64,000 nt of DNA from positions 6,467,302 to 6,531,301 of the forward strand of contig NZ_CP043538.1 of NCBI RefSeq assembly GCF_000364445.2, read 5' to 3'. Numbering within the stretch: position 1 is the stretch's first letter; every line of letters starts with the position of its first letter. A program made the translations under genes and the position numbers. Below the pieces are notes generated by a model that did no database searches, had not been told where the DNA came from, and was given only the letters and a program-made list of their open reading frames with translations. Positions 1 to 64,000 of this stretch are shown piece after piece. The DNA comes from Methylobacterium mesophilicum SR1.6/6 (GTDB taxonomy: Bacteria; Pseudomonadota; Alphaproteobacteria; Rhizobiales; Beijerinckiaceae).

Positions 1-672
1 GCGGGCGAGCCAGTCGCGCTGGGCCTGCGACAGCCAAGGGGCGCTCTCGGGCCCGTCGGGGAGGACCACCAGCACCACCGCGGCCATGAGGATCGCCGGC
101 GCGCCGGTGGCCAGGAACACCCACTGCCAGCCCTGAAGGCCGAGGAGCCCGTCGAGTCCGAGCAGAGCCCCGCCCACAGCGGCGCCGACCGCGTTGGCGA
201 TCGCGCTGGCGATCATGAACCAGCCGATCATCCGCGCCCGGTGTGCCTGCGGGAACCAGAGGGTCAGCGCGAACAGCACGCCGGGGAAGAAGCCGGCCTC
301 GGCGGCGCCGAGCAGGAAGCGCAGCACGTAGAACATCGCCGTGCCCTGCGTGAAGCCGAGGAGCACCGTGACGATCCCCCAGGTGATCATGATCCGGGCG
401 AACCAGAGCCGCGCTCCGACCCGCTCGAGGAAGACGTTGGCCGGCACCTCGAACAGGAAGTAGCCGAGGAAGAACAGCGACGCCCCGAGCCCGTAGGCGG
501 TCTCGCTGAGGCCCAGGCTGCCGACCATCTCCAGCTTGGCGTAGGAGACGTTCTGCCGGTCGATATAGGCGATCAGGTAGAGCAGGCCGAGGAGCGGCAT
601 CAGCCGCAGCGTCACCGTGCGGACGGTGCTCTCGGCGAGATCCCCCTCGACGGGCGATTGCGTGGGCGGCAT
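1..672 (-). CDS. MFS transporter, ACS family, C-terminal part outside window
   Basis: Major facilitator transporter of the anion:cation symporter type, which imports organic acids across the inner membrane. The 224 visible codons start at an ATG at 672 (MPPTQSPVEGD) and cover about six hydrophobic helices. The first helix carries the LLYLIAYIDRQNVSYA signature, followed by LGASLFFLGYFLFEVPANV and LLGAAEAGFFPGVLF, which are hallmarks of this family and recur in the MFS genes at 10855, 15765 and 24905. The C-terminal half runs off the window edge. It lies 78 bp downstream of cobQ on the same strand, so it may be read through from the cobalamin genes, though nothing in the sequence links its substrate to cobalamin. 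Confidence 0.88.
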   Translation of the reverse strand, partial: MPPTQSPVEGDLAESTVRTVTLRLMPLLGLLYLIAYIDRQNVSYAKLEMVGSLGLSETAYGLGASLFFLGYFLFEVPANVFLERVGARLWFARIMITWGIVTVLLGFTQGTAMFYVLRFLLGAAEAGFFPGVLFALTLWFPQAHRARMIGWFMIASAIANAVGAAVGGALLGLDGLLGLQGWQWVFLATGAPAILMAAVVLVVLPDGPESAPWLSQAQRDWLAR

Positions 673-750
673 GGAGCGTTCCTCCGAGCGCGTGCGGCCC
701 TTCGTGGCGGGACCGGCAGGACAGGGAGGAATTCCTGGCGCGGCGCCGGC

Positions 751-2193
751 CTATCGGGCAAGCGCCAGGAGACGGTCGCAGTCGACATGAGCCGCGATGT
801 GTCGCGCGAGTCCGTCCAGCGCCGCCTCGACCCCGGCCTCGTAGCCCGCGCCGTCCGACGCCGCCCCGAGGCGCGCGAGCCACGCCGCCCGCTGGGCATC
901 CTGCGCGAACAGGCCGTGGACGTAGGTCCCGGCCACGCGCCCGTCCGCCGAGACCGCGCCGTCCAGGCGCCCGTCGGCGAGCCGCAGCAGCGGCCGGGCC
1001 GCGTCGGGGCCGTCCGTCGCGCCGATATGCATCTCGTAGCCGGCGAACGGCACGCCGTCCGGCAGGCTCGTGCCGGTGACGGCGGCGAGGCGCTTGTCCG
1101 GCGTCATCACGGTGTCGACGGCGAGGAGACCGAGGCCCGGCACCGTCCGGGGCGCCCCCTCGATCCCGTGCGGGTCGGCGAGGCTGTGTCCGAGCATCTG
1201 GTAGCCGCCGCAGAGCCCGAGCACGCGCCCGCCCCGGCGGACATGGGCGCGCAGGTCGATGTCCCAGCCCTGTTCGCGGAACGCCTCCAGGTCGTCGATC
1301 GTGGTCTTGGAGCCCGGCAGGAGCACCAGGGCGGCCGCGGCGGGGATCGGTGTGCCGGGCCGAACCAGAACGACGGAGATTCCGGGCTCCGCCCGCAGCG
1401 GGTCGAGGTCGTCGAAATTGGCGATGCGCGGCAGCACCGGCACCGCCACCGTGACGGCCCCGTTCTCGCGCGGCCCGGAGCCCGCCAGTCCCAGCACGTC
1501 CTCGGCCGGCAGGCGCGCGGCGTCGGGGAAGTGCGGCACGAGGCCGAGCGCCGCCCAGCCGGTGTGCTCGGCGATCAGCCGCAGACCGTCGGCGAACAGG
1601 CTCGGATCGCCGCGGAACCGGTTGACGATGAAGCCGGCGACCAGCGCGGAATCCTCCGGCGCGATCACCGCCCTGGTGCCGACGAGGCTGGCGATCACCC
1701 CGCCCCGGTCGATGTCGCCCACCAGCACCACCGGCGTGTCGGTGGCCCGGGCGAAGCCCATATTGGCGATGTCGCCCGCGCGCAGGTTCACCTCGGAGGC
1801 CGAGCCCGCGCCCTCCACGAGCAACAGATCGGCCTCCGCGGCGAGGCGGTCGAAGCTGTCGAGGACGGCGGACAGGAGCCGGGGCTTCCAGGCCTGGTAG
1901 TCGCGCGCCTTCACGGTGGCGACCATCCGGCCCTGCACCACCACCTGGGAGCCGACCTCGCTCTGTGGCTTCAGCAGCACGGGGTTCATGTGGACCGAGG
2001 GCGCCACCCGGGCGGCCCGGGCCTGGAGTGCCTGCGCCCGGCCGATCTCGCCGCCGTCCGCGGTGACGGCGGCGTTGTTCGACATGTTCTGCGGCTTGAA
2101 CGGCCGCACCCGCAAGCCCCGCTCCGTGAAGGCGCGCGCCAGCCCCGCCACGAGCAGCGACTTGCCGACATCGGAGCCGGTGCCCTGGATCAT
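751..2193 (-). CDS. cobQ: Cobyric acid synthase CobQ
   Basis: Glutamine-dependent amidotransferase that amidates side chains b, d, e and g of adenosylcobyrinate a,c-diamide in the cytoplasm, a late aerobic cobalamin step. The start at 2193 gives about 480 residues, normal for CobQ. The N-terminus has the dethiobiotin-synthetase-like P-loop [15 protein letters not shown], then KPQNMSNNA and [14 protein letters not shown]. The C-terminal class I glutaminase domain has the nucleophile motif [11 protein letters not shown] and the late GTYVHGLF motif. In-frame codons upstream of this ATG read [10 protein letters not shown], resembling the usual SAPRA start, so a rare non-ATG start just upstream is possible. 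It follows cobO after 23 bp in the same direction and is probably cotranscribed. Confidence 0.96.
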
Positions 2194-2216
2194 CAGGGCC
2201 TTCGCCCGCGGCGCGC

Positions 2217-2819
2217 TCAGAACTCGATTCCTTCCTGCGCCTTCACGCCGGCGGCGAAGTGATGCTTGACGCTGCCCATCTCGGTGACGAGGTCGGCGGC
2301 CTCGATCAGGGCCGGCTTGGCGTTGCGGCCGGTGACGACCACGTTCAGGTCCGGCCGCCGCGCGCGGAGCGCGGCCAGGACCGCGTCGAGGTCGATGTAG
2401 TCGTAGCGCAGCGCGATGTTCAGCTCGTCGAGGACGAGCAGGCGGATCGTGGAATCGGCCATCAAGCCCTCGGCGACCGCCCAGGCGTGGCGGCAGGCGG
2501 CGATGTCCCGGGCCTTGTCCTGCGTCTCCCAGGTGAATCCCTCCCCGAGGGTATGCCACACGACCCGGTCGCCGAAGGCCGCCACGGCGTGGCGCTCGCC
2601 CGTGTCCCAGCCGCCCTTGATGAACTGCACCATGCCGACCCGCCAGCCGCGGCCGAGCGCCCGCAGCATCAGCCCCAGAGCCGCCGTGCTCTTTCCCTTG
2701 CCGGGGCCGGTATGGACGAGGAGCAGACCCTTCTCGATGGTCTTGCCCGCCACCTCGGCGTCCTGCACGGCCTTGCGCTTCTCCATCTTGGCGCGGTGGC
2801 GCGCGGCATCGTCGCTCAT
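2217..2819 (-). CDS. cobO: Cob(I)alamin / corrinoid adenosyltransferase CobO
   Basis: ATP:corrinoid adenosyltransferase (CobO/BtuR/CobA type) that attaches the 5'-deoxyadenosyl group to cob(I)yrinic acid a,c-diamide. The 200-residue length fits the family. An ATP-binding loop [19 protein letters not shown] lies near residue 33, followed by [14 protein letters not shown], the conserved FTWETQD segment, and [17 protein letters not shown] as the Walker B-like region. The start ATG at 2819 overlaps the cobU stop codon by 4 bp, so the two are translationally coupled. The product feeds CobQ, encoded directly downstream. Confidence 0.97.
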
Positions 2820-3358
2820 GCGGGGGCTCCTGGGGTGAGGGACTGCGGCTTCACGACCAGCGGCAGGCCCGCCACGGTGAGAACGACCCGGTCGGCCCGG
2901 GCGGCGAGCCGCTGGTGCAGGCGGCCGGCCTCGTCGCGGAAGCGGCGAGCGAGGGCATTGTCCGGCACGATCCCGAGTCCGACCTCGTTGCCGACCAGGA
3001 CCAGCGGACCCGGCGCCCGGTCGCAAGCGGCGCTCAGCCGCTCCGCAGCCTCCGCCGGATCAGCCTCCGCCAGGATCAGGTTGGTGAGCCAGAGTGTCAG
3101 GCAATCGATCAGGACGGGCCCCTCGGACGCGGCGACCGCCTCCGGCAAGGCCAGCGGCACGTCCCGCGTGCGCCAAAGCCCGGATCGCCGGGCGCGGTGC
3201 TGGGCGATGCGGGCCACCATCTCGTCGTCGAAAGCCTGCGCGGTGGCGAGATAGAGCCACGGGCCGGGGCAGGATTCGATCAGCCCCTCGGCGTAGGCGC
3301 TCTTGCCGGACCGCGCGCCGCCGAGGACGAGGGTCATGCGGGGAGGAAGCTGTGGCAT
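2816..3358 (-). CDS. cobU: Bifunctional adenosylcobinamide kinase / guanylyltransferase CobU (CobP)
   Basis: Phosphorylates adenosylcobinamide and transfers GMP to it during assembly of the nucleotide loop of cobalamin. The P-loop [16 protein letters not shown] is at the N-terminus. [13 protein letters not shown], the kinase HRARR region, [12 protein letters not shown] and [12 protein letters not shown] follow in the family order. The ATG at 3358 gives 180 residues, normal for the family; an in-frame ATG 18 bp upstream would add six residues without conserved sequence. It is the first gene of the three-gene cob operon and overlaps cobO by 4 bp. No cobalamin riboswitch is visible in the 106 bp between its start and the divergent tRNA gene. 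Confidence 0.95.
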
Positions 3359-3418
3359 GTCCCTCCATTGCCTCAACCCGGCCCAGGGTCAAACGTGAGT
3401 TCCGCCGCGCATGAGCGG

Positions 3419-3447
3419 TTGCCGGCTGCCCGCGCTCCGACTATAGA
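3419..3447 (+). promoter_or_regulatory. Probable sigma70-type promoter of the tRNA-Glu gene
   Basis: TTGCCG at 3419-3424 and TATAGA at 3442-3447 are separated by 17 bp and lie 17 bp before the mature tRNA 5' end. Spacing and position fit a housekeeping promoter. It overlaps the region upstream of the divergent cobU gene. Confidence 0.55.
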
Positions 3448-3464
3448 ACCCCGGCCCAGCCAGT

Positions 3465-3540
3465 GCGCCCTTCGTCTAGCGGTCCAGGACGTCGCCCTTT
3501 CACGGCGAAAACACGGGTTCGATTCCCGTAGGGCGCGCCA
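3465..3540 (+). tRNA. tRNA-Glu (anticodon UUC)
   Basis: A 76-nt cloverleaf including encoded CCA. The acceptor arms GCGCCCT and AGGGCGC pair, followed by discriminator G and CCA. The D arm reads GTCTAGCGGTCCAGGAC, the anticodon loop CTTTCAC gives anticodon TTC, and the T arm contains GGTTCGATTCC. The sequence closely follows the usual bacterial tRNA-Glu pattern. The DNA behind it is accessory in character, so it may have served as an integration site. Confidence 0.97.
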
Positions 3541-3576
3541 ACAAAATCAACCACTTAGCATCGAATTTGTTGGCGC
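3535..3576. repeat. Inverted repeat overlapping the tRNA-Glu 3' end
   Basis: GCGCCAACAAAATC at 3535-3548 and GAATTTGTTGGCGC at 3563-3576 are inverted copies with one mismatch, separated by 14 nt. The left arm includes the CCA end of the tRNA. It could be a transcription-terminating hairpin, a tRNA processing structure, or part of an integrase attachment site. There is no clear T-run after it. Confidence 0.6.
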
Positions 3577-4180
3577 ACCGGCTGGACGTACGGAAAATAT
3601 ACGGAAAATCTGCCGGTATCCGTGACTGTTCGCGGAGATCCGTGGCCATCTCAGCCTCGGCATGTCGGCCATTAAGAACCCGCGGTTCTCTAGCCCCGCC
3701 ATCGCCGATCGATCGGGTCGCGGTCGACCGTCTGCCACGCCTGCTGAACCCAACCTCCCTCTGTGCCGGGCTTCGATGCCGACCGGCGCAACCTGTTGAG
3801 GTCCAGCGAGCGCCGCGTCGGTCAAACGTCCCGGCACTAAGCGACGACGTCCTCTGACCCTGCGCAGGCTGGGTACGAGGCCAAGGTGGCATCGGTCGAT
3901 GTTCAGGTTCTGGCCTTGCCGCCCTGTCGGCGCAGCCGAGGTACCACCCGGCCAACGTTGGGCATTCGCGGCCGCTGCGTCGTGGCCTCTCACCGCGCTC
4001 TTTGCAGATCGTGCGTCGGTCCGCCGCGCTGAAATTAGCGTGCAGCTGTAAATTTTCCCGCCCCTCGTGGGAAACCCTTCCATCAGCTCTGCGTGAGCTT
4101 CCGAGACCGGGTTCCATGCTCAACGCCATCATCGACGCCACCCCGACGCCAGCTTGGTCCCTTTATGGATTGGGCGCGCT
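3577..4180. other. No recognisable gene
   Basis: About 600 bp behind tRNA-Glu. Open frames exist on both strands but their translations are arginine-rich shadow type with no recognisable domain. No integrase gene or direct repeat of the tRNA 3' end was found here by eye. Confidence 0.5.
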
Positions 4181-4615
4181 ATGACCACAGGCGACACCGC
4201 CGGCCCGAGCCCTCATCATCCTGAAATCCCAAACCCTCTACCAAGCGTCGGCATCTTCTGGAGCGTGCCGGAGGGTGACTGCACCGTGCTGGTGGCGGAC
4301 CGCACGGTCTTGGCGGAAGCGGAACTCTACGGCGACTGCCTCACCCATCCACGGGGCCACCACGAGGTCTGGGAGGCCTGGCGCAGGCTCGGCGCCACCG
4401 CGCTGCGCCGCCGCGGCTTGCCGCCGGCGATCGCGGGTCACGAGTATGAAGCGTTCCCACGTGGGCGGGTGGTCTACATGCGTGGGCCAGCGCTGTTCAC
4501 GCTCTATGCCGACCGGCGCCTGCAGAGGCCGGAGACGATCGCTGAACTCGTGCAGGTATTCGGCCTCGCCGGGGAGCGCCATGCGGTGCGCTCGGACGCG
4601 CACTACCGCACCTGA
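4181..4615 (+). CDS. Conserved hypothetical protein
   Basis: A 144-residue protein without a domain I can name. Composition is that of a real soluble protein: hydrophobic core SVGIFWSVPEGDCTVLVADR, then LTHPRGHHEVWEAW and a YADRRLQRPETIAELVQVFG segment suggesting a small alpha/beta fold. I have the impression of similar proteins annotated as hypothetical in Methylobacterium but cannot verify this. The ATG at 4181 was chosen over one 27 bp upstream because conserved-looking sequence begins after it. It precedes the broken nucleotidyltransferase-like gene by 16 bp in the same direction, so the two probably formed a small operon in the accessory patch behind tRNA-Glu. Confidence 0.65.
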   Translation: MTTGDTAGPSPHHPEIPNPLPSVGIFWSVPEGDCTVLVADRTVLAEAELYGDCLTHPRGHHEVWEAWRRLGATALRRRGLPPAIAGHEYEAFPRGRVVYMRGPALFTLYADRRLQRPETIAELVQVFGLAGERHAVRSDAHYRT

Positions 4616-4631
4616 TCCGGAGATCCCCAGC

Positions 4632-5336
4632 ATGCGCGGTAGCTCGGCCGACATCGAGGCGCTCCTGGTCGGCGTCAACGACCCGGCCAACCCGACCCCG
4701 GGTATGCTGCCGGCGGTCTTCCGCGACATCGTCGGGGCGCTCGAGGCCGAGGGCTATGCCTACGCCGTCGTCGGTCGCATCGCCCTGACCTTTCACGAGC
4801 AGGCGCGGTACGTTGGCGCGATCGAGATCGTCGCCGACCTCAGCGCGGGCGGGCGCGCGTGTGCCGCGGACCTCGTGCAGGCGACGCGCGGGCGGTTCGC
4901 GGCGTATATGGACCCGATGCTGTGTCCGCGGCCGATCAAACTGACGCTGAGACCCTGCATTTGCGCGACCGAGGCGGGACTTCTGGCGGAGACGATCACC
5001 CGCCCCTGGTTCGATGTCCCAACACGACTGGCCAGCGCGGAACACTTGCTCTGGCTCTGGTGCCACTCGGACGGCGCCGATCATCCAGCTGACGCCTCCG
5101 CGCTGATCGCGGGGGGCACCGTCGACCTCTACCGCGTGTAGGGCCTTCTGCGCGAGACGGACGACGTCGAAGAGGCCGGCCAAAGGCGGCTGCGGCTGGC
5201 GATCGGGGATGCAGTCCTATCGACGACGTCCTCGTTTAACCGGTTCATGGCGGAGCGGCGCGCCCGGCTCGATCCGACCTACGTGCCGATTTGGCGTCGA
5301 GTCCGCGATGACTGCGCCGAGGCGGGGCGGGACTGA
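4632..5336 (+). pseudogene. Degenerate nucleotidyltransferase-like gene with an in-frame TAG
   Basis: The first 169 codons end at TAG (5139-5141). The same frame then continues for 64 more sense codons (GLLRETDDVEEAGQRRLRLA...) to TGA at 5334-5336, so one gene of about 234 codons has been split by a single nonsense codon. The N-terminal part (IVGALEAEGYAYAVVGRIAL, then AIEIVADL) follows the layout of small nucleotidyltransferases of the AbiEii/MNT type. However, the usual glycine-serine turn and the two metal-binding aspartates are replaced (GRI and EIV), so catalysis is unlikely. Later text such as LASAEHLLWLWCH fits the helical part of such proteins. A truncated 169-residue product could still be made. 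It is paired with the hypothetical gene ending 16 bp upstream. Confidence 0.6.
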
Positions 5337-5872
5337 CCGGGTGGAGAGATCCGGCGGACTCGCTGCGGAGGCCGAGCGACCCACCAACTGCGCGCAGCGT
5401 GGTCAACTGACTACATTCATCTAAACACACCCAGGGGCCGGAAAGACCCGTAGGCCGCCCGCTAGCTCCGGCGGTTCGGCGGCCCGTGTCCACCCCCGCG
5501 GCGGCGGCACACCCACCCAGCGATGCCGAAGTGTTCCCTCGGGCGCCGCCGGTGATCTCCGGCCCATCTCCAGAAGGCGCTGCCCCTATCGAGGCCCCGC
5601 GTTTGCCCCGTCGCGGCACTGCCGCGGACCGACTGCGCTCACGCGGCGGCGTCCAGGATCGGCTGTGGGCCTGGCCGTGGATCGAACCGGTTCGGACCGT
5701 CGCTTAGCCGATGCTACTGAATGGGGTGACATGCAAAGGAACAGTCGCCGCCTACCGCCGATCCCCGGACCGCTGGACGTCCCTCGCCGCCAAGTGTCTC
5801 GGAGGACCGGGCGATCGAGGTCACCGTCGGTGCAATGACAGCTCGACCGTTCGTGACACGCGGCAGCTTAGG
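5337..5872. other. No recognisable gene
   Basis: Roughly 535 bp between two broken genes. Short open frames on both strands are proline- and arginine-rich and carry no recognisable motif. I see no repeats, RNA gene or clear promoter. Confidence 0.45.
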
Positions 5873-6574
5873 CTAACCGATCTCTGATAGCCCCGGGGAT
5901 GTCCGCGCGGTTTCGGTTGAATCGCGCTCAAATGCCCCTAACGTCACAGCGCGGGCCGCCTTGCGCACGTTGTCGGGCGTCCAGGTCGCACTGCCCCCCA
6001 ACGTCGGCACCTTCCGCGCGTTCAGCAGCTCCGCCACAGCCTTCCAGCGGCCGCGCCCCTCCGGCGCTTCCGCGAGCGCTGCGGCCAGCGCCGCTGGCAC
6101 ATCCTGCCGCCTGCGAGCCCGCTCCTCGGCATCCCGCACCCGCCACATCGAGAAGTGCTCGGCCGGGTCGAAGCGCTGCCCGTCCAACACGATCTCCTCG
6201 GCGTCGAGGCCCACGGTCGGCACCCCCGACCGTCGCAGCGCCGCCAGCGCATCGGCGAGGATCGGGTGGGGGCGCCAGCCGCCGTTTCGGTGAAAGTCGA
6301 CGTGCGCGAGCGTGGCGCCCGCCTCGCGGCAGAGGTGGCCGGCCCGCGCGACGTCGCCCGCGATGGCCGCCGTGCCCCGGTCCGGGCTGACCTCCATGGC
6401 CACCACTTCGTGCGCGAGCCTGCCGTTCTCCTAGTCGACGAAGCGGCGGACCAGCGCGCGCTGGTAGGCCACCGTGCGGCTCGCCTGCGCCGCCCGGGCT
6501 ACGTCGTCCGGCAAGTCGAGGAAGCCTGCCCACCGCACCGGGAACGTCCAGTAGAAACCGACGAACGAACCCAT
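5873..6574 (-). pseudogene. Recombinase-like gene interrupted by an in-frame TAG
   Basis: Starting at the ATG at 6574 the frame reads MGSFVGFYWTFPVRWAGF... for 47 codons, meets TAG at 6433-6431, and continues in the same frame for another 185 codons to TAG at 5873. The part after the stop contains AVAELLNARKVPTLGG with WTPDNVRKAARAV. This resembles the C-terminal recombinase domain of large serine recombinases, where a new-gene-number motif is followed by a W-x-x-x-V-R stretch. No clear N-terminal resolvase catalytic serine motif is visible, so the assignment is by resemblance of one segment only. A shorter product could start at an internal ATG at 6406. Its position in the tRNA-linked patch fits a mobile-element gene that has decayed. 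Confidence 0.5.
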
Positions 6575-6676
6575 ACCGTTTCCCTGTCCTCCCGACCCGG
6601 AAAATTCCGACGCGCGCCGTTCGGCCGTCCGGGCGAGAGTACCGTGAGCTCGTCATCAGCCAAACAGGAGCGCGCC

Positions 6677-8128
6677 ATGACGAGCCACCGTGAAACCGCC
6701 GCCATTCGTATCGCCGAACTGCCCGCCGGGACCCTCGGCGGTCTGGTCGGCGTCACCTTCGCCCCCGGCAAGCAGCAGGCGGATGGCCTGACGGGCCGCC
6801 ACGACCGCGACCTCGCCGCCGACCTCGACGCCGTGGCGGCCTGGGGCGCCGCCGCGGTCGTTACCCTGATGGAGACCGACGAGCTCGACCGCTATCGTAT
6901 CCGCGAGATCGGCGCCGAAGTCCGCGCCCGATTCATAGAGTGGCACCACCTGCCGATCCGCGACGTCGACGTCCCGGACGCCGCGTTCGAGGCGGCTTGG
7001 CCCCAGCACTCGGCCCGTCTGCGTTTGCTGGTGTCCGCCGGCAATCGCGTCCTCATCCACTGCCGGGGCGGCCTGGGCCGGGCCGGTATGGTCGCCGCTC
7101 GGCTCCTCGTCGAGTTGGGTGCCGCTCCAGCAGAGGCCGTCGCCGCCGTCCGCCGCGCCCGCGACCCCCGAGCCATCGAGACACGCGCTCAGGAGGATTG
7201 GGTCCGGAAGGGCCGCCCGCAGTCAGTCGTCCGTCCCGAGGCAGACGGCGCTCGCGACCGGGCCGTCGGTGCGATGCTCGGTCTCGCCGTCGGCGACGCC
7301 GTCGGCACCACCATCGAGTTCTCGGCCAAGCCCCGCAGGGCGGTCCTGTCCGACATGGTCGGCGGCGGCCCGTTTCGCTTGAAGCCGGGACAGTGGACCG
7401 ACGACACCGCCATGGCCCTCGCCCTGGCCGACAGCCTGCTCGCTCACCCCGACCTCAACTCCGACGACCTCGCTCGTCGGTTCGTGTCTTGGTACCGGGA
7501 CGGGATCTATTCCTGCACGGGCGCCTGCTTCGACATCGGCACGGCCACCGCGGCGGCCCTGCGCCGGTATGAGCGGACCAGCGACCCGATTGCCGGCTCG
7601 ACTGATCCGGGCACGGCCGGCAACGGCTCGATCATGCGGCTCGCTCCGGTCGCCGTCCGGCACTGGCGGGACCGGACGGCGATGCTGCGCGTCGCTCGGG
7701 ACCAGTCCCGCGTCACCCACGCTGCCCTTGAGGCTATCGAGGGCTGCGAGCTCCTCGCCGACCTCCTCGCGGCGGCCATCGGCGGTGCCGCACTGTCGGA
7801 CCTTGTCGTCTCCGACGCCGCACACCGGATCCGGGGCTTCCGGCCAGGCCAGCTCCGCGACGAGGTGCGCGGTACCGGCTACGTGGTCGCTTCGCTGCAC
7901 GCCGCGCTCTGGGCGGTCTCGCGCACCTCGACCTTCCGCGACGCTGTGCTGCTGGCCGCCAATCTCGGCCAGGACGCGGACACGACCGCGGCAGTCGCCG
8001 GACAGATCGCCGGTGCCCTGTACGGCGCCGCGGATATCCCCGCCGACTGGCTCGACCGGCTTGCCTGGCGCGGACGGATCGAACGGATGGCCGGCGACCT
8101 GTTCGACGCCGCGCGCGTTGCTGCCTGA
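6677..8128 (+). CDS. Dual-specificity phosphatase / ADP-ribosylglycohydrolase fusion
   Basis: A 483-residue soluble protein with two enzyme domains. Residues 1 to about 180 form a cysteine phosphatase: the P-loop HCRGGLGRAGM supplies Cys129 and Arg135, and IRDVDVPD near residue 95 could supply the general-acid aspartate, as in the CDKN3/dual-specificity family. Residues 195-475 are an ADP-ribosylglycohydrolase (DraG family) with GLAVGDAVGTTIEF, the metal-site motif WTDDTAMALALAD near 240, GNGSIMRLAP, and the terminal metal motif NLGQDADTTAAVAG. The ATG at 6677 has AGGAG 6 bp upstream. In-frame sequence before it is antisense to the recombinase pseudogene and is not part of the gene. The combination suggests processing of ADP-ribosylated or phosphorylated ADP-ribose substrates; the natural substrate is unknown. 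It stands alone in the accessory patch. Confidence 0.9.
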   Translation: MTSHRETAAIRIAELPAGTLGGLVGVTFAPGKQQADGLTGRHDRDLAADLDAVAAWGAAAVVTLMETDELDRYRIREIGAEVRARFIEWHHLPIRDVDVPDAAFEAAWPQHSARLRLLVSAGNRVLIHCRGGLGRAGMVAARLLVELGAAPAEAVAAVRRARDPRAIETRAQEDWVRKGRPQSVVRPEADGARDRAVGAMLGLAVGDAVGTTIEFSAKPRRAVLSDMVGGGPFRLKPGQWTDDTAMALALADSLLAHPDLNSDDLARRFVSWYRDGIYSCTGACFDIGTATAAALRRYERTSDPIAGSTDPGTAGNGSIMRLAPVAVRHWRDRTAMLRVARDQSRVTHAALEAIEGCELLADLLAAAIGGAALSDLVVSDAAHRIRGFRPGQLRDEVRGTGYVVASLHAALWAVSRTSTFRDAVLLAANLGQDADTTAAVAGQIAGALYGAADIPADWLDRLAWRGRIERMAGDLFDAARVAA

Positions 8129-8678
8129 CACTGACCCGAGAACCGGACGGCGCTTTGACGCACGGCGGGGCGTGTCGAGCGCGTATCCCACCGGCTACAT
8201 CGCATCCAACCCCTCTCAACCTGCGCCTGACCCAGGCGCACCCATCCACCGCACCAGCGGCGCCCCTGGCGTCTACCCCTACGCCAGCCACCGCCGTACG
8301 ATAGCCGGTGCGCTCACGACTGCCCCAACTGCCGTTCAACCCTCGGGCTGTCTCGGGCGGTCCCAGCCGCACCTCTTCCGTCGCCACAAGGCATTCGGAC
8401 ACCAGGGACGCCGCTAGCTCTCCTTGCCGCCGACCGGCACCAGCGACCTTCATGGCACTTGCGGCATCCCCGCCGCCCACTCGTCCTCGACCCCTCAGGC
8501 TTCGGTGCTCCGCCCCATCAGCCTATCATTTGAATTCGCTCATTGCCGCCAGTAAAAATTCGCTTTCGTGGTAAGCTTTAGGCCCCTCCTATTCATCCGC
8601 GCGTCCGCGCCTGCGGCACCACCGCACCCACGACCAATCATCCAGCAGTTCTGCCCGCTTAGCGTATCATCTAAGTAT
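8129..8678. other. No recognisable gene; AT-richer toward the end
   Basis: The stretch between the fusion gene and the promoter-like sequence has no convincing open frame. From about 8520 the base composition becomes clearly richer in A and T than the surroundings, suggesting DNA of different origin. Confidence 0.45.
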
Positions 8679-8708
8679 TTGAAAATATAAAAAGCTTTCA
8701 AGTATAAT
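8679..8708 (+). promoter_or_regulatory. Near-consensus sigma70 promoter reading toward the 3' end of clcA-like gene
   Basis: TTGAAA (8679-8684) and a perfect TATAAT (8703-8708) are separated by 18 bp within an AT-rich patch. Such a close match to the Escherichia coli consensus is unusual in GC-rich alphaproteobacterial DNA. No sense gene lies downstream; a transcript would run antisense to the ClC channel gene. Confidence 0.5.
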
Positions 8709-8737
8709 CCTGCCAACAAAGGGGCTAATTCGGAATT

Positions 8738-8755
8738 GGCGAGCTGTAGCTCGCC
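8738..8755. repeat. Short hairpin after the 8679 promoter
   Basis: GGCGAGCT and AGCTCGCC flank a GT dinucleotide, forming a compact inverted repeat 30 bp after the TATAAT. It is followed by CTTTG rather than a T-run. It could end a short RNA started at the promoter or lie in the 3' region of the ClC operon on the other strand. Confidence 0.4.
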
Positions 8756-8962
8756 CTTTGAAACCAGAGCCGCGTTACCAAAGCGCCTCAACCCGCAGCG
8801 GCATCCACACCGCTCGTGCACTCTGGCCGCTTTACGCATCCAGATCTCGCAACCAATGATCGCGTCTGGCCGATCGCGGCTCGGCTACTTCGAGGCTCGA
8901 TTGGCACGCAAGCAGACCCCTGGTGCAACTCGGCGACCGGCTCATCGTGACCCGCGCCGCCG

Positions 8963-10840
8963 CTATCGGACGCCGATATCCGACCACCGCTGCGCATCCG
9001 CCAGCGATGACGCTGCCGCGAAGGCGTCGCGTGCTCTGACGCAGCCGACGAGGCGGCTGGAGGCGGCAGTCTCGACCACGGCGATCGTGGCGCGGTCGTC
9101 TGCTCGGAAAAGATCGATCGCATCCGCCACCGTGGCGGCATCCGTGATCGTACCAGCTGTGCCGTATACGAGATCGGCCGCGATGATCGGGAGGACTGGC
9201 CCTGCCACCGCGAGCTCAACCAGCACCGGGTCGATCAGGCCGATGAACGCGCCATCGGCTGCAAAAACGGCGGTGCCCCGTCCACCCGCCGATGAGACCG
9301 CCCGCAGCACGACTTCGAGCCCGGTATGTGCCTCGAGGGTGCACTTCGGCGGCCGCGCCAAGGTCTTGATTGAAATCGCCGCCAGCCGCGACACGTCCTG
9401 GCCACCGTCCAGGGCTAGACCCCTCTGCTGGAAGCGCCACGTGGCGAACGAGTATCCGAAGAGGCGTCCCGTGAGGAACGAGGCGACCGCCGCCCCGATC
9501 GCCACCACGACGGCCAGCTCGATCGATCCGCTCGTCTCCAGCACGAGGAAGATCATCGCCAACGGGCAGCCGATGATGCTGGCGCCGAGCGCCGCCATGC
9601 CGATCGCAGCGCATAGTGCGGGTGGGATTGGCGGCAGACCCAGCAGAGGCATCGCAGCGGCGAAGGATTGACCCGCCAGGGCTCCGATCAAGAGCGACGC
9701 GCTGAACAGGCCGCCGCGATAGCCGGCACCGAGGCTGATCGCCGAAGCCACGATCTTGGCCGCGAGGAGACCGAGGGCGGACAGGCCGACGATCCGCCCG
9801 TCGACCGTTTCACCGATGCCCGCATGGCCACTGCCCAGGACGCCTGGACAGGCCAGAGCGAGGAGACCGAGGGCGATCGCTCCCGCCAGGAACCGCGGCA
9901 CGGTCCAAGGCAGAAGTCGGCGCAGCCCTCGTTCCGTGCTCGAGGCCATCACCATCGTCGCGATGCCCAGAAGCGCGCAGATCGCACCGATGAGGGCGGC
10001 GAACAGGATATCGAGGCCCACCGTCGGCCCGAGGTGCAGGGGCGCGAAAGCGGCCGCGCCGCCACCCAGATGGCGTGCCAGGACGGCCCCCGCCGCGGCG
10101 GCGAGGCCGACAGGAGCCAGCATGCTGGGCCTGTATTCGCCGAGGACCAATTCGAACGCGTAGAGCGCGCCTGCCACCGGCGCGTCGTACGCTGCCCCGA
10201 TCGAGGCAGCCGCACCGGCACCGACGAGTAGCCGGATCTCGGAACGGGCCAGGCGCCGTCTCTGCCCCAGCACGCTCGCCAGGACGGCGCCGACCTGTGT
10301 CACCGCCGCCTCGATCCCGACGGAGGCGCCACTCCCGACGGACGTCAGGATCGGGCCCACCACCGATACGCCGTCGCGACCGGTCAGGATCCCGCCGCGC
10401 AGCGCATTGGCCTCGACGGCGTCAATCGGGGCTGGGCGCCCGCGCCGACGATCGAGCGCCTCGGCGGCTGCCGTCACCCCGGCGATGATCAGGCCGGCGG
10501 CGGCGAGTGCGAGCGTCACTCTGAATGCGTCGGTCGTCGAGAGATCCGGGATGGCGTGCTCGGCCACGAAGCCGAGGCTCGCGGCCTGGAGCCAGACAAC
10601 GAGCGCCTTGATCAAGACGACCAGGAGCCCCGCGACGAGGCCGACGGCGAGTGCGCAGGCAAGCACCCGATAGGAGCCGCTCGGCCGTCGGGCGAGGACC
10701 GGCCTGGAGGCAAGCGGCCGGGCCGGGGCAGTCGACCTCAATTCGGGTCGTTCGCGGGACGACTTCCGCTCGGCCGCGCCGTCCGTGGCCGCTGCGGCAG
10801 ACGATGTCGTCGCAGATACGCTCGACGCGACGCGATCCAT
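8963..10840 (-). CDS. ClC-family chloride channel / Cl-:H+ antiporter with CBS domains
   Basis: Inner-membrane ClC protein of about 625 residues from the ATG at 10840. After a low-complexity N-terminus the membrane domain begins with VLACALAVGLVAGLLVVLIKA. The chloride filter region reads GSGASVGIEAAVTQVGA, where the glutamate corresponds to the gating glutamate of the family, and GYRGGLFSASLLIGA matches the GxFxP-like third motif. About ten further hydrophobic segments follow. The C-terminal 140 residues (TLARPPKCTLEAHTGLEVVL to the end) look like a pair of CBS domains. Upstream in-frame sequence belongs to the antisense of the MFS gene and was excluded. It follows the MFS gene by 14 bp, so it is the last gene of the IclR-linked operon. 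Confidence 0.9.
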   Translation of the reverse strand: MDRVASSVSATTSSAAAATDGAAERKSSRERPELRSTAPARPLASRPVLARRPSGSYRVLACALAVGLVAGLLVVLIKALVVWLQAASLGFVAEHAIPDLSTTDAFRVTLALAAAGLIIAGVTAAAEALDRRRGRPAPIDAVEANALRGGILTGRDGVSVVGPILTSVGSGASVGIEAAVTQVGAVLASVLGQRRRLARSEIRLLVGAGAAASIGAAYDAPVAGALYAFELVLGEYRPSMLAPVGLAAAAGAVLARHLGGGAAAFAPLHLGPTVGLDILFAALIGAICALLGIATMVMASSTERGLRRLLPWTVPRFLAGAIALGLLALACPGVLGSGHAGIGETVDGRIVGLSALGLLAAKIVASAISLGAGYRGGLFSASLLIGALAGQSFAAAMPLLGLPPIPPALCAAIGMAALGASIIGCPLAMIFLVLETSGSIELAVVVAIGAAVASFLTGRLFGYSFATWRFQQRGLALDGGQDVSRLAAISIKTLARPPKCTLEAHTGLEVVLRAVSSAGGRGTAVFAADGAFIGLIDPVLVELAVAGPVLPIIAADLVYGTAGTITDAATVADAIDLFRADDRATIAVVETAASSRLVGCVRARDAFAAASSLADAQRWSDIGVR

Positions 10841-10854
10841 CCGCTGCCTCGGCC

Positions 10855-12180
10855 TCAGGTCGAGACCGGGTCGGCCACGATCGGACCAGCCACGCGACGG
10901 GACGGCAGGGTGAGAAGCGCCGTGGCGACACCGGCCAGCACGATCGCGGCGACGGCAGCGAGGCCGACATAGAGACTGCCGGTCTGGACCCGAAGGTAGC
11001 CGATGATGGTCGGACTGACGCCGCTGCCCATCGCGCCGACCATGCTGGCCAGCGCGATACCGCCCGCCGCGCCCCGGCCCTTCAGGTACGAGGTCGGGAT
11101 CGTCCAGTAGATCGAGAACACGGAGAAGTTGCCGATCGCCGCGAGCGTCAGGATGACGACCGTGGCCGCGGTATCGCCAGCCGCCAGCGGCAGGCAGAGG
11201 AACGCACCCGCGCCGAGCACGCCGCAGGCGGCGAAGTGCCAGCGTCGCTCCAGCGTCCGGTCGGAGTTGCGCCCGATCAGGATCATGGCGACGGCTGAGA
11301 CGGCCGAGAGGCCGCCGGTCAGCCACCCGATCGTCCCGAGGTTCGTCAGACCGGTGCCTTTCAACAGGGTCGGCGTCCAGAAGCTGACGGCGTTGGTGCC
11401 GCAATTCACCGCGAAGTTCATGAACGCCATCGCGTAGAGCAGCGGGTCGCGCAAGGCCTCGGCGAAGGAGTGCTTCTCGCCGGGGCCGCCCCTCGCGCGA
11501 TCCTCGCGCAGATCGCTTTCGAGCTGCGCCTTGTCGGTCTGGGCGAGCCACCGCGCGTCGGAGGGCTTATCATCGAGATACCAGTAGGCGACGAAGCCGA
11601 GGATCACCGCCGGGACGCCCTCCAGCAGGAACAGCCACTGCCAGCCACGCAGTCCCCAGACGTCGTTCAGGCCCTGCATGATCGTGCCGGAGATCGGGCC
11701 GCCGATGATGCCCGACAGCGGCACGCCCATCAGGAACAGACTGACGACGCGACCGCGGTAGCGGTTGGGGAACCAGTAGGTCAGATACAGCATGATGCCG
11801 GGGATGAAGCCGGCCTCCGCGGCGCCGAACAGGATTCGGACGAGGTAGAGGTGGCCGGCACTCTGAATGAACATCTGCGCGGCGGTGAGCAGTCCCCAAG
11901 CGATCATGATCCGCAGGAGTGTCTTGCGAACCCCGATCCGGGCGAGCATCAGGTTGCTGGGTATGTCGAATAGGCTGTAGGTGACGAAGAAGAGGCCCGT
12001 GGCCAGACCGTACTGTGCCTCGTTGAGGCCGAGGTCGTCCATGAACTGCAGCTTGGCGAAGCCGATGTTCACGCGGTCGATGTAGCAGATCAGATACAGG
12101 AGCAGCAGGAACGGGATCAGGCGCAGGATGATCCTGCGATAGACGGCCGCCTCGGGCGCGTCGTCGGCCACGAGTTTCAT
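10855..12180 (-). CDS. MFS transporter, ACS family
   Basis: A 441-residue, 12-helix anion:cation symporter, likely importing an organic acid that the neighbouring enzymes act upon. Helix 1 reads IPFLLLLYLICYIDRVNIGFA, followed by GLFFVTYSLFDIPSNLMLARIG and GAAEAGFIPGIMLYLTYWFPNRYRGR, which are diagnostic of the family. The start ATG at 12180 has GGGAGG upstream. It lies 36 bp after the CoA-transferase gene and 14 bp before the ClC gene, so it sits in the middle of a four-gene minus-strand operon. Phthalate, glucarate or tartrate-type substrates are typical for the family, but the substrate cannot be read from sequence. Confidence 0.92.
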   Translation of the reverse strand: MKLVADDAPEAAVYRRIILRLIPFLLLLYLICYIDRVNIGFAKLQFMDDLGLNEAQYGLATGLFFVTYSLFDIPSNLMLARIGVRKTLLRIMIAWGLLTAAQMFIQSAGHLYLVRILFGAAEAGFIPGIMLYLTYWFPNRYRGRVVSLFLMGVPLSGIIGGPISGTIMQGLNDVWGLRGWQWLFLLEGVPAVILGFVAYWYLDDKPSDARWLAQTDKAQLESDLREDRARGGPGEKHSFAEALRDPLLYAMAFMNFAVNCGTNAVSFWTPTLLKGTGLTNLGTIGWLTGGLSAVSAVAMILIGRNSDRTLERRWHFAACGVLGAGAFLCLPLAAGDTAATVVILTLAAIGNFSVFSIYWTIPTSYLKGRGAAGGIALASMVGAMGSGVSPTIIGYLRVQTGSLYVGLAAVAAIVLAGVATALLTLPSRRVAGPIVADPVST

Positions 12181-12216
12181 ATCTCATCCTCCCGTCGGAC
12201 GTGTTGTCTTCGTTCG

Positions 12217-13413
12217 TCAGATCACCTTGCGTTTCGCGAGGTCGGCGATCTCTTCGGCGGTGAGACCCAGTCGTTCGCCGTAGATCCGCCGGTTGTCGCG
12301 GCCCAGCCCGCCGCCGGCGCCTCGGACGGAACCGGGATCCCGGGTGAAGCGCGGGACCACGGCCTGCATCCGCACCGATCCGAAATCCTCGTCCGGAACC
12401 GGCACGATCGCCCCGCGAGCCTGGACCTGCGGATCGGCGAAGACCTGATCGATGCCGTAGATCGGCCCGATCACGCCGTGGTTCTCGCGGAACGCGGCCA
12501 GCACCTCATCGAGGATGTGATCGGCGCACCAATCTGAGAAGATGCGGTTCAGCTCACCCGCATGCTCGGTGCGCTGCCCATTCGTGGCGAAGCGCGGATC
12601 AGCGATGAGATCGGCGCGGCCGATGGCGCGGCAGTTGTTGGCCCAGATCGCGGCGGTCGATCCGGCCAACGTGACCCAGTGCCCGTCCCGGGTGCGGTAG
12701 ACGGCGGAAGGCGAGGAGTACTGGTTGCGGTTGCCCGAGCGCTCCCGCACCGCGCCGAGCTGATCGTACTCGATGGGCAGGAACTCTAGGACGCGCAGGA
12801 TCGACTCGGTCAGGGACAGATCGATCTCCTCGCCCGGGGCGTCCCGGTCGGCGGCGCGCTTCCAGAGGGCCGCCAGAACGCCGACCGCCCCGAACAGACC
12901 GCCGATGGCGTCGCCGAGCGGGTAGCCCGCGTGCATCGGCTCGCCGTCGGGCTCACCGGTGATGTAGGTCAGGCCCGCCATCGCCTCGAACACGCGGGCG
13001 AAGGCCGGGCGGTCCCGGTAGGGGCCGGTCTGCCCGAAGCCGGTCGTGCGCAGGATGACGAGGCGGGGCTGGATCTGCCAGAGGACTTCCTTGCTCAGGC
13101 CCCAGCGGTCGAGGGTGCCGGGCCTGAAGTTCTCGACCAGCACGTCGAAGTCGGGCAGCAGCCGCTTGAACAGGGCGACGCCTTCCGGCTGGCGAAGATC
13201 GAGGGTGACCAGATCCTTGCCGCGGTTGATCACCTTCCACCACAGCGATCGGCCATCCTTGAACGGCCCGAAGCCGCGGGCCCCGTCGCCCGCGCCCGGC
13301 ATCTCCACCTTCAGGACGTCGGCCCCGTAGTCGCCGAGCAGGGTCGCGGCGAAGGGTGCGGCGATGATGGTCGAGATGTCGAGGACGCGCAGTCCCTGGA
13401 GCGGCCCGGTCAT
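12217..13413 (-). CDS. CaiB/BaiF class III CoA-transferase
   Basis: A 398-residue class III CoA-transferase that moves CoA between a donor thioester and a carboxylic acid through an aspartyl-CoA intermediate. The N-terminus PLQGLRVLDISTIIAAPFAA and the segment LGDYGADVLKVEMPGAGD are typical. NRGKDLVTLDLR and VLVENFRPGTLDRWGL follow. The expected catalytic aspartate is Asp168 in AGYPLGDAIGG. The start overlaps the end of the acyl-CoA dehydrogenase gene by 4 bp, implying that the two act on the same compound: activation as a CoA ester followed by oxidation. The acid and the CoA donor are unknown. Confidence 0.95.
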   Translation of the reverse strand: MTGPLQGLRVLDISTIIAAPFAATLLGDYGADVLKVEMPGAGDGARGFGPFKDGRSLWWKVINRGKDLVTLDLRQPEGVALFKRLLPDFDVLVENFRPGTLDRWGLSKEVLWQIQPRLVILRTTGFGQTGPYRDRPAFARVFEAMAGLTYITGEPDGEPMHAGYPLGDAIGGLFGAVGVLAALWKRAADRDAPGEEIDLSLTESILRVLEFLPIEYDQLGAVRERSGNRNQYSSPSAVYRTRDGHWVTLAGSTAAIWANNCRAIGRADLIADPRFATNGQRTEHAGELNRIFSDWCADHILDEVLAAFRENHGVIGPIYGIDQVFADPQVQARGAIVPVPDEDFGSVRMQAVVPRFTRDPGSVRGAGGGLGRDNRRIYGERLGLTAEEIADLAKRKVI

Positions 13414-14567
13414 GCCGTCCTCCCGCGCAGCATCAGGCGCGCGATGTTGAGCAGATGGATCTGGCTGGTGCCCTCGTAGATCCGGAAGGCGCGCACGTCG
13501 CGGTAGAAGCGCTCGATCCCGCTGCCCTTGACGTAACCCTGGCCGCCGAAGATCTGCACGACGCGGTCAGCGACGCGGCCGCACATCTCCGTGGCGAAGT
13601 ACTTGCACAATGAGACATCCATCGCGACGTCCTCGCCACGGTCGCGCTTGCGCGCCGTCTCGAGGATCAGGGCACGGGCTGCCTCGATCTCGACCTTGCA
13701 CTCGGCGAGCATCGCCTGGACGAGCTGATGCTCGCCGATCGGTTTGCCCGCCTGGCGCCGCCCGGCGGCGTGATCGAGCGCATCGTCGAGCATGCGGATC
13801 GCGGGACCGGTGGCGAGCGCTGCCAGGTTGATGCGCTGCTTGTTGAGCGTCTTCATCATCGTGCGGAAGCCACCGCCGCGTTGGCCGAGGATGGCGCTGT
13901 CGGAGACGATGCAGTCGTCGAGGAAGACCTCGCCGATCGGTGCCCCTTCCTGACCCATCTTCGGCGTGGAACCGGAGGTGGAGAGGCCGGCGGTGTCGCG
14001 CTCCACGAGGAAGACGGTGATGGCGTCGGCGTTGCGCGCCGCGTCGGCTTCCGTCCGCACGAACACCGTGAACAGGTCGGCGATGGGCGCCAGGGTAATG
14101 TAGCGCTTGTGCCCGTTCAGCCGCCACCGGCCGTCGCCGATCGAGACGCCGGTCGCCTGCAGCGCTGAGGCATCGGAACCGGCCTCCGGCTCGGTGAGGG
14201 CCAAGGCTCCGGTGATCTCGCCCGACGCCAGCCGCGGCAGGTAAGCGGCCTTCTGGGCCTCGCTGCCATCCTGCACGAGCGACTCCGAGCCGATGCCCGT
14301 GTTGATCCCGACGCGGGCTCGGAACGCCACCGAGCAGCGCGAGAGTTCGATATTGGCGAGCGCCAGCTCCTCGGTGGTCAGCCCGGCGCCTCCGTAGGCT
14401 TCCGGGATCGACCACCCGAAGTAGCCGCGTCGGCGCATGTCGGCGACGAGCGCGTCGGGGATTGTATCCTCGCGCTCGACGAGGTCCTCGGCGGGCATCG
14501 CGACCGTGCGAACGAAGTCACGGACTTCGTCCAGGAACGCGCCGAAGCGCTCCGGATCCCGGATCAT
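13410..14567 (-). CDS. Acyl-CoA dehydrogenase
   Basis: FAD-dependent acyl-CoA dehydrogenase of 385 residues, introducing a 2,3-double bond into an acyl-CoA. Characteristic segments are RGYFGWSIPEAYGGAGLT, ALTEPEAGSDASALQATG (FAD and substrate region), DGRWRLNGHKRYIT, and the C-terminal QIFGGQGYVKGSGIERFYRD and IYEGTSQIHLLNIAR. The ATG at 14567 has GGAGGAG 6 bp upstream; the frame stays open further up but without family-like sequence. It overlaps the CoA-transferase gene by 4 bp. The catalytic glutamate of the family should lie in the C-terminal IYEGTSQ segment. Confidence 0.94.
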   Translation of the reverse strand: MIRDPERFGAFLDEVRDFVRTVAMPAEDLVEREDTIPDALVADMRRRGYFGWSIPEAYGGAGLTTEELALANIELSRCSVAFRARVGINTGIGSESLVQDGSEAQKAAYLPRLASGEITGALALTEPEAGSDASALQATGVSIGDGRWRLNGHKRYITLAPIADLFTVFVRTEADAARNADAITVFLVERDTAGLSTSGSTPKMGQEGAPIGEVFLDDCIVSDSAILGQRGGGFRTMMKTLNKQRINLAALATGPAIRMLDDALDHAAGRRQAGKPIGEHQLVQAMLAECKVEIEAARALILETARKRDRGEDVAMDVSLCKYFATEMCGRVADRVVQIFGGQGYVKGSGIERFYRDVRAFRIYEGTSQIHLLNIARLMLRGRTA

Positions 14568-14631
14568 CGTCTCCTCCCATGCTCTTATTTCGGGCTCGCG
14601 CTTCTGCCGCCCGCGTGCGGAAGCGGGCCGA

Positions 14632-15480
14632 TCAGCCGCTGCTTCGTCGCCGTTCGACCAGCATGCGGACATTCGCCGCCAGAGCGACCAGCCGGGGGCC
14701 GATCTCCTCCTCGAGCTGTTCGGGCCTCAGACGATAGGCTGGGAGCCCGCAGTTGATCGCGAAGGCGAAACCCGTCGTCGGATCGACGAAGAGCGGCACC
14801 GCAGCGGCGTGAATCTGCGCGACCCAGTCGCCCCGCGACACGCAGAATCCCCGTTCCGCGCAATCGCGGCGGGCCTGTTCGACGGCTGCCCCGAACCGAG
14901 CCCAGAGGTCTGGAGCCTCGCGCTCAAATTGACGTCGCAGGGCGAAGGCGGATTTGTCGTCAAGGAGCGACCACAGGGCGCGCCCCATCGCCGACCGCGG
15001 TAGTGGAATAGACGAACCGATATCGGGCGTATGGTGCAGGTTCTCCGTCGAGCGAGCGGTCTCGACGTAGATCATGTCCTGTCCGTATCGGATGCCGAGT
15101 GAAACAGTCCCACGCACTGAATCGGCGAAGTCTTGCATCGTCGGGCGCGCGATCTGTCGGAGCCCCATCTCCGCAAGTAGCGGATAAGCGAGCTTCAGGA
15201 CGCCGCCCCAAAGGCGATACTTCGCACCGCGAGGTTCGTAGGCGAGGTAACCTAACTCAGCCAGCGTCCTGGTCAGTCTGGCGACCGTAGGACGTGGAAG
15301 ACCAGTCCGCACGGCGATCTCGGCGTTGCCGAGGGCAGATCCGCCGGCACCGAATGCTTCCAGCACGACGAGCCCCTTGGCCAGAGTACGAGCGATCGAT
15401 GTGTCGCTTGCCGCCAGCGCGCCGGAGATTGGCTTGGAGAGGGGGACGACACTCATCGTGAAAGGATGAATGAGAACCAT
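14632..15480 (-). CDS. IclR-family transcriptional regulator
   Basis: A 282-residue IclR regulator. The N-terminal winged helix spans SIARTLAKGLVVLEAFG to TRTLAELGYLAYEP (about residues 28-85), with recognition helix text GLPRPTVARLTRTL. The C-terminal ligand-binding domain includes GIRYGQDMIYVETA, PLPRSAMGRALWSLL, RGFCVSRGDWVAQIHAAAVP and FAFAINCGLPAYRLRPEQL. An in-frame ATG at 15456 is an alternative start. It lies 65 bp upstream of the acyl-CoA dehydrogenase gene in the same direction and probably controls that operon. A matching inverted repeat lies 37-53 bp upstream of its start. Confidence 0.93.
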   Translation of the reverse strand: MVLIHPFTMSVVPLSKPISGALAASDTSIARTLAKGLVVLEAFGAGGSALGNAEIAVRTGLPRPTVARLTRTLAELGYLAYEPRGAKYRLWGGVLKLAYPLLAEMGLRQIARPTMQDFADSVRGTVSLGIRYGQDMIYVETARSTENLHHTPDIGSSIPLPRSAMGRALWSLLDDKSAFALRRQFEREAPDLWARFGAAVEQARRDCAERGFCVSRGDWVAQIHAAAVPLFVDPTTGFAFAINCGLPAYRLRPEQLEEEIGPRLVALAANVRMLVERRRSSG

Positions 15481-15516
15481 CGACCTATCAAGTTTATGGA
15501 CGGCGATACAAGAAAA

Positions 15517-15533
15517 TGTCCATTATGTGGACA
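15517..15533. promoter_or_regulatory. Candidate IclR operator
   Basis: TGTCCA-TTATG-TGGACA is a perfect 6-bp inverted repeat with a 5-bp spacer, placed 37-53 bp upstream of the IclR gene start. A related TATGGAC lies at 15495-15501. The form and position suit IclR autoregulation; binding is inferred. Confidence 0.5.
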
Positions 15534-15764
15534 GGCGATCGGGTGCTGTGCATTCCATCACGGCGCGGTGATGGAGGGGTGACGGGCAATTCACAAGTGT
15601 GGACGAGCGACGCGATCCGACGGGGTGCCCGGAGTCTGCACGAGCACGATTGATCGCGCTCGCAGTGACACGATGCGGCCGGATGTGGCCGAAAGCGGCC
15701 TGACTGCTTCGGATCACGACCTTTGGGAAACCGGACATCGAGGGCGGTTCACCCGTCAATCGAC

Positions 15765-17084
15765 CTACCTCGTGGGCGCGGTCTGGACAAAGATGGTGAG
15801 GATCGCGCCGAGCGCGGCGACGCCCCCGAGGGCGTATAGGCCGCCCGCGAAGCTATCAGTCGAGTCCTTGATCGCGCCGACGACGTAGGGGCCGATGACG
15901 CCCCCGATATTGCCGACCGCGTTGATGAAGGCGATCCCGCCCGCGGCGGCCGCGCCGGTGAGGAACAGGGGCGGGATCGGCCAGAAGCAGGGGACCATGG
16001 CCGTGTTGCCGATGGTCGCGATCGAGAGGGCGAGGATCGTCCACGGCGAGGCCCCGAGGAGGGCCGAACAGCCCAGGCCGACCGCCATCATTACGAAGGT
16101 CGCGAAGACGTGCCAGCGCCGCTCCTGCATGCGGTCGGAGCTGTAGGCGAGGGCGAGCATGCCGATCGCCCCCGCGACGAAAGGCACGGCGGAGAGCAGG
16201 GCGGTCGTCGTGGTCGAACCGCCGATCGTCCGCACCACCTGCGGCAGGAAGAAGGCTACGCCGTAGAGGCAGGTGGCCCGGCACAGCCACACCGCCGTGA
16301 GGAGAAGCACGCGGGCATCGCGCAGGCTCGCGACGAACGAGACGTGCTCGTCCTCCCCGGCCTGCCGGCGCTCGGCGGCGAGCTCGGCGCTCAGCCAGCG
16401 GCGCTCCGCCGGGCCAAGCCACCGCGCGTCGTCCGGCCGGTCGGTCAAGACCTTGAGGGTGGCGAAGCCCAGGACCACGGAGGGCAACCCCTCAATCAGG
16501 AAGAGCCACTGCCACCCCGCGAGACCGTGGACGCCGTGCATGGAGAGCAGCGGCGCCGCGAGGACCGCTCCGGCGGCCGTCGAGAGCGGCGTCGCGAGGC
16601 TCAGGACGGCTAGCACGCGCGCGCGATAGCTGCGCGGGAACCAGTAGGTCAGATAGAGGATCACGCCTGGGTAGAAGCCGGCCTCGGCCGCCCCAAGGAG
16701 AAGACGGACCGCGTAGTAGCTCCAGGGACCCGTGATGAAGGCCATGCCGGCGGCGAGCAGGCCCCAGGTGAACATGATCCGGGCGATCCAGATGCGCGCG
16801 CCAACGCGCTCCAGCACGAGGTTGCTCGGCACCTCCAGAGCCACGTAGCTGATGAAGAAGACGCTCGCGCCCCATCCGTAGACGGTGGCCGACAGACCGA
16901 GATCGGCGTTCATCGTGAGCGCCGCGAAGGAGACGTTCACGCGGTCGAGCTGCGCCATGAAGTAGAGCAGCGCCAGGAACGGCATCAGCCGCCACATCAC
17001 CCGGCGGACGACGGCCTTCCCCTGGACCGTTGCCGGATCGGCCTTGACCGAGGCCGCCAGGCCTGCCTCTACCACCGTCGCCAC
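15765..17084 (-). CDS. MFS transporter, ACS family
   Basis: A 439-residue, 12-helix transporter. Family marks are LMPFLALLYFMAQLDRVNVSFA, SVFFISYVALEVPSNLVLERVGAR, and GAAEAGFYPGVILYLTYWFPRSYRAR. The central cytoplasmic loop (DRPDDARWLGPAERRWLSAEL) is also typical. The ATG at 17084 starts the conserved text without excess. It lies 166 bp after the ferredoxin reductase gene on the same strand, so it is probably the last gene of the hydroxylase operon and a second importer alongside the unrelated-looking MFS gene at 21106. The substrate is presumably the compound attacked by the neighbouring enzymes. Confidence 0.92.
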   Translation of the reverse strand: MATVVEAGLAASVKADPATVQGKAVVRRVMWRLMPFLALLYFMAQLDRVNVSFAALTMNADLGLSATVYGWGASVFFISYVALEVPSNLVLERVGARIWIARIMFTWGLLAAGMAFITGPWSYYAVRLLLGAAEAGFYPGVILYLTYWFPRSYRARVLAVLSLATPLSTAAGAVLAAPLLSMHGVHGLAGWQWLFLIEGLPSVVLGFATLKVLTDRPDDARWLGPAERRWLSAELAAERRQAGEDEHVSFVASLRDARVLLLTAVWLCRATCLYGVAFFLPQVVRTIGGSTTTTALLSAVPFVAGAIGMLALAYSSDRMQERRWHVFATFVMMAVGLGCSALLGASPWTILALSIATIGNTAMVPCFWPIPPLFLTGAAAAGGIAFINAVGNIGGVIGPYVVGAIKDSTDSFAGGLYALGGVAALGAILTIFVQTAPTR

Positions 17085-17250
17085 AACGGTACTCCCGGAC
17101 GCCTGCTACTCACGACGACCACTCCGACGATCACAGCGAACGACGATCGTTTCGATCCAAGGAGACACCTGACACCGGGCGAGGTCCGTCCGGGTCCAGT
17201 GCTATCGGGCGGGTCATCACATTGCTCCTGCGGCGTGACGGCCCCCGACA

Positions 17251-18474
17251 TCACAGTTTCGCCAGTTGTTGAGGGGTCACAGCCGGATTCGCGACGATCG
17301 CGGGGTCGATCACGCGGCGCGAGCGGATTAGGGCCTGCCCGGCGCGCACGTCGCGGGGAGCGTCGACCCCGATCACGGCCGTGACGGCCCCCGTTTCGTC
17401 CAGGAGCCAGGCCGAGAAGGAGGCCTCGCCCGCGCGACCGCGCATGACGAAGGGACCGCAAGACCCGTCCGCCGGTCGCGCCGCGACGTCGCCGGCGACC
17501 TGGAGCGAGCGGCCGTGCTGGTCGGTCCAGAACCAGGGCACCGCGTCGTATGGCTCGCCGGCGCCCGCCATCGCGCGGCCGACCGCGGCGCCGTGGTCCT
17601 GGGCATGGCGCCACGTCTCCCATCGCAGGCGGCGACCCAGCCGCGGGGACCAGAACGCCGCCACGTCGCCCGCCGCGTAGATGTCCGGAAGGTTCGTCCG
17701 GCCGAACGCGTCGACCGCGATCCCGCCGTCGAGCGCGACGCCCGCGGCCTCGGCCAGCTCGGTGTTGCGCACCATTCCGATCCCGGCGACAACGACGTCG
17801 GCCGCCACCGCCGTGCCCTCAGCGAGGATGACTGCCTCGGGAGTCACGGCGGCCACGCCCGACCCGAAGATCAGCCGGACCCCCGCGCCGCGATGCAGGT
17901 CGGCAAGCCAGGCGGCGATCCCGGGCGGCAGCGAGCGGCCCATGACGGTCGGGCCCGCCTCGACCACCGTGACCGCGCAGCCGCGGGCGCGCGCCGAGGA
18001 CGCGACCTCCAGCCCGATCACCCCCGCCCCGACGCAGACGACGCGGGCGCCAGGGCTCAGGCGGGCGCGCAGGGATCGGGCGTCGTCGAGGGTGCGCAGG
18101 GCGAGCACCCGCTCTGCCCCCGGCACGTCGAGGCGGCGCGCCCGCCCGCCGGTGGCCAGCAGCAGCGCGCCGTAGCGCAGGCTGCGGCCGTCGGCTAGGT
18201 CCACGGTCCGCGCCCCCGGGTCAATGCGGGTGGCCGCGGTTCCCCCGATGAACGCGATCTTGTTCTCGGCGTCGTGCGCCTCCGGGTGGAAGTGGCTGAC
18301 CGCGGGCTCCGCGGCGGCGGTGAGCCACTCCTTCGACAGGGGCGGCCGCTCGTACGGCCGCTTCGCCTCGTCGCCGACGAGGAGGATGGGGTCAGCGAAT
18401 CCGGCCCGACGCATCGCGGCCGCCGCGTGTGCGCCGGCCTGGCCGGCGCCCACGATGATCGCGGGATCGGCCAC
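17251..18474 (-). CDS. FAD-dependent ferredoxin reductase (AibF/BphA4-like)
   Basis: NAD(P)H:ferredoxin reductase of about 407 residues that would pass electrons to the Rieske ferredoxin encoded 2 bp upstream. The FAD dinucleotide fold is AIIVGAGQAGAHAAAAMR, followed by ERPPLSKEWL, the NAD(P) fold VVCVGAGVIGLEVASSARARG, and the FAD-site motif NLPDIYAAGDVAAF. The C-terminal reductase domain has QVAGDVAARP and AWLLDETGAVTAVIGVD. I chose a GTG start at 18474, right after the ferredoxin stop, because the dinucleotide fold begins four codons later. It resembles reductases of Rieske-type oxygenases and of the 2-aminoisobutyrate monooxygenase. It is the only such reductase in the locus and may serve both ferredoxins. 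Confidence 0.92.
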   Translation of the reverse strand: MADPAIIVGAGQAGAHAAAAMRRAGFADPILLVGDEAKRPYERPPLSKEWLTAAAEPAVSHFHPEAHDAENKIAFIGGTAATRIDPGARTVDLADGRSLRYGALLLATGGRARRLDVPGAERVLALRTLDDARSLRARLSPGARVVCVGAGVIGLEVASSARARGCAVTVVEAGPTVMGRSLPPGIAAWLADLHRGAGVRLIFGSGVAAVTPEAVILAEGTAVAADVVVAGIGMVRNTELAEAAGVALDGGIAVDAFGRTNLPDIYAAGDVAAFWSPRLGRRLRWETWRHAQDHGAAVGRAMAGAGEPYDAVPWFWTDQHGRSLQVAGDVAARPADGSCGPFVMRGRAGEASFSAWLLDETGAVTAVIGVDAPRDVRAGQALIRSRRVIDPAIVANPAVTPQQLAKL

Positions 18475-18476
18475 GC

Positions 18477-18890
18477 TCAGACGTCCACCACGATGTACTC
18501 GCCTTCGACGCTGACCGGTACGGTCTCGGCCACGTAGGGTCCCTCGACGACGCTCGCCCCGGACTGCGCGGACACGGGGTAGGACTTCGAGCGGATGCGC
18601 TCGGGGTCGCAGTAGGACTGACCCGTGCGGATATCGAACTCCCAGCCGTGCCAGGGGCAGCGGACGAACTCGCCGGGCCGGATCGTCTCGTAGTGGCCGG
18701 GCCCCTTTGAGCGGACGAGCCCCGTGACGACCCCGGCGCACAGGCTGCCGCCCTGATGGGGGCAGCGGTCGAGCATGCCGTAGTACTCGTTCTCCAGGTT
18801 GAAGATCGCGATTGGCCGGCCTTTCACCACGAAGCGCTTGCGGCCGCCCGGCGGGATCTCGCTCGTCGGGGCGACGACGTGCCGGCTCAC
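18477..18890 (-). CDS. Rieske [2Fe-2S] ferredoxin (AibG-like)
   Basis: A 137-residue Rieske protein that should carry electrons from the reductase to the amidohydrolase-fold pair. Cluster ligands are Cys43 and His45 in CPHQGG and Cys78 and His81 in CPWHGWEFD. The two motifs are separated by 32 residues, about twice the usual spacing in ferredoxin components, because of an insert containing LVRSKGPGHYETIRPGEF. The GTG start at 18890 overlaps the stop of the type-A gene by 4 bp and the reductase follows after 2 bp, so coupling is tight. No membrane or signal segment is present. A Rieske oxygenase large subunit is absent nearby. Confidence 0.93.
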   Translation of the reverse strand: MSRHVVAPTSEIPPGGRKRFVVKGRPIAIFNLENEYYGMLDRCPHQGGSLCAGVVTGLVRSKGPGHYETIRPGEFVRCPWHGWEFDIRTGQSYCDPERIRSKSYPVSAQSGASVVEGPYVAETVPVSVEGEYIVVDV

Positions 18891-19993
18891 GCCGCGACCC
18901 CGTAGAGGGCGTGGGCATTGCCCGAAAAGAACCCCCGCCGCTCCGCCTCGCCGATCTTGAGCGGCAGTGCGTGGGCCGGGTCGTCGAAGTCCCAGTGCGG
19001 ATAGTCGGTGGCGAACAGCAGCCGGTCCCAGCCCATCCACTGAATCGTGTCGAGCAGGTGCGCCCGCGGCTCCGGCTCCTCCATCGGCTGGCTCGTCCAC
19101 CACACGTGCTCGCGCAGATACTCGCTCGGCAGACGCTTCAGGTGCGGCGTCTCGGCCTTCAAGCTTCTCCAGAGCTTGTCCAGTCGCCACGCGCAGGCGG
19201 GCGCCCAGGCGAAGCCGGCCTCGACCATGATCACCTTGAGCGTTGGGAAGCGCTCGAAGATGCCCTCGACGACCATGCTGGCGAGGCCGGCCTGGCAGCT
19301 CTGGGCGTGACCGGCCATCTCCTCGATGTAGTAGCTCGGCCAGCCCGTGCTGGTGATCGGGTTGCCGCCGTAGCCGAAGGCGTGGACCGCCACCGGAAGC
19401 CCGGCCTCGGCCGCCGCCTCGTAGATCGGCCAGTAGCGCCGGTTGCCGAGCAGCTCGCCGGTGCGGGACAGGACGAGCACCTGGACGAAGTCCGTATCGC
19501 CGGCCCAGTGCCGGATCTCCGCGGCGGCCGCGTCGGCGAACTCGTAGGGTACGACGATCGACGCCTTCAGGCGAGCGTCCTTCGAGGTCCACTCGGCGCG
19601 TTGCCACTCGTTCGTCGCGCGGCAGAGCGCGGCGCAGAGCTCGGGGTTGGCGATCCCCTGGCCCGATTGGAGCGGGTTGAGGATGCCGAGCCCGACGTTG
19701 TTAGGATCGAGGTGCTGGGCCTGCATGAACGAGAGGCTCGACCCGGCCCGGCCGCCCTCGGGCGGCACGGCGTCGCGGCGCGCCGCGTCGGGCTGGGCCT
19801 TGGGGTAGGCGGGCCCGGCCTGCATGCCAAGGCGGCGCCCGGCGTCGAAGACCGCGAGGTGCTCGCGCCAGCGCTTCGATAGCCAGGGATCGAAGTCGCT
19901 GGCCGAGCGGCGCATCGGGTGGATATCGCAATCCGCGATCGCGGGTCGCGCCGCAGCGCGCACCACCGCATTAGGCTTGACGCTGACGTTCAT
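18887..19993 (-). CDS. Amidohydrolase-fold protein, type A copy 1 (AibH-like hydroxylase subunit)
   Basis: A 368-residue member of the amidohydrolase-2 family. Metal-site candidates are Asp21/Asp23/His25 in ADCDIHP, His204 in VAVHAFGYGG, and Asp330 in LFATDYPHWDFDD. GHAQSCQAGLASMVVEGIFE and QPMEEPEP are shared with copy 2 (22553) and copy 3 (26315). It overlaps the type-B gene upstream and the Rieske gene downstream by 4 bp each, so subunits A and B and the ferredoxin are likely made in step. Known families with this fold include decarboxylases and hydrolases, but coupling to a Rieske ferredoxin and reductase points to the AibH1H2-type monooxygenase. In-frame sequence upstream of 19993 belongs to the antisense of type B and was excluded. 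Confidence 0.88.
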   Translation of the reverse strand: MNVSVKPNAVVRAAARPAIADCDIHPMRRSASDFDPWLSKRWREHLAVFDAGRRLGMQAGPAYPKAQPDAARRDAVPPEGGRAGSSLSFMQAQHLDPNNVGLGILNPLQSGQGIANPELCAALCRATNEWQRAEWTSKDARLKASIVVPYEFADAAAAEIRHWAGDTDFVQVLVLSRTGELLGNRRYWPIYEAAAEAGLPVAVHAFGYGGNPITSTGWPSYYIEEMAGHAQSCQAGLASMVVEGIFERFPTLKVIMVEAGFAWAPACAWRLDKLWRSLKAETPHLKRLPSEYLREHVWWTSQPMEEPEPRAHLLDTIQWMGWDRLLFATDYPHWDFDDPAHALPLKIGEAERRGFFSGNAHALYGVAA

Positions 19994-21054
19994 GCTACCG
20001 TCTCCCTCAGGCGGGCGTAGGTTGCCCGCGGATTGTCGTGGGTAATCTTGCGCAGCAGGCCTCGCGGCAGACCCTCGGGGATCGCGGCCGTGCCCTCGAA
20101 CTGCCCATGCGGGTAGTCGGTCGAGAACAGGAGCATGTCGTCGGACTGCATGTGCTCTACGAGCCGCGCGAGGTCGGCCGGTTCCGGCGGAGCGTCGGTC
20201 GGGGTGAGCGACAGCCGGACGTTCGACCGGACGATCTCGGCGGGCGGCCGGTCGACCCAGGGAATCTCCATCCGCAGCCCGTGCCAGTACTTCGTCAGCC
20301 GCCACAGGTGGGCCGGCAGCCACGTCCAGCCCGATTCGAGCAGCACGACCTTCAGGTCCGGGTACTTCGAGAACACGCCCTCGCAGATCAGGCTCGTGAG
20401 CTGCGTCTGGAAGGCTTGCGCCTGCGCGAAATAGTCCTCTGTGTAGTAGCTTGGCCAACCCATCGCGGTCGGCGGGTTGTGATAGTTGCTGCCGGCGTGG
20501 ATGCCGACGGCCAGGCCGTGGCGCGCAGCCGCCGCGTAGATCGGCCAGTACAGCCGCCGCCCGAGCGGGTGCTCACCGCTCGCGAGGAGCAGCACCTGCA
20601 CGAAGCGCGGGTCGGCCGCGCAGCGCTCGATCTCGTCGACGGCGAACTCGACGTTTCGCGTCTGGACCACGATGCTGGCGCGCAGGCGCGGCTCGCGGTC
20701 GAGCCACTCGCGGGCGATCCACTCGTTCACGGCGCGCGCAAAGGCGGCGGCCATGTCTTCAGCGAACAGCATCTGTACGCCGTACAGGCAGTTGAGGATT
20801 GCGAGCGACGAGCCGAACGCGTCGAGGCACTCGCCCCGCATCTGCGCGAGCGTCCCGGCCGGCCTGCCCACCGCGGGCCGCCAGTCGGCGCGTGCCGTGA
20901 TCGGCGCGTTGGCCGGGTAGCTGATCGTGTTCAGCTCGTCGATCCCGCGGGTCTCGACCATCGCCCGCCAGTGACCGTCCATGTACGGCAGCAGGGCGTC
21001 CAGCCCGGGGACCGTCGGATGGACGTCGCAGTCAATCGCGCCCGGCTCGATCAT
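19990..21054 (-). CDS. Amidohydrolase-fold protein, type B copy 1 (AibH-like hydroxylase subunit)
   Basis: A 354-residue amidohydrolase-2 family protein, distantly related to its type-A partner. Metal-site candidates are Asp8/Asp10/His12 in IDCDVHP, His186 and His192 in GIHAGSNYHNP, and Asp313/His316 in FSTDYPH. The ATG at 21054 follows AGGGA and begins two residues before the first conserved block; a TTG 42 bp further up is a weaker alternative. The gene overlaps type A by 4 bp and follows the MFS gene by 51 bp. Together with type A it should form a heteromeric enzyme, by analogy with AibH1H2, where one subunit is catalytic. Which subunit here holds the active metal centre cannot be told from sequence. 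Confidence 0.87.
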   Translation of the reverse strand: MIEPGAIDCDVHPTVPGLDALLPYMDGHWRAMVETRGIDELNTISYPANAPITARADWRPAVGRPAGTLAQMRGECLDAFGSSLAILNCLYGVQMLFAEDMAAAFARAVNEWIAREWLDREPRLRASIVVQTRNVEFAVDEIERCAADPRFVQVLLLASGEHPLGRRLYWPIYAAAARHGLAVGIHAGSNYHNPPTAMGWPSYYTEDYFAQAQAFQTQLTSLICEGVFSKYPDLKVVLLESGWTWLPAHLWRLTKYWHGLRMEIPWVDRPPAEIVRSNVRLSLTPTDAPPEPADLARLVEHMQSDDMLLFSTDYPHGQFEGTAAIPEGLPRGLLRKITHDNPRATYARLRETVA

Positions 21055-21105
21055 CGCACTTCGTCCCTCGTCATCGCGCTCGTCCTCTCCCGCCAACCCG
21101 AAAAA

Positions 21106-22455
21106 TCACTCGCGCCCGACCGAGGGGGCGCCGCCGATGCCGGCAGGCGGCGCGGGAGCGACGGCGCCCGGGGCATGCTCGGGCGTGCGCACCATCATCA
21201 TCAGCAACCCGCCGATCAGCCCGATCGCGGCCAGGAACGTGAAGCCGGCCGAGACGTCGCCGGTCATCGTCTTCAGCCAGCCGACAACGACCGGGCCGAA
21301 GAAGCCGCCGACGAGGTTGGCCACCGCGCCGCTGAACGCGATCGCGACGATCGCCTGCCGGCGCGGCAGGAGCTGGGTGAACATCACGGTCATGAGCGGC
21401 AGCGTCATGAACATGAAGAAGCCGCTTAGCGTCACGCACACCATCATCGCGGCGACCGATCCGGCGCCCGTGCGCGAACTCGCGTAGAGGAGCGCGGCGA
21501 GCAGGAGCATCGGGATCGCCCCGTGTAGGCGCCGCTCGTTGAAGCGGTCGGAGCTGAGGCCAATCAGCCAGATGCCGAGGACGCTCGCCGCGTAGGGTAG
21601 CGCGGTGAGTACGCCGACGCTGCCGATGCCGAGCGCGCTCGCGTCCTTGATCGCTGTCGGAAGCCACAGCGTGAAGCCGTAGGCGATCATGTTGTTGAAG
21701 GTCTTGGCAACCAGCAGCAGCCACACGCCGGGATGGAGCAGCACCCCGCGTAGGTCCACCGGGCCGAGGCTCGCGTCGAACTGAGCCTGCTCGCGAGCTA
21801 GCCCATCTGCCAGCGCGGCGCGCTCGGCGGGTTCGAGCCAAGCCGCCTCGTCGGGCGTGTCCGGGATGAAGCGCGACCAGACCAGCGCGTAGATCAGCGC
21901 CGGCAGACCCTCAACCACGAGCATCGTCTGCCAGCTATAGTGGCTGATGATGAGGCCCGAGATCGGCCCCGACAGGAGGGCGCCGACGGGCAGGCTGGCG
22001 TTCCAGGTCGCGAAGGCGCGCGCCCGCTCGGGCTTCACGAACCACTGCGCCAGGATCGCCGACATCGAGGACCAGATCGGCCCCTCGGCGAGCCCAAGCA
22101 GGGCGCGCATGACCAGGAGCGACGCGAGGCTGGTGGTGAAGCCCGTCGCCATAGCGGCGAGGCTCCAGGCCACGAGCGAGGCCAGCGTCACCCGCTTGGC
22201 GCCGAAGCGGTTCGACAGCCATCCGCCCATCAGGAAGCTGACGAGGTAGCCCCAGAAGAACACACCGCCGACGAAGCCGGCCTCGGTCGGGTTGAGACCG
22301 AACTCCTTCGAAATGGCGGGCAGCGCGGTGCCGATGTTGACGCGGTCGAGGTAGGAGATCGTGTAGACGATGAACACGCTCGGCAGGATATGCGCCCAGC
22401 GCTTGCCGAAGCCGATCGTCTCCGTCTCTGGGCGGGGCGCCGCAATATTGGCCAT
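21106..22455 (-). CDS. MFS transporter within the hydroxylase operon
   Basis: A 449-residue, 12-helix transporter distinct from the ACS-type genes around it. It begins MANIAAPRPETETIGFGKRW, and helix 1 reads ILPSVFIVYTISYLDRVNIG. Conserved loop text includes GGWLSNRFGAKRV and LGLAEGPIWSSMSAILAQWF. The ATG at 22455 has GGGAGG upstream; the ORF extends further but without conserved sequence. It sits between the two hydroxylase gene pairs, 97 bp after type A copy 2 and 51 bp before type B copy 1, suggesting that it imports the shared substrate. Confidence 0.9.
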   Translation of the reverse strand: MANIAAPRPETETIGFGKRWAHILPSVFIVYTISYLDRVNIGTALPAISKEFGLNPTEAGFVGGVFFWGYLVSFLMGGWLSNRFGAKRVTLASLVAWSLAAMATGFTTSLASLLVMRALLGLAEGPIWSSMSAILAQWFVKPERARAFATWNASLPVGALLSGPISGLIISHYSWQTMLVVEGLPALIYALVWSRFIPDTPDEAAWLEPAERAALADGLAREQAQFDASLGPVDLRGVLLHPGVWLLLVAKTFNNMIAYGFTLWLPTAIKDASALGIGSVGVLTALPYAASVLGIWLIGLSSDRFNERRLHGAIPMLLLAALLYASSRTGAGSVAAMMVCVTLSGFFMFMTLPLMTVMFTQLLPRRQAIVAIAFSGAVANLVGGFFGPVVVGWLKTMTGDVSAGFTFLAAIGLIGGLLMMMVRTPEHAPGAVAPAPPAGIGGAPSVGRE

Positions 22456-22552
22456 GACGTGTCCTCCCGAACGTCGTCGATCCATCGCCGAGGCACCTTC
22501 TCGTGGGGCGGCCATCGGGTGTCGATATGTGTGCCGCGCTCCCGCGGGCGTC

Positions 22553-23662
22553 CTACGCCGCGACCCCGTAGAGGGCGTGGGCGTTGCCCGAGAAGAACCC
22601 CCGCCGCTCCGCCTCGCCGATCTTGAGCGGCAGCGCGTGGGCCGGGTCGTCGAAGTCCCAGTGCGGATAGTCGGTGGCGAACAGCAGCCGGTCCCAGCCC
22701 ATCCACTGAATCGTGTCGAGCAGGTGCGCCCGCGGCTCCGGCTCCTCCATCGGCTGGCTCGTCCACCACACGTGCTCGCGCAGATACTCGCTCGGCAGAC
22801 GCTTCAGGTGCGGCGTCTCGGCGCGCAGCGTGGACCACGCCTTGTCGAGGCGCCACGCGAGCGGCGGAGCCCAGGCGAAGCCCGCCTCCACCATCACCGT
22901 GCGTAAGGTGGGGAAGCGCTCGAAGATGCCCTCGACGACCATGCTGGCGAGGCCGGCCTGGCAGCTCTGGGCGTGACCGGTCATCTCCTCGATGTAGTAG
23001 CTCGGCCAGCCCGTGCTGGTGATCGGGTTACCGCCGTAGCCGAAGGCGTGGACCGCCACCGGAAGCCCGGCCTCGGCCGCCGCCTCGTAGATCGGCCAGT
23101 AGCGCCGGTTGCCGAGCGGCTCGGCGGTGCGCGAGAGCAGCAGCACCTGCACGAACTCCGGGTTGCGCGCGGCCCAGAACGCGATCTCCGCAGCGGCCGC
23201 GTCGGCGAACTCGTAGGGTACGACGATCGAGGCCCTGAGGCGCCGGTCGGCGGCGAGCCAGGCCTCCTCCTGCCAATGGTTGACCGCGCGGCAGAGCGCG
23301 GCGCTGAAGTCTGGGTTCATGACGCCCTGGCCCGACAGCAGTGGGTTGAGGATGCCGAGCGTCACGTTGTGGGCGTCAAGGTGGTGGGACGCCATGAAGC
23401 TCGGGCTCGACCCCTGGCGCCCGCCCTCCGGCGGGTAGGCGTCGCGGCGCGAGGCGTCCGGCTGGTTCTTGGGGTAGGCCGGGCCCTTGTGCATGCCGAG
23501 CCGGCGCAGGATGCCGTACTGGGCCGCGTACTCGCGCCAGCGCGGCTCCAGCCAAGTGTCGAGGTCGCTCGGCGAGCGTAGGGCCGGGTGGATGTCGCAA
23601 TCGGCGATGCCGGGTGTCGCCGGCGCGGCGGCGAACCGCTGGGGACGGACCTCGACGTTCAT
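22553..23662 (-). CDS. Amidohydrolase-fold protein, type A copy 2 (AibH-like hydroxylase subunit)
   Basis: A 369-residue paralogue of the gene at 18887. It keeps ADCDIHP near residue 21, VAVHAFGYGGNP near 205 and LFATDYPHWDFDD near 331. The last 265 bp differ from copy 1 at only about three positions, and a second block of about 210 bp is also nearly identical, while the DNA between and beyond is much more divergent. The start at 23662 overlaps the type-B gene by 4 bp. The very long open frame continuing upstream through the type-B region is antisense and not coding. Residue differences concentrate around positions 100-180 and 270-285, which could alter substrate choice relative to copy 1. 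Confidence 0.88.
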   Translation of the reverse strand: MNVEVRPQRFAAAPATPGIADCDIHPALRSPSDLDTWLEPRWREYAAQYGILRRLGMHKGPAYPKNQPDASRRDAYPPEGGRQGSSPSFMASHHLDAHNVTLGILNPLLSGQGVMNPDFSAALCRAVNHWQEEAWLAADRRLRASIVVPYEFADAAAAEIAFWAARNPEFVQVLLLSRTAEPLGNRRYWPIYEAAAEAGLPVAVHAFGYGGNPITSTGWPSYYIEEMTGHAQSCQAGLASMVVEGIFERFPTLRTVMVEAGFAWAPPLAWRLDKAWSTLRAETPHLKRLPSEYLREHVWWTSQPMEEPEPRAHLLDTIQWMGWDRLLFATDYPHWDFDDPAHALPLKIGEAERRGFFSGNAHALYGVAA

Positions 23663-24729
23663 GCCACGGGCTCCAGCAGGCGGGCGTAGGTCGCCCGCGG
23701 GTTGTCGACACCGATCTTGCGCCTCAAAGTGTCCGGCAGTCCCGCGGGCCAGGGATCCTGCCCCTCGAACTGGGCGTGCGGGTAGTCGGTCGAGAACAGC
23801 AGCAATTCGTCCGAGCCCATGTGGTCGAGGATGCGTAGCAGGGCGTCCGTGCTCGGCGGCGCGTCGGTCGGCGTGAGCGACAGGCGCACGTTGGTCCGCA
23901 CGATCTCGACGGGCGAGCGGTCGACCCAGGGGATCTCGGCGCGCAGGCCCCGCCAGTACTTCGTCAGCCGCCACAGGTGGGCCGGCAGCCACGTCCAGCC
24001 CGATTCGAGCAGCACGACCTTCAGGTCCGGGTACTTCGAGAACACGCCCTCGCAGATCAGGCTCGTGAGCTGCGTCTGGAAGGCCTGGGCCTGCGCGACG
24101 TAATCCTCGGTGTAGTAGCTCGGCCAGCCGACGGCGGTCGGCGGGTTGTGATAGTTGCTGCCGGCGTGGATGCCGACGGCCAGGCCGTGGCGCGCGGCCG
24201 CCGCGTAGATCGGCCAGTACAGCCGCTTGCCCAGCGGGTGATCGCCGCCGGCGAGCAGCAGCACCTGCACGAAGCGCGGGTCGGCCGCGCAGCGCTCGAT
24301 CTCGTCGACGGCGAACTCGACGCTCTGGACCGGCACCACGATGCTGGCGCGCAGGCGCGGCTCGCGGTCGAGCCACTCGCGGGCGATCCAGTCGTTCACT
24401 GCGCGCGCGTAGCCCGCCGCCATGTCCTCGCTGAACAGGAGCTGCACGCCGTAGAGGCAGTTCAGGATCGCCGTCCCCGACCCGAAGGCGTCCAGGCACT
24501 GCGCGCGGACCTGCTCCAGGGTGGCGGCCGGCTTGCCCGTCCCGGGCCGCCAGTCGGCGCGCGCGCTCAGCGGCGAGCCGGCCGGGTAGCTGATGGAGTT
24601 GAGGTCGTCCATGCCGCGCGTCTCGACGACGGCGCGCCAGTGCTCCTCCATGTAAGGCCGGAGCGCGGCGAGGTTCGGCACGGACGGATGGATGTCGCAG
24701 TCGATCGACGACGCGGGGCTCCACGACAT
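23659..24729 (-). CDS. Amidohydrolase-fold protein, type B copy 2 (AibH-like hydroxylase subunit)
   Basis: A 356-residue paralogue of the gene at 19990 and first gene of the minus-strand operon. It has IDCDIHP near residue 10, GIHAGSNYHNP near 188 and FSTDYPH near 315. About 115 bp (23965-24080) is almost identical in DNA to the matching part of copy 1 (20295-20410). The ATG at 24729 gives MSWSPASSIDCD, close to the first conserved block. It shares a 175-bp divergent control region with the MFS gene at 24905, which holds a 16-bp inverted repeat. It overlaps type A copy 2 by 4 bp. Confidence 0.87.
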   Translation of the reverse strand: MSWSPASSIDCDIHPSVPNLAALRPYMEEHWRAVVETRGMDDLNSISYPAGSPLSARADWRPGTGKPAATLEQVRAQCLDAFGSGTAILNCLYGVQLLFSEDMAAGYARAVNDWIAREWLDREPRLRASIVVPVQSVEFAVDEIERCAADPRFVQVLLLAGGDHPLGKRLYWPIYAAAARHGLAVGIHAGSNYHNPPTAVGWPSYYTEDYVAQAQAFQTQLTSLICEGVFSKYPDLKVVLLESGWTWLPAHLWRLTKYWRGLRAEIPWVDRSPVEIVRTNVRLSLTPTDAPPSTDALLRILDHMGSDELLLFSTDYPHAQFEGQDPWPAGLPDTLRRKIGVDNPRATYARLLEPVA

Positions 24730-24822
24730 GGCCCTGACCTCCCTCAGTCCTGCTTTCTTGGCACCCGCCTCTGCGGGCGGTGTGGCCAGCGACCGCCGAC
24801 CGCAGGCATCATGCCCCAGGAA

Positions 24823-24838
24823 AGTTGTTTCGACAACT
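24823..24838. promoter_or_regulatory. Candidate operator in the divergent hydroxylase control region
   Basis: AGTTGT-TTCG-ACAACT is a perfect 6-bp inverted repeat with a 4-bp centre, lying between the divergent starts at 24729 and 24905. Its form suits a dimeric MarR-type repressor, and a MarR gene lies at 27884 on the plus-strand arm. Binding is inferred. Confidence 0.5.
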
Positions 24839-24904
24839 GGTTTGCATCAGCCCCGCGTTCGGGTCTACTCTGCGCTCAGAACAAGACGGCCACGGGTGGA
24901 GACG

Positions 24905-26224
24905 ATGGGCACGGACCGGTCGCCGGCGTTCCGCCGGATGCAGTGGGTCGCGGTCGCGATGTGCACGTTCGCGATCGCCCTGAACTACATCGATCGCTCG
25001 ACGCTCGCGATCGGCAACCTGAAGATCCGCGAGGAGTTCGGCATCTCGGCTACGGGGATCGGCGCGCTCCAGTCGGCGTGGTCGATCGCCTTCGCGCTGG
25101 CCCAGATCCCGGTCGGCCTGATGATCGACCGCGTCGGCCCGCGCCGGCTCCTCGGCTGGGCGCTCGTCCTGTGGTCGCTCGCCCAGGCGGCCGGCGGCGC
25201 GATGGCGGGCTACATGGGCTTCCTGTGCTCGCGCGTTGCGCTTGGGGTCTTCGAGTCGCCCGCGTTCCCGAGCGCGGTCCGCACGGTGGCGAACTGGTTC
25301 GCGATCCGCGACCGCGGCCGCCCGACCGGCGTCTACACGATCGGCGGCGACCTCGGCCGCCTGATCGGGACGCCGCTGCTCACGGCGCTCATGCTCGCCT
25401 TCGGCTGGCGCACGATGTTCGTCGTGATGGGCGTCGTCGGCCTGCTCGGGGCGCTCGCGTGGTTTGCGCTCTACCGCGACCCGAGGTTCGACGGAATGGC
25501 GGCGGCGGACCGGGCCTATCTCGCGCAGAACGGCGTGGGCGCCCGCGGGCCCGTCACGCTGGCGAGCTGGAAGCGATTGTTCCGCTTCCGCTCGATGTGG
25601 GGGATGATCCTAGCGGCCTTCTGCTCGGGCTACGCCCTGTGGATGTACGGCACGTGGCTGCCCGGCTACCTGGAAATGGAGCACCACGTCAGCATCGCCC
25701 GGACCGGCGTGCTGGCTATGATCCCGCTGGCCTGCTCCATCATCGGCTCGATCGTGGGCGGCTGGCTGACCGATCGCCTCGCCCATGGCACCATGGGGAT
25801 CGTGGAGAGCCGCAAGCTCCCGGCGGCGCTCGGCTACGTCGCGGCGTCGGTGTTCTGCGGGCTGGCCGCCTCCGCCGCCTCAATGGAGTGGGCGCTCGCC
25901 GCCATCTCAGCCTCGATGTTCTTCATGGCGATCGCCCAGTCCGGCAAGTGGACACTGATCACCGCGATCGCCCCGCAATCCTACGCGGCCTCGGCCTCCT
26001 CCATCCAGAACTTCGGGTCCTACCTCGGCGGCACGCTCTCGCCGATCGTGACGGGGATGGTCGTGGACTCGACGGGCTCGTTCGTGCTCGCGCTGGCGCT
26101 CGGCGCGTCCGTGATGATGGCCGCGGCCGCGTTCTTCTACTTCGGCGTCGGCGAGCCGATCACGATCGAGGCGCTCGGCGGGGAGCCCGACGCCCCGGTC
26201 GCGCGGCCGCTCGGCGCCGCCTAG
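24905..26224 (+). CDS. MFS transporter, ACS family
   Basis: A 439-residue, 12-helix transporter opening the plus-strand arm of the locus. Helix 1 reads MCTFAIALNYIDRSTLAIG, followed by ALQSAWSIAFALAQIPVGLMIDRVGPRR and FESPAFPSAVRTVANWF. This resembles the glucarate/galactonate/hexuronate branch of the family. The ATG at 24905 has GGTGGAG upstream; the frame remains open further upstream across the control region but without transporter-like sequence. It precedes type A copy 3 by 90 bp. It is the third MFS gene tied to the amidohydrolase/Rieske locus. Confidence 0.92.
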   Translation: MGTDRSPAFRRMQWVAVAMCTFAIALNYIDRSTLAIGNLKIREEFGISATGIGALQSAWSIAFALAQIPVGLMIDRVGPRRLLGWALVLWSLAQAAGGAMAGYMGFLCSRVALGVFESPAFPSAVRTVANWFAIRDRGRPTGVYTIGGDLGRLIGTPLLTALMLAFGWRTMFVVMGVVGLLGALAWFALYRDPRFDGMAAADRAYLAQNGVGARGPVTLASWKRLFRFRSMWGMILAAFCSGYALWMYGTWLPGYLEMEHHVSIARTGVLAMIPLACSIIGSIVGGWLTDRLAHGTMGIVESRKLPAALGYVAASVFCGLAASAASMEWALAAISASMFFMAIAQSGKWTLITAIAPQSYAASASSIQNFGSYLGGTLSPIVTGMVVDSTGSFVLALALGASVMMAAAAFFYFGVGEPITIEALGGEPDAPVARPLGAA

Positions 26225-26314
26225 TCGGTCCGACTGGAGAGCATCGCGGACGGTGATGGGCAGGGCACCGTCCGAGTGTCATGGACGACGCGTCCTTCGC
26301 ATTAGGAGACGAGC

Positions 26315-27460
26315 ATGAACGTCGAACTTCGCCCGCGCCCCGCCGCCGCCGCCGCGCAGCGACTCGGGATCGCCGACTGCGACATCCACCACAGCCCGCG
26401 CGACTTCCGGATGCTCTACGCCTACCTCCCGAAGAAGTGGCGCGACCATCTCGACATGTTCGGCCAGCGGCCCCGGCAGGGTCCCGCGGCCGGGCCGCAA
26501 TTCCCCAAGAGCCAGCCCGACGCGTCGCGGCGCGACGCGTGGCCCCCGGTCGGCGGGCGGCCGGGCAGCGACCTCGACTTCATGCGCACCCACCACCTAG
26601 ACGCGAACGGGATCGAGCTCGGCATCCTAGCGATGATCCGCCCGCATCCCGGCGGCATGCAGAACCTCGACCTCTCCGGCGCGCTCGCGGCCGCGATCAA
26701 CGACTGGCAGGTCGCCGAGTGGACGGGGCGCGAGCGGCGCTTCAAGGCCTCGATCGTCGTGCCCTACGAGGACGCAGCGGCCTCGGTCGCCGAGATCGAG
26801 CGCTGGGCCGGGCACGCAGACATGGTCCAGGTGCTCCTGCTGTCGCGCACCGTCGAGCCGCTGGGCCATCGGCGCTACTGGCCGATCTTTGAGGCGGCCT
26901 CGCGCGCCGGGCTGCCGGTCGGGATCCACGCCTTCGGCAACGGCGGCCAGCCGACCACCGGCACCGGGTGGCCCAGCTACTACGCGGAGGACATGATCGG
27001 CCATTCGCAGTCGTGCCAGGCGATGGTGAGCAGCATGGTGCTCGGCGGTTTGTTTGCGCACGTCCCGGATCTGCGCGTTGTGCTGATCGAGGCAGGCTTC
27101 GCCTGGCTCCCGCCGCTCGCCTGGCGCCTCGACCAGGCATGGCGGACCTTGCGGAGCGAGACGCCCGCCGTGACCCGGCCTCCGAGCGCCATCATTCGCG
27201 ATCACTTCTGGCTCACGACCCAGCCGATGGAGGAGCCGGACGAGACCGCGCATCTCTCCGACACGATCGGGTGGATCGGCTGGGACAGGCTGCTGTTCGC
27301 CACCGATTACCCGCACTGGGATTACGACGACCCGCGCCACGCCCTGAAGCTCGCGCCGACGCCCGCGCAGCGCGAGGCATTCTTCATCGGCAACGCGCGG
27401 TCGCTCTACATCCGACAGGACATGATCCGCCTGGACATGGCAGGGAGTGACGCGCGGTGA
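26315..27460 (+). CDS. Amidohydrolase-fold protein, type A copy 3
   Basis: A 381-residue relative of the two type-A proteins. It has ADCDIHH near residue 21 (His in place of Pro after the motif), VGIHAFGNGG near 208, SYYAEDMIGHSQSCQAMVSS, QPMEEPDETAHLSDTIGWIGW and LFATDYPHWDYDD. DNA similarity to copies 1 and 2 is much lower than between those two, so it is an older paralogue. RBS AGGAG lies at 26307-26311. The stop overlaps the GTG start of a Rieske ferredoxin gene by 4 bp, repeating the gene order of copy 1. No type-B gene is present in this arm, so it may act alone or pair with a type-B protein from the other operon. Confidence 0.87.
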   Translation: MNVELRPRPAAAAAQRLGIADCDIHHSPRDFRMLYAYLPKKWRDHLDMFGQRPRQGPAAGPQFPKSQPDASRRDAWPPVGGRPGSDLDFMRTHHLDANGIELGILAMIRPHPGGMQNLDLSGALAAAINDWQVAEWTGRERRFKASIVVPYEDAAASVAEIERWAGHADMVQVLLLSRTVEPLGHRRYWPIFEAASRAGLPVGIHAFGNGGQPTTGTGWPSYYAEDMIGHSQSCQAMVSSMVLGGLFAHVPDLRVVLIEAGFAWLPPLAWRLDQAWRTLRSETPAVTRPPSAIIRDHFWLTTQPMEEPDETAHLSDTIGWIGWDRLLFATDYPHWDYDDPRHALKLAPTPAQREAFFIGNARSLYIRQDMIRLDMAGSDAR

Positions 27461-27786
27461 GCGAGGACACGGTGGACGGCAACTGGACGCGGATCGCCGG
27501 GACGGGCGACGTCGGCGAGGGGGAGGCCGTGCCGGTCGAGGTCGCGGGCCTGAGCCTCGCCCTCTTCCGCGTCGACGGGGCGTGGTACTGCACGGACAAC
27601 GTCTGCACGCACGCCTACGCGTTGCTGACCGACGGCTGGCTGGAGGGCTGCCTGATCGAGTGCCCGCTGCACAACGGCCAGTTCGACGTCCGCACCGGCG
27701 AGGGGCAGGGCGCCCCAATCATCGAGGATCTACGGACCTACCCGGTCCGCGTCGAGGGGGACGCGGTTCTCGTCGCCCTCCCCTGA
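27457..27786 (+). CDS. Rieske [2Fe-2S] ferredoxin, standard length
   Basis: A 109-residue Rieske ferredoxin with ligands Cys50 and His52 in CTHAYALL and Cys69 and His72 in CPLHNGQFD, 16 residues apart, as in ferredoxin components of aromatic dioxygenases. The C-terminal VRVEGDAVLVALP is typical. It starts with GTG and overlaps the type A copy 3 gene by 4 bp. No reductase gene is next to it, so it probably receives electrons from the reductase at 17251 or from another one in the genome. It is clearly different from the longer ferredoxin at 18477. Confidence 0.93.
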   Translation: MSEDTVDGNWTRIAGTGDVGEGEAVPVEVAGLSLALFRVDGAWYCTDNVCTHAYALLTDGWLEGCLIECPLHNGQFDVRTGEGQGAPIIEDLRTYPVRVEGDAVLVALP

Positions 27787-27788
27787 GC

Positions 27789-27828
27789 CCCGCGGGCGGT
27801 CCTCCCGCCGCGGGCCGGTTGCGTTTTT
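27789..27828 (+). terminator. Possible terminator after the ferredoxin gene
   Basis: A GC-rich stem with one bulged base (CCCGCGGGCGG and CCGCCGCGGG, 27789-27814) is followed nine bases later by five T residues. It would separate the ferredoxin gene from the MarR gene. The gap between stem and T-run makes it imperfect. Confidence 0.4.
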
Positions 27829-27830
27829 CC

Positions 27831-27845
27831 TCTCAGGTTGTGAGA
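27831..27845. promoter_or_regulatory. Possible operator upstream of the MarR gene
   Basis: TCTCA-GGTTG-TGAGA is a perfect 5-bp inverted repeat ending 38 bp before the MarR start codon. It differs from the AGTTGT repeat at 24823, so a common regulator is not implied. Short repeats of this size can arise by chance. Confidence 0.3.
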
Positions 27846-27883
27846 CTCCGGTGCCGCCTCGCCTCTCGGAGGATCCCTGCCGC

Positions 27884-28480
27884 ATGGGTGACGTCCCCAA
27901 GCTCGTCCGGCCGCTGCCCCGCGGCGAGTACCGCCTGCTAGACAACATTACCTTCAACATCGGCCGGCTAGCCAGCAGCTACAACAGGAGCGCGGTCCGC
28001 TACTACCTGCGCCATTTCGACCTGAGCGTCGCCGAGGTCCACGTCCTGAACGTGATCGGCCACTACGAGCCCGTCCTCGCCGTCGACGTCGCCGGGACCG
28101 CGCTCATGGACAAGGGGCTCGTCTCGCGCGCCGTGGCCAAGCTGACCGAGGTCGGCCTCGTCGCCAGGAGCGCCGATGCCGCCGATGGTCGACGTCAGAT
28201 CCTCACGCTGACCAGATCCGGGCGCGTCACCTGGTCCGGGGTCTGGGGCGCCAAGCAGCGCCGGCACCACCGCTTCCTGGAGACGCTGACGGAGGCCGAG
28301 ACCGAGCAGTTGTTTGGTATCCTGGCGCGCCTCCAGGACAATGCGGACCGGGTCGAGCGGGAGGAGGCGGCGGAGGGGGGAGAGGCGCGGGTCGCCGTCC
28401 GCGGGCGCGCTCCGGGGGCGCCGGTCGATCTGGCGCCGTTCGTTCCGGACGGTGAACGGCGGCAGAGGGGGCGTAGCTGA
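27884..28480 (+). CDS. MarR-family transcriptional regulator
   Basis: A 198-residue winged-helix regulator of the MarR family, probably a ligand-responsive repressor of the amidohydrolase/Rieske operons. The DNA-binding part runs from FDLSVAEVHVLNVIGHYEP through DKGLVSRAVAKLTEVGLVARSADAADGRRQILTLT, with the wing DGRRQ. The final 40 residues are charged, arginine-rich and not part of the family fold. The ATG at 27884 has GGAGGA ten bases upstream; a GTG at 27851 is an alternative. Position at the end of the plus-strand arm and an inverted repeat in the divergent region support local control. Confidence 0.88.
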   Translation: MGDVPKLVRPLPRGEYRLLDNITFNIGRLASSYNRSAVRYYLRHFDLSVAEVHVLNVIGHYEPVLAVDVAGTALMDKGLVSRAVAKLTEVGLVARSADAADGRRQILTLTRSGRVTWSGVWGAKQRRHHRFLETLTEAETEQLFGILARLQDNADRVEREEAAEGGEARVAVRGRAPGAPVDLAPFVPDGERRQRGRS

Positions 28481-28766
28481 ACCCCGACGCACCGCGCCTG
28501 CGCGCCGGCAGTTCGGCTCAGGCTGGCAGTTCGCTCCGCACATCCCGCATCCTCCGGCGCGCCGCGACCGTTGACCGAGCCGTCACGGTCCTCCGGCGAC
28601 GCAGGCCGCATTCGAGATCGGGAAGAATTTGGTCTCATAGATGCGTCGGGCGCTCTCGACGTGCTTAACGGCCAGTCCGTCCAAGGCTTCCGGCATTGCC
28701 CCCTCCCAGGACCTCGCTCGCCCGACCCCTAGACGCCGGCGATCAGCGACGCGAATATCGATACGA
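28481..28766. other. No recognisable gene
   Basis: Between the MarR gene and decayed ABC-ATPase sequence. A minus-strand frame (28583-28852) has no recognisable domain and overlaps the pseudogene; I do not count it as a gene. Confidence 0.4.
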
Positions 28767-29129
28767 TCAACCATCTCCTTGCCGGACGGGCCCCGGGCGG
28801 CTCCAGGGCAGGAGGTAGGGTGTGCCGTCAGCGCACGTCCCGCGCTCGACACTGAGGCCGAACACGCGCGCCAGCAGCGCGTTGTCCAGCACGGTCACGG
28901 GCGGTCCGTCGGCGGGGACCTTGCCGTCGAGGACGATCACCCGGTCGCAGAACCGGGCGGCCAGCATCAGGTCGTGCAGAACGCCGCCGCCGCCGACCCT
29001 CTTGCGGCTGACGGCGTGCAGCAGCGCCATCGCGTCGAGCTGATGGCCGGGATCGAGCGCAGTGATCGGCCCATCGGCCAGGAGCCACGCGGCCTCGACG
29101 GCGAGCGCCCGGGCCAGCAGCATTCGCAT
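28767..29129 (-). pseudogene. C-terminal fragment of an ABC transporter ATPase (FecE/BtuD-like)
   Basis: About 120 codons from MRMLLARALAVEAAWLLADG to a TGA at 28767. The Walker B region reads WLLADGPITALD, where the usual catalytic glutamate is glycine. VLHDLMLAARFCDRVIVLDGK is the H-loop region of iron-siderophore and cobalamin ATPases, and LDNALLARVFGLSVERG the C-terminal tail. The Walker A half and the signature motif are absent. The homologous sequence stops abruptly at about 29130, where a second ATPase fragment begins on the other strand. The rest of any importer is missing, so this is a remnant. Confidence 0.75.
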
Positions 29130-29141
29130 GCCCCCGTCCCC

Positions 29142-29482
29142 GACAGCGTGTCGGCGCTGCGCACGGTGTCGGGGGGCGAGCGCCAGCGCGCCTAGCTTGC
29201 CATGCTGGTGGCCTAGGATGCCGAGTGCCTGCTCCTCGATGAGCCGATCTCGTTGCTCGACGTCGGCCATCAGGTCGAGGGGCTGGCCCTCCTGCGGCGC
29301 TTGTCGGCCGAGCGCGGCCTCGGAGTCGTCGTGCTGCACTACGTCAACATGGCCGTGTGCTTCTGCGACGAGATCCTGGCGCTGGATACCGGCCGGCTGA
29401 TCGCCCGCGGCCCCCAGCCGGGATCATGACCGCCGACCGCCTGCGGGCGATCTACGGCCTCGCCATGGGCGTCATCCTCTAA
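29142..29482 (+). pseudogene. C-terminal fragment of a second ABC ATPase, with two TAG codons and a frameshift
   Basis: In one frame the sequence reads VSGGERQRA, TAG, LAMLVA, TAG, then DAECLLLDEPISLLDVGHQ and VVLHYVNMAVCFCDEILALD. These are the ABC signature, Walker B and H-loop regions of a siderophore-type ATPase. The two TAG codons (29193 and 29214) sit where tryptophan and glutamine would be expected. After GPQPGS a TGA interrupts, and the family tail MTADRLRAIYGLAMGVIL continues in another frame to TAA at 29480. It is back-to-back with the fragment on the minus strand, joining at about 29130. Confidence 0.75.
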
Positions 29483-29667
29483 CCCCGACACTGGCCGGCC
29501 CATCAGCTTCGTCCGCTGACCGCGGTCAGGCCGACTTTGGGCTCCAACCGGGTTAAACGCTTCATCTCGCTGATCGCGCGTCCGCTTCGGGGCATCGCAT
29601 TGGCGCCGCTGTATGACCGGGATGGGCGCAGAGCCGAACGGCGGCTTTTGCGCTCATCGACAATCCA

Positions 29668-29736
29668 GCGTGGCGTAGTCTGGCCGAAAGCAGCAAGTCT
29701 GCTTCCGGGCAGAAAGGCTGACGAAGCGGACTAACG
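29668..29736. repeat. Dispersed intergenic repeat, copy at 29.7 kb
   Basis: The segment GTAGTCTGGCCGAAAGCAGC followed by a CTGCTTCCGG-type sequence and GAAGCGGAC matches similar stretches at about 15.7, 38.9, 60.0 and 62.0 kb. All copies lie between genes. This copy is shortened and runs into the perfect inverted repeat at 29739. Confidence 0.6.
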
Positions 29737-29738
29737 GC

Positions 29739-29807
29739 CTTGCACGTGAAGCTCGCCGCCTGGATCGAGGAGAAGCCGCGATCCAGGCGGCGAGCTTCAC
29801 GTGCAAG
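29739..29807. repeat. Perfect 29-bp inverted repeat with 11-nt loop
   Basis: The arms 29739-29767 and 29779-29807 are exact reverse complements, beginning CTTGCACGTGAAGCTCGCCG and ending GATCG before the 11-nt loop AGGAGAAGCCG. The structure is far stronger than a normal terminator and has no T-run. It lies just beyond the end of the minus-strand C45 gene, so it may end or protect that transcript. It could also be the end of a small mobile or duplicated unit. Confidence 0.9.
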
Positions 29808-29838
29808 AAGCGAGCAACTACGTACGCCTCACCCGCGG

Positions 29839-30804
29839 TCACCGCTCGAGATCGCCATAGTCGTGCTTGTACGCCCCAGGTACGAAACACTCGAATGTCT
29901 GGCTCCAACGCTGCCCGGGCCAGAGATAATCGACGCGCTTTTCTGCAGGTCGGTACACGGCTGTGTAGGCTGTGGTGAACGCGACTTTCCGCGAGTACAG
30001 CGGCGGCTCGAAGAAGAGTGCCGTCAGCCCCGTTAACGTGCTGGAAGGATCACCCAGAGCATCGTCGAGCACGCTCTGGCGTAGGAACGACCCTGACGCA
30101 GGTGACGCCCGCTCTTGATGGTTCGTGCATGTCCTCAGCCACGTCACAGTGGGCTCACGCCTGGGTCCGAGGAAGAGCGTGGCATGCTCGCCCGTCCCGT
30201 CGAGTAGCGTGACGTTGTGGAGTTGGGTGACCGGGATGCGGCACAAGGCGGCGACGGCCTCGCCGACCGACCCGCACGTCTCAAGCACGTAGCGGAGCAT
30301 CAGGATGATGGCGAAGCCCAGCCCGCGCCTGGCCATACCGCCGAGCGTACAGCTGGCGACCAGTCCATCGTCGTTCATCCCATCCAGGCAGCCGCCCCAG
30401 GGTCGTTGCGCCATCGCGATCACGCGCCGCTGGGACCACGCGGTGAGTTCGATGCGCCCGGTGATGATGGGGAGGGGATAATCGTAGTTGCGAACCAGAG
30501 CTGGACCTTCGTCGCCCAGCCACACGGCTTGGCTGCAACCCTGCGGGCGAGGTGCCGGGCGATAGTGGCTGAGGATGCGGTGAGCCAGGTCGTCGTCTCC
30601 AACCAGCCCGCACACGTGATCGTAGTGCGGGACAAGTTCCGGCATGTGCCGCAGCAGGGCGGCACGGCACTCGGAAGCCGATGGGCGTTCGGCGTTCCCC
30701 TCTCCGAAATACCACCGCTCGGCTTCGTCCCGCCCCGCCCGGAAGCGTTCGAGCCACGCTGTGCCAGGGCGATCCTCGCGTTGGGCGGTGAACGTCTTCT
30801 CCAT
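29839..30804 (-). CDS. C45-family acyltransferase/peptidase-like protein (Ntn hydrolase)
   Basis: A 321-residue protein resembling the acyl-CoA:6-aminopenicillanic acid acyltransferase family, Ntn hydrolases activated by self-cleavage before a cysteine. The candidate nucleophile is Cys90 in PQGCSQAVW, followed by ALVRNYDYPL, the asparagine-aspartate motif seen after the nucleophile in this family. GGCLDGMNDDGLVASCTLGG and LRYVLETCGSVGEAVAAL also fit. The ATG at 30804 was preferred to a GTG three codons earlier because it is better spaced from AGG. The substrate is unknown; such proteins acylate or hydrolyse amide-linked small molecules. It stands alone, divergent from the DUF2252 gene. Confidence 0.82.
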   Translation of the reverse strand: MEKTFTAQREDRPGTAWLERFRAGRDEAERWYFGEGNAERPSASECRAALLRHMPELVPHYDHVCGLVGDDDLAHRILSHYRPAPRPQGCSQAVWLGDEGPALVRNYDYPLPIITGRIELTAWSQRRVIAMAQRPWGGCLDGMNDDGLVASCTLGGMARRGLGFAIILMLRYVLETCGSVGEAVAALCRIPVTQLHNVTLLDGTGEHATLFLGPRREPTVTWLRTCTNHQERASPASGSFLRQSVLDDALGDPSSTLTGLTALFFEPPLYSRKVAFTTAYTAVYRPAEKRVDYLWPGQRWSQTFECFVPGAYKHDYGDLER

Positions 30805-31124
30805 GCGATACACCTGCTTACGAGGGAATCTAAGCTGACGCGCACATACGGCGACTATGTAGGCGCCTCGGGTTTGTGGTGAGCGGTCGACCGCTAAGCT
30901 GATCTCCCGCGGGCGATAGTCTTACTGGTTGCGGTCGAGAATGATCGCTCCAACACCAAATCGGCTACCCCAAACGGTCGCGCGAGGAGGCTTGGAGCAG
31001 GCAGTGGGCCTTGTCACGGCCGGATCGCCGCTCGGCCGGGGTGTGCGGTTAAGTCCACGTTGAGCCGAAGGGTTTATTCCCTGGTCGAACCGTTGGTGTG
31101 GTCTGAGGCGGTCGGACGAGGTCG
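30805..31124. promoter_or_regulatory. Divergent intergenic region between C45 and DUF2252 genes
   Basis: About 320 bp separating two divergent starts; it must hold both promoters, but I see no convincing -35/-10 pair or operator. A short plus/minus ORF here is not supported. Confidence 0.4.
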
Positions 31125-32621
31125 ATGGAACGGTCAGCGCATCCCACGGATACCTCGGCGGCGGTCGATGAGCATGAGGCGGTGATCGAAGCTGCCGAAG
31201 AGGCGGTCCTCGAACCCCTGGCGGACTTCCCACACATCGACCTGCGCTCGGGCGTGGAGCCGTGGGAGAAGCGCCGCGCCAGCGGTAAGATCCTGCGCTT
31301 GGAACTGCCGCACTCAACTCAGGCCGCGTTTGATCTCGCCCGCGACCGTCCCGACCCGGTCGCGCTCATCGAGGCGGCCCACCAGGGGCGGCAGTCGCAC
31401 CTGATCCCGCTGCGGGTCGCCCGCATGGCATCCTCGCCGTTCGCCTTCCTGCGTGGGGCCGCACAGGTCATGGCCTGGGATCTCGCACAGGGACCGCGCG
31501 GCGCCATCGACGTGGTGATGAACGGCGATGCCCATATCTCGAACTTCGGCCTGTTTGGCTCACCCCAGGGCGAGGTGGTGCTCGACCTCAACGACTTCGA
31601 CGAGGTCACGGTCGGGCCGTGGGAGTGGGACCTGAAGCGCCTGTGCGCGAGCATCGAGGTCGCCGCGCGGGATGCCGATGTCCCGCCGGCCGAACGGCGC
31701 CAGGCCGCGCTGAGCGCGGTGGCGGGTTATCAGCACACGATGGACGACCTCGCCCCGCGCGGTTCGCTCGACGTCTGGCAGCGCGCGGCGCGCGCCGAGG
31801 ACCTCGCGTTCGCCGGCATCGAGATCGACGCGCGTTCGCGAGCCGTGGTGCGCAAGGCCGTCGAGAAGGCGCGGCGGAAGAACAACACCAGCTTGCTCGA
31901 TCGGGTGGGCGAGCGGCGCACGGACGGCGGCTGGCGCTTCCGCGAGGAATCGCCGATCCTCGTCCGCGTCGACGAGGCCACGCGCGAGGCCGTCACCACC
32001 GGCCTGGAGCGTTACGCCGAGACGCTGCCGCGCGAGCGGCGGTTCATGCTCAGCCGCTATCACGTGGTCGACGTCGCGCACCGCGTCGTCGGCGTCGGCA
32101 GCGTCGGCACCCGCGCCTACGTCGCGCTGTTGTGCGGCAACTCGGATCAGGACGCGCTCTTCCTCCAGGTCAAGGAAGCCGTGCGACCGGCCCACGCGCC
32201 GTACGTGCGTGGCATGCCCAAGCCCTATGCCGATCACGAGGGCGAGCGCGTGATCTACGGCCAGCGCCTGCTACAGGCGGTAGGCGATCCGTTGCTGGGC
32301 TGGACGAAGATCGAGGGTCGGCCGTTCTACGTGCGGCAGATGAAGAACATGAAGGGCGAGATCCCGGTCGCGCGCATGACGGGTCGGTCGCTGTTGTACT
32401 TCTCGCACGCCTACGGCGCGCTGCTGGCCAAGGCCCACGCGCGGACCGGGGATGCGGCGGCGATCGCGGGCTATTGCGGTCATGACGACCGCGCCGACCT
32501 GCGGGTGGCCCTGGCCGATTGGGCGATGGCCTACGGCGATCGGAACGAGGCGGACTATCAGGCGTTCCGGACGGCCATCGCCGCGGGCAAGCTCCGAGCG
32601 GCCGACGATCCGCATCTTTGA
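31125..32621 (+). CDS. DUF2252 family protein
   Basis: A 498-residue DUF2252 protein, a family with a fold like aminoglycoside phosphotransferases and no assigned reaction. The kinase-like motifs are visible: MNGDAHISNFGLFGSP (catalytic-loop type), VVLDLNDFDEVTVGPWEWDLKRL (metal-binding type) and later FLQVKEAVRPAH and GERVIYGQRLLQ. The ATG at 31125 is followed by an acidic, probably flexible stretch before the conserved domain starts around residue 55. It is monocistronic, ending 42 bp before the end of the convergent response-regulator gene. A function in phosphorylating a small molecule is inferred from fold only. Confidence 0.9.
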   Translation: MERSAHPTDTSAAVDEHEAVIEAAEEAVLEPLADFPHIDLRSGVEPWEKRRASGKILRLELPHSTQAAFDLARDRPDPVALIEAAHQGRQSHLIPLRVARMASSPFAFLRGAAQVMAWDLAQGPRGAIDVVMNGDAHISNFGLFGSPQGEVVLDLNDFDEVTVGPWEWDLKRLCASIEVAARDADVPPAERRQAALSAVAGYQHTMDDLAPRGSLDVWQRAARAEDLAFAGIEIDARSRAVVRKAVEKARRKNNTSLLDRVGERRTDGGWRFREESPILVRVDEATREAVTTGLERYAETLPRERRFMLSRYHVVDVAHRVVGVGSVGTRAYVALLCGNSDQDALFLQVKEAVRPAHAPYVRGMPKPYADHEGERVIYGQRLLQAVGDPLLGWTKIEGRPFYVRQMKNMKGEIPVARMTGRSLLYFSHAYGALLAKAHARTGDAAAIAGYCGHDDRADLRVALADWAMAYGDRNEADYQAFRTAIAAGKLRAADDPHL

Positions 32622-32663
32622 TCCGGTGGATGCGCCGACAAGCCGATCACTCGGACGTCGTGG

Positions 32664-33524
32664 TCATTCGGTCCCATCGGCCTGATCCGACCCCGGCCCA
32701 CCGAGCTGATGCTCGGTGGGATCGGCTCCGTAGAGCGTTTTCAGCAGCGCCGAGAGGTCGGAGAAGGACAATCCGGCCTTCTGAACCACGCGGTCGGCCT
32801 GCCCGGCCAACTGGCGGAAGTCGTCCGCCGTGACGTCCTTGGCCGTTAGCACGACGACGGGGATGTCGTACCACTCCGGGCGGGTACGCAGCAGGCGCAG
32901 GAAGCCGAAGCCATCCAGTTCCGGCATCATCAGATCGAGCAGGATCAACCGCGGCCGGTGCTCGCCGACCGCCGTCAGGCCGGCCCGACCGTCGGCCACC
33001 GTGACCACCTGCCAGCCGTCCCGGGTCAGCTGCGAGGCAATCAACGCGCGCAGGTCGGCGTCGTCGTCCACGATCAGCACCGGCCCGGCGTGGGGTTTTG
33101 GCCGGAACCGTTCCATCGCTTCCTTCAACTGCGTCCAGTCGACCGGCTTTTGCAGGTAGTCGGTCGCCCCGAGCGAGAACGCGAGGTTCTGCTCGTCGAG
33201 CACTGTGACCATGATCACCGGCAGATCGCCGAGCTCCGGGTCGGCGCGCAGGGTGCGCAGCACGGTCCATCCGTCCATGCGCGGCATGGTCACGTCGAGC
33301 AGGATCACGCGCGGACGCCGCGTGCGCGCCTGTTCGAGCCCGGCCAGTCCGTCACCCGCCGTCGCGACGTGGAAGCCTTCTCGGGCCAGAAAACGCGCGA
33401 GCAGGTCGCGGGTGGCCTGATCGTCGTCGATGACCAAGACCTCACTGCCCGCTATCGACTCGGCCGAGGGTTGCGGCGCCCGCGGGGATCTCGCCTGCGC
33501 CTGTTTCTCCTCGCCCTCGGCCAC
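32664..33524 (-). CDS. Tandem receiver-domain part of a hybrid histidine kinase (or separate response regulator)
   Basis: Two receiver domains in series. The first has VLVIDDDQATRDLL, the phospho-acceptor region VILLDVTMPRMDGW and the late lysine in LQKPVDW. The second has VLIVDDDADLRALI, LILLDLMMPELDGFGF and VVLTAKDVTADDF, but its late lysine region reads VVQKAGLSF. The natural reading is that these domains belong to the sensor kinase at 33452-35698, which ends in a different frame immediately before them. A single missing base near 33530 would explain the break. A GTG at 33524 could allow separate translation, giving 286 residues. There is no DNA-binding domain. Confidence 0.75.
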   Translation of the reverse strand: MAEGEEKQAQARSPRAPQPSAESIAGSEVLVIDDDQATRDLLARFLAREGFHVATAGDGLAGLEQARTRRPRVILLDVTMPRMDGWTVLRTLRADPELGDLPVIMVTVLDEQNLAFSLGATDYLQKPVDWTQLKEAMERFRPKPHAGPVLIVDDDADLRALIASQLTRDGWQVVTVADGRAGLTAVGEHRPRLILLDLMMPELDGFGFLRLLRTRPEWYDIPVVVLTAKDVTADDFRQLAGQADRVVQKAGLSFSDLSALLKTLYGADPTEHQLGGPGSDQADGTE

Positions 33525-35698
33525 GCTCGCAGCAGCGTCAGGGTGAAGGTCGTGCCAGCGCCCTCGCGGCTCTCGACAGCGATGTCGCCGCCGAGCATGT
33601 GCGCGAACGCCCGGGTGATCGCCAAGCCCAGCCCCGTGCCGCCGAAGCGCCGTGTGGTCGAGGCGTCGGCCTGGCTGAAGCGCTGAAACAAGCGTGACGC
33701 CTGCTCCTCGCTCATGCCGATGCCGGTGTCGGTTACCGCGAACACCAGCCGATCGCCCTCGGCGTCGGTCTGCCGGCGTGCCGTCAGCGTAATTTGCCCG
33801 CCGTCCGTGAACTTTGCCGCGTTGCTCAGCAGGTTGATCAGGCACTGGCGCAGCTTGGTCGCGTCCGTGTACGCGCTGCCGAGCCCGTCCGCGATGTCGA
33901 GGACCAGGGCGTTGCCCTTCTTCTCCACCAAAGCTTCCACCGTGGCGGCGACGTCGCGCACGGTCGCGGCGACGTCGAGGCTCTCCGGGTACACCTCCAT
34001 GCGCTCGGCCTCGATCTTCGACAGATCGAGCACGTCATTGATTAACCCGAGCAGGTGGCGCGCGTTCGCCTCGATCTTCTTCATGTCGGGCAGCAGGTCC
34101 GCCTGGCCGGCGTCCTCCATCTCCTCCTGCAGCATCTCCGAGTAGCCGATCACCGCCGACAGCGGGGTGCGGAGCTCATGGCTCATGTTGGCCAGAAACT
34201 CGGACTTGGCGCGATTGGCCTCCTCGGCGGCGTCCTTCGCCGCCGCGAGGACGTGCTCCGAGCGCTTGCGCGCGTCGATGTCGGACACCACCACGACAGC
34301 ACCGACGAGCGCGCCGTCGGCCGCCCGCATCGGCGCGCCGGCGAAGCCGATCCAGGCGCGGGCACCATCGCCGCGCTGATAGTCAACTTCCAGCTCGGAC
34401 TGCGGCTCGCCGGCGCGCACCACTTGGATCAGCGGCCACTCGCTCGGCTCGACCGGCCGGCCATCCTCGTGGAAGCCGACCCAGCGCTCAGGCTCGTCGC
34501 CGGGTTGCGCGGGCAGTACCCCGTGCCCGAGGATCGTCTCGGCGCGGGCGTTGTGGCCGGTGATCCGTCCGGATCGTGCCTCGGCGATGAGCACGCCCAC
34601 CGGCAGTGTGTCGAGAACAGTCCGGAGTAACGCCTCGCCCGCGCGGACTTGGGCTTCGGACTGGACGGCCATGGTCACGTCCGCCACCACGAGGCCGACG
34701 CCGGTGGCCACCGCCGACCCTTCATCCTGGCTCAGCGGGTAGAAGCTCATGCGGAAATGGCGCGTCCCGCCCGGCGCGCTCTCGCTCGGTACACTCACCG
34801 GCACGTCGGCGCTGACGAGGCCGTGGTCGCGCGCCGCCTCCAGTAGCGGGGTGAGCTGGTCTTCCAGCCTCGGGAGAAGCGTCCAGATCGGTGCGCCGAG
34901 ATCTGCGCCGAAGCCGCGCTCGCTCATCGTCGCCAGCGCGCGGTTCATGTGGCGGATGTTGAACCCGCCGTCGAGGAAGCCGAGCCCGACCGGGGCATTG
35001 GCGAGCACGCCCTCGAACAGTCCGCTGCTGCGCTGGCTTTCGCGGCGCCGAACCATCGCGAGGCGGCCCAGAAGCACGATCGCGAGGGTCGCGCACAGCA
35101 AGCTGAACGCCGTCAGGGCTGTGTAGCGCAGGTTGTCGCGACGGTCGTTCTCCGCCAACGCCTCTCCGGCGGATCGGTTGGCCGTCGCGGTGGCGGCACG
35201 GATCGCGTCCATCAGGCGCTTGCCCGCGCCAGTCTCGATCAGGGCTTCTGCGCTGTCGAACCCCTGGTCACGCCGTGCAGTGACGACCCTGTCGGAGAAC
35301 ACCGTCTCATCGCCGATCAGCTTGCGCACGGTGGCAAGTGCTGCGATCGCAGGATCGGAAGAGCCACCGTCGAGGGTGTCGAGGAAGGCGCCCTCACTGG
35401 GGATGCGACCCAGCGCATCGGCATAGGGCTCGAGGTACTCGGGCTTGCCGGTGAGCGCGTAGCCGCGCATGCCGGTCTCCAAATCCTTCATCGTCGAGAG
35501 CAAGCGCTCGCTGTGGCTGATCAACTCCCTGCGGTGCAGCCCTTCGCGACGTGCGGCGTCGCCGGCCACGAAGTTCCACCCGACCGCCGTCAAGGCTACG
35601 GCGAGCAGGGCGTAAGCGAGCGGCGAACTGGGCAGCCCGGCGAGCGGACGCGCGCCCCGCAGACCTGGACGCTGGATCAGGGGATGGGTGTCGGGCAT
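33452..35698 (-). CDS. Membrane sensor histidine kinase with CHASE3 and PAS domains, frameshifted at the C-terminus
   Basis: A 748-residue kinase. A membrane helix (LAYALLAVALTAVGWNFVA) precedes a CHASE3-type sensor with the ETGMRGYALTGKPEYLEPY motif. A second helix (TALTAFSLLCATLAIVLLG) and two PAS-like regions follow (about 230-345 and 350-480). The HisKA box is MSHELRTPLSAVIGYSEML. The ATPase domain shows NLLSNAAKFTDGG, DTGIGM and GGTGLGLAI. After TFTLTL the frame turns into arginine-rich nonsense, whereas the next frame continues PDAAASVAEGEE into two receiver domains. The catalytic core is complete, so the kinase may still work without its receivers. Confidence 0.88.
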   Translation of the reverse strand: MPDTHPLIQRPGLRGARPLAGLPSSPLAYALLAVALTAVGWNFVAGDAARREGLHRRELISHSERLLSTMKDLETGMRGYALTGKPEYLEPYADALGRIPSEGAFLDTLDGGSSDPAIAALATVRKLIGDETVFSDRVVTARRDQGFDSAEALIETGAGKRLMDAIRAATATANRSAGEALAENDRRDNLRYTALTAFSLLCATLAIVLLGRLAMVRRRESQRSSGLFEGVLANAPVGLGFLDGGFNIRHMNRALATMSERGFGADLGAPIWTLLPRLEDQLTPLLEAARDHGLVSADVPVSVPSESAPGGTRHFRMSFYPLSQDEGSAVATGVGLVVADVTMAVQSEAQVRAGEALLRTVLDTLPVGVLIAEARSGRITGHNARAETILGHGVLPAQPGDEPERWVGFHEDGRPVEPSEWPLIQVVRAGEPQSELEVDYQRGDGARAWIGFAGAPMRAADGALVGAVVVVSDIDARKRSEHVLAAAKDAAEEANRAKSEFLANMSHELRTPLSAVIGYSEMLQEEMEDAGQADLLPDMKKIEANARHLLGLINDVLDLSKIEAERMEVYPESLDVAATVRDVAATVEALVEKKGNALVLDIADGLGSAYTDATKLRQCLINLLSNAAKFTDGGQITLTARRQTDAEGDRLVFAVTDTGIGMSEEQASRLFQRFSQADASTTRRFGGTGLGLAITRAFAHMLGGDIAVESREGAGTTFTLTLLRAWPRARRNRRRRDPRGRRNPRPSR

Positions 35699-35902
35699 GC
35701 CAGCTACCTACGCCCGCCACGATCGAGCTTGAGCAACTCGTAGCCGGGTTCACACCTGAAGCGCGAGCCCTGGTTTCGAGCCAAAGCCTCTACTTCGATG
35801 ATCCCGCAAGAGAGCCTGCAAGACCTCGTCGCATCTAGACCCATGGTCGGCGTGGGTGCGAGGCACCCGGTTGAGACTCGTGCTGTCAGGCGCTGAAGCA
35901 GG

Positions 35903-37183
35903 CTAGAGGATCCCCTCGACAGCCACCCGCAGACGCTCCGGTCCGCGCAGGGTCGCCGGGCGACGATAGGGCGGCGGATCCTCGATCAGGTGCGGGGCCT
36001 TCAGCCGGCGCGCCAGCGCAGTCAGCGCGGCCTCCGCCTCGAACCGGCCGAGGGGCGCGCCGACGCAGTAGTGCAGGCCGCCGCCGAAACCGAGATGGCG
36101 CGTGCCGGTGCGATCGGGATCGAACCGGTCCGGGTCAGGGAACGAGGCCGGATCACGGTTGCCGGCGGCCATCATCAGGATGAGCGTCTCATCGGCGGGG
36201 ATCGTGATACCGGCGATGTCGATGGCGCTGAGCGTCTTGCGGGTGACGAGTTGCACCGGAGGATCGTAGCGCATCACCTCCTCGACCACGCGCGGGGCGC
36301 GACTCGGATCGGCGCGCAGGCGCGCCAGCTCGTCCGGGTGGCGCAGCAGTGTGAGCCAAGCGTTGGCGATCAGGTTCACCGCGGTTTCGTGGCCGGCGAC
36401 CAGGATCAGGATCGCCGTGGAGATCAGATCGAAGTCGCCCATCCGATAGCCATCCTGAGTGACCTGGTTGGCCAACCCCGAGAGCAGGTCGTCGCGCGGT
36501 CGCTTGCGTTTCTCGGCGATGAGATCGGAGAGGTAGTCCGAGATGCCATCGAAGGCCCGGGCGTTGTCCATGCGGGCCTCGTCGCTGACCACGACACCGG
36601 GTTCGACCGCTGTGGCGAGCTGGCTCGACCAATCGCTAAACCGGGCCTCGTCCCCGTCCGGCACCCCGAACAGTTCGCAGATCACCGCGACCGGCAGCGG
36701 GTAGGCGACGTCGTCGACGACGTCGATCACGCGCGCACCGATTTTGCGGTCGAGCATCTCGCCGACCAGCCGCTCCGAGCGGGCTCGCATCGCGTGGACC
36801 CGCTCGGGGGCGAACTGGCGCACGGTGGCGGCGCGCAGGAGATCGTGCGCGGGCGGGTCGCGGAACAGGAACGGCTGGTGTCGGTCGGTGATCCGGTCCT
36901 TGATCGGGTTGACGAGGTAGTCGGTCACCGGGTTGCCGGTGGACGGGCGCTTGGTCGGCGGCTGGGTCTCGACGCTCAGGCGGGGGTCGTTCTGCAGTCG
37001 CGTGATGGCAGCGTGGCTCGCTGCCACCCAAACGCTGCGCGCTACTTCGCCCGGAGCCTCACTCTCCTCGCCCACTTCATCCTGGCGCGAGACCGGGCTC
37101 CGACGCAGGCGAGCGTAGAGTGGGTATGGGTCGGCGCGGTTGGCGTAGTCTTTGATCTGCCCGAGGAGGTTGGCGTCGGCCAT
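35903..37183 (-). CDS. Cytochrome P450
   Basis: A soluble bacterial P450 of 426 residues, inserting oxygen from O2 into an unknown substrate. The heme-binding loop is GFGGGLHYCVGAPLGRFEA with Cys373 as ligand. The I-helix oxygen motif AGHET is at 263-267 and the K-helix E302-x-x-R305 lies in EEVMRYDPP. DRHQPFLFRDPPAHDLLR is the conserved N-terminal third region. The ATG at 37183 begins the family sequence; the open frame further upstream overlaps the reductase gene and is excluded. It lies 20 bp after the reductase gene, which follows a ferredoxin-like gene, so the operon encodes a complete three-component P450 system. Confidence 0.95.
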   Translation of the reverse strand: MADANLLGQIKDYANRADPYPLYARLRRSPVSRQDEVGEESEAPGEVARSVWVAASHAAITRLQNDPRLSVETQPPTKRPSTGNPVTDYLVNPIKDRITDRHQPFLFRDPPAHDLLRAATVRQFAPERVHAMRARSERLVGEMLDRKIGARVIDVVDDVAYPLPVAVICELFGVPDGDEARFSDWSSQLATAVEPGVVVSDEARMDNARAFDGISDYLSDLIAEKRKRPRDDLLSGLANQVTQDGYRMGDFDLISTAILILVAGHETAVNLIANAWLTLLRHPDELARLRADPSRAPRVVEEVMRYDPPVQLVTRKTLSAIDIAGITIPADETLILMMAAGNRDPASFPDPDRFDPDRTGTRHLGFGGGLHYCVGAPLGRFEAEAALTALARRLKAPHLIEDPPPYRRPATLRGPERLRVAVEGIL

Positions 37184-37203
37184 GGCATGTCCGCGAACGG
37201 GCG

Positions 37204-38481
37204 TCAGGTCAGGCCAGACGCGAGGATCTTGAGTGGGCCGGCCCGATCGGTCGCGGCCCCCTTTGGTGGAAACGGCGCGTTCTCGGCGATGAGTGCGGCG
37301 TAGGCCGGCAGCCAGCGCCCACAATCCACCGACACGGCGGCGATGCACCGTCCCGCCCGACCGTAGAGGGCGAGGAAGCGCCCTGCGGCTGGATCGCCGT
37401 GCGCGATCGTCATGGCGTCCGCACCGTCGGTCAAGCCGACCGACTTGATCGTCACGCCCGCTTGCCCGGACCAGAAGGCGGGCAATGCGGCGTAGCCCCG
37501 TTCGGGCTTGTCCCCGGCGAGCACACGTCCGGCATGCACGCCCTGCGCGACCGCGTGCCCCCAATGCTCCACGGCGATGCGGCGCCCGCCGTAGAGCGGG
37601 TGCGGGAAGCGGGCGACGTCGCCCGCCGCCGCGATCGCGAGATCGGGCCGCCCATCCACGTCCAGCGCATGACCGTCCGCGTCACAGTCGACGCCCCCCG
37701 CGTCGAACGACAGACCGGATCCCGCGAGCCATTCGGTGTTGCGTACCGCGCCGAGCGCCGTCACCGCCACGTCGGCCTCGATCGCGGTGCCGTCGGCGAG
37801 GTGCGCGCGCACGAGCCGGCCGTCCGCATCCTCCAACCATTCGACCTCGGCGCCGAGTCGCAGTTCGACACCACGAACCTTATGCATGGCGCCGATGATC
37901 TCGCCGATATACCGGCCGAGCGCGCGCCCGAGCGGTGCCGGGCCGGGCTGAACCAGGGTCACCGGCAAGCCGAGGTGCCGGCAGGCGCTCGCGACCTCGC
38001 AGCCGATCAGGCCGCCGCCGATCACCAGAACGCGCTTCGGCCTGGCGACGAGCGCTGCGCGCAAGGCGACCGCATCGTCCCGGCACCGCAGGGAATGGAC
38101 ACCGGCGAGCTTGCGCTCGTGCGGGTTCGGCCAAGGCCGGGCGCGGGTGCCGGTGGCGATCAGCAGGCGGTCGTAGGACAGGGCCGATCCGTCGGCGAGG
38201 TGGACCACCTGTGCCGCACGATCGAGGCGCGCAGCCGGACTGCCGAGGCGCCAGTCGACATCACCATCGAGGCTGCTCGGCAGGGTCGTCGCGTCTGCGG
38301 AGATGTGACCGGTCAGGACGTGCTTGGAGAGCGACGGTCGATCGTAAGGGCGGTAGGACTCGTCCCCAATGATCGTGAGCGAACCCGTATAGCCGGCTTG
38401 GCGCATAGCCTCGGCCCCACGCAGGGCCGCGAGGCCTGCTCCGACCACCACGACAGCACGTACGGGCGAGTTAGATCCCAT
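37204..38481 (-). CDS. FAD-dependent ferredoxin reductase of the P450 operon
   Basis: A 425-residue reductase of the putidaredoxin-reductase type, passing electrons from NAD(P)H to a ferredoxin for the P450. The FAD fold is AVVVVGAGLAALRGAEAMRQ, followed by YRPYDRPSLSKHVLTG, the NAD(P) fold VLVIGGGLIGCEVASACRHLG, and DLAIAAAGDVARFPHPL near the second FAD contact. The start at 38481 overlaps the ferredoxin-like gene by 11 bp and the P450 gene follows after 20 bp. It is paralogous in type to the reductase at 17251, but the two loci are otherwise unrelated. Confidence 0.93.
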   Translation of the reverse strand: MGSNSPVRAVVVVGAGLAALRGAEAMRQAGYTGSLTIIGDESYRPYDRPSLSKHVLTGHISADATTLPSSLDGDVDWRLGSPAARLDRAAQVVHLADGSALSYDRLLIATGTRARPWPNPHERKLAGVHSLRCRDDAVALRAALVARPKRVLVIGGGLIGCEVASACRHLGLPVTLVQPGPAPLGRALGRYIGEIIGAMHKVRGVELRLGAEVEWLEDADGRLVRAHLADGTAIEADVAVTALGAVRNTEWLAGSGLSFDAGGVDCDADGHALDVDGRPDLAIAAAGDVARFPHPLYGGRRIAVEHWGHAVAQGVHAGRVLAGDKPERGYAALPAFWSGQAGVTIKSVGLTDGADAMTIAHGDPAAGRFLALYGRAGRCIAAVSVDCGRWLPAYAALIAENAPFPPKGAATDRAGPLKILASGLT

Positions 38482-38716
38482 CGTAGATGCCCTCGTAGTC
38501 GTAGCTCCCGACCCGGATTGCCAGAACCGTGCAGGCGACGCGAGCACGCTCGATGTCGGCTTGAGACGCGGCGGCGGTGGCGGGATCGTAGAAGAGGGCC
38601 TCACGCCCCTCGACGCGGACGTGCCTTGGGTCCGCATAGCAGCACCGGACGTGAGCTTGGCTGGTGTCGACGTCTCCAATGACCCGACGACTGATTTGCG
38701 GGGCGCCTATGGCCAT
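38471..38716 (-). CDS. Small ferredoxin-like protein with altered cysteines
   Basis: An 81-residue protein at the first position of the P450 operon, where a [3Fe-4S] or [4Fe-4S] ferredoxin is usual. The tail ERARVACTVLAIRV has the layout of the last cysteine region of such ferredoxins. However, only three cysteines exist (Cys25, Cys26, Cys62), with the first two adjacent, instead of the spaced cysteine series, and the proline after the last cysteine is missing. It may be a ferredoxin that binds a cluster unusually, one that has lost it, or an unrelated small protein. The stop overlaps the reductase start by 11 bp, indicating coupled translation. Function is inferred from position. Confidence 0.6.
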   Translation of the reverse strand: MAIGAPQISRRVIGDVDTSQAHVRCCYADPRHVRVEGREALFYDPATAAASQADIERARVACTVLAIRVGSYDYEGIYDGI

Positions 38717-38721
38717 GCCAT

Positions 38722-39078
38722 GCCAACCGCAGCCGATTGAGCGAGTTCCTCTGATCGCTAACGAAGGGAGTCACTGGTCGCGAACTTCGGTTTATTAGTA
38801 GCGACTAGCTCGACATGTTCGTTGCGATGTTTCCTCGGCCCAGGTGGCTGCCCTTGGCCGAAACCCACCAGTCCGCTTCGGAATGCCGCCCGAAATGCAG
38901 ACATTCTTCGCCCTGCTGAACCGCAACCCACTGCCACGTGGGGGCATGCGAGAATGTGGCCCGTAGGCAAAGGACAGCTTCGGAGCTTCTGGACCAGATA
39001 GGTCGTACTCTCTGCGGCCGGCTTGATCACAACAACGCTTCAGATGCCGTCGGCCGAGACGGCGTCGGGAATCCTCCG
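38722..39078. repeat. Intergenic region with a dispersed-repeat copy
   Basis: No gene is supported. The stretch 38850-38912 (TTGGCCGAAACCCACCAGTC, then CGCTTCGGA and CCGAAATGCAGACATTC) matches the dispersed intergenic repeat seen at 29.7, 60.0 and 62.0 kb. It separates the P450 operon from the sugar island. Confidence 0.5.
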
Positions 39079-39723
39079 TCAGCTACGCATCCACGCAGCA
39101 TACACGGCCCCAGTCGCCGTATCGGGCTTCGCCGCTCCGATGAAGATCACGACCGGGCCATGGGAGTCGCGCCGGGGATCATAGAAATCGAGCAGGCCGG
39201 GATGGAGGCGCTGGATGAAATGCGGTTGCCGGCCGCTCCGGCGCAGCAGGTGGTCGATGACGACCTGATCGCCATGCACGGCGTTCGGCACGGGGCCGCA
39301 GGACCCCGGGCTTATCCAGCGGTCGGGGTCGGCCGCGAAGGTCGTGTAGAGCGATGCGAGCTCGTCCCCGGACCAGCGCAGCAACGCACTGGAGAGGCGA
39401 CCCGAGTGGAAATAGTCCTCCATTGCGGCGAAGCCGGGCTCGGCCAGGACATCGGCCGGGCCGGTCAGCACCGTATCGAGGTCGCACAGGAGGGTCGGAC
39501 CCGTGCTGAGACCCGGCCGGAACGCCTCCATCTTAGCCCACCAAGCCGACCAAGCGTGCCGGAGCGGGATCGTCTCCACGCCCGGGACGGCCACTGGCAG
39601 GTCCGTAAGACAGACGATCCGTTCGAAAGCCGGGGCATGGCGGCGGATGCCGCCTGCGAGACGGGCGACCCAGGTGGCGTCGTAGCGCCCGCCGCCCTTC
39701 AGGACGGTGATCAGCGTGGTCAT
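39079..39723 (-). CDS. Glycosyltransferase-like protein with DxD motif
   Basis: A 214-residue protein starting MTTLITVLKGGGRYDATW. The central part LSTGPTLLCDLDTVLTGPADV has the D-x-D arrangement of metal-dependent GT-A glycosyltransferases, and HGDQVVIDHLL and RLHPGLLDFYDPR recall families that read nucleotide sugars (GT8-like). The protein is shorter than a full GT8 enzyme. The ATG at 39723 was chosen because sequence before it is antisense to the neighbouring gene. It follows the sialyltransferase-like gene by 4 bp. The sugar it transfers is unknown; membership of the sugar island supports a role in glycan assembly. Confidence 0.7.
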   Translation of the reverse strand: MTTLITVLKGGGRYDATWVARLAGGIRRHAPAFERIVCLTDLPVAVPGVETIPLRHAWSAWWAKMEAFRPGLSTGPTLLCDLDTVLTGPADVLAEPGFAAMEDYFHSGRLSSALLRWSGDELASLYTTFAADPDRWISPGSCGPVPNAVHGDQVVIDHLLRRSGRQPHFIQRLHPGLLDFYDPRRDSHGPVVIFIGAAKPDTATGAVYAAWMRS

Positions 39724-39727
39724 GACG

Positions 39728-40369
39728 TTATTGCTCGGTCGGAGATGGCGGATGCACACGGATGCGTCCGGCCGCCTCGGCCTCGGCGAACCACGCGCGC
39801 TCGGCCGCCCAGGGATGACCGGGCCATCCGTCGAACCCGAAGCCGAAGGCCTGCGCCGGTCTGGCACTCGCCGGGCGGCCGAGTAGCAGCGCGAGCGTCA
39901 CGAGGAAGCCGGTGCTCGGGTTCGGGCGTCCCGCCGTGCGGGGGGTGAGCAGGGTGTGAGCCTGCTGGTGAAGCGTCTCAGGCAGGAGGAGAACCGGGCG
40001 GCCCGACGGTTGCAGCAGCGCTAGAAGCTCGCGGGTCCAGCAGATCGGCTCAGGGACGTTGTGCTCCGCCGGCAGCATCGGGAAGGGCAGGATGAAGGCC
40101 TGCGCGGCGCGGACCACCGGACGCTCGAGGAAGTTCCGGTCCGCCAGCCATTCCCGCGTCTGGCCGCCGCGGTTGACCAGTGCGAGATGCGTGATGCGGC
40201 GGCCGGCGGCGCCGAAACCGGGCGCATTGTTGAAGCGGACCACGCTGTCGGCCGCATCGATCGCGGCTCCCCATGCACCCGTCCCGGAAGAGTTGCCCAC
40301 GATGGCGAGGGACCCGTCGGCGGGCAGGCCGGCGCGTCCGGCGAAGAGGGGGTCGACGTCTGGGAGCAC
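39728..40369 (-). CDS. GT29 sialyltransferase-like protein
   Basis: About 213 residues. The segment LAIVGNSSGTGAWGAAIDAADSV followed by VRFNNAP corresponds to the long sialylmotif of family GT29 (nucleotide-sugar site). NPSTGFLVTLALLLG corresponds to the short sialylmotif, and the end has AFGFDGW-like text. The family is best known from animals, with scattered bacterial members. The GTG at 40369 is a tentative start, since no clear ribosome site precedes it. No CMP-sialic acid genes are visible in the window, so the donor may be another sugar. It is coupled to the glycosyltransferase gene at 39079. Confidence 0.75.
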   Translation of the reverse strand: MLPDVDPLFAGRAGLPADGSLAIVGNSSGTGAWGAAIDAADSVVRFNNAPGFGAAGRRITHLALVNRGGQTREWLADRNFLERPVVRAAQAFILPFPMLPAEHNVPEPICWTRELLALLQPSGRPVLLLPETLHQQAHTLLTPRTAGRPNPSTGFLVTLALLLGRPASARPAQAFGFGFDGWPGHPWAAERAWFAEAEAAGRIRVHPPSPTEQ

Positions 40370-40462
40370 GTGCGGCAGGGGTTATGTGAACCGCGAAGGT
40401 AAGGCGCGGGCCGGACGCATCCAGGCCTCTCCTGCCTGATCGCGGGCGCGGGAGAGGAGATC

Positions 40463-41446
40463 ATGCGGCGGTGTTTCGTCTGTGCGGCCGCCACGATCGG
40501 GCCGAGTGACCGGACCCTGTCCTATCCGGATGGTGAGCGCCGCGCCTTCCCGCTGGCCTGCAACGCCTGCGGGGTCCTGCTCGTGGAGAATGGGGATGCA
40601 GAGGCGTGCCGCGCGCATCTGGCCCGAGGCCTCGCCGGTCCCGTCTTCGCGCCGGACCGGGAAGCGCCCTACGGCCTCGACCTCTACACCCTGCGTAGCG
40701 CCGCGACCCGTTGGCGGCTCGGCGCCTGTCCCCGCGACGAGGCCGGCCGCGCGGAGCTCCGGCACCCCCACGGTACCCGGGCGGCCGAAGCTGAGCTGTT
40801 CGCCCTTGAAGCCGCCGACGGACGCCCGGTGTCCCTTGGCCTTATCTGCCGTCCGGCGGACCGGGACGCGGTCCTGGCCTCGCTGCCGGTGCAGGCTGAC
40901 TGGACGGACGACGTCGTGATCCTGATCGACGAGCCGGCGCAGGCGGCGGAGTCGGTCATGGTCGCGGGCTTCGCCGCGGGGGCGGTGCGCGTGGCCGCCC
41001 GACCCCTGAACGGGGATTTCGCCGCGCAGCGCAATGCCCTCCAGGGCTTCGCCCGCCACGGCTGGATGCTGCAGCTCGACGCCGACGAGGCGCTCGACCC
41101 GGCGACCGGCCGCTTGCTACCCCCCTTGGCGGCCCTCGCCGAGGCGGAAGGCGTGGTCTCCGTTGGCCTCGCCCGGGCGAACCGGGTTGACGGTGTCCTC
41201 TCGAACGTCTTCCCAGATGTCCAGTATCGGTTGAATCGCACCAGTCTGCTGTACGCCGGTCGCGTCCACGAGCGCCCTGTTCTCGACGGCGGCTGGCCCG
41301 GGAGTCTCATCGCCCTGCACGGTTGGATCGAGCACCGCCTCAGTTCGGCCCATGTGCGGGCACGTTCGCGACGCTACGAGGCGCTCGATCCCGGTCGCGG
41401 ACGTTTGGAGGAGGAGGCCGCGCTGCTGCGTCCCTACACAGACTGA
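40463..41446 (+). CDS. Glycosyltransferase with N-terminal zinc ribbon
   Basis: A 327-residue protein with two parts. Residues 1-40 hold two CxxC pairs (Cys4/Cys7 and Cys33/Cys36), typical of a zinc ribbon. The second half resembles GT2 enzymes of the lipopolysaccharide core type: FAAQRNALQGFARHGWMLQLDADEAL has the conserved Q-R-N and D-x-D motifs, and PDVQYRLNRTSLLYAGRVHERP is the acceptor-side region. GGAGAGGAG lies just upstream of the ATG at 40463. It converges on the GT4 gene at 41484, with a shared hairpin between them, and is divergent from the GT29 gene. Confidence 0.8.
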   Translation: MRRCFVCAAATIGPSDRTLSYPDGERRAFPLACNACGVLLVENGDAEACRAHLARGLAGPVFAPDREAPYGLDLYTLRSAATRWRLGACPRDEAGRAELRHPHGTRAAEAELFALEAADGRPVSLGLICRPADRDAVLASLPVQADWTDDVVILIDEPAQAAESVMVAGFAAGAVRVAARPLNGDFAAQRNALQGFARHGWMLQLDADEALDPATGRLLPPLAALAEAEGVVSVGLARANRVDGVLSNVFPDVQYRLNRTSLLYAGRVHERPVLDGGWPGSLIALHGWIEHRLSSAHVRARSRRYEALDPGRGRLEEEAALLRPYTD

Positions 41447-41468
41447 CGGGTCGGAGCAGGCCGGATCC

Positions 41469-41494
41469 GCGGCGGCTGCACGATCAGCCGCCGC
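41469..41494. terminator. Hairpin between convergent glycosyltransferase genes
   Basis: GCGGCGGCTG-CACGAT-CAGCCGCCGC is a perfect 10-bp stem with a 6-nt loop. It lies 23 bp after the plus-strand gene and overlaps the stop codon of the minus-strand gene at 41484. No T-run follows on either strand, so termination may be inefficient. Confidence 0.55.
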
Positions 41495-42668
41495 GCGCCG
41501 CCGCGATCGCCCGTTCGTAGAGCGCCAGGGTCTCGCGCCCGAGGCTCGCCCGGCTGAAGCGCCCGGCCGCCGCCAGGGCGCGGGTGCGATAGGCGCGGCG
41601 CAGGTTCGGATCGGTGAGGAGCGGGCGCAGGGCATCGGCGAGGGCCGGTCCGGTCGCTGCCGAGGCCAAGGGACCGGCGCCGGGCGCGCCGACGAAGGCG
41701 CGGGCGCTCGCATCCTCGGCGCAGGCCACGACCGGTCGGCCGTAGGCGAGCGCCTCCTGGTAGACGAGTCCGAAGCTCTCGTAGCGTGAGGGCGCGAGCA
41801 CCGCATGGGCCTCGGCATAGGCCTCTGACAGCGATAGGCCGTCGATTCGACCTCTAGCCTGTATGTGCCGCCGCGCAGCCTCGGGCAGATCGGTCGGGAG
41901 ATCGTCTGGCGGGACCCCGACGAGGTCAAGCCGAAAGGCGGGCAGCGCGCCCTGCGCATGCTCGGCACCGAGGATCGCGGCCGCGCCGAGAAGGGCGCAG
42001 AACCCTTTCCGCGCCTCCGCCCGCCCGACGAAGAGCAGGCGGACCGGTTCCGCCGCCTGGGGATAGGGGGCGCTGCGCGCGGCAGCGGTGACTTCGGGGG
42101 AAAGGCTGAGACCGATCACCGCTTCGGGCTGCCGTCCGGTCAGGCCGTAGGCTCGAGCGACCGCCGCCCCGTGCGCCGCCGTGTTGGCGATGAGCCCGGC
42201 GCTTCCCGCGGCCTGTCGGCGCTCCAGGCCGTCGGCCATCCAGCCATCGAGGCGGTTCCGCAAGCTGCCGGCCGGGTCGCGTGTGAAGGTGGCCGGCGTC
42301 GAGCTGCGGGTTACCAGCGGCAGATCTCGACGGCCGGCCAGCAACGCGGCCGGCGCGTACCAGTTCGTCGCCTCGACGACGTCGAACGGCGCCTCGTCGT
42401 GGGCGGCGAGGACGGCGCGCCGGAAGGCGAGCGGGGCGGCGAGATGACCGGCCGAGCCCCAGAGGCGCAGGCGCGCCAGGGGACTTCCGGGCGCCAGGGC
42501 GAGGCCCGACACTGCGACGCCGCCCGTCTGTTCATGTCCGGTCCGGTCGAGGGTGAAGACCGTCACCGCCGCGCCGGCCTCCCCAAGGCTCTCGGCGATC
42601 TCCCGGGCCGCGGTCGACAGGCCGCTCGGGGATGGCGGGTAGTCCCAGGTCAAAAGGGCTGTGCGCAT
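41484..42668 (-). CDS. Glycosyltransferase, GT4 family
   Basis: A 394-residue GT-B enzyme. The N-terminus MRTALLTWDYPPSPSGLSTAAREIAESLGEAG is the acceptor-side Rossmann start. RLLFVGRAEARKGFCALLGAAA marks the donor domain, and HAVLAPSRYESFGLVYQEALAYGRPVVA carries the E-x7-E arrangement of GT4. Its ATG overlaps the stop of the preceding GT4 gene by one base (TGATG), so they are coupled. Retaining transfer from a nucleotide sugar in the cytoplasm is the family activity; the acceptor is not known. Confidence 0.92.
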   Translation of the reverse strand: MRTALLTWDYPPSPSGLSTAAREIAESLGEAGAAVTVFTLDRTGHEQTGGVAVSGLALAPGSPLARLRLWGSAGHLAAPLAFRRAVLAAHDEAPFDVVEATNWYAPAALLAGRRDLPLVTRSSTPATFTRDPAGSLRNRLDGWMADGLERRQAAGSAGLIANTAAHGAAVARAYGLTGRQPEAVIGLSLSPEVTAAARSAPYPQAAEPVRLLFVGRAEARKGFCALLGAAAILGAEHAQGALPAFRLDLVGVPPDDLPTDLPEAARRHIQARGRIDGLSLSEAYAEAHAVLAPSRYESFGLVYQEALAYGRPVVACAEDASARAFVGAPGAGPLASAATGPALADALRPLLTDPNLRRAYRTRALAAAGRFSRASLGRETLALYERAIAAARGG

Positions 42669-43708
42669 CAGGCGGCGAGCAGGCGCTGGTAGAGGGCCAG
42701 GTAATCCCGCGCCATGCGCTCGGCGGTGAACCGTTCCTCGAATCGGCGGCGGACTGTTGCGCGGTCGAGCTGCCCGATGCGGGCGAGGGCTGCGACCGCC
42801 TCGGCCTCGGTGGAGACGATAAAGCCCGTGACCCCGTCCTCGACGATCTCGGGGACCGAGCCTCGGTTCCAGGCGACCACCGGTGTCCCGCAGGCCATCG
42901 CCTCGATCATCACGAGGCCGAAGGGCTCGGGCCAGTCAATCGGGAACAGAAGCGCCCGGGCCGCCCCCAGGAGCTCGCCCTTCCGAGCATCGTCGACGGG
43001 CCCGAGATAGGTCGCATCGGTGCCGAGTAGGGGCCGCACCCGCTGATCGAAATAGTCCGGGTTGCCGACATCGATCGTGCCGCCGAGCCGGATCGGCAGG
43101 CCGGCGGCGCGGGCGACGCGGATCGCCACGTCGGGCCGCTTCTGGTCGGTCATGCGGCCGACGAAGGCGACATGGTCGTCCGGTACGCCGCGAAGGCTGT
43201 AGCGGGTCCGGTCAATGCCGTGATGCACGATGCCGGCCCGGTTGGAGGCCGGGATGCCGGCGGCCTGCGCGGCCGAAATCGCCGCCACGGGAAGGTCGGG
43301 GAAGCCCTGAAAGAAAAGCGCCCGGTCGAGTTCGTCCACCCGCCAGTGGATGGTGGTCAGGCTGTGCCGGCGACGCGCGCCCAGGAGAGCCGCATGCGCA
43401 AATTCGCCATGGCAATGAACGATGTCGAACGCGTCCAGCCGCCGGCAAAGGGCCTCCAGCTGCAGGGCGTCCAGGGAAGCCGGTACCCCGGGTGCGACGC
43501 GCCCGTATTGACGTTCCAGAGCGGCGAGGCTCGGATAGTCGCCGACGCGCGGCAAGTCTGTCGCACTGTCCGAAGAAGCAAACAATGTTAGTTCCACGCC
43601 CAAGCTTCGTAGCGCTGTGCTGAGATCGTGCACAACCCGCTCGGTGCCGCCGTGATGGCCTGGGGGAACGGGAAAAATGTTTGGAGCGACCTGCGCGACG
43701 CGAAGCAC
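42668..43708 (-). CDS. Glycosyltransferase, GT4 family
   Basis: A 346-residue GT-B enzyme, first gene of the minus-strand pair. Starting at a GTG at 43708 with AGAGG close upstream, it reads VLRVAQVAPNIFPVPPGHHGGTERVVHDL, the usual GT4 opening. FVGRMTDQKRPDVAIRVARAAGLP and FPIDWPEPFGLVMIEAMACGTPVVAW are the donor-site motifs. Text upstream of the GTG is not family-like and includes the 43717-43765 repeats. The gene is divergent from the sucrose-phosphate synthase gene, and both probably share control through those repeats. Confidence 0.9.
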   Translation of the reverse strand: MLRVAQVAPNIFPVPPGHHGGTERVVHDLSTALRSLGVELTLFASSDSATDLPRVGDYPSLAALERQYGRVAPGVPASLDALQLEALCRRLDAFDIVHCHGEFAHAALLGARRRHSLTTIHWRVDELDRALFFQGFPDLPVAAISAAQAAGIPASNRAGIVHHGIDRTRYSLRGVPDDHVAFVGRMTDQKRPDVAIRVARAAGLPIRLGGTIDVGNPDYFDQRVRPLLGTDATYLGPVDDARKGELLGAARALLFPIDWPEPFGLVMIEAMACGTPVVAWNRGSVPEIVEDGVTGFIVSTEAEAVAALARIGQLDRATVRRRFEERFTAERMARDYLALYQRLLAA

Positions 43709-43716
43709 GGCAACCT

Positions 43717-43765
43717 CTTTACATATGTTAAGCCGGGGCGCGGCGATCGCTTTACATAAGTTAAG
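43717..43765. promoter_or_regulatory. Pair of 16-bp operator-like direct repeats
   Basis: CTTTACATATGTTAAG (43717-43732) and CTTTACATAAGTTAAG (43750-43765) differ at one base and start 33 bp apart, about three helical turns. Each copy is itself nearly palindromic. They lie between the divergent GT4 gene (43708) and sucrose-phosphate synthase gene (43802), so a dimeric regulator bound at both could control the whole sugar island. Confidence 0.6.
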
Positions 43766-43801
43766 TGTCCAGGGTCGCTCGAGAGCCGCAGCGCACGCCT
43801 G

Positions 43802-45853
43802 ATGTTCGTCCTGCACATCGCCCTGCAGGGCTGCCTGCGCGGTGACGGCGTCGTCTACGGGCTTACCGCCGACACCGGCGGCCATATCCGCTACCTGCTC
43901 GATCTGGTTTCGGCCGCGGTGCAGGATCGCGATCTCACTCGAATCGTGGTGGCGACCCGTCTGTTTCGTGGCTCCCTCGGTGACGCCTACGCCGTGCCTG
44001 AAGAGCCGATCGCCGACAAGGTCACGCTCGTGCGGCTCGCGAGCGCGTCCCCGGACTACTGCGCCAAGGAGGCGATGCACGCCGAGGTCGCGTCCTTCGC
44101 CGAGAACCTCATCGGCTGGATCGCCGCCCAGGACCGGGCGCCGGATCTCATTCACGCGCACTACGCGGACGCGGCGACGGTGGCGACCCTGGTGGAGGAT
44201 CGCCTTGGCATCCCCTTCGTGTTTACGGCCCATTCCCTGGGACGCGTGAAGGCGACGATGCTGGGCACGGTCCCCGTCCAGCCCGACCTCGCGCGCCGAA
44301 TCGCCGCCGAGGAGGAGGCGTTGGCGCGGGCCCAACTCGTGATCGCCTCCTCGCGGGACGAGGCCGAGGTGCAGTACGCCGGTTATGCGGCCTACGATCC
44401 CGGGCACGTCCGCGTCCTACCTCCGGGAAGCGACCTCGCTCGCTTCGCCGCGGCCAAGCCGCATCCCCGGGTCGACGCCGTGATCGACCGCTTCTTGGAG
44501 GATCCGGCCAAGCCGGCGGTCCTGGCGCTCGCCCGGCCGGTGGCGCGCAAGAATCTCGCGGCGCTGGTGCGCGCCTACGGCGAGAGTCGTGCGCTCCAGG
44601 CCCGCGCCAATCTCGTGATCGTCGCCGGGACCCGCGACGACATCGACACCCTCGACGGCGACATGGCCGCGACGATGCGCGACCTCCTGGTCCTGATCGA
44701 CCGTTATGACCTCTACGGGCGTGTCGCCTACCCCAAGACCCATCGTCCGGAGGATGTGCCGGCGATCTACGCCTATGCTCGGGCCCGGGGCGGCCTGTTC
44801 GTCAACCCGGCCCTCAACGAGCCGTTCGGCCTGACGCTGCTGGAGGCCTCGGCCGCCGGCTTGCCGCTGGTCGCCACCGACAGCGGCGGCCCCAACGACA
44901 TCGTCGAGACCTGCGGCAACGGGCTCTTGGTCGATCCCCGGGCCCACGGGGCGATCGCGGAAGCGTGCCTGCGGATCCTGGGCGATCCGGCCCTCTACGC
45001 GCGCTGCGTGGCTGGCGGCGCCCGGGCAGCGGCGGCCTACGACTGGGATCGGCACGCCGCCCGCTATCACGTCCTACTGCGCGCGCTGCTGGCCGCGGAA
45101 CCGCCCGCCTCGGCTCCTCGGCAATTGCTCGTCTGCGACATCGACAACACGCTGGTCGGCTGCGACGCAGCGATGGGAATCTTCCGCCGGTGGCGCAGCC
45201 GGCAGGCGGGGCTGGCTTTCGGCGTCGCCACCGGCCGGTCCTTTCACAGCGCCATGGCGGTGCTGGAGCAGCAGGACAGCCCCCGGCCCCAGGTGATGAT
45301 CACCTCGGTGGGGTCCGAAATCTACCACCTCGACGCCAACGGCGTGACCTACACGGCGGACGCCGCGTGGCGCCAGATCATCGCGCCCGGCTGGGATCGG
45401 CCCGCCGTGCGGGCGGCGCTCGACGAGCTCGACGGGCTGAGCCCCCAGGGTCCTCTGGAGCAGCGGGTCCTGAAGCTGAGCTATTTCGGTGATACCGCGG
45501 CCGAACGGCGCGTCCGCGCGCGCTTGGCAGAGGCCGGTATCGCCGCGCGCGTGATCCACAGTCATGGACGGTATCTCGACGTCCTGCCGGAGGCCGCCTC
45601 GAAGGGTACCGCGGTCGATCACGTCCGAGCCCTGTACGACCTACCGGAGCACGCCGTGTTCGTGGCTGGCGATTCCGGCAACGACATCGAGATGCTGGGC
45701 GCTCGGGTGCACGCGATCATCGTGGCGAACTATTCGGATGACCTCGCAAGCCATGCCGCCCTGAAGCACTCCTACGTGTCCCGCCGGACCCACGCCCGGG
45801 GCATCATCGAAGGGGTCTCGCACTTCCGCCGGATGCTCGCCGATGTCGGATGA
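43802..45853 (+). CDS. Bifunctional sucrose-phosphate synthase / sucrose-phosphatase
   Basis: A 683-residue protein. Residues 1-435 are a GT4-type sucrose-phosphate synthase: LTADTGGHIRYLLDL near the N-terminus, HAHYADAATVATLVEDRLGIPFVFTAHSLGR, LARPVARKNLAALVRAYGE, and NPALNEPFGLTLLEASAAGLPLVAT. Residues 438-683 are a HAD-IIB sucrose-phosphatase with all three motifs intact: CDIDNTLVG, the lysine in EAASKGTAVDH, and VAGDSGNDIEML. It would make sucrose-6-phosphate from a nucleotide glucose and fructose-6-phosphate, then release sucrose. In some cyanobacterial enzymes the phosphatase part is degenerate; here it looks active. It overlaps the next glycosyltransferase gene by 11 bp and heads a five- to six-gene run. 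Confidence 0.92.
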   Translation: MFVLHIALQGCLRGDGVVYGLTADTGGHIRYLLDLVSAAVQDRDLTRIVVATRLFRGSLGDAYAVPEEPIADKVTLVRLASASPDYCAKEAMHAEVASFAENLIGWIAAQDRAPDLIHAHYADAATVATLVEDRLGIPFVFTAHSLGRVKATMLGTVPVQPDLARRIAAEEEALARAQLVIASSRDEAEVQYAGYAAYDPGHVRVLPPGSDLARFAAAKPHPRVDAVIDRFLEDPAKPAVLALARPVARKNLAALVRAYGESRALQARANLVIVAGTRDDIDTLDGDMAATMRDLLVLIDRYDLYGRVAYPKTHRPEDVPAIYAYARARGGLFVNPALNEPFGLTLLEASAAGLPLVATDSGGPNDIVETCGNGLLVDPRAHGAIAEACLRILGDPALYARCVAGGARAAAAYDWDRHAARYHVLLRALLAAEPPASAPRQLLVCDIDNTLVGCDAAMGIFRRWRSRQAGLAFGVATGRSFHSAMAVLEQQDSPRPQVMITSVGSEIYHLDANGVTYTADAAWRQIIAPGWDRPAVRAALDELDGLSPQGPLEQRVLKLSYFGDTAAERRVRARLAEAGIAARVIHSHGRYLDVLPEAASKGTAVDHVRALYDLPEHAVFVAGDSGNDIEMLGARVHAIIVANYSDDLASHAALKHSYVSRRTHARGIIEGVSHFRRMLADVG

Positions 45854-46727
45854 GCACGGGGGGGAGCCGGCTCCCAGCGTCCTGACCCTGGTCCGCGGCC
45901 GGACCGACCGCCTGCGCAACCTGATGCAGGGTCTCGCCCGCCAGACGCTGCCCCCGCGGGAACTGGTCATCGCCTGGATGCAGCCGGAGCGTGCACCGGA
46001 TCTACCCGATCCCGGCTGCCCGGTGCGGCATATCCACGTGTCGGGCGAGCCGATGCCGCTCGCCGCCGCCCGCAACCGGGCCGCCGAGGCGGCCACGGCG
46101 GATCTCCTGCTTTTCCTCGACGTGGATTGCATCCCCTCGCCCGGTCTGGTGGCGGCCTATGCGGGGGCGGCCCGGACGACGCGGGGACTGTTCCTCGGCG
46201 AAGTCCTCTACCTGCCGCCCCGGGCGCTCGAACACGATCCCGATCCCACGGTGCTGGACCGCCTGGGCCGGCCCCATCCGGCCCGGCCCGCCCTGCCCGA
46301 AACCGGTCTGCGGCCGGAACCCGATGCCGGCCAGCTCTGGGGCCTGTCCTTCGCCCTGCCGTCCGCGGCTTGGCGCGCGGCCGGCGGCATGGACGAGGCC
46401 TTCGTGGGCTACGGCGGTGAGGAGACGGACTTCGCCGCCCGGCTCGCCGCATCTGGGCTGCCGACCTTCTGGGTCGCGGGCGCCCGCGCCTACCACCAGC
46501 ACCATCCGGTCCACGTGCCGCCCCTCCAGCACTTCGCGCCGATCCTCGCGAACGCGGCGCGGTTCCGGGCGCGGCACGGACGCTGGTGCATGACCTACTG
46601 GCTCGACCAGTTCCGCGCGGCCGGGCTGATCGACTGGCACGCCGACGCCCCCGCGATCCGCCTGATCCGGCCGCCGACCGGACCCGAGATCGCCGCCGCC
46701 CTGCGGCCCAACGCCCTGTTCTCCTGA
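45843..46727 (+). CDS. Glycosyltransferase, GT2 family with GT7-like C-terminus
   Basis: A 294-residue GT-A enzyme. SVLTLVRGRTDRLRNLMQGLARQT is the nucleotide-site opening, MPLAAARNRAAEAATADLLLFLDVDCIPSP contains the D-x-D metal motif, and AGGMDEAFVGYGGEETDFAARLAASG is the galactosyltransferase-like second domain. It is a paralogue of the gene at 47886, with the same segment order. Overlap with the sucrose-phosphate synthase gene and 16 bp to the next gene show one transcript. Addition of a sugar to sucrose or a sucrose-based oligosaccharide is a reasonable inference, not a proven one. Confidence 0.88.
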   Translation: MSDEHGGEPAPSVLTLVRGRTDRLRNLMQGLARQTLPPRELVIAWMQPERAPDLPDPGCPVRHIHVSGEPMPLAAARNRAAEAATADLLLFLDVDCIPSPGLVAAYAGAARTTRGLFLGEVLYLPPRALEHDPDPTVLDRLGRPHPARPALPETGLRPEPDAGQLWGLSFALPSAAWRAAGGMDEAFVGYGGEETDFAARLAASGLPTFWVAGARAYHQHHPVHVPPLQHFAPILANAARFRARHGRWCMTYWLDQFRAAGLIDWHADAPAIRLIRPPTGPEIAAALRPNALFS

Positions 46728-46743
46728 GATCGAGCCTCCCGCC

Positions 46744-47889
46744 ATGAAGAAGCCGATCGCGTTCTTCGTCCATCACCAGGGCCGCGGCCACGCCAACCGC
46801 ACGATGGCGGTGGCCGCCGAGTTTGCCCGAGACCGGGCCGTCTCGGTGCTGACCGCTGATCCGCACCTGTTCGACAGCTTCGGCCGTGACATCGAGATCG
46901 TGGCGCTGCCCAACATGATCGGCGCCGCTGTGCCGACGGCGCGCCTCTACGCCGAGCCGACGCCCCAAGTAATGCACTGCGTCCCCCTGGGTCTCGACGC
47001 GATGCGCCGGACCATGCGGGCTATCCTCGACCATCTCGACGAGCGCGGAATCGGCCTGTTCGTGGTCGATGTCTCGGCGGAGATCGCGCTGCTCGCGCGC
47101 ATCGCCAGCGTGCCGGCGGTGCAGATCCGCATGCACGGCGACCGCTCCGATATCGGCCATGTCGGTGCCTACGAAGCCTGCGTCGGGATGCTCGCCCCCT
47201 TCGACGAGCGCTTGGAGCAGGACGAGTACCCGGCGCACCTGCGCGCCAAGACCTTCTACAGTGGCGGCCTGTGCACCAGCGTCGACCGGGTGCCGGAGCG
47301 CGCGGAGGCTCGCGCCAAGCTTGGCCTTGACCCTCAGCGCGAGATCGTCGTGGCGGTGACCGGCGGCGGCGGCAGCGGCACGCCCTACGCGCCACTCACA
47401 GTCGCAGCCCGCGCCGAACCCAATGCCCTGTGGCTCACGCTCGGGCCGACCCATCGCGAGGGCCACGAGACCGATTTCTCCAATCTGCGCGAACTTGGCT
47501 GGGTGCCGTCTGTGACGGACTACCTCGCCGCCGCCGACATCGTGATTGCCTCGGCGGGCGACAACACGGTCCATGAGGTCGCCCGTGTCGGCGGTCGCCT
47601 GATCGTCATGCCGGAATGGCGCTACTTCGCCGAGCAGACCCGCAAGGCCGAGGCGCTGGTCCGCCTCGGGGCCGCCGTGCAAGCCCCCATCTGGCCCGGC
47701 GATCTCCAGAGTTGGCGCGACCTCCTCGCCCGAGCCCGCGCCCTGGATGGGACCACCCTGCGCGGCCTCTATGCCCCCGAAGCCGCCGCCCGCGCCGCCG
47801 GCTGGCTCGAAGAGCTGACCGACGCGCTCTGGGACCTTGGACCCGCCGGGGTCGAACCCAGCTCGTTTCAGAACCTCGCGGCCGAATGA
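46744..47889 (+). CDS. Glycosyltransferase, MurG/UGT-like GT-B fold
   Basis: A 381-residue enzyme beginning MKKPIAFFVHHQGRGHANRTMAVAAEFA, where the GRGHANR segment is typical of GT1/GT28 relatives. The C-terminal donor domain has VVAVTGGGGSGTPYAPL, LGPTHREGHE, and the signature ADIVIASAGDNTVHEVARVGGRLIVMPEWRYFAEQ. Its stop overlaps the start of the next GT2 gene. No membrane anchor is visible. It may act on the same acceptor as the flanking GT2 enzymes. Confidence 0.88.
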   Translation: MKKPIAFFVHHQGRGHANRTMAVAAEFARDRAVSVLTADPHLFDSFGRDIEIVALPNMIGAAVPTARLYAEPTPQVMHCVPLGLDAMRRTMRAILDHLDERGIGLFVVDVSAEIALLARIASVPAVQIRMHGDRSDIGHVGAYEACVGMLAPFDERLEQDEYPAHLRAKTFYSGGLCTSVDRVPERAEARAKLGLDPQREIVVAVTGGGGSGTPYAPLTVAARAEPNALWLTLGPTHREGHETDFSNLRELGWVPSVTDYLAAADIVIASAGDNTVHEVARVGGRLIVMPEWRYFAEQTRKAEALVRLGAAVQAPIWPGDLQSWRDLLARARALDGTTLRGLYAPEAAARAAGWLEELTDALWDLGPAGVEPSSFQNLAAE

Positions 47890-48854
47890 ACGCCCACCTC
47901 CCCCCGCGACGACCGGAGCCCGCCGCCCGCATGTCCACCGTCTCCGTCGTGACCCTCGCGAAGGGCCGGCCGGCCCATCTGCGCAACGTGCTCCTTGGCC
48001 TGGAGCGCCAGACGCAGGCCCCCGTCGAGTTCATCGTCGCGGTGATGCAGGACACGCCCTACGACCTGCCCGCGGTCGATTTCCCCATGCGCCAGATCCT
48101 CGTGCCGGGCCGCGAATTGCCGCTCGCGGCCGCGCGCAACCGCGGCGTGGCGGCGGCATCCGGCGATGCTGTGGTCTTCCTCGACGTCGATTGCATCCCG
48201 GCGCCCGAACTCGTCGCCGATTACGCGCGGGGCCTCTCCGAGCTCGACGGGTTGCTGATGGGCGAGGTGCTGCACCTGCCCGAGCGCGCCACGACGGAAG
48301 CCTGGGACTACGCCGGGCTTGACGCCGTGGCGGAGAAGCATTCCGACCGCCGGGGCCCTCCTGCTTCCGGCATCGAGATCTGTAACGATTACCGCTGCTT
48401 CTGGTCGCTCAACTTCGCGATCCAGCGGGCCACCTTCCTGGCGACCGGCGGCTTCGACGAGCGCTACACCGGCTATGGCGGCGAGGACACCGACTTCGGC
48501 AAGCTCCTCGACCGGAGCGGCATCCCAATCGCCTGGATGAAGGGCGCGCGCGCCTATCACCAGTACCACCCGCACCACATGCCGCCGGTCCATCACCTCG
48601 AGAGCGTGGTGCGCAACGCCGAGCTGTTCGAGGCCAAGTGGGGCTACCGCACGATGGGCCACTGGCTCTACGCCTTCAAGGTGATGGGCCTGATCGACGA
48701 CACGCCCGACCGGCCGATCCGCATCCTGCGCCGGCCCGACGCCGCCGATCTTGCGCTGACCGGCCAGCAGGGCCACCAGCCCTACACCAACTCAGCTTCG
48801 GTGATCCGTGCCATCGAGGCCCGGGCGGGCGAGCCCGCGCCGGTGACGGCGTGA
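47886..48854 (+). CDS. Glycosyltransferase, GT2 family with GT7-like C-terminus
   Basis: A 322-residue paralogue of the gene at 45843. It reads STVSVVTLAKGRPAHLRNVLLGLERQT, LPLAAARNRGVAAASGDAVVFLDVDCIPAP (D-x-D) and TGGFDERYTGYGGEDTDFGKLLDRSG. The ATG at 47886 overlaps the previous stop (ATGA); a second ATG 45 bp on, just before the conserved block, is also possible. The stop overlaps the GTG start of the following GT4 gene. Long in-frame sequence upstream is antisense or out of register with the GT gene before it and was discarded. Confidence 0.88.
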   Translation: MNAHLPPRRPEPAARMSTVSVVTLAKGRPAHLRNVLLGLERQTQAPVEFIVAVMQDTPYDLPAVDFPMRQILVPGRELPLAAARNRGVAAASGDAVVFLDVDCIPAPELVADYARGLSELDGLLMGEVLHLPERATTEAWDYAGLDAVAEKHSDRRGPPASGIEICNDYRCFWSLNFAIQRATFLATGGFDERYTGYGGEDTDFGKLLDRSGIPIAWMKGARAYHQYHPHHMPPVHHLESVVRNAELFEAKWGYRTMGHWLYAFKVMGLIDDTPDRPIRILRRPDAADLALTGQQGHQPYTNSASVIRAIEARAGEPAPVTA

Positions 48855-49909
48855 GGATCGCGCTCCTCGCTCATCTCCGCCACCCGATCGCCCCGCCCTT
48901 CGCGGGCGGCCTTGAAGCCTACACCTGGAGCCTCGCGGACGGACTCGCCGCCCGCGGCCACGCGGTCACGCTGTTCGCTTCCGGTGATAGCGACGCGCGC
49001 TTCGCCCTGGATCCTGTGATCCCGATCCATCACGAACGGAGCCATGCCGGCCTGGAGCACCGGAGCGATGTGGGGCTGAAGAGTCATCTCGACAGCGGCT
49101 ACACCGCCGCCTGCGACCGGATCGCGGCCGGAGGCTTCGACGTGCTCCACAACAACAGCCTGAGCCGATTGCCCCTGGAGAAGCGGCGTACCGCTGCGAC
49201 GCCGACCGTCACGTCGCTGCACGTGCCGCCCTACGATGCCCTCCGCTGGTTCGTGCAGGCGAGCCCCGCCCCGGGACACCGGATCACCGCGACGTCCCGG
49301 GCGCAGCTGGATGCGTGGTGGCCGGACGGGGGGCCCCCGGAGGCATCGGTGCTCCACAACGGCATCGATCCTGCCGCCTGGCCCTACCGACCGCGCGGCG
49401 ACGGCAGCGCGGTCTGGTGCGCGCGGATCACGCCGGACAAGGGCGCGCCGCACGCGATCGCGGCGGCGCGTCGGGCCGGGCTTCCGCTGACCCTGTTCGG
49501 CCCGATCGAGGAGCCCGGATATTGGGAGGGGCAGGTCGCGCCGTTGCTCGGAGGATCGATCCGCTACGGCGGTCAACTCAGCGGTGCGGATCTGGCTGCG
49601 GAGGTCGGCCGCGCCTCCGTGTTCCTGGCCACCCCGTGCTGGGACGAGCCGTTCGGGCTGGCGGCGATCGAGGCGATGGCCTGTGGCCTGCCGGTCGCCG
49701 GCTTCGCCCGGGGCGCCGTCCCGGAGGTCGTTGGCGAATCTGGATCCCTCGCTGCGCCGGGGGACGAGGAGAGTCTTGCCCGCGCTATCGGCGAGGCGAT
49801 CGCGATCCCGCGGCCGGTCCCGCGCGGGCGTGTCCTGCGCCTGTTCACCCGCGCACGGTGGCTCGACCGATGCGAGGCGCTCTACGCGCAGGCCTGCGCC
49901 GTCGGGTGA
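48851..49909 (+). CDS. Glycosyltransferase, GT4 family
   Basis: A 352-residue GT-B enzyme starting at a GTG that overlaps the preceding stop (GTGA). VRIALLAHLRHPIAPPFAGGLEAYTWSLADGL opens the acceptor domain, GSAVWCARITPDKGAPHAIAAARRAGLPLTLFG the donor domain, and FLATPCWDEPFGLAAIEAMACGLPVAGF carries the GT4 E-x7-E arrangement. It resembles the GT4 enzyme at 42668 more than the one at 41484. It is the last glycosyltransferase in the run and is followed after 65 bp by a methyltransferase. Confidence 0.9.
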   Translation: MRIALLAHLRHPIAPPFAGGLEAYTWSLADGLAARGHAVTLFASGDSDARFALDPVIPIHHERSHAGLEHRSDVGLKSHLDSGYTAACDRIAAGGFDVLHNNSLSRLPLEKRRTAATPTVTSLHVPPYDALRWFVQASPAPGHRITATSRAQLDAWWPDGGPPEASVLHNGIDPAAWPYRPRGDGSAVWCARITPDKGAPHAIAAARRAGLPLTLFGPIEEPGYWEGQVAPLLGGSIRYGGQLSGADLAAEVGRASVFLATPCWDEPFGLAAIEAMACGLPVAGFARGAVPEVVGESGSLAAPGDEESLARAIGEAIAIPRPVPRGRVLRLFTRARWLDRCEALYAQACAVG

Positions 49910-49974
49910 CCCCACCGCTCTTCCCGCATGGCTGCCCCTCCTGCGCCTTCTCAACAGCCTAAAATCAGAGTGAC

Positions 49975-50643
49975 ATGACCCGTCAGGAACTGATCGCCGC
50001 CCTGTGGCACGGTTGCGACCCCTTCGCGGATCCCCCGACGGACCTACGCGCCGGCGACCTTCAAGGCTGGCGCAGCATCCATCCCTACCTCGAGGAGGCG
50101 GTGATCGAGTTCCGGCCACGCGTGGTCGTCGAAATTGGGACTTGGAAGGGAGCTAGCGCGCTCTTTCTTGCGCGATCCATGGCCGAGCACAACGTCGCCG
50201 GCACCGTGATCGCGGTCGATACGTGGCTCGGAGCCGTCGATCATTGGGCGGACGAGACGCTTTTCGCGGAACTCGCCACCGAGCATGGCTATCCGAGCCT
50301 CTACCGAACCTTCCTGGCCAATGTGCTGCGCGAAGGCATGACGGACCACATCGTGCCGTTACCGCTCGACTCGGTGAATGCCGCGGAACTTCTGCGTCTG
50401 CGCGGCGTGACCGCCGATGTCATTCATCTCGATGCCGGGCACGAGGAGGCGTCCGTCGCGGCGGACCTGCGCGCCTGGTGGCCGGTCCTGCGACCTGGAG
50501 GCCTCCTGATCGCCGACGATTACGACCGCCTGGGCGGCCGCTTCCCGGGTGTTACCCGGGCGGTCGATACGTTCTGCGCCGAGGCAGGGGCGCGGGGACC
50601 GTGGTCACTGCGGGGCAAGTGCAAGTTCATCAAGCCGGATTAG
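49975..50643 (+). CDS. Class I SAM-dependent methyltransferase (Methyltransf_24 type)
   Basis: A 222-residue Rossmann-fold protein. VVVEIGTWKGASALFLARSM is the SAM-binding motif I and GTVIAVDTWLGA motif II. DVIHLDAGHEEASVAADLRAWWPVLRPGGLLIADDY is the motif III-IV region seen in the rhamnosyl-O-methyltransferase and cephalosporin-hydroxylase group. It ends the sugar island, 65 bp after the GT4 gene, so it may methylate the oligosaccharide made there. It could equally act on a free sugar or lipid-linked glycan. Confidence 0.82.
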   Translation: MTRQELIAALWHGCDPFADPPTDLRAGDLQGWRSIHPYLEEAVIEFRPRVVVEIGTWKGASALFLARSMAEHNVAGTVIAVDTWLGAVDHWADETLFAELATEHGYPSLYRTFLANVLREGMTDHIVPLPLDSVNAAELLRLRGVTADVIHLDAGHEEASVAADLRAWWPVLRPGGLLIADDYDRLGGRFPGVTRAVDTFCAEAGARGPWSLRGKCKFIKPD

Positions 50644-50883
50644 GGTTAATCAAGTGCTTTGCCTGTAGGCCGGCGACTCCGTCTGCGGTAGGCCTCCCTC
50701 GACTTGGCGGCAGCGAAACCAATCCAGAGTTGATGTCTGCTTTCGAGATGTCGGCGGCACGTAATTACCCACGGGGTAGCTTGGTCGTCGGTTGAACGCC
50801 CGCGGCTGCGCTCCTGCCGAGCCAAGCTTGCCTCTTGCGCGGGTCGTCTCTTGCGCGGGGCGAATTTCGCTGATTCCTTCGTG
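50644..50883. other. Intergenic, junction with orphan 5S rRNA gene
   Basis: No gene is seen. The end of 23S rRNA, expected before a 5S gene, is not recognisable. The 14-mer CGTAATTACCCACG at 50760-50773 recurs inverted at 59909-59922. A short tandem duplication of CTCTTGCGCGGG with its flanks is visible near 50830-50860. Confidence 0.4.
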
Positions 50884-51002
50884 GGAGGTGGCCTGAGCGG
50901 CGTGCCCAGAACCCGATCCCATCTCGAACTCGGCCGTTAAACACGCCAGCGCCCATGGTACTGTGTCTCAAGACACGGGAGAGTCGGTCGCCGCCAGGCC
51001 TG
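50884..51002 (+). rRNA. 5S ribosomal RNA, without 16S or 23S in the window
   Basis: About 118 nt matching the alphaproteobacterial 5S pattern: CAGAACCCGATCCCATCTCG, AACTCGGCCGTTAAACACGC, CAGCGCCCATGGTACTGTGT and GGGAGAGTCGGTCGCCGCCA. The 3' end CCGCCAGGCC is normal, but the 5' strand of helix I reads GGGAGGTGGCC rather than the expected CCTGG complement. The terminal helix may therefore be weakened or the true 5' end replaced. The terminator 58 bp later matches an intact rRNA operon end. It could be a functional orphan copy or the edge of a rearranged rRNA operon. Confidence 0.85.
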
Positions 51003-51059
51003 CCCATCGCAATTGCCGGACACACCTCCAACCATTCCCTCATCGCGAGACACGACGCG

Positions 51060-51089
51060 AAAAGGCCGCTCCTTCCGGGGCGGCCTTTT
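51060..51089. terminator. Rho-independent terminator after 5S rRNA
   Basis: AAAAGGCCGC, a 10-nt loop TCCTTCCGGG, and GCGGCCTTTT form a perfect 10-bp stem ending in a T-run. The opposite A-run makes it usable in both directions. Confidence 0.85.
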
Positions 51090-51401
51090 CGCGTTTGGAC
51101 CGTGGCCCTCACGGAGCTTGCCTTACCGCGAAGTCATCTCGCCGCGAGCGTCCCGTAATCGGCAGCGCGCGATGGTGCCGGAGCCGCCGATCCGCTCCTC
51201 GGATCGCGCGGACGAAGCCGCGGCGAACCTCGCGCCCTCCGAGGACCCTCAATGCCGCTTCGGAACGGGTCGGGATTCGCGCCCCGCGGACCCGGCCCGT
51301 TCATCCGATCGGCTCATGGGGCGATAGGGGAGGGGATCGGCTTGACCATGCTGACCGAGACACGTTCCCCCGCATTGCGTGGCACGCTATGGACCAGTTC
51401 C

Positions 51402-52097
51402 ATGCGACTGCTCATCATCGAGGACGATCGGGAGGCGGCGGCCTACCTGGTCAAGGCGTTCCGCGAGACCGGGCATGTCGCCGACAGCGCCCATGATGGC
51501 CTCGACGGGTACGCCCTGGCGCGCGAAGGCGCCTACGACGTGCTGATCGTCGACCGCATGCTGCCCAAGCTCGACGGCCTCTCGCTGATCCGCTCGCTCC
51601 GCGAGCAGAAGGTGGCGACGCCCGTGCTGATCCTCTCGGCGCTGGGGCAGGTCGACGACCGGGTGAAGGGTCTTCGTGCCGGCGGCGACGACTACCTCCC
51701 GAAGCCCTACGCGTTCTCCGAGTTGCTCGCCCGTACGGAGGCCCTGGCCCGGCGGCAGTTCGGCACCGGGGCCGCGGAGGAGACGCGCTACCGGATCGGC
51801 GACCTGGAGCTTGACCGCCTTTCACATCGTGTGACCCGCGCCGGGCGCGAGATCCTGCTGCAGCCGCGGGAGTTCCGCCTCCTCGAGTACCTGATGCGCC
51901 ATGCCGGGCAGGTCGTGACGCGCACCATGCTGCTGGAGCATGTCTGGGACTATCACTTCGATCCGCAGACCAACGTGATCGACGTCCACGTTTCGCGCCT
52001 TCGCGGCAAGCTCGACAAGGGTTTTCCCACCCCGATCATCCACACGGTCCGGGGCGCGGGCTACGTGCTGCGCGTCGATGAGGGCAGCTCCGGGTGA
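51402..52097 (+). CDS. OmpR-family response regulator
   Basis: A 231-residue two-component regulator. The receiver domain has LLIIEDDREAAAYL, the phospho-acceptor aspartate in LIVDRMLPKLDGLSL and the lysine in LPKPYAFSELLAR. The winged-helix domain runs from RIGDLELDRLSHRV through LQPREFRLLEYLMRHAGQVVTRTMLLEHVW to HTVRGAGYVLR. The ATG at 51402 begins the receiver domain; upstream in-frame text is not conserved. Its stop overlaps the GTG start of the histidine kinase gene, making a coupled sensor-regulator pair. Target genes are not evident. Confidence 0.95.
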   Translation: MRLLIIEDDREAAAYLVKAFRETGHVADSAHDGLDGYALAREGAYDVLIVDRMLPKLDGLSLIRSLREQKVATPVLILSALGQVDDRVKGLRAGGDDYLPKPYAFSELLARTEALARRQFGTGAAEETRYRIGDLELDRLSHRVTRAGREILLQPREFRLLEYLMRHAGQVVTRTMLLEHVWDYHFDPQTNVIDVHVSRLRGKLDKGFPTPIIHTVRGAGYVLRVDEGSSG

Positions 52098-53602
52098 ACA
52101 CGCCACGGGCCGACGCCGCGCTCCCGCCAGAGACGAGCGGCGCGCGCTTCCAGAAGCTGTTCCGCACCACCGCGTTCAAGCTGTCGCTGGCCTATCTCGC
52201 TATCTTCGCACTCTGCGCCTTCCTGGCGTTGGGCTACGTCGCGTGGAACGCCCGCGCGGTGCTCGACGACCAGATCGTCTCGACCATCGACGCCGAGATC
52301 AACGGCCTGTCGGAACAGTACAATGCCGGCGGTTTGCGCCGGCTGATCACCGTGGTGGAGCGGCGCTCGCGCGAGCCGGGGGCCTCGCTCTACCTCGTGA
52401 CCACGGCCGGGGGCGACCACGTCGTCGGCAATGTCGGCTACGTCCCCGCCGCCGTGCTGGCGACCCCCGGCCAGAGCGAGACACGCTACGGCCGCAACGA
52501 CTCGGATGCCGAGGCGCACCGGGCGATCGTGCGGGTCTTCACCCTGCCGGGCGGATTCCGGCTCCTCGTGGGGCGCGACACCGAGGAGCGCGACCGCCTG
52601 CGCGCGGTGATCGGGCGGGCCTTCGTCACCTCGCTGGCCGCCGTGGTGCTCCTGGGCGTAATCGGCGGCTGGCTCGCGGCGAGCCGCGTCCTGCGGCGCG
52701 TCGATGCCATGACCCAGACCACCCGGGCCATCATGGCGGGTGATCTCGACGACCGGCTCCCCGTTGCCGGCAACGGCGACGAGCTCGACCGCCTCGCCTC
52801 AAGCCTCAACCTGATGCTGGAGCGTATCGGCGAGCTGATGCGCGGGATGCGTGAGGTCTCCGACAATATCGCCCACGACCTCAAGACGCCGCTGACGCGC
52901 CTGCGCAACCGCGCCGACGAGGCCCTGCGCCGGTCCTCGACGCCGGACGAGCTGCGTGCCGCGCTCGAGGCGGTGATCGAGGAGGGGGACGGGCTGATCC
53001 GGGTGTTCAACGCGCTCCTGATGATCGCCCGGCTTGAGGCCGGCAGTGCGCGGGAGATCCTGGTGCCGCTGGACATCGGCCCCGCGGTCAGAGGCGTCGG
53101 CGAGCTGTACGAGGCCCTGGCGGAGGATCAGGGACTCGTCCTCGACGTGCGCGCGGAGGAGGGGCTGATCATCGCCGGCAACCGAGAGCTGATTGGCCAG
53201 ACCCTGGCCAATCTCGTCGACAACGCCCTGAAATACGGGGCTGCCGCAGAGGGAGGCGCGGCCCGGGTGACCCTCGAGGCGTGGCGGGCCGAAGACTCGA
53301 TCCGGCTCGCCGTCTCCGATCACGGACAAGGCATCCCGGAGGCACAGCGCGCCCGCGTCCTCGATCGCTTCGTCCGGCTGGAGGATGCCCGGTCGAGGCC
53401 GGGTTTCGGGCTCGGACTCAGCCTGGTCAACGCCGTGGTGCGCCTGCATCATGGGGTCCTGCACCTCTCCGACAATGCTCCGGGGCTGCGGGTCGAGATC
53501 GCATTTCCGGCCGCGGCGCGCGCCGTGGCGGAGGCCGGTGACATCCGCGACGCGCCGCCATCGGCCGCCTCTGTGCCGGCGGCGCCTTCACGCGCTAGTT
53601 AG
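52094..53602 (+). CDS. Sensor histidine kinase with HAMP domain
   Basis: A 502-residue inner-membrane kinase, partner of the OmpR regulator before it. Two membrane helices (SLAYLAIFALCAFLALGYVA and VTSLAAVVLLGVIGGWLAA) bracket a periplasmic sensor of about 125 residues. A HAMP linker with TRAIMAGDLDDRLPV follows. The HisKA box is VSDNIAHDLKTPLTRLRNRA, and the ATPase domain shows LANLVDNALKYG, VSDHGQGIP and GFGLGLSLVNAVV. The last 35 residues are alanine- and proline-rich. The GTG start at 52094 overlaps the regulator stop by 4 bp. The stimulus cannot be inferred. Confidence 0.94.
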   Translation: MNTPRADAALPPETSGARFQKLFRTTAFKLSLAYLAIFALCAFLALGYVAWNARAVLDDQIVSTIDAEINGLSEQYNAGGLRRLITVVERRSREPGASLYLVTTAGGDHVVGNVGYVPAAVLATPGQSETRYGRNDSDAEAHRAIVRVFTLPGGFRLLVGRDTEERDRLRAVIGRAFVTSLAAVVLLGVIGGWLAASRVLRRVDAMTQTTRAIMAGDLDDRLPVAGNGDELDRLASSLNLMLERIGELMRGMREVSDNIAHDLKTPLTRLRNRADEALRRSSTPDELRAALEAVIEEGDGLIRVFNALLMIARLEAGSAREILVPLDIGPAVRGVGELYEALAEDQGLVLDVRAEEGLIIAGNRELIGQTLANLVDNALKYGAAAEGGAARVTLEAWRAEDSIRLAVSDHGQGIPEAQRARVLDRFVRLEDARSRPGFGLGLSLVNAVVRLHHGVLHLSDNAPGLRVEIAFPAAARAVAEAGDIRDAPPSAASVPAAPSRAS

Positions 53603-53674
53603 ATCCCCGTTTCGTCCCGCCGCGCTCGCGGCGCCCGTCCCGATCGACGGTGCGTCCGCGTCCCAGGAGGTCCC

Positions 53675-54460
53675 ATGACCCTCAAGACCAAGACCGCCCT
53701 CGTCACAGGCTCCACCAGCGGCATCGGCCTCGCCATCGCGCGGGCTCTGGCGGCGGAGGGCGCCAACGTCGTGCTGAACGGTTTCGGGGACGCGAATGCC
53801 ATCGAGGAGACCCGCGCGGGGATCGAGGGCGCCTACGGCGTCGAGGCCCGCTACTCGGCCGCCGACATGAGCAAGCCCGAGGCGATCACCACCATGGTCC
53901 GGGAGGCGGAACAGGCGTTCGGATCCGTCGACGTCCTGATCAACAATGCAGGGATTCAGTTCGTCTCGCCGATCGAGGAATTCCCGGCGGACAAGTGGGA
54001 GCAGATCATCGCGATCAACCTGTCCTCGGCCTTCCACGCGATGCACGCCGCGATCCCGGGCATGAAGGCGCGGGGCTGGGGCCGGATCATCAACACGGCC
54101 TCGGCGCACTCGCTGGTCGCCTCGCCGTTCAAGTCGGCTTACGTCGCCGCCAAGCACGGGATCGCCGGCTTGAGCAAGACGGCCGCGCTCGAACTCGCGC
54201 CTCATAGGATCACGGTGAACTGTATCTCGCCGGGCTACGTCTGGACGCCGCTGGTGGAGGCACAGATCCCCGACACCATGAAGGCCCGCGGCCTGACCAA
54301 GGAGCAGGTGATCGAGGACGTGCTGCTCAAAGCGCAGCCGACCAAGGAGTTCGTGACGGTCGATCAGGTCGCCGCACTCGCGGTGTTCCTGTGCTCCGAC
54401 GCGGCGAGCCAGATCACCGGCGCCAACATCAGCATGGATGGCGGCTGGACGGCGCAGTAG
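53675..54460 (+). CDS. bdhA: D-3-hydroxybutyrate dehydrogenase
   Basis: Short-chain dehydrogenase of 261 residues converting D-3-hydroxybutyrate to acetoacetate with NAD+, used when polyhydroxybutyrate is mobilised. The cofactor loop is TGSTSGIGLAIARAL, then NNAGIQFVSPIEEFP, the catalytic serine in NTASAHSLVASPFKSAY and the Y-x-x-x-K in YVAAK. KEFVTVDQVAALAVFLCSD and the end MDGGWTAQ match the 3-hydroxybutyrate branch closely. The ATG at 53675 has AGGAGG upstream. It is a single gene ending at a hairpin facing the CsbD-like gene. Confidence 0.93.
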   Translation: MTLKTKTALVTGSTSGIGLAIARALAAEGANVVLNGFGDANAIEETRAGIEGAYGVEARYSAADMSKPEAITTMVREAEQAFGSVDVLINNAGIQFVSPIEEFPADKWEQIIAINLSSAFHAMHAAIPGMKARGWGRIINTASAHSLVASPFKSAYVAAKHGIAGLSKTAALELAPHRITVNCISPGYVWTPLVEAQIPDTMKARGLTKEQVIEDVLLKAQPTKEFVTVDQVAALAVFLCSDAASQITGANISMDGGWTAQ

Positions 54461-54474
54461 CCCTGGAATGGGGG

Positions 54475-54504
54475 GCGGCCCCGCCCGAGGGCGGACGGGG
54501 CCGC
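54475..54504. terminator. Bidirectional hairpin between bdhA and the CsbD-like gene
   Basis: GCGGCCCCG and CGGGGCCGC form a perfect 9-bp stem with a 12-nt loop, centred between two convergent genes. No strong T-run is present. Confidence 0.6.
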
Positions 54505-54510
54505 GTTCGG

Positions 54511-54888
54511 TCAGCGACGGCTGTGGATCAGCAGCGCGAGGCCGTACCCGACCGCGCCGGCGATCAGCAGCGCCACAAGCGGGTTCTCCTCCACGCGAGC
54601 CCCCACGGCCGCGCGGCCGTCGCGCAGATAGGAACCACCCCGCTCGTAGGCGTCCCCCGCCAGATCCCCGGCGCGATCGTAGGCATCGCTCGCGTAGTCG
54701 CCGGCCCGGTCGGCCATGTCGCGCGCCCTGTCCTTGACCTGCCCATAGACGTTCTGCGCCTGGCCCTGAGCCTCGCGGAACCGTCCCTCGACCGAGTCGC
54801 GGTTCGAACCGACGAAATCGCCGGCCGCACCTTGAACCTTGCCGGCGGCTTCCTTGGCACCGCCGACGATCCGATCCGTATCAACCAT
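54511..54888 (-). CDS. CsbD-like stress protein with C-terminal membrane segment
   Basis: A 125-residue protein. MVDTDRIVGGAKEAAGKVQGAAGDFVGSNR is the CsbD-type opening. It continues as a repetitive amphipathic region of alanine, aspartate and tyrosine (AGDYASDAYDRAGDLAGDAYERGG), as in late-embryogenesis-like proteins. The end (PLVALLIAGAVGYGLALLIHSRR) is a membrane helix with a basic tail. GGAGAG precedes the ATG at 54888. Proteins of this kind are common in Methylobacterium and Rhizobiales and are associated with general stress, though their molecular role is not settled. It is transcribed toward bdhA. Confidence 0.88.
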   Translation of the reverse strand: MVDTDRIVGGAKEAAGKVQGAAGDFVGSNRDSVEGRFREAQGQAQNVYGQVKDRARDMADRAGDYASDAYDRAGDLAGDAYERGGSYLRDGRAAVGARVEENPLVALLIAGAVGYGLALLIHSRR

Positions 54889-55036
54889 GGCACTCTCCTG
54901 GACGTGGGCGCGGCGCCGGGACCGGGCGCCCTCGATACGCCGTCGTCCTCGGAACGCACGAGATCGCGTTTGTGCCCCCGACCGATCATGAATTTCTGCC
55001 GACCTGCGCATTCCGGGGCCGGCGTCCCCGAGCGGT

Positions 55037-56023
55037 TCAGAGTCCGATCAGCTCGGCGATGGCGGTCGCGCCGGCTGCGGGAGAGGTCTCGCCGCGGGCG
55101 ACGCCCGCTTCCGCCTCGGCGGTGCGGCGCCGGACCTCCGGGGAGCCGACGAGTCGCTGGTGCAGGCGCTCGTCCACCAGCGCCCACATCCACTTGACGT
55201 CCTGCGTCCGCCGCTTCGCCTGGATCTCGCCGGTGGCGGTGAGCTTCTCCCGGTGGTCGACGATCTTCGCCCACAGGGCATCGAGCCGTAGGTTGTGAAA
55301 GCCCGAGATCGTCACCACCGGTGGCGTCCACGTGGCGAAGGCCGGGGTGAGGATGTGCAGGGCGGCGCGGTATTCCGAGGCCGCCGCGTTGGCCCGCTGC
55401 TCGGCCTCGCCGGCATCGGCCTTGTTGACCGCGATCATGTCGGCGAGTTCGAGGATGCCCTTCTTGATGCCCTGCAGCTCGTCGCCGGCGCCGGGAAGCA
55501 TCAGAACGAGGAAGAAGTCGGTCAGGTCGGCCACCGCGGTCTCCGACTGACCGACGCCCACGGTCTCAACCAGGATCACGTCGAATCCCGCCGCCTCGCA
55601 GAGCAGCATGGTCTCGCGGGTCTTGGCCGCGACTCCGCCCAGCGTACCCGATGACGGCGAGGGGCGGATGAAGGCGTTCGGATCGTGCGAGAGCCGCGCC
55701 ATGCGGGTCTTGTCGCCGAGGATCGAGCCGCCGGTGCGGGAGGAGGACGGGTCGACCGCGAGGACCGCCACCTTGTGGCCGGCCTCCGTCAGGTTCGAGC
55801 CGAGGGCATCGATGGTGGTCGACTTGCCGACCCCGGGCACGCCGGTGATCCCCACGCGGATCGCCCTGCCGGTCTCCGGCAGGACCGAGTCGATCAGGCC
55901 GGCCGCGAGCGCCCGGTGATCGGCCCGCTTCGACTCGGCCAGGGTGATGGCCCGGGCCAGGGCGGCGCGGTCGCCGCGCAGCAGGCGCTCGCGCAGGCTC
56001 TCGATGTCGATGGACGGCGTCAT
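55037..56023 (-). CDS. meaB: MeaB, methylmalonyl-CoA mutase-associated GTPase
   Basis: A 328-residue P-loop GTPase of the MeaB/ArgK group that guards B12 loading and protects methylmalonyl-CoA mutase from inactivation. The P-loop is [18 protein letters not shown], followed by [40 protein letters not shown] (switch region) and [16 protein letters not shown] for guanine recognition. Length equals that known for the Methylobacterium protein as I remember it. The ATG at 56023 has an AGAG upstream. The mutase genes are not in the window. The protein needs cobalamin biochemistry, in keeping with the cob genes at the left end. Confidence 0.96.
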
Positions 56024-56213
56024 GATCTCTTCATGGCTGTGGCGCGGGCCGCCGTCGAGAGGGTCGGACACGCGATCAGCCCGCGGCGCCCTGTGGCCGG
56101 GGGACCACAAGCCGGGCCTTGCGGGTTCTCCACAACGACCAACAGGCGGCGTGCCCCGCCACGGTCATGATCCTGCGCGACGAGGGTGCCCCCCGCCCGA
56201 GCGTACCCGGATC

Positions 56214-57242
56214 ATGTCGAGCCAGACCGTCTCACGCCGCGTCCTTCTCCGGTTCGGTGCCCTCGCGGGCGCCGCAGGCCTCGCTCCATCCCTCGGCGCC
56301 TGCGTCACCGATGATCTCGGCACCGGTGCGGCGCTGCCCGAGAAGCAGTCGGCCCTCGACGTCATGCCGGTGCTGCTGGTCGCCACGACCCGCAAGCCCG
56401 TGGGTCACCCGCCCCGGCCCCCATACTTCAGCAGCGACCGCGGCCGCGGCCTGAGCTTCGCCGAGGTGCGCCTCTCGCCTCCCGACCGCTCGCTGCTGGG
56501 TAAGGTCTCCTCCGTCATCACCGGCGACTGGACGATCGGGGCCGTGCCGAAATCTGAGACCGGACCGGGCGCCGCTGAGGCCTTCGCGCAGGCCGCGCTG
56601 GGACGCGACGTGCTGATCTACGTCCACGGCTACCGCGAATCGTTCGAATCGGCCGCCGTCAGTGCCGCGCGCCTGTCGGACGGCATCCGTTTCCGGGGCG
56701 TCTCGGGCCTGTTCACGTGGCCTTCGGCGGCCGCAACGCTCGACTACAATTACGATCGCGAGAGCGCGCTCTGGTCGCGCGATGCCTTCGAGGACCTGCT
56801 GAAGGCGCTCGCCGCATCGCCGAGCGGAGGCCGGATCAATATCGTCGCGCATTCCATGGGCACGCTCCTGACCCTCGAAACTCTCCGGATGCTGCGCGCC
56901 GAAGCCGGCGAGGCGGCGATGTCGCGCATCGGCGCCGTGGTGCTGGCGGCCCCCGACATCGATTTCGACCTCTTCTCCAACGGCGTCGCGCGCCTGGGAC
57001 CCGACGTCTCGAAGATCACCGTGATCTCCGCCACCAACGACCGCGCCCTCGAGCTCTCGGCGGCCCTGGCGGGCGGGGTCCGGGCCGGCGCAGTCGACCG
57101 CGCGAAGCTGGAGGCGCTGGGCGTGCGCGTCGCCGACGCCTCCGATTACGGCGGCGGCCTGATCAACCACGACCTGTTCCTGTCGAATCCGGAGGTGCAA
57201 GGGGTGGTCAAGCGCGCCATCGCCCGCGGGACCGGGGTCTGA
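56214..57242 (+). CDS. Exported alpha/beta hydrolase (DUF900), probable lipoprotein
   Basis: A 342-residue protein. The N-terminus SQTVSRRVLLRFGALAGAAGLAPSLGAC has a twin-arginine-like pair, a hydrophobic stretch and a lipobox-like LGAC, suggesting export and lipid attachment. The hydrolase domain has DVLIYVHGYRESFESAA (oxyanion region) and the nucleophile elbow NIVAHSMGT with Ser in H-S-M-G. AAPDIDFDLF and a terminal GGGLINHDLFL supply the probable acid and histidine. The ATG at 56214 begins the signal sequence. It is divergent from meaB. The ester or amide it attacks is unknown. Confidence 0.88.
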   Translation: MSSQTVSRRVLLRFGALAGAAGLAPSLGACVTDDLGTGAALPEKQSALDVMPVLLVATTRKPVGHPPRPPYFSSDRGRGLSFAEVRLSPPDRSLLGKVSSVITGDWTIGAVPKSETGPGAAEAFAQAALGRDVLIYVHGYRESFESAAVSAARLSDGIRFRGVSGLFTWPSAAATLDYNYDRESALWSRDAFEDLLKALAASPSGGRINIVAHSMGTLLTLETLRMLRAEAGEAAMSRIGAVVLAAPDIDFDLFSNGVARLGPDVSKITVISATNDRALELSAALAGGVRAGAVDRAKLEALGVRVADASDYGGGLINHDLFLSNPEVQGVVKRAIARGTGV

Positions 57243-57445
57243 GGCATCCACGCGGTCACAGGCGGGAGCGCGATTCTTCGGAGCGGCCGGGCTTGGCGAC
57301 CGTCGGGTTCATCCCTACAGCATCCGGCGTGGCGCGCAGGACCGCCGGTTGGGACCCGCGGGTCGCCCCGGGGCGGATGCGCCGCGTCGGGTGCCGTCCG
57401 ACCACCCGGGCGCACCAGAGCACGGTTACGAGAGGGATGCCGGCC

Positions 57446-57781
57446 ATGTTCACGCTCGAGATCGACGGCACCGCCGTGGCGGTGATCAACAGCGACGAGG
57501 CGTCCGCCAAGGACCTCTTCACCTGCACGGGCTTCAAGGAAGACATCCGGACGATGACGAGCGAGGGCAAGCCGCTCTGGAACGGCACCTCGGCGCTCAA
57601 GGTCCGTGCGGCGACCGAGGACGAGATCGAGATCTTCGAGGATGCCCTGGCGGAAGACGACGGCGAGGGTGACTTCACCGACGATCCGCGCCACGCCGAC
57701 GCCGATTCGGACGACGAGGACGAGGCGGATATCGTCTTCCTCGTGGATATCGACGAGGACGAGGACGAGGCCGACGCCTGA
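57446..57781 (+). CDS. Small acidic hypothetical protein
   Basis: A 111-residue protein with no family I recognise. The first 70 residues (FTLEIDGTAVAVINSDEASAKDLFTCTGF to EIEIFEDALAEDD) have a folded, beta-rich look. The last 40 are extremely acidic with many Asp and Glu and the motif DIVFLVDIDEDEDE. AGAGGG precedes the ATG at 57446 by nine bases; an ATG three codons earlier is also possible. It lies 70 bp before the DUF533-type gene on the same strand. Confidence 0.75.
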   Translation: MFTLEIDGTAVAVINSDEASAKDLFTCTGFKEDIRTMTSEGKPLWNGTSALKVRAATEDEIEIFEDALAEDDGEGDFTDDPRHADADSDDEDEADIVFLVDIDEDEDEADA

Positions 57782-57850
57782 GCGCGGCTGAACCCGACCG
57801 CCTCCCGGGTGGTTTCCGATCCGGTTCGGATCTGATCCCGGGAGGATGGC

Positions 57851-58363
57851 ATGGCTGACAGCAGGCGGATCGTCGACGCGCTGGTGCGCGCGCGGCGTGG
57901 CGGACTCGCCGCGGGCGCCGCCCTCGGCGGACTGGCGCTGATCGGCGGGCTCGCCTACCGGGCCCTGCGCGGCGCGGCGCCCCCCGAGACGGGTGGTCCG
58001 GACTTCACCGACGTCGCCGAGGACGAGGCCAGGCTGATGCTGCGGGCCATGGTGGCGGCCACAACGGCCGACGGGTTGGTCGACGCCGCTGAGCGCAAGC
58101 GCCTCGATGCGGCCGTTGCCGAGGCGGGCCTCGATCCCGACGGGCGATCGTGGCTGGAGCGCGAACTCGCGAGCCCGGCCGATGTCGACGAGATCGCCGA
58201 GCGGGTCGCAGGGCCGGACGCGGCGGCGCGCATCTATGCGGCAGCCCGCCTCGCCATCGACCCCGACACCCTCCAGGAACGCCAGTTCCTGAAGATGTTT
58301 GCCGAAGCCCTCGACCTGCCCACCGAGGCGGTGGAGCGGGTCGAGCGCGACATCGCGGCCTGA
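57851..58363 (+). CDS. DUF533 / TerB-like membrane-associated protein
   Basis: A 170-residue protein. A membrane segment (GGLAAGAALGGLALIGGLAYRAL) near the N-terminus precedes a helical domain. EARLMLRAMVAATTADGLVDAAERKRLDAAVAEAGLD is the tellurite-resistance TerB-like acidic helix with its T-A-D-G-x-x-D motif, and FAEALDLPTEAVERVERDIAA closes the domain. GGAGGAT lies just upstream of the ATG at 57851. This domain type is widespread and linked to stress or metal response without a defined reaction. Confidence 0.88.
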   Translation: MADSRRIVDALVRARRGGLAAGAALGGLALIGGLAYRALRGAAPPETGGPDFTDVAEDEARLMLRAMVAATTADGLVDAAERKRLDAAVAEAGLDPDGRSWLERELASPADVDEIAERVAGPDAAARIYAAARLAIDPDTLQERQFLKMFAEALDLPTEAVERVERDIAA

Positions 58364-58475
58364 TCCTGTCATCGCCGCGGTCGACCGACATCCCAATATT
58401 GCCGCGCTCCATGCTAGGCTCTTCGGTGCTTGAACAGGGCCGGATCGGCCCGAGCGCGGAGGGCCGGGACATTTC

Positions 58476-59540
58476 ATGGCAGGATCGTCAGTGCCCGCCC
58501 CATCGCGCGCCCGGCGAGCCGCCTGCGCGGCGGTCGTGGCCATGCTGATCGGCGGCGGCCCCGCCCGGGCGGCGGATCCGCCTCCGGGACCGCTGACCAT
58601 CGCCGAGCAGGGCAGTTTCTTCGTCGGCGGACGCGACGTCGCCTCCGACACGCTCTCGACCCTGCCGGCCTACGCGCCCTCCGGCACGATCAGCGTCGAC
58701 CAGATCTATGTCCGCTACCAGGTGCCGGTCTCGGCCGCGCGCCCGCCGCTGGTGCTGATCCACGGCTGCTGCCTCACCGGCAAGACCTGGGAAACCACGC
58801 CGGACGGCCGCATGGGCTGGGACGAGTTCTTCGTGCGCCGCGGCTTCCCCACCTACGTGATCGATCAAGCCTGGCGCGGGCGCTCGGCGGCGAGCCCGGC
58901 GCAGATCAACGCCGTGAAGAGCGGCCACGCGGAGCTGAACTCTCTGCCCACCGTCTTCTCGGCCGGCCGCGAGCCGGCCTGGGCGATCTTCCGCTTCGGC
59001 CCGGAATACCCGAAGGTCTTCCCGGGCATGCAATTCCCCCTGGAGGCCCAGGGCGAGTTCTGGAAGCAGATGGTCCCCGACTGGTCGGCCTCCCTAGCGG
59101 TCCCGAATCCGACCGTGCCGGCCCTGTCGGAACTTGCCAAGCGCCTGAAGGGCGCGGTCCTGGTCTCCCACTCGCAGTCGGGAATCTACCCGTTCCAGAC
59201 CGCCGCCCTCGATCGCACGGGGATCCGCGCCCTCGTGGCCATCGAGCCTGCCGCCTGTCCCGATCCGGCCAAGGATGACCTCGCCCCCTACAAGGACCTG
59301 CCGATCCTCGTCCTGTTCGGCGACTACGTCGATGCCTCGCCCCGCTGGGCGCCGCGGCTGAAGCTTTGCCGCAGCTTCGTGGCGGCGGCGAACGCGGCAG
59401 GCGGCAAGGCCGAGCTGATCCTGCTGCCGGAGATCGGCATCCACGGCAATTCGCACATGCTCATGCAGGACAAGAACAGCCTCGACATCGCCGACTGGCT
59501 GTCGGGCTGGATCGAGAAGCGGGTGTCCGGGAAGTCGTGA
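58476..59540 (+). CDS. Secreted alpha/beta hydrolase (esterase-like)
   Basis: A 354-residue protein with a signal peptide (about residues 1-33, cleavage likely after ARA). The mature part is an alpha/beta hydrolase: PPLVLIHGCCLTGKTWETTP forms the oxyanion region with two adjacent cysteines. VLVSHSQSGIYPFQ carries the nucleophile serine (S-x-S-x-G). VLFGDYVDA supplies a probable acid and LPEIGIHGNSHMLMQD the histidine. Family members are periplasmic esterases or lipases; the substrate is unknown. It starts 112 bp after the DUF533 gene. Confidence 0.87.
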   Translation: MAGSSVPAPSRARRAACAAVVAMLIGGGPARAADPPPGPLTIAEQGSFFVGGRDVASDTLSTLPAYAPSGTISVDQIYVRYQVPVSAARPPLVLIHGCCLTGKTWETTPDGRMGWDEFFVRRGFPTYVIDQAWRGRSAASPAQINAVKSGHAELNSLPTVFSAGREPAWAIFRFGPEYPKVFPGMQFPLEAQGEFWKQMVPDWSASLAVPNPTVPALSELAKRLKGAVLVSHSQSGIYPFQTAALDRTGIRALVAIEPAACPDPAKDDLAPYKDLPILVLFGDYVDASPRWAPRLKLCRSFVAAANAAGGKAELILLPEIGIHGNSHMLMQDKNSLDIADWLSGWIEKRVSGKS

Positions 59541-59622
59541 GGCGGGTGCACCGTCTGCCGCAATGGCAAACGGATTCACACGTCTCGATCCGGCACCAAT
59601 GTCCTGAGAAAATTGAGCTTTT

Positions 59623-59657
59623 CCCTCCCCCTTGCGGGGAGGGGTAGGGGTGGGGTG
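59623..59657. repeat. C/G-rich hairpin repeat
   Basis: CCCTCCCC-CTTGC-GGGGAGGG followed by GTAGGGGTGGGG. This C-run/G-run hairpin type is a common dispersed intergenic sequence in alphaproteobacteria as I recall. It lies 82 bp after the esterase gene. Confidence 0.5.
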
Positions 59658-59680
59658 TGGCAGAAGGCACGACCTCATGA

Positions 59681-59775
59681 AGCTCGTTCCTCGACGAGAT
59701 CCGTAAGCAGTATGTGCTGACCGCGCGGATGAAGGGCCTGTCCCAGCGGCGGGTGCTCTACGGCCACGTCAACGG
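59681..59775 (+). pseudogene. Fragment of a peptide ABC-transporter permease (YejB/DppB-like)
   Basis: About 32 codons read SSFLDEIRKQYVLTARMKGL and then SQRRVLYGHV, the conserved cytoplasmic loop of peptide-transporter permeases, where T-A-R-x-K-G-L and L-Y-G-H-V contact the ATPase. Homology stops directly afterwards and the rest of the gene is absent. It is a short internal scrap, not an active gene. Confidence 0.7.
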
Positions 59776-59805
59776 CAGCACGGGCGTTCAGGACCAGCCG
59801 AGGGC

Positions 59806-59892
59806 GAGGCCGCCATCCGCACCGTCGTCGACACCGCGCGCCTCACAGGCAGCAGTTCCTTCGACGCCATCCTCAAAACCATCGGCGCTTGA
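59806..59892 (+). pseudogene. Possible transposase C-terminal remnant
   Basis: The frame EAAIRTVVDTARLTGSSS and FDAILKTIGA ends at TGA. Its style suggests the tail of a transposase, but no catalytic motif is present and I cannot name the family. It is followed by CGTGGGTAATTACG, which recurs inverted at 50760. Confidence 0.3.
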
Positions 59893-59984
59893 ACCCTGCC
59901 ATCAAACGCGTGGGTAATTACGGCGGCACGACCTCTTCGTCAGGATTGGGCGCGAAGTCGAATGTCCGCTCCTGCACGCAAAGA

Positions 59985-60125
59985 CGATCCGTCGTGGCGC
60001 AGTCTGGCCGAAAGCCGCTGGTCCGCTTCGAAGCGGAGGCGCTGAAGAAGCGGACGGTCCTATAGCGACCCGATGCCTCCGCTGGAGATCCGTTCAATGC
60101 GCTTCGGAAACGGACATCCGTGAAC
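59985..60125. repeat. Dispersed intergenic repeat, copy at 60.0 kb
   Basis: GTCGTGGCGCAGTCTGGCCG followed by AAAGCCGCTGGTCCGCTTCG, then GAAGCGGACGGTCCT and a final CGGAAACGGACATCC. This is one of the two most complete copies of the repeat, about 140 bp, also seen at 62.0 kb and in part at 15.7, 29.7 and 38.9 kb. Confidence 0.65.
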
Positions 60126-60269
60126 ACCTCGCCGGCGGAGGCGTCGACGTCTGCTATCCCCGAGGATGTGGTCTGCACGCTGACGGCCTGGGCGTCGATC
60201 TCATGGCCGGCGGCTGAACTTCGGGTCGTTCCACCCGGACCTTTCCGTGAGACGTAGCATTGAGGGGAA

Positions 60270-60692
60270 ATGAGCCACGCCTCCTCGAACCCTTCGCCCT
60301 GTGCTCTCGTTGTCGATGACGACGAAATGGTCCGAATGGCTGCGGTCGACATCCTGGAGGAAGCAGGGTTCACGACTTTCGAGGCCGCCTCCGGCGATAA
60401 GGCTTTGCTCGTGCTTGAGGAACACCACGCGTGCCTAACGCTGCTGTTCACCGACGTGCAGATGCCTGGCGTACACGATGGCTTCGCCCTCGCCCGCAAA
60501 GTCGCCAGCACCTATCCGCACATCTCGATCGTCGTCGCGTCGGGCCAGATTAAGCCTGGACCGAACGATCTGCCGGACGGCGCACACTTCATCGGCAAGC
60601 CGTTCAGCGCAAGGATTGTGCATCACCACCTGCACGAGGTTATGCCGGACGAGCAGAAGCCGGATCCCCTGCGCAGGAAGAACCCCTTCTAA
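60270..60692 (+). CDS. Single-domain response regulator
   Basis: A 140-residue receiver domain without an output domain. CALVVDDDEMVRMAAVDIL holds the acidic pair, LLFTDVQMPGVHDGFALA the phospho-acceptor aspartate, VVASGQIKPGPNDLP the threonine/serine-region equivalent and HFIGKPFSARIV the lysine. GAGGGG precedes the ATG at 60270. Such proteins are numerous in Methylobacterium and are often phosphorylated by HWE-type kinases. It is a relative of the gene at 62226 on the opposite strand. Confidence 0.93.
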   Translation: MSHASSNPSPCALVVDDDEMVRMAAVDILEEAGFTTFEAASGDKALLVLEEHHACLTLLFTDVQMPGVHDGFALARKVASTYPHISIVVASGQIKPGPNDLPDGAHFIGKPFSARIVHHHLHEVMPDEQKPDPLRRKNPF

Positions 60693-61055
60693 GAGATGCG
60701 AGCATGTCCGCCGTCAGCACTCGCAGCTAAGCAAGCATTTAAAGTAAATGCCAGCAATCCGAAACGGCCACGGCGGCGACATCTGCTTCAATGCATTCGC
60801 TTCCGCTAGCAGACCGGCGGAAATCCACTCTTAGACGTGGTGCGGTCGCCAAGTCGTCGCTGCCCTTGCGCTGGCTCCACGCCGCCAAGGGTGGCAATTG
60901 CCTTGTCGTGTTGACCTGCTCGTCGTCAGCGCAAAGGTACAGCATCCGAGAAGGTGACGGCACACCTCCCAACGACTTCCTTAACCGGTACATTTGCATC
61001 ATAACCGTCGTTTGCCGGGCTCCCCATATCGTTAAAAACGACAGGAGCTCCGACT
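60693..61055. other. Intergenic, partial repeat
   Basis: No gene supported. GCAGACCGGCGGAAATCCAC near 60811 is almost identical to GCAGACCGGCAGAAATCCAC near 61974, where it precedes the 62.0-kb repeat copy. Confidence 0.4.
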
Positions 61056-61346
61056 GTGACTCGCCATGTCCCGCCTCGTCAGCAAGGGAGCGCAGCGTCT
61101 ATCCGGAACTTGGCTGAGACCGAGGCTCGATCGAACGCAGACGCGACGGTGAAGAGGATTGCTGCCGCGCTCGCCATCTCAACAACCGCATTTAAGCAAA
61201 CGGTAGAACCTCACGGCGACAGAGACCGCGTTCTTGCCGAAAATGCCGAAGCCTTAGAAATCTTTGCGAGCATTACTGATCGTGATGCTCGACAGCGGGG
61301 CCTCGCCTACCTCCGCTGGATCGCCGAGCAGGGTAGCAATCGATAG
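61056..61346 (+). CDS. Small hypothetical protein
   Basis: A 96-residue protein starting at GTG with GGAGC about ten bases upstream. It is helical and charged: SNADATVKRIAAALAISTTAFKQT may form a helix-turn-helix-like unit, and EALEIFASITDRDARQRGLAYLRWIAEQ is a second helical block. No named domain is recognised. Composition and codon use resemble a real gene more than a shadow frame. It lies between two response-regulator regions. Confidence 0.55.
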   Translation: MTRHVPPRQQGSAASIRNLAETEARSNADATVKRIAAALAISTTAFKQTVEPHGDRDRVLAENAEALEIFASITDRDARQRGLAYLRWIAEQGSNR

Positions 61347-61556
61347 ACGATCTGAAATTCGCCAACGCAGTTCTGCCTTATGGCAACGCACGACTTGATG
61401 GCGGTGCGGGAAACGAAGTTTGTCTGCGCCCCGGTCTCGAGGAAAATTGTGGATGGCTAGTGGGGTCTCAGCGTTTTCCCGGGATGCGGTTCAGCGGCGA
61501 TCATGAAACATTGATCTTACCGGCTCTGCCAGTGCCGACTGTGTCGATGTTTCTTC

Positions 61557-61877
61557 ATGCCCTCGATCCACTGCAGTAAGCGTCTGCAATTCGAAGCGGC
61601 GACCGTTACGTGGTTCCGCTCACATTGGACGGTCTCTCGCGTGTCAGGCTCGCCAACCAGTATTGATGAACCCGACCCGGGGCCCCGGGCGTACCGAGTG
61701 TTCAGCCTCAGCCCCGATGGGAGAGTGGGTGAAAGCCGTGCGATTGAAGCTCGGAGCGATGACGAAGCGAAAGCTATCGCCGAAATGCTGCCGAACGGCC
61801 ATGGTATCGATTTGTGGGAACGAGCTCGGTACTTGGCCAGCTACCCCCCTCGAAGCGCAGTATACCCTGAGCGATAG
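61557..61877 (+). CDS. Small conserved hypothetical protein
   Basis: A 106-residue frame. The second half AYRVFSLSPDGRVGESRAIEARSDDEAKAIAEMLPN followed by LWERARYLA resembles a group of small alphaproteobacterial proteins of about 70-90 residues with the same layout (a strand pair, a D-E-A helix, then W-x-x-A-R). Residues before about 35 look less conserved, so the true start may be later; no internal ATG is available. Function is unknown. Confidence 0.6.
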   Translation: MPSIHCSKRLQFEAATVTWFRSHWTVSRVSGSPTSIDEPDPGPRAYRVFSLSPDGRVGESRAIEARSDDEAKAIAEMLPNGHGIDLWERARYLASYPPRSAVYPER

Positions 61878-62225
61878 TTGTCGAGATCCAGCCGTGGTGC
61901 TGCACTCGAAGGCCGTCTGAGTTTATAAGCGCGCATCGCGGGGTGTCCGCGTCGACCGCTCTGGCTCCCCGAAGCAGACCGGCAGAAATCCACCCAACTC
62001 AGTCGCTCATAGGCGTTTGGCCACGTGGCCGGATCTGGCCGAAAGCAGCTGGTCCGCTTCGGAGATTGACCGCTTGAAAAGCAGACGGTCCTCTGTCGAC
62101 CCAACCTCGCCATAGCTCTCGGCGTGAGCAGTTCCCGAAAGCAGACATCATGCGGACCGAAGTGCGACATAGCATCTACGCCTCCTGCAGCGCTATGATC
62201 TGAATGTCTTTGTATGAGCAGGGCG
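61878..62225. repeat. Intergenic region with dispersed repeat, copy at 62.0 kb
   Basis: From about 62016 to 62155: GATCTGGCCGAAAGCAGCTG, GTCCGCTTCGGA, AAAGCAGACGGTCCT, TCGACCC, and CCCGAAAGCAGACATCAT. Order and spacing match the 60.0-kb copy. No gene is seen here. Confidence 0.6.
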
Positions 62226-62648
62226 TTAAATGGAGCCACTCTTCTGAGACACGAAAGCAAACACGTTGCCAGTAAGTAAGTTGGGGTCACAAGGCTTTGT
62301 GAGGAACCGTGCCCCCTCCGGTAGGTCGCTCACTTTCGGATGGCTTTGACCGGATACGATCAACAGGCCCACCTCCGGCCACCGCGCAGCAATTGTTTTC
62401 GCCAGCTGGAAGCCGTTTTGGCTACCATCACCCATGTCCACATCGGTGATCGTCATGCGCACGTCAGTTCGAGTGGAGAGCACCTCTAGCGCCTCGTCCG
62501 CATTTCGTGCCTCGAACACGACGATGCCGGCATTGGCGAGCAACTGCGCCAAGTCCATCAGGAATAGGGGATTGTCGTCCACGACCAAGACGCCGACTTC
62601 ATGCGCAGCCAATGACGCCCTTTGATCCGAGGCAAGCGAAGCGATCAC
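62226..62648 (-). CDS. Single-domain response regulator
   Basis: A 140-residue receiver-only protein. GVLVVDDNPLFLMDLAQLL, the aspartate in MTITDVDMGDGSQNGFQLA, LLIVSGQSHPKVSDLPEG and FLTKPCDPNLL give the acidic pocket, phosphorylation site and lysine. The start is a GTG at 62648, overlapping the stop of the DUF3606 gene by 4 bp, so the two are coupled. It is clearly related to the gene at 60270 (same D-L-P-x-G-A-x-F ending). A role in the general stress or light-response network is plausible, but unproven. Confidence 0.92.
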   Translation of the reverse strand: MIASLASDQRASLAAHEVGVLVVDDNPLFLMDLAQLLANAGIVVFEARNADEALEVLSTRTDVRMTITDVDMGDGSQNGFQLAKTIAARWPEVGLLIVSGQSHPKVSDLPEGARFLTKPCDPNLLTGNVFAFVSQKSGSI

Positions 62649-62833
62649 GATGTGGACGCCATGCGAAGATGGTTTGAGAGTGTGGTGATCCGCGAACCCA
62701 CCATCCGCACGGCCTTACGCAACTGCGCGTCGGTCACGCCGTAGCGCTCAGCCCACGCAGCGCGGACGGCGCGATCATGGATATCGATATGCGTGATGGT
62801 TCGACTCAGGACTGCTGTGGGACTGGAAGACAT
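62645..62833 (-). CDS. DUF3606 family small protein
   Basis: A 62-residue protein. THIDIHDRAVRAAWAERYGVTDAQLRKAVRMVG matches the DUF3606 layout: an I-D-x-x-D start, a W-x-x-x-x-G-V-x-x-x-Q-L-R helix and an A-V-x-x-V-G end. The ATG at 62833 gives the usual 60-65 residues. Its stop overlaps the response-regulator start. The family has no known activity and often accompanies stress genes in Rhizobiales. Confidence 0.85.
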   Translation of the reverse strand: MSSSPTAVLSRTITHIDIHDRAVRAAWAERYGVTDAQLRKAVRMVGSRITTLSNHLRMASTS

Positions 62834-63066
62834 AAGCGATTTCTCGCGACTTCTCACGAAGATCGCGCCTCATTGCAACCGATTGAATGGATACTGATGC
62901 AACGGACTCGCGGGACTTAGGTTGCATAGGCCGGTGACCGGCTCTCTCAACCGCAGCCTTCCTCGCATTCAAGTAAGGTTCGCCCGAGCAATGTGAGCTT
63001 CTCACGCTGATCGGCACGTTCGTCGAACCTATCCCAATCGTTACGGTCGGAGACGCGGACGAGTTC

Positions 63067-63951
63067 CTATTCGTTGACGCTGACCTCCACGGACATGTCC
63101 AGGAAAGCGTCCGCGGGCCCTACGAAGCTTCCGACCAATGGCATCGCCTGCCTGACGTCTCGCGCGACCGCGACGGGGATCAGGTTCGCGCCCCCGACTT
63201 TGCGGTTCGTTGGATCGAAGGTGATCCATCCCGCTCCAGGCAGGAAAACTTCCGCCCACGCATGTGTCGACCCGGCATCGGCGGAACCGAGTAACGTTCG
63301 TGTCGGGTCGTGGAGATAGCCGGAAACGACCCGGCCTCCGAAGCCGAGACTCCGCACTGCCTCGACGAGCAGGGTTGCTAGGTCCCGACACGAGCCCATC
63401 CCAAGGGCAAGGGTTTCGCTCGGAGCCTGCGTGCCTTCGTCTTCCCGAACTTGATAGGCGATGGCGCTGCCGACTCCGGTGTTCAGGTCTTTGAGGAGCG
63501 ATAGGGTGTCGGTCGGGTAGGACGCCACGAACCTCTGCGCCCAAGAGCGTACACTTGGCGTCCCCTCGGGATACTGCAGAACCGTCAAGCTGCCGAGGTC
63601 GGTCCATTCGTCGTCGGTGTACCGGAACGGGAACGTAATGGCGGACGCGGCGATGGCAAAAACCGGATACGCCGCCGCCGATAGATCGACCCGAGCTATG
63701 CTTTCAACGACGAGCCGCTCAGTCGGAGACCTGAACACAGCCGTAGCCACGGCATTGCCGGCGACGTCGTGAGCCCAAGTGATGGTGGCGTCCGGCGACA
63801 GGGTAACCTCGCTCGCTAGCAATCGAAGGTCGCGGCTCTCCCGAGGCCGCATCATGAGCCGGTGCGGTCCGAGATTGACCGGCTTGCGATACCGATATGT
63901 CGTCCGGTGGTGAATACGCAGGTCGACCAAGGAATTGACCTCTCGATCCAT
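63067..63951 (-). CDS. Transglutaminase-like protein
   Basis: A 294-residue protein with an N-terminal beta-rich domain ([28 protein letters not shown]) and a transglutaminase-like cysteine-protease core. The catalytic cysteine lies in [21 protein letters not shown], the histidine in [16 protein letters not shown] and the aspartate in ITFDPTN. The order Cys-His-Asp is the family standard. The ATG at 63951 is preferred to a TTG 21 bp earlier. Such proteins are often paired with alpha-E and circularly permuted ATP-grasp genes; these are not in the window, though the gene lies at its edge. Its substrate is unknown. Confidence 0.92.
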
Positions 63952-64000
63952 CAAACCCGCGCGGATGCACAAGCTATCGCGCTGCAGCCTAGCATGTATT
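63952..64000. other. Window edge, nothing seen
   Basis: Forty-nine bases upstream of the transglutaminase gene, too short to judge. Confidence 0.4.

Follow-up and report, generated by a model that had tools for sequence, protein, structure and literature searches.

A Methylobacterium locus encoding predicted AibH1H2-type amidohydrolase-related dinuclear oxygenases and two kinds of Rieske ferredoxin

The locus described here lies within a 64,000-nucleotide stretch of Methylobacterium mesophilicum DNA, called the window below. It holds the following features, given with coordinates, strand and description.

15765..17084, minus strand: MFS3, transporter (PF07690; D-galactonate/4-hydroxyphenylacetate permease-like, below the NCBIfam cut-off)
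17251..18474, minus strand: RED, FAD-dependent ferredoxin reductase of the biphenyl/toluene dioxygenase type (PF07992 and PF14759; GTG start)
18477..18890, minus strand: FD1, long-spacer Rieske ferredoxin, 137 aa (PF00355; 32 residues from CxH to CxxH; GTGA overlap with A2)
18887..19993, minus strand: A2, 368-aa predicted catalytic subunit of the AibH2-like type (a duplicate of A1 at 80% identity; overlaps B2 at ATGA)
19990..21054, minus strand: B2, 354-aa predicted subunit of the AibH1-like type (a duplicate of B1 at 79% identity; assigned by ligands and tree)
21106..22515, start possibly 22455, minus strand: MFS2, organic-anion-type transporter (PF07690; D-galactonate-transporter-like, below the NCBIfam cut-off)
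22553..23662, minus strand: A1, 369-aa predicted catalytic subunit of the AibH2-like type (overlaps B1 at ATGA)
23659..24729, minus strand: B1, predicted AibH1-like accessory subunit, 356 aa (assigned by best PDB match, 6m1w_A, AibH1, by ligand set and by tree)
24823..24838, no strand: AGTTGT-TTCG-ACAACT inverted repeat, candidate operator in the divergent B1/MFS1 intergenic region
24905..26224, plus strand: MFS1, transporter divergent from B1 (PF07690; best PDB match D-galactonate transporter, E 1.4e-54)
26315..27460, plus strand: A3, 381-aa predicted catalytic subunit of the AibH2-like type, not paired with a B gene (best PDB match 6m1w_B; A3 clade support 0.999)
27457..27786, plus strand: FD2, classical dioxygenase-type Rieske ferredoxin, 109 aa (PF00355; 16-residue spacing; GTGA overlap with A3)
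27884..28480, plus strand: MarR-family regulator (PF12802)

The gene set listed by a first-pass annotation of this DNA (three type-A and two type-B genes, two Rieske ferredoxins, an FAD reductase, three MFS transporters and one MarR gene) is present in full, and a fourth MFS gene lies just beyond the locus (10855-12180, minus strand; 40% identity to MFS3). The 4-bp overlaps that it described are exact for B1/A1, B2/A2, A2/FD1 and A3/FD2 but do not extend to FD1/RED, where the RED start falls 2 bp after the FD1 stop. Small Rieske genes thus overlap A2 (FD1) and A3 (FD2), and none stands directly beside A1. As had also been stated, the locus lacks a Rieske oxygenase alpha subunit, and PF00848 has no match genome-wide. 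Other Rieske oxygenase types do occur in the genome, as a 557-aa Rieske protein at 3.76 Mb with weak LigXa_C similarity, and a further Rieske match lies at 0.85 Mb.

Of the 12 PF04909 matches in the genome, five are A1-A3, B1 and B2. In a PDB search with A1, A3 and B1, the best matches were AibH2 for A1 (E 4.7e-90) and for A3 (6m1w_B, E 3.8e-83), and AibH1 for B1 (6m1w_A, E 1.7e-78). PtmU3 followed far behind (E about 1e-15 to 1e-17), as did decarboxylases (E 1.1e-16 or worse), one of which, 4icm, ranked slightly above PtmU3 for A3 (1.1e-16 against 2.5e-15). For all three queries, the E-value of the best decarboxylase is over 60 orders of magnitude worse than that of the best ‘amidohydrolase-related dinuclear oxygenase’ (ARO), a class named in PMC10401708 and PMC10811679. 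The comparison with AibH1, AibH2 and PtmU3 that had been proposed therefore places A nearest AibH2 and B nearest AibH1, with PtmU3 distant.

The metal ligands follow the same division. The dinuclear ligands of AibH2 (D25, H27, H211, E265, D337 and H340) correspond to D23, H25, H205, E259, D331 and H334 of A1, and all six, together with the second-sphere Asp342, are kept in A, as read from an 82-sequence alignment that includes A1-A3. B1 keeps the mononuclear set of AibH1 (D12, H14, H188, E242 and D315); at the position of Asp342 it has Q320, and none of 87 B sequences, among which the window genes were entered once, is acidic there. AibH1 residues K282 and Y287 contact the metal loop of AibH2 according to the available text of PMC12141560. 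With positions matched by spacing, the K282 equivalent is Lys in 86/87 B proteins, and the Y287 equivalent is mostly Leu (77/87). We considered this Lys as a marker of B versus A and rejected it, since A1 also has Lys at the matching position.

The predicted fold of A1 matches AROs above decarboxylases. Its best match is the single-subunit ARO 8SM7, a Geobacillus Y412MC10 protein (PMC10811679), with AibH2 within 1.4 Z units, so that the fold is not specific for AibH2. Residues 52-71 and 208-226 are poorly modelled (pLDDT <50), and the second of these stretches adjoins ligand H205. In a midpoint-rooted FastTree phylogeny of 69 proteins, drawn from 33 loci picked by hand, A branches with AibH2 (support 0.949; 40-44% identity) and B, with moderate support, with AibH1 (0.862; 38-39% identity). 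PDB matches, metal ligands and tree thus agree in classing A as AibH2-like and B as AibH1-like, judged from sequence. They support the earlier reading of the amidohydrolase-fold proteins as the oxygenase, and a place among decarboxylases, which would have spoken against it, was seen neither in the sequence scores nor in the A1 fold. Despite their hydrolase-like look, the A and B proteins are most likely O2-using AROs.

The B-A pair followed by a Rieske gene is a recurrent cassette, found mostly in Acetobacteraceae and other Alphaproteobacteria. An A gene lies downstream of B on the same strand for 56/87 B genes (the window's two included), and 44/56 of these pairs overlap by exactly 4 bp, an arrangement that is more than chance. 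Both counts are underestimates, because open reading frames in the fetched loci were called by a GC-frame heuristic that missed 37/301 anchor ORFs; loci L001-L011 were left out of these counts, of the Rieske-spacing counts and of the 53-locus counts that follow. The 88 loci outside the window were drawn by B queries, and B is therefore present in them by construction. Among 53 loci of at least 15 kb, 14 have B and A but yielded no FD1, and four have B and FD1 without a nearby A; in all four of these genomes an A gene lies elsewhere. Relatives at E 1e-60 or better number at least 5810 proteins for A1 and at least 5349 for B1, among 8000 candidates scored in each case; the two sets may overlap and include paralogues. 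B1 was not found in the 58 congeners searched.

The two ferredoxins are of different kinds. Their Cys-His pairs are spaced by 32 residues in FD1 and 16 in FD2. In 385 genomes of the host's class, we compared 30 loci for each type as chosen by the search tool, the window included, and called neighbours ARO-like at a 60-bit cut: an FD1-type gene adjoins an ARO-like gene in 30/30 loci, an FD2-type gene in 1/30. FD1-like ORFs in five of the loci L001-L011, from other genomes, also have a spacing of 32, and an AibH-like Rhodococcus plasmid locus (L098) has a long-spacer Rieske gene with 33 residues; the 10 plasmid records covered were picked by hand. The best PDB match of FD2 is naphthalene dioxygenase ferredoxin (E 1.3e-27). 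RED consists of Pyr_redox_2 and Reductase_C domains, with biphenyl dioxygenase ferredoxin reductase as best PDB match (E 1.6e-74), and does not qualify as an AibF-type reductase with a built-in 2Fe-2S domain.

The closest known parallel is the 2-aminoisobutyrate hydroxylase AibH1H2-AibG-AibF of Rhodococcus wratislaviensis, which, as described in the available text of PMC7782822 and PMC10401708, likewise joins mononuclear H1 and dinuclear H2 amidohydrolase-fold subunits with a Rieske protein, an NADH reductase and a transporter. The Methylobacterium locus differs in having two pairs and a third A gene, and MFS transporters where the Aib system has an amino acid permease. AibF binds FMN and carries a 2Fe-2S domain (PMC7782822), whereas here an FAD reductase is accompanied by a second, classical Rieske protein. 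The likeness in the long spacer rests on L098, not on AibG, and none of aibD1, aibE, aibC, aibA and aibT is among the annotated genes at 10.8-28.5 kb. SfbO and the 8SM6-8SM9 AROs (PMC10811679) share the fold, the ligand set and an adjacent Rieske gene, and the available text of that paper makes no mention of a B partner; the tree groups the A proteins of the locus with AibH2 rather than with SfbO or 8SM7, although the fold comparison does not separate them. PtmU3 is a further amidohydrolase-fold dinuclear oxygenase. RED and FD2 belong to the same families as the carriers of Rieske non-heme iron dioxygenases (biphenyl, toluene, naphthalene), from which the locus differs in lacking an alpha subunit, its terminal oxygenase being, as proposed here, the A-B pair. 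A vitamin B2 paper considered as a parallel (PMC12746152) concerns, as far as its available text goes, a classical Rieske dioxygenase and was set aside as not relevant.

We consider it likely that the locus encodes heteromeric AROs of the AibH1H2 type. Each A would hold a dinuclear site, by inference Mn/Fe or Fe2, and B, by analogy with AibH1, would carry a mononuclear site, stabilise A as its partner and perhaps also serve A3. A small organic anion would be taken up by the MFS transporters, and electrons from NADH would pass through the FAD reductase and the Rieske ferredoxins to A, where activated O2 would hydroxylate a substrate C-H bond, possibly with dealkylation as in SfbO; the role would be catabolic. 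The ARO class was already described in 2021-2024, and the first-pass reading is largely right and not new in kind; the difference between FD1 and FD2 and the linkage of the FD1 type to AROs go beyond the available text of PMC10401708 and PMC10811679.

A different view of the gene number, which we regard as rather unlikely, is that A1-B1 and A2-B2 are a dosage duplication acting on one substrate, and that A3 is a separate single-subunit ARO using FD2 alone. A1/A2 and B1/B2 are indeed sister pairs in the tree (support 1.0 and 0.93), and their DNA includes 100-bp blocks up to 99% identical; given the long near-identical blocks of A1/A2, different substrates may not apply. Other blocks are only 65-82% identical, however, and A3 keeps all ligands. 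Each of the three other members of the A3 clade is encoded ~4 kb or less from a B gene, in one case immediately upstream of B, and the DNA fetched around them showed no further A. As to the heteromeric reading, points counting against it include that A3 is not paired with a B gene, that 4/53 loci lack a nearby A and 14/53 yielded no FD1, that the tree placement of B is moderately supported, that a decarboxylase edges ahead of PtmU3 for A3, that FD2 relatives are rarely beside AROs and that the A1 model has poor stretches and a single-subunit ARO as its best match.

The oxygenase could also tailor a biosynthetic product rather than start a catabolic pathway, as does PtmU3, which shares the fold and acts in biosynthesis (PMC7782822, PMC12141560, available text), and an acyltransferase-like gene, AAT, lies at 29839-30813. 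This is improbable in view of the uptake-type transporters and the regulator at the locus, the frequent company of sugar or peptide ABC importers elsewhere and the finding of no scaffold genes among the annotated genes. It is more improbable still that FD1, FD2 and RED serve another oxygenase, either the P450 at 35.9-37.2 kb, which stands with a second FAD reductase 7 kb to the right, or the LigXa-like Rieske oxygenase-type protein at 3.76 Mb: each ferredoxin gene shares 4 bp with an A gene, a separate reductase gene stands next to the P450 and the genome is devoid of PF00848. This possibility had been named as one that would overturn the oxygenase reading; for FD1 it is unlikely given the 30/30 loci, whereas 29/30 FD2-type loci have no ARO neighbour, so that the link of FD2 rests on the A3 overlap and a few loci. 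A reading of A and B as ordinary PF04909 enzymes with a mononuclear site, whether hydrolases or decarboxylases, adjoined by accident to ferredoxin and reductase genes, is scarcely credible beside the E-value gap, the dinuclear ligands with Asp342 kept in A and the pairing of FD1-type genes with AROs in 30/30 loci.

For the heteromeric AROs, the electron path that we infer runs from NADH through the FAD reductase, FD2 and FD1, in that order, to the dinuclear site. As a tentative extension, the FD1 type (32-38 residue spacer) might be a Rieske protein dedicated to AROs and acting as a constant component of the oxygenase. Its electrons would come either from a reductase with a built-in 2Fe-2S domain (Aib, Rhodococcus, Sinorhizobium fredii, Microvirga) or, here, from an FAD reductase by way of a classical Rieske protein. 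With common B subunits and common carriers, the three A subunits would then form a small combinatorial oxygenase set in one host. Among the titles and abstract openings listed from the open-licence literature, none mentions the long-spacer Rieske protein or this locus. The reaction is known for few AROs, and proteins of this fold are routinely named amidohydrolases; the long-spacer Rieske protein looks like a simple sequence mark for them. A true two-Rieske relay would supply a physiological reductant for in vitro ARO assays, for which ascorbate has been used (PMC10811679, PMC10401708, available text).

The resemblance of the MFS genes to D-galactonate transporters, below the NCBIfam cut-off, hints at a small anion as substrate class. 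We rejected deducing the substrate from neighbouring genes, as transporter and hydrolase neighbours vary across loci and imply none. Elsewhere they include sugar-type ABC permeases (up to 20 loci), a glycoside hydrolase of the MGH1-like type (9 loci) and, close to the cassette, a beta-lactamase/D-aminopeptidase-type protein (11 loci), and a scan of 92 other neighbours gave four M20 peptidases and six MFS proteins; MFS is the sole type among these also seen in the window. A promoter scan found none. The AGTTGT-TTCG-ACAACT repeat, a possible operator, has no second copy in the window at up to 3 mismatches, and at least one match arose in 6/100 shuffles.

The locus is, as judged from its sequence, a member of an already known class, the amidohydrolase-related dinuclear oxygenases (AROs) that include AibH1H2, SfbO and 8SM7, and the mechanism of the predicted oxygenase is likely. 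What is new here is that the AibH1H2-type pair is duplicated, that a third catalytic subunit is present and that the two ferredoxins differ in kind.

Genes of the locus (coordinates in the window; minus-strand genes in reading order)
23659-24729, minus: B1, AibH1-like predicted accessory subunit
22553-23662, minus: A1, AibH2-like predicted catalytic subunit
21106-22515, minus: MFS2, transporter
19990-21054, minus: B2, predicted accessory subunit
18887-19993, minus: A2, predicted catalytic subunit
18477-18890, minus: FD1, long-spacer ferredoxin (Pfam Rieske)
17251-18474, minus: RED, FAD ferredoxin reductase (Pfam Pyr_redox_2 + Reductase_C)
15765-17084, minus: MFS3, transporter
24905-26224, plus: MFS1, transporter
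26315-27460, plus: A3, predicted catalytic subunit
27457-27786, plus: FD2, dioxygenase-type ferredoxin (Pfam Rieske)
27884-28480, plus: MarR

Overlaps of 4 bp join B1/A1, B2/A2, A2/FD1 and A3/FD2, and 2 bp separate FD1 from RED. The five A and B genes account for 5 of the 12 PF04909 (Amidohydro_2) matches in the genome.

The metal ligands given in PMC7782822 are D25, H27, H211, E265, D337 and H340 for AibH2, with D342 in the second sphere, and D24, H26, H201, E255 and D328 for AibH1, without a D342 equivalent. In A1 the AibH2 residues correspond to D23, H25, H205, E259, D331 and H334, plus D336. The alignment of A comprises 79 locus and three window sequences (82 in all); its ligand columns hold D 76, H 76, H 82, E 81, D 81 and H 79, and the D342 column D 79; apart from an H at E265 and a V at D342, the exceptions are gaps. 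The alignment of B comprises 85 locus and two window sequences (87 in all); its AibH1 columns hold D 84, H 83, H 87, E 87 and D 87, with one Q and otherwise gaps as exceptions, and the D342 column holds Q 77, N 3, R 3, H 3 and one gap. By these columns, A resembles the catalytic subunit in its predicted build, and B the accessory one.

In a midpoint-rooted tree, AibH2 clusters with A (support 0.949) and AibH1 with B (0.862), while SfbO and 8SM7 form a separate group (0.977). Identity to AibH2 is 44% for A1, 42% for A2 and 40% for A3; identity to AibH1 is 39% for B1 and 38% for B2. A1/A2 (80% identical; support 1.0) and B1/B2 (79%; 0.93) are sister pairs, and A3 is 59% identical to A1. The DNA identity of the two B-A copies (18887-21054 and 22553-24729) is mosaic: in 100-bp bins it varies over 65-99%, and stretches of 65-82% separate runs at 89-93% and 95-99%, a pattern that looks like gene conversion. 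A3 groups with proteins of three fetched loci (L012, L066, L032; support 0.999), and in each of these stretches a single B gene accompanies the A3 relative, which is the only A there; the B gene lies directly downstream in L012, divergent and adjoining in L032, and at most 4 kb away in L066. We infer that A3 would partner with B1 or B2.

Recurrence of the cassette was examined in 88 further loci (the best 80 of 148 from a scan of species genomes, plus 8 plasmid loci). With the window, an A gene is called next on the same strand for 56 of 87 B genes, 44 of these 56 with an exact 4-bp overlap. Among the 53 loci that span 15 kb or more, window left out, A occurs in 47, FD1 in 37, both in 33 and neither in 2; B with FD1 but no A is seen in 4, and B with A but no FD1 in 14. 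All 10 genomes behind 11 selected loci, including those four, have an A match. In Acidisphaera sp. S103, B is matched 8 times and the A query 10 times; one of the latter matches coincides with a B, leaving 9 A. Besides the window, nine loci carry at least two A-type ORFs, six of them with a single B, though in L045, one of these six, the second A shares just 27% identity. Of 385 genomes taken from the host's class (Alphaproteobacteria, judged by its relatives), 8, own genome counted, have the close B subfamily (E 1e-100). Nine loci (L055, L073, L075, L077, L079, L081, L082, L092 and L093, from Bosea, Roseomonas and others) combine the oxygenase cassette with a LacI-like regulator, a solute-binding protein, sugar ABC permeases and an MGH1-like glycoside hydrolase, a good lead to the substrate.

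The two ferredoxins differ in CxH-to-CxxH spacing, 32 residues in FD1 versus 16 in FD2. Outside the window, spacing is 32-34 in 58/58 FD1-type and 16 in 11/11 FD2-type locus proteins, and 32 in 120/120 FD1 homologues among the matches listed. The FD1 profile gave 34 matches in 21 of 385 genomes; all 30 loci fetched, window counted, have spacings of 32-38 and an ARO-like ORF no further than about 1.5 kb away (over 60 bits to our A and B profiles, which also catch near relatives), and the D-x-P-H-x-D motif was seen in the fetched part of 24 and not in that of 6. The FD2 profile matched in 81 of the 385 genomes, and only one of 30 loci fetched, the window itself, has an ARO-like neighbour. Ten plasmids hand-picked from 40 listed of 89 records with an FD1-type match, three of them haloarchaeal and most with a single amidohydrolase gene, all show spacings of 32-36; an ARO-like protein lies directly upstream of the FD1-type gene in nine, and none was found in L127.

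RED occurs in 6 other loci, 5 of which also have FD2. On a Sulfitobacter plasmid (L129, 3895-7046), A, FD1, FD2 and reductase genes are consecutive and flanked by transposases, perhaps a mobile oxygenase set; the plasmid is 48 kb and typed conjugative, and the transposases are of IS5 and Tn3 type. A PDR/VanB reductase replaces RED in Rhodococcus (L098), Microvirga (L095) and Sinorhizobium fredii (L123), with a Fer2 2Fe-2S domain in the first two, and the Rhodococcus locus also has a long-spacer Rieske. None was found in the rest of the 88 loci, the majority of which show neither reductase kind. AibF, as described in PMC7782822, contains a 2Fe-2S domain and binds FMN. The simplest common scheme, drawn from few loci, would have electrons enter at the flavin and pass to a first 2Fe-2S centre (the Fer2 domain or FD2), then to FD1 and finally to the dinuclear site.

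B1 (E 1e-50) was found in none of 58 congeners searched. Judged by the closest named A1 and B1 matches among those listed, acquisition of the locus from an Acetobacteraceae-like source is probable. MFS, CoA-transferase III (CaiB), acyl-CoA dehydrogenase and IclR genes lie at 10855-15480 (minus); the same 58 congeners gave no match to CaiB (12217-13413; E 1e-150) either, so the acquired part may reach left as far as these genes. On the right, collinearity is regained at ~30.34 kb with two congeners (G007, G036) and at ~31.0 kb with two others (G021, G037), and 44 of 59 genomes from the genus, that of the host among them, have the DUF2252 gene (31125-32621). At this edge lies an AAT-family (penicillin acyltransferase-like) gene (29839-31040), of which 30338-30582 is matched in two congeners and 30583-31039 is unmatched.

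Counting FD1 and FD2, seven Rieske matches were found in the genome, and none to PF00848; another of the seven is a 557-aa Rieske protein with weak LigXa_C similarity, and a further one lies at 0.85 Mb. A cytochrome P450 gene (35903-37183, minus) adjoins a second FAD reductase gene (37204-38406, minus; Pyr_redox_2 + Reductase_C), an oxygenase system separate from the ARO locus, 7 kb off.
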